Part shown: piece by piece, positions 1 through 20,084 of the stretch | Position numbering within the stretch: position 1 is the stretch's first letter | How the letters are laid out: every line of letters begins with the position of its first letter | IMG/VR virus record: IMGVR_UViG_3300032278_004291 | Coordinates: 1-20,084 of that record | Direction: 5' to 3' (one strand) | From: a virus | Length of the DNA: 20,084 nucleotides | Made by a program: the position numbers and the translations under genes | The notes under the pieces: generated by a model | What the model saw: the letters and a program-made list of their open reading frames with translations, nothing else | What the model was told of the DNA's origin: nothing | Databases searched by the model: none

Positions 1-1236
1 ATGGGCCAAACGATCCATAAATTGAATGCCAAGCAGGTGCAGCACGCGCAGGGGCCGGGCCGATTTTCAGACGGCGGCGGGCTCTACCTTCTCGTATCGA
101 AGACGGGCGCGCGGTCATGGCTTTTCATGTATAAGATTGCCGGCCGCCGGAGGGAGATGGGACTGGGCAGCGCGGCCGCTGGCCATGTCAGCCTCGCCGA
201 AGCAAGGAAACGGGCCGCGGCTGCCCGCGAAGCGGTCGCGGCTGGCGACGATCCTATCGCGCTGCGAGACGAAGAGCGGCGGGAGCGCATCTCGCAGGCA
301 ATCACGTTCGGCGACTTCGCCGATCAGTTCGTTGCCGATCACCGTGACGGATGGTCGAACAGGAAGCATGCAGACCAATGGGGGATGACATTAGGTCCCG
401 CCTATTGCGCCGCCATCAGGTCGCGGCCAATTGGTGAGATTGATGTGAATGACGTGCTCGCGGTGCTTGAACCCGTGTGGCTCAAGAAACCCGAGACGGC
501 GCGCCGGATAAGGATGCGGCTGGAAAAGGTTCTTGCGGCTGCCCGGGTTCGCGGTGTTCACGCCGGGCCGAACCCTGCGGTTTTGCGTGGAAACCTTGAC
601 GTGTTGCTGCCCAAACAACCCAAGCGCCAAGGCCATCACGCCGCCATGCCATGGGAGGATGTTCCCGCTTTCATGGCCGCCCTGCGGGAGCGCGAGGGCG
701 TCTCGGCCCTCGCTCTCCGCTTCGCTATCTTGACGACCGCCAGAACCTCCGAGGTGCTGCACGCCGCGTGGGACGAGATAGACGACGAGCAGGCCGTCTG
801 GACGGTGCCAGAAGAACGCATGAAAGCCCGGCGGCCGCACCGCGTTCCGCTCTCCGATGAGGCGCTGGCAGTGCTGGAAGAGGCGAATGGCTTAGACCCT
901 GAACTAGTGTTCCCGGCGATCCGGGGCAGCGGCCCGATGAGTAACATGGCCATGTCGGTATTACTCAAACGCATGGGCGTGACGGCTGGGACAGTGCACG
1001 GGTTCCGGTCGTCATTTCGGGATTGGGCGGCCGAGGCAACAAATTTCCAGTCGGAGGTCGCAGAAATGGCGCTGGCCCATGTCGTCGGTGATCGAACCGA
1101 AGCGGCTTACAGGCGAGGTGATTTGTTCCAAAAGCGCCGGAAGCTCATGGAGGCGTGGGCGGCTTACTGCATTCCCGATAACGCCGGCGGAGGCGTTATC
1201 GACCTTAAGGGGAGGGCGCGGAATGAACGGGGATAA
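1..1236 (+). CDS. int: Tyrosine recombinase / P4-type phage integrase
   Basis: This 411-residue protein is a site-specific tyrosine recombinase that would insert and excise the element at an attachment site. The N-terminal part (about residues 5-90) has the DUF4102-type arm-binding fold with the typical phrase FSDGGGLYLLV. A SAM-like core-binding domain spans about 100-185 and the catalytic domain about 215-390. The active-site set is visible: R248 in TARTSE, K275 in the beta-hairpin, H333 and R336 in HGFR, H360 in ALAH, and nucleophile Y370 in EAAYRRGD. Length is normal for the family. The ATG lies at the window edge, so any upstream attachment site or tRNA is out of view. The last 14 bases overlap the next gene, which suggests co-transcription. 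Confidence 0.95.
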   Translation: MGQTIHKLNAKQVQHAQGPGRFSDGGGLYLLVSKTGARSWLFMYKIAGRRREMGLGSAAAGHVSLAEARKRAAAAREAVAAGDDPIALRDEERRERISQAITFGDFADQFVADHRDGWSNRKHADQWGMTLGPAYCAAIRSRPIGEIDVNDVLAVLEPVWLKKPETARRIRMRLEKVLAAARVRGVHAGPNPAVLRGNLDVLLPKQPKRQGHHAAMPWEDVPAFMAALREREGVSALALRFAILTTARTSEVLHAAWDEIDDEQAVWTVPEERMKARRPHRVPLSDEALAVLEEANGLDPELVFPAIRGSGPMSNMAMSVLLKRMGVTAGTVHGFRSSFRDWAAEATNFQSEVAEMALAHVVGDRTEAAYRRGDLFQKRRKLMEAWAAYCIPDNAGGGVIDLKGRARNERG

Positions 1237-2044
1237 GATAGAGCCTCCTGAGCACGGGGTGTGGGCGCGGGCGGTAGCGGATGCGAACGCCGAGACCGAG
1301 GCATCGGGTGGTAGAGCTTTCACCGCCGACCGCCTCGCCGCGCGGGCCGACTATTTGGCCGCCAAGACGCTAGAGCAGGCTGCCGACACGCCCGAAAAAC
1401 TGGCCGAAGCGCGGAGTGCGGTTGCTAAGGCAAAGGAGGCCCTGCGACGCGCCCTGCCGCGTCCGCTTCCCCATGCCGGACGGCGTCGTCCTGATTTGTG
1501 GGCAACGTGGATAGACGTCCTGAACGAAATGGGCGGTAGCGCGCGGCTTGCCGCCGCGCTTCGTGACCCGGTTCGGTCGGAGGCGTTGATCGGAGCCTTC
1601 GAGCGTTGGGAATTTTTCGAAGGCGACCCCGTCGCCGCTTACCGCGAGCACCATGGCATTGAAGACAAGCGGAACGCCCGAACATGCTTCAAGTACGCCC
1701 GGAAGAAGCTGGACAAGCTGCCGGACGAATACATGGCCGCACTGATCACCGAACTCACCGCAGCCGCTTTGGAGGTAGAAGACCGGGAGGGCGCACCGCA
1801 GGGCCATGAAGTTGGTCGGGCCGCCCGGAAGGCGGCCCGCGCCCTTGCTGATCTTAGGGCGTTGGTGGTGCAGGCCGAGGAAGCCGCGCCGCCCGCGCTG
1901 GGCGGCCAGCCGCAGGCCAAGACGCAGGCCCGTCTCCGCCTCTTCGCCGATATTCGTGGTGCACTTGAATGTGATGATGATACGGAGTTCATCGAAGCCG
2001 TTTGGTACATTCTGACCGGCGCTGAGGAACTGCCGGAATACTGA
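1223..2044 (+). CDS. Hypothetical helical protein following the integrase
   Basis: This is a 273-residue protein of unknown function. I place the start at the ATG at 1223 because a purine-rich GGGGAGGG sequence lies just upstream and the gene then overlaps the integrase end by 14 bases. The frame is open further upstream, but that part lies inside the integrase. The protein is rich in alanine, arginine and glutamate and should be mostly helical. Residues near the N-terminus form a charged heptad-like stretch, and the middle carries aromatic phrases such as DLWATWIDVLNEMGG and RWEFFEGDP. No membrane segment or signal peptide is seen. It is followed by a strong terminator, so it is probably the last gene of the integrase transcript. 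I recognise no family. Confidence 0.75.
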   Translation: MNGDKIEPPEHGVWARAVADANAETEASGGRAFTADRLAARADYLAAKTLEQAADTPEKLAEARSAVAKAKEALRRALPRPLPHAGRRRPDLWATWIDVLNEMGGSARLAAALRDPVRSEALIGAFERWEFFEGDPVAAYREHHGIEDKRNARTCFKYARKKLDKLPDEYMAALITELTAAALEVEDREGAPQGHEVGRAARKAARALADLRALVVQAEEAAPPALGGQPQAKTQARLRLFADIRGALECDDDTEFIEAVWYILTGAEELPEY

Positions 2045-2066
2045 TAAGCCATTGAAAGAAATCACA

Positions 2067-2111
2067 AAGGGCCGGAATGGGCAAAAGCGCCATTCCGGCC
2101 CTTAGCTTTTT
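2067..2111 (+). terminator. Rho-independent terminator after the integrase transcript
   Basis: A perfect 14-bp stem is formed by arms at 2067-2080 and 2090-2103, with a 9-base loop. Five T residues follow at 2107-2111. It lies 22 bases after the stop of the preceding gene and separates it from the excisionase-like operon. Confidence 0.85.
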
Positions 2112-2134
2112 ACGCGGGTTTCGTGGAGTGTCTT

Positions 2135-2162
2135 CTCACGTCGAAAATTATCCAAACGTGAG
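2135..2162 (+). promoter_or_regulatory. Inverted repeat in front of the excisionase-like operon
   Basis: CTCACGT at 2135-2141 and ACGTGAG at 2156-2162 form a perfect 7-bp dyad with a 14-base, AT-richer centre. It sits between the terminator and the first gene of the next operon, seven bases before its ATG, where an operator would be expected. Binding is inferred from position and symmetry only. The right arm also overlaps the GTGAGG that could act as ribosome binding site, so occupancy could affect either transcription or translation. Confidence 0.4.
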
Positions 2163-2168
2163 GCCGAA

Positions 2169-2411
2169 ATGACGAAGATCAACAACCACACCAACCAACC
2201 AGCCGAGCCCCAGCTGGGCGTGATCGCGGGCACAGTGCCGAGCTACACAGTCGAGGGTGCGATGAAGCGGCTGGGGGGGTGCAGCCGTAGCCACATTTAT
2301 GACCTTGTAAGCAAGGGCGTGCTCCGCAAGGGCAAGATCGGTGGCCGAACCCTGATCCGTGGCGTGGACGAGCTCATCGAGGCGGCGTTCGAGGAGGGGG
2401 CCGAGGCATGA
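2169..2411 (+). CDS. AlpA/excisionase-like helix-turn-helix DNA-binding protein
   Basis: This 80-residue protein has a MerR-like winged helix-turn-helix of the kind found in excisionases and AlpA regulators. It is visible at about residues 25-72 (SYTVEGAMKRLGG, then SRSHIYDLVSKGVL, then a basic wing GKIGGRTLI and the helix RGVDELIEA). Members of this family bind next to attachment sites to direct excision, or activate integrase expression in P4-like and PICI satellites. It opens a run of genes with 4-base overlaps. The first 24 residues are polar and probably disordered. An excision role is inferred from the integrase two genes upstream; a purely regulatory role is equally possible. Confidence 0.75.
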   Translation: MTKINNHTNQPAEPQLGVIAGTVPSYTVEGAMKRLGGCSRSHIYDLVSKGVLRKGKIGGRTLIRGVDELIEAAFEEGAEA

Positions 2412-2653
2412 GCTGGGAGAAAAAAATTGTGCGCGCCACAGTAGAAGGCGCAGGCCCCTACACCAACGTGCAACTGGCATTTCTGTTGCGCCGTCTGGAA
2501 ACCGTTCCCGGGGGGCAGGACGCCATTATCGCGGCGATCCGCGACATGGGCCATTGGCTCAATGACCACGCCGACGCGCTTGAGGCGGAAGGCATTGCGG
2601 TCAGCGACACTGAAGAGCTGTTCCGCCGGATCAATCCGGAGGCATCGGCATGA
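2408..2653 (+). CDS. Small hypothetical protein
   Basis: This 81-residue protein has no recognised family. Its start overlaps the previous stop as ATGA, and its own stop overlaps the next start in the same way, so it is almost certainly translated within the operon. The sequence is soluble and helical, with an NVQLAFLLRRLE helix and a GHWLNDHADALEAEGI segment, and it ends in an acidic region. No cysteine cluster, membrane segment or catalytic motif is visible. Its position between an excisionase-like protein and a PC4-like protein suggests an early, regulatory or replication-associated role. Confidence 0.7.
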   Translation: MSWEKKIVRATVEGAGPYTNVQLAFLLRRLETVPGGQDAIIAAIRDMGHWLNDHADALEAEGIAVSDTEELFRRINPEASA

Positions 2654-2865
2654 GGGAGATCGCCAAAAATCAGAGAGAGACGGTCCGCGTCCGCCAGCGC
2701 GACTTCCGGGGCCAGCGCCTTCTCGATGTTCGCACCTTCTACCCAGGGCCGGACGGCGAAATGAGGCCCTCCGGCAAGGGCATCAGCGTCAGCATCGACC
2801 GGGCTGCCGACCTTGCTCGGGCCATCGAGCAGGTGGCCCAGCAGGGGGATGTCGATGATGACTGA
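2650..2865 (+). CDS. PC4-like single-stranded-DNA-binding protein
   Basis: This 71-residue protein resembles the transcriptional coactivator p15 (PC4) family. It has a short leader ending KNQRETVRV, a strand QRLLDVRTFY, the GEMRPSGKGISVSID turn with conserved lysine and glycine, and a final helix AADLARAIEQV. PC4 folds bind single-stranded DNA as dimers, and bacterial and phage members are linked to replication or transcription. A GGAGG at 2638-2642 lies seven bases before the ATG, which itself overlaps the upstream stop as ATGA. Its place directly before the replication initiator fits a role in origin opening or protection of single strands. The family call rests on the sequence pattern alone. 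Confidence 0.65.
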   Translation: MREIAKNQRETVRVRQRDFRGQRLLDVRTFYPGPDGEMRPSGKGISVSIDRAADLARAIEQVAQQGDVDDD

Positions 2866-2943
2866 ACTGGCCTTTGAAAACGTGGAGGCCGCCCTGTCCG
2901 GCAAGATCATGGGCGGCCTCATATCCACATTTGATGGTGTCTC

Positions 2944-3013
2944 CGTGGATGTGCTGAGTATAGCTCAGGCGGCATCCACGGGCAACGAAAAAGGCGGGTT
3001 TTTCCCGCCTTTT
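2944..3013 (+). promoter_or_regulatory. Structured leader with terminator-like hairpin before the replication gene
   Basis: Two structures lie between the PC4-like gene and the favoured start of the replication gene. The first has 8-bp outer arms CGTGGATG (2944-2951) and CATCCACG (2973-2980) enclosing a CTGAG/CTCAG inner stem. The second is a perfect 10-bp stem (2989-2998 with 3004-3013) with a TTTTT loop and a T-rich right arm, the shape of a rho-independent terminator. It may end the excisionase transcript or act as an attenuator for the replication gene. Confidence 0.5.
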
Positions 3014-3034
3014 CCAACCGCAGGAATGCCTAAA

Positions 3035-4150
3035 ATGAGCCTAAACACCTACGTTGAGCAGGAAGCCAGCAAAGCATTCATGAAGCGCAAGATCGCTTGG
3101 GTGCTAGAGGTGACGCAAAATCAGAAACAACTGCACCGGCTCGCCCCCGCTGTGGTGAATATCCTCGCGTTCTACTTCTACAACCCCAAGTGGGGCTACG
3201 CCTACCCCGGCATCCCGAGGATCGCCGAGGAGCTCGGCGCGGGCAAGAACGGTGTAATGGCGGCGATCAAGTCACTTGAAGAGCAGGGTCACTTAAATGT
3301 GGAGCGCCGCGGATACCGATCTTCTCGATATCGCTGGATCATCAAAGGCGACACCGAAAATGCTCAGGATGTCCTAGAAGATGATGAAGGCGCAGTGGTC
3401 CGGAAAGTCGGATCACATGAGCCTGTAGTGGTCCAAAAAGTCGGATCACATGAGCCTGTAGTGGTCCGAAAAGTCGGATCACATGACGCGGCCAATGCAA
3501 GCCGCTACGAAGTAGTCCGAGAAGTCGGATCACATGACTGCGGCGGCGAAAACGCAATAATTCCCTTGTCGTCCGGAAAGTCGGACCAGACGTGGTCCGA
3601 GAAGTCGGACCCTAACCCTTGTAGTGAACCCTGTGAGAGAGGGAGAGACGCCTACAGCGTCTCTCCCTCCATTACCGTGTCACCAAGTTCTACCGTAGTA
3701 GGGGATAGCTCTATCTGCGACGCAGAAGATAAGGAAGAGCGGCTCCTTGAGGGAGCCGCCCTTCCATCCGCGACGGGTGCGCCTTGCGACGGAACCACCC
3801 CGCCTGCTGCGCCGGACAAAGACCACCTCCATCCTGAAAATCCTTCCCCCTCGGATGGCAGTTTCTCGGCTTTCTGGCAGGCCTATCCGAAATGCTGGCC
3901 GGGCGCGGGCGATCCGTTTTCGGGCGAGAGCCTTGACGAGCAAATCGAAGCTCAGGCCGCGTGGGTCGAGTGCGAAGGCGACGGTGATGACCCTGAGGTA
4001 ATCTGCGCCGGGACACGCGCCTTCGCCGCCCACTTCGAGCGGGTAGCCGCGTCCGGTCGAGATCGAGGTGGATGGCCCACGCCATCGGACTTCCTCCGCG
4101 ATGAATTGTGGACCAAATGGCTGGCCAAGCCGGCGGACGGGGAGGTGTGA
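3035..4150 (+). CDS. Winged-helix replication initiator, phage O-like
   Basis: This protein is 371 residues from the ATG at 3035, which has AGGA nine bases upstream. The frame is open back to 2813, so a longer form starting at 2855 or 2858 with AGGGGG upstream cannot be excluded, but it would run through a terminator-like hairpin. Residues about 36-105 form a winged helix like those of phage replication initiators (VNILAFYFYNPKWG, then a recognition region GKNGVMAAIKSLEEQGHL). Residues 120-193 are encoded by iteron-like DNA repeats. A low-complexity linker follows. The C-terminal part starts FSAFWQAYP and resembles the ends of alphaproteobacterial phage replication proteins. It probably binds the repeats in its own gene, as lambda O does at its origin. 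Confidence 0.7.
   Translation: MSLNTYVEQEASKAFMKRKIAWVLEVTQNQKQLHRLAPAVVNILAFYFYNPKWGYAYPGIPRIAEELGAGKNGVMAAIKSLEEQGHLNVERRGYRSSRYRWIIKGDTENAQDVLEDDEGAVVRKVGSHEPVVVQKVGSHEPVVVRKVGSHDAANASRYEVVREVGSHDCGGENAIIPLSSGKSDQTWSEKSDPNPCSEPCERGRDAYSVSPSITVSPSSTVVGDSSICDAEDKEERLLEGAALPSATGAPCDGTTPPAAPDKDHLHPENPSPSDGSFSAFWQAYPKCWPGAGDPFSGESLDEQIEAQAAWVECEGDGDDPEVICAGTRAFAAHFERVAASGRDRGGWPTPSDFLRDELWTKWLAKPADGEV
3395..3610 (+). repeat. Six iteron-like repeats inside the replication gene (putative origin)
   Basis: Core copies with consensus GTCCGRAAAGTCGGA start at 3398, 3431, 3464, 3515, 3571 and 3595. The first three are 33 bp apart (about three helical turns) and share flanks through TCACATGAGCC. Each core is itself a dyad, TCCGA-N4-TCGGA. 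Copies 1-4 are read in one frame (VRKVGSH) and copies 5-6 in another (GKSD), so the DNA is conserved across a change of reading frame. That points to a DNA-level role such as initiator binding. Confidence 0.7.
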
Positions 4151-4152
4151 CT

Positions 4153-4698
4153 ATGGACGGACACGACACCCCCAACACCGCCGCGCCCGCTTGGGCGCGC
4201 GGCCTCGACGATGATCTCGACGGCTTCGTTGCGCTGGCGGAATGGGGCCTACTGTGCCGCAACCACGCCGGCCGGCGAACTGCGGTTCAAATGATCAGGT
4301 GGATCGCCGGCGCCGGTGAGGCTGAAACGCTCGAACAGGTCTTAAACCTCGACGGCGCCGGCTGGACGGGCGCGAGGATGCGACTACGGATGGCGCAGCG
4401 CGATGCCGCCATCAGGCGGATCGCGGCGATCTGCTGGCCCGAGCTTTCGGTCTCGGCAAAGGCCCAGGACCTTGCCGTGAAGTGGCGCCGGTGGGCGGCT
4501 GATGTCGCCAATCGGCCCGCACCGCCTTTCGAAAAAGAGCCGGCGGCGACATTTCGCAAGCTCAGCGAGGCGGGCCACAAGCCGCTAGGCAAACGGCAAC
4601 TCCAAGAAATCTTGTCCCGTGAATTGGCAAAGTCGACCCCGGTGGAGACCGCCAGCGACGCCAGCCATGTTGATGACAAGAAGGACGAAACGCCATGA
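4153..4698 (+). CDS. Hypothetical protein between replication and tail genes
   Basis: This 181-residue protein starts at the ATG at 4153, chosen because GGAGGT at 4141-4146 lies at ideal spacing. The open frame extends upstream into the replication gene without a better signal. The N-terminal part contains LDGFVALAEWGLLCRNHAGRRTA and an AGEAETLEQVLNLDGAGWTGARMRL segment. The C-terminal part is charged and likely disordered. No family is recognised. It overlaps the following tail chaperone by ATGA, so the replication and tail genes appear to share one transcript. That junction is unusual, because these modules are normally far apart in phages. Confidence 0.7.
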   Translation: MDGHDTPNTAAPAWARGLDDDLDGFVALAEWGLLCRNHAGRRTAVQMIRWIAGAGEAETLEQVLNLDGAGWTGARMRLRMAQRDAAIRRIAAICWPELSVSAKAQDLAVKWRRWAADVANRPAPPFEKEPAATFRKLSEAGHKPLGKRQLQEILSRELAKSTPVETASDASHVDDKKDETP

Positions 4699-4955
4699 CA
4701 AAACTAAGGCTCGACATTCCCGTAAACCATGGCGGCAACACGATCCGCGAGGTGAGGGTCCGCCGTATCCCTAACCGACACATCCCGAAGCTGTGCCGCG
4801 CCGCCGAGGGGGACGCATTCGGTTTCGTCGAGGTGGCCGTGGCGCTGATGACCCGACTGCCCGAGGAAGTTGTAGGCGAGATGGATGCCGCCGATTTCAA
4901 GCGGCTCGCGCTCGTACTCGACCGCGCCATCCCGAAAAAACTAACCACGAGGTAG
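4695..4955 (+). CDS. Phage tail assembly chaperone (E/gp41/gp14 type)
   Basis: This 86-residue protein matches the pattern of small tail assembly chaperones of the Mu gp41 / P2 E class. It has a strand-rich start LRLDIPVNHGGNTIREVRVRRI, a helix after HIPKL, and the typical end in which LMTRLPEEVVGEMDAADFKRL sets the position of a short helical pair. These proteins coat the tape measure before the tail tube forms. The identification is supported by its place: the tape measure gene begins four bases after its stop. I see no slippery sequence for the frameshifted second product (the E' or GT type) and no room for it before the tape measure gene. Confidence 0.7.
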   Translation: MTKLRLDIPVNHGGNTIREVRVRRIPNRHIPKLCRAAEGDAFGFVEVAVALMTRLPEEVVGEMDAADFKRLALVLDRAIPKKLTTR

Positions 4956-4959
4956 ACCT

Positions 4960-7900
4960 ATGGCCCAGCAAACGTCGCGTCTCATTGTCGAGCTTCTGGA
5001 CCGGGTGTCGGGCCCGGCGCGCTCGGTCGCGCAATCCATCCGCAAGATCGGCCGGGTTAGCCGGGAGAATAGCCGGCTGACATTCGGTGAGCGGCTGGAC
5101 GGCGCTATGACGCGGGTGGACGCCAGCCTTGCGCGCGCCCGCGGCGGGCTGTTTGACGCGGCGGCGGCGGCCTACACCATGAAAACCGCCATCGGCGCCC
5201 CGATTGGCGCGGCCATGAGCTTCGAGAGCGCCATGGCCGATGTGCGCAAGGTGGTTGACGAGTTTGGCGAAGGCGAAGGGGCGGAACAGCGGTTCGGCGC
5301 CTTCAAGAAGGAAATTACCGATCTAAGCAAAGAAATCCCAATTCAGGCCGAGGGCCTTGCGGCCATTGCGGCGGCGGCTGGCGAGGCCGGGATTGCGGCG
5401 GAGGACTTGACCAAGTTCACCAAGCAGGCCGGCATCGCGGCGACCGCCTTTGGCATGGACGCCGGGCAGGTGTCCGAGGTGATGTTCAAGCTGGGCAACG
5501 TGTTTGGGATGGGCGTTGACGATCTGGCCGCGTTCAATGATACCGTAAACCATATCAGCAACACGCTATCGGCCAAGGCGCCGGAGGTGCTCGACTTCAC
5601 CAACCGCGCCGCCGGTGCGGCGAACATGCTAGGCCTCACCGCCGATCAGGTCGCCGGCTTCGGCGGCGCCCTGATTGATAGCGGGGTTAAGGCGGAAACG
5701 GCGGCGCGCGGCGTCAATGCGCTGGCCACCCGTCTGCGCACCGGGGCGAAGGGGGTAGACGGCACCCTGCGCAAGATCGGCATGACGCGGGACGAATTCC
5801 TTGCAATGGTCGATCAGGACGGCGATGCGGCCATGATCGACATGTTCACCCGGCTGTCCAACCTTCCGCTGAACGATCAGGCGGAGGCCCTTAAGGCGCT
5901 GGTCGGGCAGGATTTCAGCGACGATTTTAGCAAAATCCTCGCGAACCCCGAGAACCTGAAAAAAGGGTTCGACCTTTCGAACGACGCGGACAAGGCGGGC
6001 TCCGCGTTTCGGGAATTTCAGGTCCGAATTCAGACGCTTGAAGCGCAGCTTAAGTTATTCAAAAATCGCCTAGCGGACGCTTTGCGCCCCATCGGCAACG
6101 CGCTCATTCCGGGGCTGAAAAAGCTCATGAAGGCCTTGCAACCGGTTATCGACGGGGTGTCCCGCTTCGCCAAGGCCCACCCGGAATTGATCAAGAATAT
6201 CGTGGCCGCCACGGGCGCGGTATTTGCGTTCAAGGTCGCCCTTGCGGGCCTTCGCTACCTTGGCCTGTTCGGGCTATCCAGCATCCTGCATGGCGTAGCC
6301 GGGGGCTACCGGGCTATTGCCGCGACCGCCGGGCCATTGGGCCGGGCGGTCGGGCAGAGCGTAGGATTGCAGCGCAGCCTTGCCGCTATGGCGGGCACCC
6401 GGCTGGGCTTCCTTGGCACGATCAAGGCGGGGCTCTCTGGCATTGCGGGCGTAACCGGCCTGACGGCGGTATCGCGGGGTGTTCGGGCTGTGACCGGCGG
6501 GCTTGCGCGCGGCCTCAAGAAGATCGCGGATATCACCGGCCTGACAGCCGTAGCGCGCGGCGTACGCGCCGTGGCGCACGCCACGGGGCTTGTTCACGTG
6601 CCCAAGGGCATCGGTCTGCTGGCCAAGGGCCTTGGCAAGATTGCCGGTGTTGCGGCGCGGCTGACCGGCCTCAAGCTTTTGGCCAGCGGCATCACGGCCA
6701 TCGTGGCCGCCATCGGCGCGATCAGCGCCCCGCTCTGGATACCCATCGCCGCCGCCATTGCGGCGGTCGGCGCGGCGTGGGTGTTCTGGGACAGGATCAC
6801 GGCCATCGTGTCGGGCGTGGCCTCCGCCATTGGCGAGCAGCTTGCCCCCGTCATGGACGGGATCAAGGAAAAGCTTGAATTCTTGGAGCCGCTGGTGCGC
6901 CCGGTCGGGGAGGCGTTCGCCTTCCTTGGCGAGAAGATCAGCGCGGCATGGCAGGCGATCAAGGATTTCTTTTCCGGCGATATGTTCCGCGAGAAGTTGG
7001 GCGATGAAGAGTTCGCCAGCATCGAGGCGCGCGCCAAGGCGGTTGCCACCACCATCATCGAGACGATCAAGGGCGCCTTCCGCGATTTCTTCGAATGGGT
7101 GAAAAGCATCCCGGAAAAGATCATCGACGCCATCGGCGAAATCGACCTTTCCGACGCGATCAAGTGGCCCGAAATTCCGCCGAAAATTGAAGCACTTTGG
7201 AACCGCCTGTTCGGCGAGGACAAGCCCGAGCCGATCAAGGTAACGCGCGAGGATTTGGCGGCGGATGCGGCGGCGGCGGGCCAGACCGAACAGCAGCGCG
7301 CGGAGGCGGTTATCGCGGACGCGGGAAGCCTGCCCACGGCGGGCGAGCTTGCGGATATGGGCGCGGAGGCGGATAGCCTCCGCGACAAGATCGCGGCCAT
7401 CAACCGGGAAATCCGCAATACCCCGAGCGGCCGTGGCGGAGATCGGAAGATTGCCGCGTTGCAGGCCGATCTTGGACCGCTGAAAGCGCGGCTGGCGGAG
7501 GTCGAGAGCGATATAGCCGAGGCCACCCGCCGGACGGGCGAGCTTCAGGTGGCCCTTGAGGTCGTCGGCAGCGCGGACGTGACACCCAACATCAATGACA
7601 GCGCCATTCGGCAGGCCCGCCAGCAGGCGGAGGCGCTGGAACGATCGCTGAACCGCATCAACAGCGGCAGCGCGGCGGCACCAGCCGCCGGGGCGGACGT
7701 TGACGGGCAGAAGGCACGGGGCGGGCCGATCACGCGGGGTGCGTCGTATCTCACGGGCGAGCGCGGGCCGGAGATTGTCGCGGCCACGCGGAGCGCCTAC
7801 GTGGCGACCGCGCAGGCGACAAAGCGGCTTGCCAGCCTTGCCCGGGCGCCGGGCCTTGGCTCGCGCCTCGCGCCCATCACGGGCGCGGCGGAGCGGGCGA

Positions 7901-8292
7901 CAGCGGGGCTCAAGCGGGTCGCCGGGGCGATGGCCCCCAAGGCGGCCCCGGCGGCGTCCAGCGGGCGCACCGGGCCGAACCTGAAGGACGGGCAGGGCCC
8001 GCTACTGGTCAGAGAGCGCGACAGGCCGGAGATGGACGGTGTGGGCGCGGTCCAGCGCCTTGCCCGGGCCATGCAAGCCCCGGCGGCGGCCGATGCCGAT
8101 AGCGGGCGGAAAGCGCCCGCCCCGGCGGCGCCCCAGCCCGTTCAGGTTTCACTAGCCCCGGTGTTCAACTTCACCGGCGTCAGCGGGCCGGACGCGGGGC
8201 AAATCCAAGGGCAGGTCCGAGCGGCCTTGCAGGAGGAGGTCCGCGAATTGTTCCGGGGCGTCATGAGCGACACGGGAATAAGGATCACATGA
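4960..8292 (+). CDS. Phage tail tape measure protein, TP901 type
   Basis: This intact 1110-residue protein would set tail length and help eject DNA through the host membrane. Residues about 65-330 carry the TP901-type core, including SFESAMADVRKVVDEFGE, repeated A/G-rich amphipathic helices such as EGLAAIAAAAGEAGIAAEDL, and MDMFTRLSNLP. Hydrophobic membrane-like helices lie at about 567-627. Before them a 27-residue unit is repeated, with ITGLTAVARGVRAV-like phrases near 499 and 526. A charged coiled coil follows near 800-870. The C-terminus (1060-1110) has the usual VSLAPVFNF and helical end. GAGG at 4949-4952 supports the start. By the usual proportionality of about 0.15 nm per residue it would fit a tail of roughly 165 nm. 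No tube, baseplate or fibre gene follows it. Confidence 0.9.
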   Translation: MAQQTSRLIVELLDRVSGPARSVAQSIRKIGRVSRENSRLTFGERLDGAMTRVDASLARARGGLFDAAAAAYTMKTAIGAPIGAAMSFESAMADVRKVVDEFGEGEGAEQRFGAFKKEITDLSKEIPIQAEGLAAIAAAAGEAGIAAEDLTKFTKQAGIAATAFGMDAGQVSEVMFKLGNVFGMGVDDLAAFNDTVNHISNTLSAKAPEVLDFTNRAAGAANMLGLTADQVAGFGGALIDSGVKAETAARGVNALATRLRTGAKGVDGTLRKIGMTRDEFLAMVDQDGDAAMIDMFTRLSNLPLNDQAEALKALVGQDFSDDFSKILANPENLKKGFDLSNDADKAGSAFREFQVRIQTLEAQLKLFKNRLADALRPIGNALIPGLKKLMKALQPVIDGVSRFAKAHPELIKNIVAATGAVFAFKVALAGLRYLGLFGLSSILHGVAGGYRAIAATAGPLGRAVGQSVGLQRSLAAMAGTRLGFLGTIKAGLSGIAGVTGLTAVSRGVRAVTGGLARGLKKIADITGLTAVARGVRAVAHATGLVHVPKGIGLLAKGLGKIAGVAARLTGLKLLASGITAIVAAIGAISAPLWIPIAAAIAAVGAAWVFWDRITAIVSGVASAIGEQLAPVMDGIKEKLEFLEPLVRPVGEAFAFLGEKISAAWQAIKDFFSGDMFREKLGDEEFASIEARAKAVATTIIETIKGAFRDFFEWVKSIPEKIIDAIGEIDLSDAIKWPEIPPKIEALWNRLFGEDKPEPIKVTREDLAADAAAAGQTEQQRAEAVIADAGSLPTAGELADMGAEADSLRDKIAAINREIRNTPSGRGGDRKIAALQADLGPLKARLAEVESDIAEATRRTGELQVALEVVGSADVTPNINDSAIRQARQQAEALERSLNRINSGSAAAPAAGADVDGQKARGGPITRGASYLTGERGPEIVAATRSAYVATAQATKRLASLARAPGLGSRLAPITGAAERATAGLKRVAGAMAPKAAPAASSGRTGPNLKDGQGPLLVRERDRPEMDGVGAVQRLARAMQAPAAADADSGRKAPAPAAPQPVQVSLAPVFNFTGVSGPDAGQIQGQVRAALQEEVRELFRGVMSDTGIRIT

Positions 8293-8711
8293 ACTTTTTT
8301 GAACAAGCAAAAGCGAATGCCGCTGCGGCCCGTGGGGGCCAAGCGGCCGGGGTCCAGCAACACCAACAGGAGGGACGCATGACCAATTCACCGAATTCAA
8401 AACAGGCCGCCATCAAGGAAGGCGCGGAGGCCGAGCGCGCCCGCATCGGCGCCATTTTGACCTGCGAAGCGGCGGAAGGCCGCGAGCCGCAAGCCCGCGC
8501 GCTGGCGCTGGAAACCGACCTGACGCCCGAGGCGGCCGCGAAGGTCTTGGAGGCCAGCCCGAAAGCGTCGGCCCACCTGTCCATCGAGGAGCGGGCGCAG
8601 GGCGAGGTGGAGATGGGCGGCGATGGCCCGGTCACTCCGGAAACCGCCGCGGATCGGGCGTGGAGCAAGGCCGCGAAGGCGGTTCGAGTTGGCGATTTTG
8701 GCCCCCGTTGA
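8289..8711 (+). CDS. Scaffold-like protein resembling the C-terminal part of phage head proteases
   Basis: This 140-residue protein begins as ATGA overlap with the tape measure gene. A second in-frame ATG at 8379 has a much better ribosome site (AGGAGG at 8368-8373) and gives a 110-residue product, so both forms may be made. From about residue 45 it reads ERARIGAILTCEAAEGREPQA, then ALETDLTPEAAAKVLEASPKAS. This pattern is common at the C-terminal end of alphaproteobacterial phage ClpP/S49-type head proteases, where the tail acts as internal scaffold. No protease domain is present. A free-standing scaffold segment could assist or alter capsid assembly. The resemblance is by eye, and the function is inferred. 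Confidence 0.5.
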   Translation: MNFFEQAKANAAAARGGQAAGVQQHQQEGRMTNSPNSKQAAIKEGAEAERARIGAILTCEAAEGREPQARALALETDLTPEAAAKVLEASPKASAHLSIEERAQGEVEMGGDGPVTPETAADRAWSKAAKAVRVGDFGPR

Positions 8712-8756
8712 GACCGCCACCCAAAGCCAACGATATTCGCCTAAAAGGAGGAACCT

Positions 8757-9143
8757 ATGCAGTATGACAGCACCAATCGCCTGAGCCATTTGGCCGCTAT
8801 CAAGCGGGCCAAGTTGGCCGCTGCCCGCGAGGCAGACGACCATGCCGCGGAACTACGAGATCGGCTCGCTCGCGAGCGTCAACGCCGCGCCCGGCTTGCC
8901 GATGAGGCCGCCTTTCGCCCCGCCGATGTGGAGAAGCAGATTGCGGCCGTGGATGAGAAGATCGCCGCCATCGCAGAGGAAAAAGCGCGACACGAAGAGG
9001 ACCGCGAGCGCATCGGCGCTGAGCTTCAGGCCGCCGGCGGGGCGTATGGTGCGGCGCTTCGCTATGCCAAGGAGCAAGGTCTGCCCCTGCCACACGATAT
9101 CGACGCTGGTTCCCACCAACTCACAAATGAGGCAGCGGAATGA
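8757..9143 (+). CDS. Hypothetical coiled-coil protein
   Basis: This 128-residue protein has an excellent ribosome binding site, AAGGAGG at 8745-8751, five bases before the ATG. Residues about 10-95 are almost entirely charged and alanine-rich helix with heptad character (READDHAAELRDRLARERQRR, then VEKQIAAVDEKIAAIAEEKARHEED), a probable long coiled coil. The tail is short and polar. It has no known family, membrane segment or signal peptide. It overlaps the next gene by ATGA. Lying between a scaffold-like protein and a small terminase, it could be a structural, scaffolding or capsid-modifying factor, but nothing in the sequence proves this. Confidence 0.7.
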   Translation: MQYDSTNRLSHLAAIKRAKLAAAREADDHAAELRDRLARERQRRARLADEAAFRPADVEKQIAAVDEKIAAIAEEKARHEEDRERIGAELQAAGGAYGAALRYAKEQGLPLPHDIDAGSHQLTNEAAE

Positions 9144-9685
9144 ACATGTTGAAGAACCTCAAATCCGCCCGAGGGAAGGCCGCCAAGGCCACGTCCGAGG
9201 CGCAGGCCGCCTTGTCCGAAATTCGCCAACTGCGCCTTCGGCTTCTTGATCAGCGCGACGATGTCGCGAGCCGGGCGCTGCCTCTCGATCACGCTATCGA
9301 GGCGATGGAGCGAGCGCTGGAACGGCAGGTCGAGCAAGCGGTTGGCGACATCAACCTCAGCAGCTTGACGCGCCCCGGCGGGCGCGAACCAAGCCTCAAC
9401 CTTGATGCCCATGATCGCGCTTCTCTCGCCTTCGCGGCCGCCCGCGGTGATATCGGCGCGCTTCTCCGCGAGCGGCTGGAAGCCCAATACGAGGGCGGCC
9501 TCGAGGCGTTGGCGCCGGAGGAGAAAGCGAAGCGCTTGGCCGCCTTGGACGAGGAGCTTTTGTCGTGCGAGTTGGCCGAGGAAAGCACAATCCGCGAGCT
9601 TGAAGCCGCCGGCATCGCCGTAATGCGCCGCTCGGACGCGGACCCGCGGGCCACGTTGGCGTCTGACAGCGAGATGGCCGCATAG
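9140..9685 (+). CDS. Hypothetical helical protein
   Basis: This 181-residue protein is translationally coupled to the preceding gene through an ATGA overlap. It begins with a lysine-rich helix (MNMLKNLKSARGKAAKATS), then a heptad-like segment to about residue 75 (LRLRLLDQRDDV, MERALERQVEQAV). A short polar region follows, then further helices (ALAPEEKAKRLAALDEELLSCELAEESTIRELEAAGI) and a disordered end. No family is recognised. The pairing of two adjacent coiled-coil proteins suggests they may form a hetero-oligomer. The gene is followed by a structured 100-base gap before the small terminase gene. Confidence 0.7.
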   Translation: MNMLKNLKSARGKAAKATSEAQAALSEIRQLRLRLLDQRDDVASRALPLDHAIEAMERALERQVEQAVGDINLSSLTRPGGREPSLNLDAHDRASLAFAAARGDIGALLRERLEAQYEGGLEALAPEEKAKRLAALDEELLSCELAEESTIRELEAAGIAVMRRSDADPRATLASDSEMAA

Positions 9686-9687
9686 AA

Positions 9688-9767
9688 TTCCGGGTTCGGG
9701 TTGGCCTCCTCCGGCCAGTCGAGCTCGAGCCCGGAAGGCGGCGGCGGGGCCCGCGCCCGCCGTCGCC
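9688..9767 (+). promoter_or_regulatory. Two stacked GC-rich hairpins in front of the small terminase gene
   Basis: The first stem pairs 9688-9698 with 9726-9736 (11 bp, one G-U) and encloses TGGCC/GGCCA. The second pairs 9737-9748 with 9756-9767 (12 bp, one G-U) around a 7-base loop. No T-run follows, and the terminase ribosome site AAGGAGG begins eight bases later at 9775. The structure could be a translational control, an RNA processing site or part of a packaging site. Confidence 0.45.
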
Positions 9768-9786
9768 ACCAACGAAGGAGGCACCC

Positions 9787-10266
9787 ATGCCCACCAATTT
9801 AGAAGACAGGATCGTCACCACCAAGGAAGCGGCCGCGCTGATCGAGCGGTCGGATACCTTCATTCGCGGCCTCGTCAACAGCGGATACATCGCCCAGCAC
9901 TCGCGCGGGAAGTATAAGACCGGTGAGGTGGTCGCAGGTGTGATCGCCTATTATGAGGACAAGGTAGCGGAGGGCAGAAGGGACAACACAGCCACCGCCG
10001 CCAGCGAGGCCCGCACCCGCGAGATCGAGGCGCGCATCGCAGCGCGGGCGAGCCACCTCATGCCAACAGAGGACGCTTTGTCTGTCATGGCGGAGATTAC
10101 GCAAATGTTCGAAACTGAGTTCGTGGGCTTCGAGAACGTGACGAACAACCCTGAAATGCGCCGGACCTTGCAAAAGGAGGTCGATGGCATTTTCACTCGC
10201 CTTGCGGCAAAAGCCGAACAGGCAGGCGAGGCGCTGCGGACCGGCGACCTCGACAATATGCTGTAG
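9787..10266 (+). CDS. Terminase small subunit, Nu1-like
   Basis: This 159-residue protein resembles Nu1-type small terminase subunits, which recognise cos or pac DNA and hand it to the large subunit. The N-terminal winged helix-turn-helix is visible at residues 9-55 (IVTTKEAAALIERSDTFIRGLVNSG, then a basic turn SRGKYKTGEVVAGVIAYYED). A charged linker contains ARTREIEARIAARASHLMPTEDAL, the typical transition to the large-subunit contact region, and the rest is helical. AAGGAGG at 9775-9781 gives a strong start. It is the last gene before a perfect terminator, and no large terminase follows in this transcript. The nearest large subunit, at 16532, belongs to another module. Confidence 0.7.
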   Translation: MPTNLEDRIVTTKEAAALIERSDTFIRGLVNSGYIAQHSRGKYKTGEVVAGVIAYYEDKVAEGRRDNTATAASEARTREIEARIAARASHLMPTEDALSVMAEITQMFETEFVGFENVTNNPEMRRTLQKEVDGIFTRLAAKAEQAGEALRTGDLDNML

Positions 10267-10307
10267 GGCAGCGCGCCCCTTGTCGCGCCCAGCCCGCCAG
10301 CCGGTCT

Positions 10308-10341
10308 AGACCCCCAGCGTCAGCGCTGGGGGTCTTATCTT
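10308..10341 (+). terminator. Terminator of the long left-module transcript
   Basis: A perfect 12-bp stem (10308-10319 with 10324-10335) with a TCAG loop is followed by TATCTT. It lies about 40 bases after the small terminase stop. Confidence 0.85.
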
Positions 10342-10474
10342 GTGCGGTCATCCTTTCACCCTGAGACCGCCCTACGTCAATTCATGCTATCTGGCGATCT
10401 GGACGCGCCTTCGCGGGTCAGCTAATAGAAATCATGCGATTCGCGGGCGATACCACCCAGCCAGCCAATCGCGC

Positions 10475-10532
10475 GGCGCTTATCCCCAACTAAGCGCCAC
10501 AAGGACCCCCAGCCTGCCCGCTGGGGGTCTTT
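10475..10532 (+). terminator. Second terminator with the same stem sequence, preceded by a small hairpin
   Basis: GACCCCCAGC at 10503-10512 pairs perfectly with 10519-10528, followed by TTTT. The stem repeats the sequence of the terminator at 10308. Just upstream, GGCGCTTA (10475-10482) pairs with TAAGCGCC (10491-10498). No open gene ends here, so this may terminate a short non-coding transcript from 10342 onward, or it may be a duplicated terminator. Confidence 0.7.
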
Positions 10533-10559
10533 TCACGTCCGTTTCACCATCCTGCATAG

Positions 10560-10883
10560 GGCGACAAAGAGCGCTCTGGGACAAAACTGACCGCCGCCGA
10601 GCAGGCGACCTTTACGGCCAAGCGGAAGGCGGCTTATTTGGCGCTGCATCCCGAGACGGGGCATGGAAGGAACAGCCCCAAGGAGAGTGGCGAAGTTTGC
10701 CACTCTTCGTTTGCCAATGATCAAGCCGAGAAAACAGGCGCATCCGCTCGCACCGTTCGCCAAAACGCCGAGCGCGGCGAGAAGATCACCCCCGCCGCGC
10801 TGGGGCTGGTGCGGGGCACGGCGCTGGATACCGGGGCCTTTCTCGACCGGCTGCAACAAGCCGCTTGGCAGGGTCGGGGATAG
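10560..10883 (+). pseudogene. C-terminal fragment of a ParB-domain protein
   Basis: The frame entering after an in-frame TAG at 10556 reads LTAAEQATFTAKRKAAYLALHPETGHG. It then reads EKTGASARTVRQNAERGEKI and ALDTGAFLDRLQQ, ending at a TAG at 10881-10883. This is the characteristic second half of ParB/Srx-domain proteins of alphaproteobacterial phages and plasmids, in which HPET and the KTGxSxRTVxRxxxRG helix-turn-helix are hallmarks. The N-terminal nuclease half is missing and there is no ATG start or ribosome site, so this is most likely a stump left by deletion or recombination. A short product from the TTG at 10638 is possible but unlikely. It is unrelated in sequence to the ParB domain of the methyltransferase at 14708. 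Confidence 0.65.
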
Positions 10884-11786
10884 CTCCTGCACGATAACGA
10901 AGCCCGAGATGGCCACCGCATTATCAAGAAAAACCAGAAGATAATTCCCGAAATCGGGAAATTATTCTTCTGATCATACGCCCGAATGCCTGCGTTTGCG
11001 CTCATGCGGAACTTCAATAAATCATCCTAGCTGACTGATATTAAATGGAATAGGGACCGTAAGGGGGTGGTAAAGAGGCCTGCGCAGCCCCAGCCCAGAA
11101 TTTGTCCGTTTTTCAAGATTTTCAAAATAGTGTTCTGTTCTGTAATCTGGATCGCCCGCAAATCCTCGCGGTGCGGATTGCCGGAAGGGATCACCCGCCG
11201 GATGGCCTTGTTTTTCAGGATTTCGAGGGGCCCGGCCTCTGGCGGGGAGCATCGCCCGCGCCCGGCGATTGCGCCGGCGAAATTGAACCGGGGGTATGGT
11301 CGGGACGGGCAATATCAGCCCGGATAGGACAGCACGCGCGCCCTATTGCCTCTGGGGTGTGGACGTCATTCCGGGGCATAGCTTCATAGCTGGCGCGAGA
11401 GGCCCGCTCAGGGGCTTCTCGCTCGATCCGCCTGCGGGACCCGCTGAATAGGCTCAGCGCCCGCCAGTGGTCCGCTCTGGCGATCTCGCGACCTTCACGC
11501 CCTCTTGCGGGCCATCGCTTGCCGCCCCTGTAATCTCCTACAGGCCCGTGTTCCGGTGCTACGGGCCCGGCGGGCGGCTCTTGCCCGTCGCCCGGCCGCG
11601 CGGAGCATGGCTGTCGTGCTGGTGCATGAAGTCAGGGGCGCGGGCTGGTTTGTCCAAATGCTGGCGCGGGGCTGCGCCTCGGCGGGCCGCCTTTCGGCGG
11701 GGCATTCGATCACCTGCGGAGCCCGGCAAGAGGCACTCATGCCTCATGCCGGCATCATCACCAAACAGGCCCGCTCGCGGGAAGGC
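10884..11786 (+). other. Long intergenic stretch without a convincing gene
   Basis: No open frame here shows gene-like composition, a ribosome site and a recognisable product together. A near-palindrome spans 10935-10972: CAGAAGATAATTCCCG faces CGGGAAATTATTCTTCTG across an AAAT loop, matching except for two extra bases on the right, with no T-run. From about 11380 to 11780 the DNA becomes very GC-rich, with several short GGCCCG/CGGGCC inverted pairs. Overlapping open frames occur on both strands (for example 11505-11855 on +, which would run antisense through the repressor gene), and I consider them spurious. It may hold non-coding RNA or old plasmid or phage debris. Confidence 0.5.
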
Positions 11787-11939
11787 CTACTTCGGAAGGT
11801 AGCCGTTATTCTTGAGCCAGTCGGATACCAGCTTGTCGAGCATGGACGAGACTGAGCGGGCATCGTCTTTCGCCGCCTTCTCAAGGGCTTCCTTTTTATC
11901 CGCATCGAGGCGGAAAGATATTGGCACGCTCTTTTGCAT
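11787..11939 (-). CDS. Small ribbon-helix-helix (Arc/CopG-type) repressor
   Basis: This 50-residue protein, read on the minus strand from ATG at 11939 to TAG at 11787, has the full Arc/CopG layout. The DNA-contacting strand is SVPISFRLD (residues 4-12), helix A is ADKKEALEKAAKDDA, and helix B is SVSSMLDKLVSDWLKNNGY. Arc is 53 and CopG 45 residues, so it is complete. Such proteins bind DNA as pairs of dimers and usually repress their own and a divergent promoter. The ATG is only five bases from a four-half-site operator, with no Shine-Dalgarno sequence visible, so the mRNA may be leaderless. Its likely targets are itself and the divergent gene at 12082. Confidence 0.8.
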   Translation of the reverse strand: MQKSVPISFRLDADKKEALEKAAKDDARSVSSMLDKLVSDWLKNNGYLPK

Positions 11940-11941
11940 TA

Positions 11942-12007
11942 TTTGTAGTTATCCGTAGTTGACGTGGAAAGACACTGTCGCTACGGATAACTACACTGAA
12001 CTACAAA
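11942..12007. promoter_or_regulatory. Four-half-site operator between divergent genes
   Basis: A perfect 15-bp inverted repeat pairs 11944-11958 with 11981-11995. Within it the half-site GTAGTT occurs at 11945 and 11955, ten bases apart. Its complement AACTAC occurs at 11989 and 11999, also ten bases apart. The outermost TTTGTAGTT and AACTACAAA also mirror each other. Tandem half-sites one helical turn apart are the classic layout for paired ribbon-helix-helix dimers. A possible + strand promoter, TTGACG (11959) with TACGGA (11982) at 17-bp spacing, lies inside the dyad. Confidence 0.75.
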
Positions 12008-12013
12008 AGCAAC

Positions 12014-12047
12014 GGCCCTTGCTGGTGATTGAGCACCAGCAAGGGCC
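12014..12047 (-). terminator. Perfect 14-bp hairpin in the leader of the 12082 gene
   Basis: Arms 12014-12027 and 12034-12047 pair perfectly around ATTGAG. On the minus strand the stem is followed by a T-rich stretch (GTTGCTTTTGT), so it fits a terminator that keeps minus-strand read-through out of the repressor gene. On the plus strand it would lie in the 5' leader of the 12082 gene without a T-run. Confidence 0.5.
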
Positions 12048-12081
12048 TGACCAAAGCACGATCTAATGAGGAGATCACACA

Positions 12082-12381
12082 ATGGCTGACGCGAACCCTA
12101 ACGACCGCAACGAACCTCGGACAGAAATAATACACACAATTGCGAGCCCCTACGCGCACTATCGCCTTCGCCGAACGCAGGCGGTGATTATGGCCCAAAG
12201 CCTTTGCGATGCAGGGGCGGAGCCGGGCGAGCCGGACGCGGCGCTGAGGCAAAGGCTTCTGGATGCGGGGCACTATCAGCATGAAATCAACGTCGCCGGC
12301 GACGCCGCCATCCGGGCCTTCCGCGAGGCGTGCATCCTGCCCACAGGAAACCACCCGGGGCCCGCTGGCCCTTCCTCATAG
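12082..12381 (+). CDS. Hypothetical protein divergent from the repressor
   Basis: This 99-residue protein is preceded by GAGGAG at 12068-12073, eight bases before the ATG. The N-terminus is polar (MADANPNDRNEPRTE). The middle forms helices with HYRLRRTQAVIMAQSLCDAG and DAALRQRLLDAGHYQHEINVAGDAAIRAFREACI, and the end is proline- and glycine-rich. No family, membrane segment or signal peptide is recognised. It is transcribed away from the ribbon-helix-helix gene across their shared operator, so it is probably repressed by that protein. The small size and this layout recall regulated accessory or anti-repressor genes, but function is unknown. Confidence 0.7.
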   Translation: MADANPNDRNEPRTEIIHTIASPYAHYRLRRTQAVIMAQSLCDAGAEPGEPDAALRQRLLDAGHYQHEINVAGDAAIRAFREACILPTGNHPGPAGPSS

Positions 12382-12399
12382 GCCCAGCAAGATCGAACG

Positions 12400-12460
12400 A
12401 AGGCGCCCGGATAACCGGGCGCCTTGGGGGACAATGCTGGCGTCGGTATAAGCGACGCCA
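12400..12460 (+). other. Two consecutive hairpins after the 12082 gene
   Basis: The first is a perfect 11-bp stem (12400-12410 with 12415-12425) with an ATAA loop. The second pairs TGGCGTCG (12438-12445) with CGACGCCA (12453-12460). Neither is followed by a T-run. The first may still act as a transcript end or stabiliser. Confidence 0.5.
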
Positions 12461-12768
12461 ATCCGAGCGACTGCTATGCGCAGAAGCGACCTTTGCAAAG
12501 CCGTGGCCGTTCTCCGAAAGCCGACCTTCGCAACAGGTGCAGCGATCGGCGGGTCGGAGCTCGAAGCGGACCCAGAGCCCTTGGCTCGAAACTGCGAAAG
12601 CTGATCTTCACCGCGCGGAGCGCGAACCGGTGAGATGCGGGACGACGCAGTCTTGCCCCACGCATCACACTACGCGCTGCTTTTGTATAGCGCTTTCATG
12701 ACAGATTTTTTCACTACGAATTGCCGGAGCAGCTTGCGGTATAGCTTCAGGCGAACGAGACTTCCGTC
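12461..12768 (+). other. Intergenic repeat-rich stretch before the membrane protein gene
   Basis: No gene is seen in about 310 bp. The DNA is built from degenerate units containing GAAAGCYGAYCTTC (near 12515 and 12597) and related CGAAGCGGA phrases. This composition is common in non-coding interspersed repeats of Rhodobacterales. The best-defined unit is annotated separately at 12558-12643. Confidence 0.5.
12558..12643 (+). repeat. Left copy of a diverged 86-bp inverted repeat
   Basis: By hand alignment this segment matches the reverse complement of 13540-13625 over its full 86 bases without gaps. Identity is 64/86 overall and 41/51 in the block 12593-12643, which starts TGCGAAAGCTGA and ends TGCGGGAC. 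The two copies bracket the membrane protein gene. Confidence 0.65.
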
Positions 12769-13512
12769 ATGATGGATGACTCTCAAACACAGACCCGCGC
12801 GAAGACTAAGACCGAGAGTCGAAAGCCTCTTTTGGTCTACCTTAAGCAGTGCGCCGCGCACTTGTGGCTCGGTATATGCGCTCTGTGGCCTCTTTGGATC
12901 GGCATTTTTGCTTTGGTCGCCGTTTGGTTGATTTTGTTTGTTTTGGGTTGCCGAGAAAAAGACATCCGATTGCTAGGGATGCTCCTGCAACTAGGTGGAT
13001 TCCTGACTGTCGCAAAGGGACTGAGAGACTCCGGCAGGCTGTTCAAAAAGCCGACTGTTCGAGAAAGAATCGCGCTTTACTTCAAAAGATTTCCACGACG
13101 CCGCGTTACAAAACACATCGCTTCGGCCCAAGGGGTTTCTGTCAGCGTCCCCACTGCAAGGGGCAGGGGCATGGTTTTACCCCGGCCAGACACACCGCTC
13201 GAAAGGCGTGTGGAGATGTTGGAAGAAAGAACAACAAGCCTCTTCAGGGAAGTTGGCGAACTTGAAGGAAAACTCAGAGCGCAATCGGATGAGTTGACGC
13301 TCAAGATCACAGAAGAAGTCACCCAAAGAAGAGCAGGGCATAGAGCGTTTGAAGAACAACTTGAGAGGGCCGTCATCGGCGGTATTCATGTCGAATGGTG
13401 GGGCGTCAGCTTCTTCATTGCCGGTATTATACTCGCAAGCGCATCGCCAGAGCTTGCGGGTCTGCTGGGGAATGCTGGAAACTGCGCACTGCCAACAGTC
13501 AGATCATTCTAA
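12769..13512 (+). CDS. Membrane protein with central coiled coil, unknown function
   Basis: This 247-residue protein starts at ATG 12769 or at 12772; no strong ribosome site distinguishes them. Residues about 33-60 form a clear hydrophobic segment (LWLGICALWPLWIGIFALVAVW). A weaker one lies at 66-84, and a third near 209-226 (WWGVSFFIAGIILASA). Between them lies a basic region (RERIALYFKRFPRRRVTKH), then a heptad-like stretch at about 142-200 (LERRVEMLEERTTSLFREVGELEGKL). Base composition is less GC-rich than the neighbours, suggesting separate acquisition. Diverged inverted repeats flank it on both sides. Small membrane and coiled-coil proteins in such cassettes are sometimes phage-defence effectors, but no known defence domain is visible. 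Confidence 0.7.
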   Translation: MMDDSQTQTRAKTKTESRKPLLVYLKQCAAHLWLGICALWPLWIGIFALVAVWLILFVLGCREKDIRLLGMLLQLGGFLTVAKGLRDSGRLFKKPTVRERIALYFKRFPRRRVTKHIASAQGVSVSVPTARGRGMVLPRPDTPLERRVEMLEERTTSLFREVGELEGKLRAQSDELTLKITEEVTQRRAGHRAFEEQLERAVIGGIHVEWWGVSFFIAGIILASASPELAGLLGNAGNCALPTVRSF

Positions 13513-13539
13513 GTTGCACCTGCAGCGAACGGCCGGAAG

Positions 13540-13625
13540 GTCCCGCAACCTACCAGTTCGCGGCACGCGCGGCCAAGGTCAGCTTTCGCACTATCGCGCC
13601 GGTCGCGATGCTTCCGCTTCGGGCT
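13540..13625 (-). repeat. Right copy of the 86-bp inverted repeat
   Basis: This is the inverted partner of 12558-12643, beginning 28 bases after the membrane protein stop. The block 13540-13590 is the best conserved (41/51), and the outer TCCGCTTCGGGCT at 13613-13625 matches 12/13 at identical spacing. Confidence 0.65.
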
Positions 13626-13836
13626 GGCACCAGCCGTGCACTTGCACCATCTGAGGCCGGGGTAAGCTCGCCCCTTTTTTTCTTGAGTTTGTCCGCCAAA
13701 TCCATGCCTTCGGTGGGGATAGGAGTGGGAATAGAAAAGCCAAGAATATAAAATTACAATACAATCAATAACTTATATATCAAGTTAGCATCCCACCTCC
13801 TCCGCCACCCAGACGAGTCTCATTTCCGGTGTGCAT

Positions 13837-14113
13837 TTTCCCTGCGAATTCCCGCGTGTTTTCCGGGTCTTGCAAACGGCATCTAGAAACAGAGACGCAC
13901 CGTTTCCCTGATTTCCCGCGCAACATCGGGCCGCGTCTCAGTCGGCCAAATAGCACGCTTCGGTTTTGCTGAGATTTCCCTGGTCGCAGGGAATTTTGCA
14001 GGGAAATTTCTCAAATTTCGTCGAACAACGAGAAAAGACCCGAGGAACATTTCTTGATATCAGGCAGTTACGAGAAATTCCCTGGCTGTCCGAGCAGGGA
14101 ATTTGCAGGGAAT
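13837..14113 (+). repeat. Cluster of CAGGGAA / TTCCCTG repeats
   Basis: TTTCCCTG followed shortly by TTCCC occurs at 13837-13853 and 13903-13919. Two larger composite units follow about 100 bp apart. The first, 13971-14012, is GAGATTTCCCTG, then CAGGGAATTTTGCAGGGAAAT and TTCTC. The second, 14072-14113, is GAGAAATTCCCTG, then CAGGGAATTTGCAGGGAAT. Each unit is internally an inverted repeat and the two are direct repeats of each other. Similar motifs occur in non-coding DNA near mobile elements of alphaproteobacteria. Confidence 0.6.
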
Positions 14114-14550
14114 GGTCAAGGCTTGCTTTCTGGAGATCTTTGAAGGTCAACCAAGGAAGACGCCGCCGGCCTTCCTCTCAAATACACTTGGCGCAGGCAC
14201 GTCGCGAACCTCGGCAGCTCGAAGATCACCACTCTGCCGATTTGACAGATTGCGGCGGGCCCCCGAAGCGCGCCTATGACCGGTTTCCGTGTCCGACGCT
14301 TGCCACTGGCTAGCGTCTTGTCCATGTCAGCGCATGCACCCGTGTCACACGCCGGCATCGGCCTGATGCGAGCCGACCGAGACAAAGGCCCAATCTTTTC
14401 CGCCCATTCACAACCGCCCATCGAACCACTCGCCCTGATGGCAATGACGCTCTGTTCGCGCGCCATGTCCAGTCTAAACTGCAGGGATACTGCCAAGGAC
14501 CTTCAGGCCGTTTGTCTACTATGTTCAATAAGTTACGCTATTTTTAGCTG

Positions 14551-14579
14551 TTGACATGTTTGGGCGATTTTGCGATTGA
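14551..14579 (+). promoter_or_regulatory. Possible promoter of the methyltransferase operon
   Basis: TTGACA at 14551-14556 is a perfect -35 match. A weak -10, GATTGA, lies 17 bases further at 14574-14579. It is about 130 bases upstream of the methyltransferase start and no other clear candidate lies nearer. Confidence 0.35.
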
Positions 14580-14707
14580 AAAGGTACAAAACTCGAAGCT
14601 CGAATACAGCAAGCTTCCGACTTCATCGCCCTGAACGCGATGGTCGAAGCATGCCGTCTAGGGCGCTTCTCTCCATCGCAGAAATCAACATTGCGTACGG
14701 AGAGACC

Positions 14708-16102
14708 ATGCCTGTTACCATCAAGAAAGCGAAGCCGAGCCACGGCACAAATGATCCCTTCCCGCCAGTGGAAATTTTTTGGGTCGAGATTGACAAGATC
14801 AAAGACGCCCCGCGCCGAGTTCGAAAAGCTCTCGAAAAACAAGAGAAGGCTGTCAAGCAGTCCATCACGCGCTTCGGCAACCGCATTCCGATCCTGATTG
14901 ATGGCAAGTACCACGTCATCGACGGGCACGCGCGGCTGGCGGCAGCGCGCCTGCTCGGGGCTGAACACGTGCCCTGCATTGTCGTGGATGATCTCGCGGA
15001 CGAAGAAGTGCGTCGCCTTAGACTGTCCCTGAACAAGCTTCAGGAAACCGGTGAGTGGGATGACGACGCGCTGCACATCGAAATAAATGAACTTATTGAG
15101 ATCGACGGTGACTTTGAATTCCCGGGCTTCGAGCTTCCCGAGATCGAAGCGATCAAGATCGGCGGAGATGACGGTGGCGAGGATGACCCGGCCGATAACC
15201 TCGATGACGACGCGGCGCATGGTGAACCCATCGTCAGCCAACGGGGCGACGTGTGGATCCTGGGCGACCACCAGATCGTTTGCGGATCATCGCGCGACAG
15301 CAGCAGCCTTGCCAAATGCCTCAACGGTGATGTGGCGGACGCGGTCTTCACCGATCCGCCCTACAATGTGAAAGTCAACGGCCACGTGCGCGCCAAGAAA
15401 GGCGGCTTCAAGGAGTTCGCGGAGGGCTCGGGCGAGATGTCCCGCAAAGAGTTCCTGGCCTTGCTGGTCGATGCTCTGGGGTCGGCCGTCGCCTACATCA
15501 AACCGGGCGCTGTAATCTTCTCCTGCATGGATTGGCGGCATCACGTTGAAATGGACGAGGCGCTCGAAAAGCTCGGCCTCGACATCCTCAACATCTGCGT
15601 CTGGGCCAAGAGCAATGGCGGGATGGGCAGCCTTTACCGCAGCCGCCACGAGTTCGTTTTTGTCGCCAGAAAACCCGGGGCGAGCCACACGAACAACGTC
15701 CAACTCGGGCAGTTTGGCCGGAACCGCACAAATGTCTGGGAGTATGCAGGCGCCACGGGAGGCGCCAAGGACCCGGATGATAATTGGGCCGCGCACCCGA
15801 CGGTCAAACCGGTCCGGCTGGTGATGGACGCGCTTCTAGATGTGACGGCACCGGACGACCTGGTGCTGGATCCGTTTCTGGGATCGGGCACAACGCTCAT
15901 GGCCGCCGAGCGCACCGGGCGGCGCTGCGTGGGCGTTGAGATCGAGCCGGCTTATGTCGATCTGGCGATCCGCCGCTGGCAGAAGCTGACCGGGCGCGAC
16001 GCGATCCATGCCGAGAGCGGCCATTCTTTCAACGAAATCGCAAGCGACGCGTCGGGCGAGACCTCTGAGGCTCCTGGCGCCCCCGACAAGGAGACCTTCT
16101 AA
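14708..16102 (+). CDS. ParB-domain DNA methyltransferase (beta class, likely N6-adenine)
   Basis: This 464-residue protein starts at ATG 14708, with GGAGAG just upstream; the frame is open to 14570 without a good signal. Residues about 19-110 form a ParB/Srx-type domain (NRIPILIDGKYHVIDGHARLAAARLLGA). An acidic linker runs from about 150 to 175. The methyltransferase part carries motif IV TDPPY at 215-219 and, towards the C-terminus, motif I DPFLGSGTT at 388-396. That order defines the beta class, and DPPY favours N6-methyladenine. HPTVKPVRL at 363-371 is also typical. It would methylate DNA at an unknown site. It overlaps the next gene by one base. In phages such enzymes often protect DNA from host restriction or mark it for packaging. 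Confidence 0.9.
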   Translation: MPVTIKKAKPSHGTNDPFPPVEIFWVEIDKIKDAPRRVRKALEKQEKAVKQSITRFGNRIPILIDGKYHVIDGHARLAAARLLGAEHVPCIVVDDLADEEVRRLRLSLNKLQETGEWDDDALHIEINELIEIDGDFEFPGFELPEIEAIKIGGDDGGEDDPADNLDDDAAHGEPIVSQRGDVWILGDHQIVCGSSRDSSSLAKCLNGDVADAVFTDPPYNVKVNGHVRAKKGGFKEFAEGSGEMSRKEFLALLVDALGSAVAYIKPGAVIFSCMDWRHHVEMDEALEKLGLDILNICVWAKSNGGMGSLYRSRHEFVFVARKPGASHTNNVQLGQFGRNRTNVWEYAGATGGAKDPDDNWAAHPTVKPVRLVMDALLDVTAPDDLVLDPFLGSGTTLMAAERTGRRCVGVEIEPAYVDLAIRRWQKLTGRDAIHAESGHSFNEIASDASGETSEAPGAPDKETF

Positions 16103-16557
16103 TGGCGAAAAAACCAAAGGGGGTACCCGACTACGAAGTCGGCTACGGCAAGCCTCCGAAACATACCCAGTTCCAGAAGGGCCAGTCCGGCAACCCGTCG
16201 GGCAAGAGCAAGAAGGAGACTAGCATCAAGGCCAAGCTGATGCAGATTGCGAGTGAGGACATCACCGTCCAGAAAAACGGGAAATCACAGGCCATGACGC
16301 ACCTCGACGCCATGGTGTTTACGGTATTTGCAAAGGCTCTCAAAGGGGACCTTCCGGCCATCAAATTTATTTCCGATTATATCGGAGTCGATGTCTCGGA
16401 GACCAGTCATCCCCAACAGCTTCAGCTGACGTCAGCTGATCTCGAAGCGATGAGTGCGCATGCAGACTGGTTGAAACTTCTGGAGGACGCCCAGAGCGAA
16501 CATGACCTCGAACACCCGACGGAGGACGACGATGACGTCACTGATACCCCCAGCTGA
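16102..16557 (+). CDS. DUF5681 protein
   Basis: This 151-residue protein begins on the last base of the methyltransferase stop (TAATG). The N-terminus YEVGYGKPPKHTQFQKGQSGNPSGKSK is the hallmark of DUF5681, a basic, glycine-rich module found almost only beside phage-type terminase genes. A helical region follows (AMTHLDAMVFTVFAKALKGDLPAIKFISDYIG), then an acidic tail (HPTEDDDDVTDTPS). It overlaps the next gene by 26 bases. Position and size suggest a small-terminase-like or packaging-associated DNA-binding role, with the basic arm contacting DNA. This is inference, because the family has no established function that I know of. Confidence 0.85.
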   Translation: MAKKPKGVPDYEVGYGKPPKHTQFQKGQSGNPSGKSKKETSIKAKLMQIASEDITVQKNGKSQAMTHLDAMVFTVFAKALKGDLPAIKFISDYIGVDVSETSHPQQLQLTSADLEAMSAHADWLKLLEDAQSEHDLEHPTEDDDDVTDTPS

Positions 16558-17953
16558 GGCCGCCCGGCTTCTCTACCGCGACAATCTCATGAGCTACGTC
16601 ATCCGTGCCTTTCGCGAGCTGCGCGGCGACGTGCCATTGGACGTCGCACTCTACATGCGGGCCATCTGCCATTTGCTGGAACGCATCGAGCGCGGGGAGG
16701 TCAAGCGCGCCATGATCCTCATGCCACCGCGCCACCTCAAATCCACAATAGCCAATGTGGCCTTCACTGCCTGGTTGATGGGGCGCCATCCCGGAGCGCG
16801 GATCTTGTCCCTGAGTTATGGAAGCGATCTCGCCGAAGGGTTCAGTCGGGACGTGCGCAGATTGATCGAGGCGCCGTGGCATCGAGCTGTGTTTCCCGAA
16901 CTTTTGCTCGATCCGCGTCGTGCATCGGCTTCGGAACTCCGGACGACAGCAGGGGGGTACCGAATGGCCCGCTCGATGGGCGGGGCAATAACCGGCTTCG
17001 GAGGCGACTTCGCAATCATCGATGACCCGATGAAAGCCGAGGACGCCCAATCGGAAACCCAACGCGACGCTGTTTACAAGCGGTATCGCGAGACCACAGT
17101 AAGCCGCCTTGATAAGCCAATACATGGCGCCATCCTTCTGATCATGCAGCGGCTCCATGAGGATGATCTGGCCGGACGTCTCTTGCCCTCAGGCGACTGG
17201 GAGATCCTCGAGCTGCCTGCCATCGAGACAAGAGTCCGGGAGGTCCCGCTTCCCGGAGGGGCGACCTGGACACGCTGCCCTGATGACATCCTGGCACCGA
17301 CGCATATGGACCGAGAGACACTTGGCCGGGTGCGACGGGAGGTCGGGTCCAAGACCTTCGAGGCCCAGTATCAGCAATCCCCCACCCCGGCCGGCGGCTC
17401 GATCATTCGGCCCGAGTGGTTCGGGACCATCCCTGCAAACCTGCGCCGGAAAGACTACGAGGCCATCGTGCAGAGCTGGGATACCGCCTCGGTGCCGGGC
17501 GAATCCAATGACTACTCGGTCTGCACCACGTGGGGGCTCAAGGGCAATTACATCGACTTGCTCGATGTGCATCGCGAGCAGCACATCTACCCCGAGCTTC
17601 GTCAAGCGGCGTTCAAGCTCCGCCAGACATGGGCGCCGCATTTGATCGTGGTCGAGACCCAGGATGTCGGGCGCAGCCTATACGCTGATCTGCTGCGACA
17701 GAACCATCGTGGCGTCCGGGGCTTCTCTCCGCGGCATGACAAGGTGCAGCGGATGTCTGCACAAACCGTAAAACTGGAACGTAAGGAGGGACGACTACCG
17801 CACGACGCGCTTTGGAAAGAGGGTTTTCTTTCGGAGGTCGCGTCCTTCCCAAACGGCAAGCATGATGACCAGGTGGACACCATGTCCCAGCTGCTCTACG
17901 CCCTCGATCGCCAACCCGGTGAGCTACGGCACTGTTCACGCTTCAAGGGGTGA
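16532..17953 (+). CDS. terL: Phage terminase large subunit
   Basis: This 473-residue ATPase-nuclease would translocate and cut DNA during packaging. The start at 16532 is chosen because GGAGGA at 16521-16526 precedes it; the frame also offers an ATG at 16502. The ATPase part shows a Walker A-like MPPRHLKST (64-72), Walker B FAIIDDP (160-166) and a coupling motif around LIMQRLHEDD (203-212). The C-terminal RNase H-like nuclease shows acidic residues at D317 (SWDTAS), E375 (VVETQD) and D446 (HDDQVDT). Length and motif order are normal, so it looks intact. No portal or capsid gene follows; a minus-strand recombinase gene ends 57 bases downstream. Confidence 0.93.
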   Translation: MTSLIPPAEAARLLYRDNLMSYVIRAFRELRGDVPLDVALYMRAICHLLERIERGEVKRAMILMPPRHLKSTIANVAFTAWLMGRHPGARILSLSYGSDLAEGFSRDVRRLIEAPWHRAVFPELLLDPRRASASELRTTAGGYRMARSMGGAITGFGGDFAIIDDPMKAEDAQSETQRDAVYKRYRETTVSRLDKPIHGAILLIMQRLHEDDLAGRLLPSGDWEILELPAIETRVREVPLPGGATWTRCPDDILAPTHMDRETLGRVRREVGSKTFEAQYQQSPTPAGGSIIRPEWFGTIPANLRRKDYEAIVQSWDTASVPGESNDYSVCTTWGLKGNYIDLLDVHREQHIYPELRQAAFKLRQTWAPHLIVVETQDVGRSLYADLLRQNHRGVRGFSPRHDKVQRMSAQTVKLERKEGRLPHDALWKEGFLSEVASFPNGKHDDQVDTMSQLLYALDRQPGELRHCSRFKG

Positions 17954-18009
17954 CGGTAGGGACGGCTTCGGCGCTTGGAAGAATAGGATCAACACTTGCT
18001 CAAGCGGCG

Positions 18010-19680
18010 TCAAAGAGCAAACCCCAGCGCTCGCTCCTGAGCGTGCCAGTCGAGGGGCAGCCTCATACGCACCAGCCGTTCCAGGGTCACGTCAGCCGGC
18101 TGGGTTCCCTGCAGGATCGCGTTTTGGATCGAGGGCGCGAGAAAGGCCAGTTGCGCCCGGGTTCGGATATAGGCCTCAGTCACCCGCTCGCGCCGGGCGA
18201 TCCGCGAAATCGGCATGCCGCCCTGGAGGTCCGCCGCCCATTTGTACGCCTTGACGAGACCGCGCAGAAGCGTGCGATCCGGCACCGGCCGCATGTCCCC
18301 GACCACGAGCCGGTTCTCCACGCCGCGCCGCCGCACCGTGAACGGGGCATCGATGGAGACCGCGCGCTCTGCGAGCTTGTCCGGCGCAATCTCCAAATCC
18401 GCCGCGAGCGCCTCACGATCGAGCGTCACGGAAACCCTCTCGTGCCCGAGCTGTCCCTTTTTGACAAGCTGCGCCAATAGCTGCGACTCCCCGTTCCGCA
18501 GGCGCTCGGTCAATCTCGTCACCATGCGACCGGTGGCATCGACCGCCCCCAGGTTCGGCGTGCCGAACAAGGCATGGTGCGTGGACAGGTGATCGAGGTG
18601 ATCCGCAACGAGGACTGCGACCGCGATCTCAAAGCGTCTCGCTGACAAGCGCCAACCACTTGGATCCTTTGTCCCAGTGAGTATGCGGTTCGAGACATAG
18701 TAGCGGACGCGCATCTGACCTTTCCGCGTATGGCTCGGCGTCAGGCGATCGTCAGTCTGGTCACGGAACTTGCCCATCAGCGGCGCGGAACCGGTCGGGC
18801 CGCCCTGCGCTGTAGCTTTCGACCTCGGCCGTGCACTCGCCGCCTGCAGCTTGACCTGCACGCGGTTCCAAAGGTCAGCATCGATGATGGCGGCATGCTG
18901 ACCGTCGAACACCTTGTCCTTGTGGCGGATGCAGCCCGTATAGATCGGGTTGCAGAGAATGTGATGGATCTGGCCGCGCGAGAGTGGCCTGCCACCCTGC
19001 ACCCGGCCCGTCGAGAAGACATGCCGCTTGGAGCGCAGGCCGCGGTGCTCGGCTGCCTCCTCGACAGCCCGAAGGCAGCCGAGCTCGTCGTAGAGATCAT
19101 AAAGGGTCTTGACGATCTCACGCTCCGCCTCGTTGATGACGAGGCTGCGGGTGTTGGGGTCGGGATGTGCGTCATAGCCCAGCGGCGGGACACCACCCAT
19201 CCAGAGACCCCGCTTCTTCGAGGCCGCGATCTTGTCACGGATGCGCTCGGCGGTGACCTCACGCTCGAACTGCGCAAAGCTCAAGAGCATGTTGAGTGTC
19301 AACCGGCCCATCGACGAGGAGGTGTTGAAGGCCTGCGTGACAGACACGAACGAACAGCCTGCCGCCTCGAACCGATCCACCAGCTTGGCAAAGTCCGAAA
19401 GCGATCGCGTGAGACGGTCGATCTTGTAGACCACCACCATGTCGATGCGGCCGTTATCGATGTCGGCCATGAGGCGTTGTAGCCTTGGGCGCTCCAACGT
19501 GCCGCCCGACACGCCACCATCGTCATAGCGGGCGGGCAGTAGGGTCCAGCCTTCGCCACGCTGGCTGATCACATAGGCCGCACAGGCCTCGTGCTGGGCG
19601 TCGAGGGAGTTGAAGCCCTGCTCCAGCCCGTCCTCCGTTGATTTCCGGGTATAGATGGCGCACCGGATTTTGCGGCTCAC
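18010..19680 (-). CDS. Large serine recombinase
   Basis: This 556-residue resolvase/invertase-family recombinase has the catalytic domain at about residues 4-150: YTRKSTEDG with nucleophile S14, DGGVSGGTLERPRL, and YKIDRLTRSLSDF. The recombinase domain spans about 175-285 (PPLGYDAH, LSRGQIHHILCNPIYTG). The usual zinc-ribbon cysteines are missing from the following segment (DRLTPSHTRKGQMRVRYYVS), which is normal for this alphaproteobacterial subgroup. The C-terminal 120 residues end with a DNA-binding-like region (ISRIARRERVTEAYIRTRAQL). Its start overlaps the upstream DUF2924 gene by ATGA. It probably mobilises the surrounding module and is convergent with the terminase gene. Confidence 0.93.
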   Translation of the reverse strand: MSRKIRCAIYTRKSTEDGLEQGFNSLDAQHEACAAYVISQRGEGWTLLPARYDDGGVSGGTLERPRLQRLMADIDNGRIDMVVVYKIDRLTRSLSDFAKLVDRFEAAGCSFVSVTQAFNTSSSMGRLTLNMLLSFAQFEREVTAERIRDKIAASKKRGLWMGGVPPLGYDAHPDPNTRSLVINEAEREIVKTLYDLYDELGCLRAVEEAAEHRGLRSKRHVFSTGRVQGGRPLSRGQIHHILCNPIYTGCIRHKDKVFDGQHAAIIDADLWNRVQVKLQAASARPRSKATAQGGPTGSAPLMGKFRDQTDDRLTPSHTRKGQMRVRYYVSNRILTGTKDPSGWRLSARRFEIAVAVLVADHLDHLSTHHALFGTPNLGAVDATGRMVTRLTERLRNGESQLLAQLVKKGQLGHERVSVTLDREALAADLEIAPDKLAERAVSIDAPFTVRRRGVENRLVVGDMRPVPDRTLLRGLVKAYKWAADLQGGMPISRIARRERVTEAYIRTRAQLAFLAPSIQNAILQGTQPADVTLERLVRMRLPLDWHAQERALGFAL

Positions 19681-20084
19681 CGCCCTGCCCCGCCATTCAA
19701 GCCGAAGAAACGCGGCCCCGACCAGTGCGCGCCGGTGATCTCACGCGCGATCGCCGAGAGCGAGCGCCAAGTTTGGTCCCGCCAGCGAAACCCCTGCTCG
19801 GTGACATCGACGACGTGGGTGACACCGTTCCACTCGCGCAATAGCCGCCCGCCCGGTTGAAGGCCATCGCTGCGTTTCGGCGCGTCATCCCCCGCCGCGC
19901 GCTCCAGTTTGGTCGTGAAACCCTTGCGCAAACCGCCCATCGAGCGGGCTTGCACCTCGAAGGCGAGCACGCGTCGTAGGAAGGGCCGGCTCAGGCTCTT
20001 TGGCGGCGGCACGTCGAAGAGATCTTGCCAGAGCGCTAAAAGCTGCTGGCGATCCATCGCTTCTAATTCGTCGACATGAGGCAT
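19677..20084 (-). CDS. DUF2924 protein, partner of the serine recombinase
   Basis: This 135-residue protein begins at the very edge of the window (ATG complementary to 20082-20084) and appears complete. The pattern ELEAMDRQQLLALWQDLF, then LSRPFLRRVLAFEVQARSMGGL, GRLLREWNGVTHVVDVTEQGFRWRDQTWRSLSAIAREITGAHWSGPRFFGL is that of DUF2924, which is almost always encoded directly in front of this type of recombinase in alphaproteobacteria. The middle GxLLREWxGxxHxVxV and the W/R-rich end resemble a small DNA-binding module. It may act as a directionality or accessory factor for the recombinase. That role is inferred from the constant pairing. An upstream start beyond the window cannot be excluded. 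Confidence 0.9.
   Translation of the reverse strand: MPHVDELEAMDRQQLLALWQDLFDVPPPKSLSRPFLRRVLAFEVQARSMGGLRKGFTTKLERAAGDDAPKRSDGLQPGGRLLREWNGVTHVVDVTEQGFRWRDQTWRSLSAIAREITGAHWSGPRFFGLNGGAGR

Follow-up and report, generated by a model that had tools for sequence, protein, structure and literature searches.

The window analysed here is the whole 20,084-base stretch of the viral record. It begins at an integrase gene, and the left end of the element lies outside it. The genes of the element are listed in Table 1. Seven of the 12 gene junctions overlap, five of these by four bases. The small helix-turn-helix protein has no match in PHROGs. When the tRNA-Ser core of the related satellite L066 was sought with up to 3 mismatches, no convincing right att site was found in the window. 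Positions 14708-20084 are occupied by a second mobile element or prophage remnant, encoding a ParB-DNA methyltransferase (phrog_498), a 151-aa protein of phrog_26239, which we take to be DUF5681-like, and, on the opposite strand, a large serine recombinase and a DUF2924 protein. The large terminase encoded at 16532-17953 (phrog_38) is of another type than the helper's, and by position would belong to this neighbouring element.

Table 1. Genes and predicted products of the integrase-to-small-terminase region of the window
Feature	Positions	Strand	Remarks
Tyrosine integrase	1..1236	+	50-52% identical to integrases of satellites L066 and L101
Small helix-turn-helix protein	2169..2411	+	Pfam HTH_17, E 4e-6; AlpA/excisionase-like by size and place
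71-aa protein	2650..2865	+	common to satellite L060 (49%)
Replication initiation protein	2855..4150	+	phrog_270, E 3.7e-14 (scanned from the start at 2813)
181-aa protein	4153..4698	+	homologue in satellite L061 (37%)
Tail assembly chaperone (TAC)	4695..4955	+	Pfam Phage_TAC_7, E 5.4e-7
Tape measure protein (TMP), 1110 aa	4960..8292	+	TIGR01760, E 7.4e-60
Free-standing scaffold protein, predicted long form, 140 aa	8289..8711	+	start coupled to the tape-measure stop (ATGA)
Predicted nested short form, 110 aa	8379..8711	+	AGGAGG before ATG; counterpart of the internal Nu3-type start in full-length S49 head proteases
128-aa charged protein, coiled-coil-like by eye	8757..9143	+	family found only in satellites here (alignment A3)
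181-aa satellite hallmark protein	9140..9685	+	alignments A2/A6; C-terminal RRxDADPRxxLA motif
Small terminase-like protein (TerS)	9787..10266	+	phrog_57, E 4.7e-7; 49% identical to TerS of the G001:C225 prophage

The ORF at 8289-8711 starts with ATG and is open throughout. Its start codon, preceded by ...gaaTAAGGAtcacATG, overlaps by four bases (ATGA) the stop of the tape-measure gene. A second ATG in the same frame, at 8379, follows ...caacAGGAGGgacgcATG, and would give a protein of 110 aa. A first-pass annotation, made from the letters alone, had proposed two nested products of 140 and 110 residues, the longer from a weak coupled start and the shorter from a strong ribosome site. Both starts are in place, as are the coupling of the first and the strong site of the second; the upstream start is less weak than was believed, because a 6-base Shine-Dalgarno match precedes it as well as the start at 8379. 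The 30 residues ahead of the 8379 start stand where the protease would be, and no relative of them was seen. The predicted structure of the protein is weak (mean pLDDT 55.7) and mostly helical.

Compared with PHROGs, the ORF matches two head maturation protease families, phrog_53 (E 7.5e-10, profile positions 326-409 of 583) and phrog_17040 (E 1.1e-9), and the head scaffolding protein family phrog_8399 (E 5e-8). Nothing significant was found in Pfam and NCBIfam (best E 0.097 and 0.3, respectively), and the 140-aa protein has no match in 50,697 phage records. The suspected likeness to the C-terminal region of head proteases, for which ClpP and S49 types had both been envisaged, is thus confirmed by profile search, and no unrelated known family was identified. 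The matches are to S49-type proteases, and a ClpP-type relation was dropped. The catalytic S49 domain has no match anywhere in the window, in keeping with the claim that the protease part is absent.

A protein search with the scaffold identified eight viral contigs, one being the window's own sequence, and three genome contigs. In the ten non-self contigs the match is the C-terminal end of a 412-494 aa open frame starting with an S49-type protease; among these contigs L006 and L007 are alike, L008, L009, L011 and L012 are nearly alike, and L010 is partly masked in the scaffold. L010, a contig of a Loktanella MAG, is the closest relative (83% identity over window-scaffold residues 44-84); identity to the fused protein L003 is 49% over residues 49-128. 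The IMG/VR record 2740892146_000003 equals window positions 7606-20084 letter for letter, and L002, L013 and L015-L017 are not independent rows, being the same sequence as the window. In the order of the Loktanella MAG, presumably Rhodobacterales, 9 of 390 genomes match the scaffold, each time in a frame of 392-500 aa; the match in G195 belongs to the satellite element L065 described below. The window scaffold retains the W-K-A region that the fused phage forms have at the C-terminus.

The family profile matches residues 323-419 of lambda C (i-Evalue 1.9e-18 in a single-sequence search), and a protein of G261 is 36% identical to lambda C over 418 aligned columns. On the strength of this match and this alignment, the window scaffold is assigned to the lambda C/Nu3-type scaffold domain family. 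Pairwise comparison gave dN 0.34 and dS 0.71 for the scaffolds of L062 and L101, dN 0.27 and dS 1.64 for those of the window and L010 over 54 codons. Silent change exceeds amino-acid change in both pairs and, as far as substitution counts tell, relatives of the scaffold are shown to be under purifying selection.

In full-length protease genes an ATG with a good Shine-Dalgarno sits between the catalytic part and the scaffold core. Scoring took the best ATG located 95-150 codons from the gene end, and equal-length windows elsewhere in the same genes served as controls. Shine-Dalgarno matches of at least 5 bases were found in 17 of 19 S49 protease-scaffold genes vs 9 of 74 control windows, the former count overstating independence because the rows include near-identical relatives (L003-L005, L008/L012, L021-L023). 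The two genes below threshold are L024 (4 bases) and L032 (3 bases). The set includes lambda and L028, which is the gene of satellite element L065. Left out are L007, L009 and L011 (identical or nearly identical to kept rows), L018-L020, L030 and L068 (same genes as kept rows), the fused frames L027 and L038, and L040. The position of each start relative to that of the window was read from the alignment in some of the rows.

In lambda C, an ATG at 5342 (L102:1043; codon 309) lies behind AGGAGGG, in line with the conserved internal start. NC_001416 annotates nu3 from 5132 (codon 239), upstream of the 5342 start; no Shine-Dalgarno comparable to that of codon 309 was seen at codon 239. The signal being conserved in full-length protease genes, lambda included, the start at 8379 is most simply read as an inherited Nu3-type start, of which the signals are read directly and the product is predicted. 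The Nu3-like character first ascribed to this start is therefore backed by starts at the same place in lambda C and in most of the full-length relatives examined.

Absence of phage genes was assessed with 17 morphogenesis proteins of the G261:C8 prophage as queries (threshold E 0.01). PHROGs names them as large and small terminase, portal, head-tail adaptor, head maturation protease, decoration, major head, sheath, baseplate and tail proteins, baseplate hub and tape measure. The query located between sheath and chaperone is called tube by position, its PHROGs name being 'head closure'. P2 letters V, J, I, U, X and D are assigned to query proteins on our own assumption. All 17 are matched in prophage G001:C225. 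At this threshold, 11 of the queries remain unmatched throughout 11 satellite stretches and the rest of the window, namely large terminase, portal, head-tail adaptor, major head, sheath, the tube-position protein and five baseplate/tail proteins. Only protease/scaffold, decoration, TAC, TMP, X and TerS are matched. The absence weighs less for L098 and L099, because the queries come from one phage type. PHROG scans of eight L098 and three L099 proteins revealed no portal and no large terminase, and no capsid protein except for a weak match of L098 to 'major head and protease protein' (E 0.0035).

Provided with its own integrase and replication genes, and devoid, in these searches, of capsid, portal, tube and helper-type large terminase genes, the window element qualifies by gene content as a phage satellite, as the first-pass annotation had supposed. 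PICIs are defined by int, alpA/stl, pri-rep and terS. By this definition the window carries a PICI-like set (int, HTH_17 regulator, rep, terS), the integrase, the small HTH regulator, the replication initiator and the small terminase being the features it would have in common with PICIs and cf-PICIs. cf-PICIs produce a capsid of their own, whereas the search identified no capsid gene in the window element; the G261:C8 major head protein is unmatched in the window and in 10 other satellite stretches. None of the P4 genes psu, sid and delta was named by family scans of the window's proteins. The host is probably an alphaproteobacterium, since the relatives are alphaproteobacterial.

Homologues of the window TerS (41-49% identity), scaffold (48-83% locally) and TMP are all found within one P2-like phage type, which is for this reason the probable helper. 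The window TMP is 31% identical end to end to that of G261:C8, and 41% identical over 1-504 to that of G001:C225. The three homologues reside together in G001:C225, G261:C8 and G305:C29 (in the last the TMP is cut by the contig end, and only the N-terminus is present). In G261:C8 and G001:C225 TerS precedes TMP by 18-20 kb; in the window TMP leads and TerS closes the series, all on one strand. Deletions alone cannot yield the reversed TMP-scaffold-TerS order, and the element is therefore not a deletion remnant. Judged by tape measure, Paracoccus phage vB_PyeM_Pyei1 is the closest phage with a name (34% over 56% of the query). Genomes G001 and G339 carry both satellite and helper type, a co-occurrence which is only suggestive, because G001 was chosen for its scaffold and both genomes are fragmented. 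Phage TMP open frames measure 1089, 1055, 934, 841, 799 and 774 aa, vs 1110 aa in the window. The idea of a shorter satellite tape measure was dropped, and nothing points to a shorter tail, since the satellite TMP is not shorter than the phage TMPs.

The family of the 181-aa hallmark protein was used to identify related elements. As a single query the protein matches 8 of 390 genomes of the order, and the family profile 7 of 390; G094 (E 1.7e-4, one internal stop) was dropped, as the profile search did not recover it. Of 385 genomes across the class, 4 contain members, G708, G400 and G750 being new; one further IMG/VR element, L101, has a member as well. L103 is L101 again; L060, L061 and L100 are short contigs, kept outside per-satellite counts. 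These counts refer to nine well-covered satellites: the window, L101, L062, L063, L064, L065, L066, L098 and L099, the last a distant family member (E 3.3e-10). Direct repeats 15-44 bp long, 8.1-14.5 kb apart, bound five of the six related loci searched. Four are located at the 3' end of a tRNA gene: tRNA-Gly in L062 (16 bp) and L063 (17 bp), tRNA-Met in L064 (15 bp), tRNA-Ser in L066 (15 bp). The L098 repeat measures 44 bp, and none was found in L099. The hallmark protein, mostly helical in a weak structure prediction (pLDDT 59.7), could possibly act as an external scaffold. Its gene adjoins the 128-aa gene in 7/9 satellites, and the 128-aa family occurs in 7/9. Eighteen viral contigs similar to the L101 tape measure (L104-L121) encode neither the 181-aa nor the 128-aa family.

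The scaffold varies among the nine satellites. It is present without protease in four, as a single domain in the window, and as two tandem domains followed by an extra C-terminal tail in L062, L063 and L101. L065 carries a whole protease-scaffold gene, with S49 domain (Pfam E 1.1e-33) and nested start signal. No scaffold was identified by profile in L064, L066, L098 and L099 (4/9), and the scaffold is hence inessential to the satellite family. A 249-aa protein of L098 and a 125-aa protein of L099 are scaffold-like by eye only, and were for this reason kept out of the count; the former has best PHROGs matches at E 0.00053 (unknown) and 0.0035 ('major head and protease protein') and none in Pfam, the latter has no family match. 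Tape measures are encoded by three satellites: the window, L101 (870 aa) and L098 (606 aa, other type). A recognised tail chaperone lies beside the tape measure in the first two; two small proteins located by the L098 tape measure were not counted as chaperones (unknown PHROG and weak tail-protein match, no Pfam). Small terminase-like genes (phrog_57) reside in at least six of the nine, the proteins of L064, L065 and L098 having been scanned in part. L101 has scaffold, TerS, TAC and TMP, the same functional set as the window.

Separate scaffold genes are not confined to satellites. Across 385 genomes of the class the scaffold profile gave 15 matches in 12 genomes. Eight of the 15 loci were followed, and the scaffold is a separate ORF in seven, fused in the eighth. 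Of the other matches, five lie in 443-536 aa frames; a further copy in G443 (210-aa frame) and the match in G523 (1120-aa frame) were kept outside the protease count. An S49 protease match adjoins the separate scaffold ORF in all seven non-satellite loci, which are presumed to be prophages. The notion that any free-standing scaffold is odd was accordingly dropped. What seems peculiar to satellites, among the loci examined here and judging from gene neighbourhoods, is the scaffold without protease, seen in the window, L062, L063 and L101 only.

A satellite carrying its own protease-less scaffold next to its own tail-length gene probably rebuilds the helper particle for its own DNA. The reading preferred, to which a probability of about 65% is given, is that a satellite-borne lambda C/Nu3-type scaffold, derived from a P2-like phage gene, redirects helper capsid assembly, along with tail and packaging substitutes. 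Homology and context show that the scaffold descends from the C-terminal half of the S49 protease-scaffold gene of a P2-like phage, the protease having been lost. Its translation would begin both at 8289, where the start is coupled to the tape-measure gene, and at 8379, the ancestral Nu3-type start. Judging from the genes present, the satellite's own contribution would be scaffold, tape measure, tail chaperone and small terminase; judging from those missing, the helper would provide capsid, portal, large terminase, protease, tube, sheath and baseplate. The satellite scaffold would bind helper coat protein and enter helper procapsids, either replacing the helper scaffold or mixing with it, and would, like SaPI1 CpmB, steer assembly to a head which fits an element of roughly 8-14 kb. 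A chimeric tail would result from tape measure and chaperone, as in PLE, and packaging would be guided to satellite DNA by the small terminase.

Parts of this scheme have counterparts in known systems. SaPI1 CpmB (with CpmA) is described as a satellite-encoded alternative internal scaffold, the role proposed here; it competes with the helper scaffold for coat protein, which it binds via a C-terminal region common to the helper scaffold (PMC5644958). By that description, a RIIK motif close to the C-terminus is common to CpmB and the 80alpha scaffold, whereas in the window the whole scaffold domain is homologous to the phage gene. Lambda C/Nu3 belongs to the same domain family and has its nested start in the same linker region; lambda makes the scaffold from within the protease gene, and in the window the protease part is gone. 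According to the passages cited, PLE of Vibrio cholerae, like the window, encodes scaffold, TMP and TAC (PMC10945586, PMC12987554); in contrast to the window scaffold, PLE TcaP is an external scaffold, not of lambda C/Nu3 type, and host and helper differ. PLE TMP and TAC make chimeric tails, as demonstrated in 2026 (PMC12987554), and a tape measure in a satellite is hence not new in itself. Putative tmp genes in PLE-like elements and cf-PICIs are mentioned in the legend to Extended Data Fig. 10 of the same paper. In the Pseudomonas satellite AH14b, the tape measure described in the text cited is the helper's (PMC4936722). The satellite scaffold of P4, Sid, determines the size of P2 heads, and P2 is broadly the same kind of phage as the probable helper; Sid is an external scaffold, while that of the window is of the internal type.

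Other roles for the scaffold are conceivable. Made in excess, a scaffold without protease would dilute the protease-scaffold fusion, and may poison helper procapsids, left with too little protease, thus protecting the host cell. Such interference, unlikely here, has a parallel in PLE, where small-capsid remodelling of coat proteins is reported also to inhibit phage (PMC10945586); however, the window scaffold sits among packaging and tail genes, which serve transmission, and satellite L065 keeps an entire protease-scaffold gene with S49 domain, needless for a pure poison. Small weight is also given to the scaffold as a spare part which supplements that of the helper, e.g. in portal incorporation, and leaves head size unaltered. 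SaPIbov1 and P4 are described as still needing the helper internal scaffold, likely for portal incorporation (PMC10945586), and the W-K-A region retained in the window scaffold agrees with this view. Three related satellites feature tandem domains and a new C-terminal tail, an architecture which suggests an altered rather than duplicated scaffold role.

A decayed prophage with a few surviving morphogenesis genes would explain why only some late genes are present, and an element with an other-type large terminase and a serine recombinase does lie beside them. Origin as a prophage remnant was nevertheless set aside on account of gene order and recurrence, and is rated very improbable: genes are tightly packed, with most junctions overlapping, their order is reversed with respect to the prophages seen here, L101 has the same functional set again, flanking repeats are present in related elements, and purifying selection is seen in relatives.

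One reading, against which the odds lean slightly, is that alphaproteobacterial satellites swap head scaffold, tape measure with chaperone, and packaging factor together, as the window and L101 might, and feature a series of scaffolds including a tandem ruler; if so, the particles, built from helper shell, tube and sheath, would have new dimensions in both head and tail. The scaffolds can be arranged in a series, from whole protease-scaffold (L065) to single protease-less domain with nested start (window) and tandem domains (L062, L063, L101), of which the last may work as a size ruler.

By the account of PMC10945586, only a few mechanisms are on record by which satellites resize phage heads. 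If the role proposed is true, the window scaffold would mark a new class, in which a satellite sets size with a protein directly homologous to the lambda-type internal scaffold that its helper encodes. A satellite TMP combined with a lambda-type internal scaffold was not found among the matches listed in open-licence literature, nor were the two terms 'phage satellite' and 'Rhodobacterales', the only ones paired, found together there. The data raise the questions of how head size responds to a protease-free Nu3-type scaffold, and to its tandem version, and for what reason satellites encode a tape measure of their own. For annotation, the start signal that is conserved within S49 head proteases, that of lambda included, is a useful clue.

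Additional features were observed in single satellites. In L065, the S49 protease-scaffold gene (8252-9646) has a serine recombinase nearby, and no other helper-type capsid gene was found. L062 encodes a decoration protein (phrog_49; 11551-12204) and a baseplate-hub X-like protein (phrog_46; 13558-13788), both homologous to the helper-type phage. L101 encodes a 568-aa tail-fibre-like protein (5372-7078; phrog_2712, E 5.9e-27), possibly a satellite-made change in what the particles bind. In L098, the region 5620-17300 includes the other-type tape measure (606 aa) and two copies of a small phrog_6454 protein; the type of this tape measure suggests independent capture from a different phage class.
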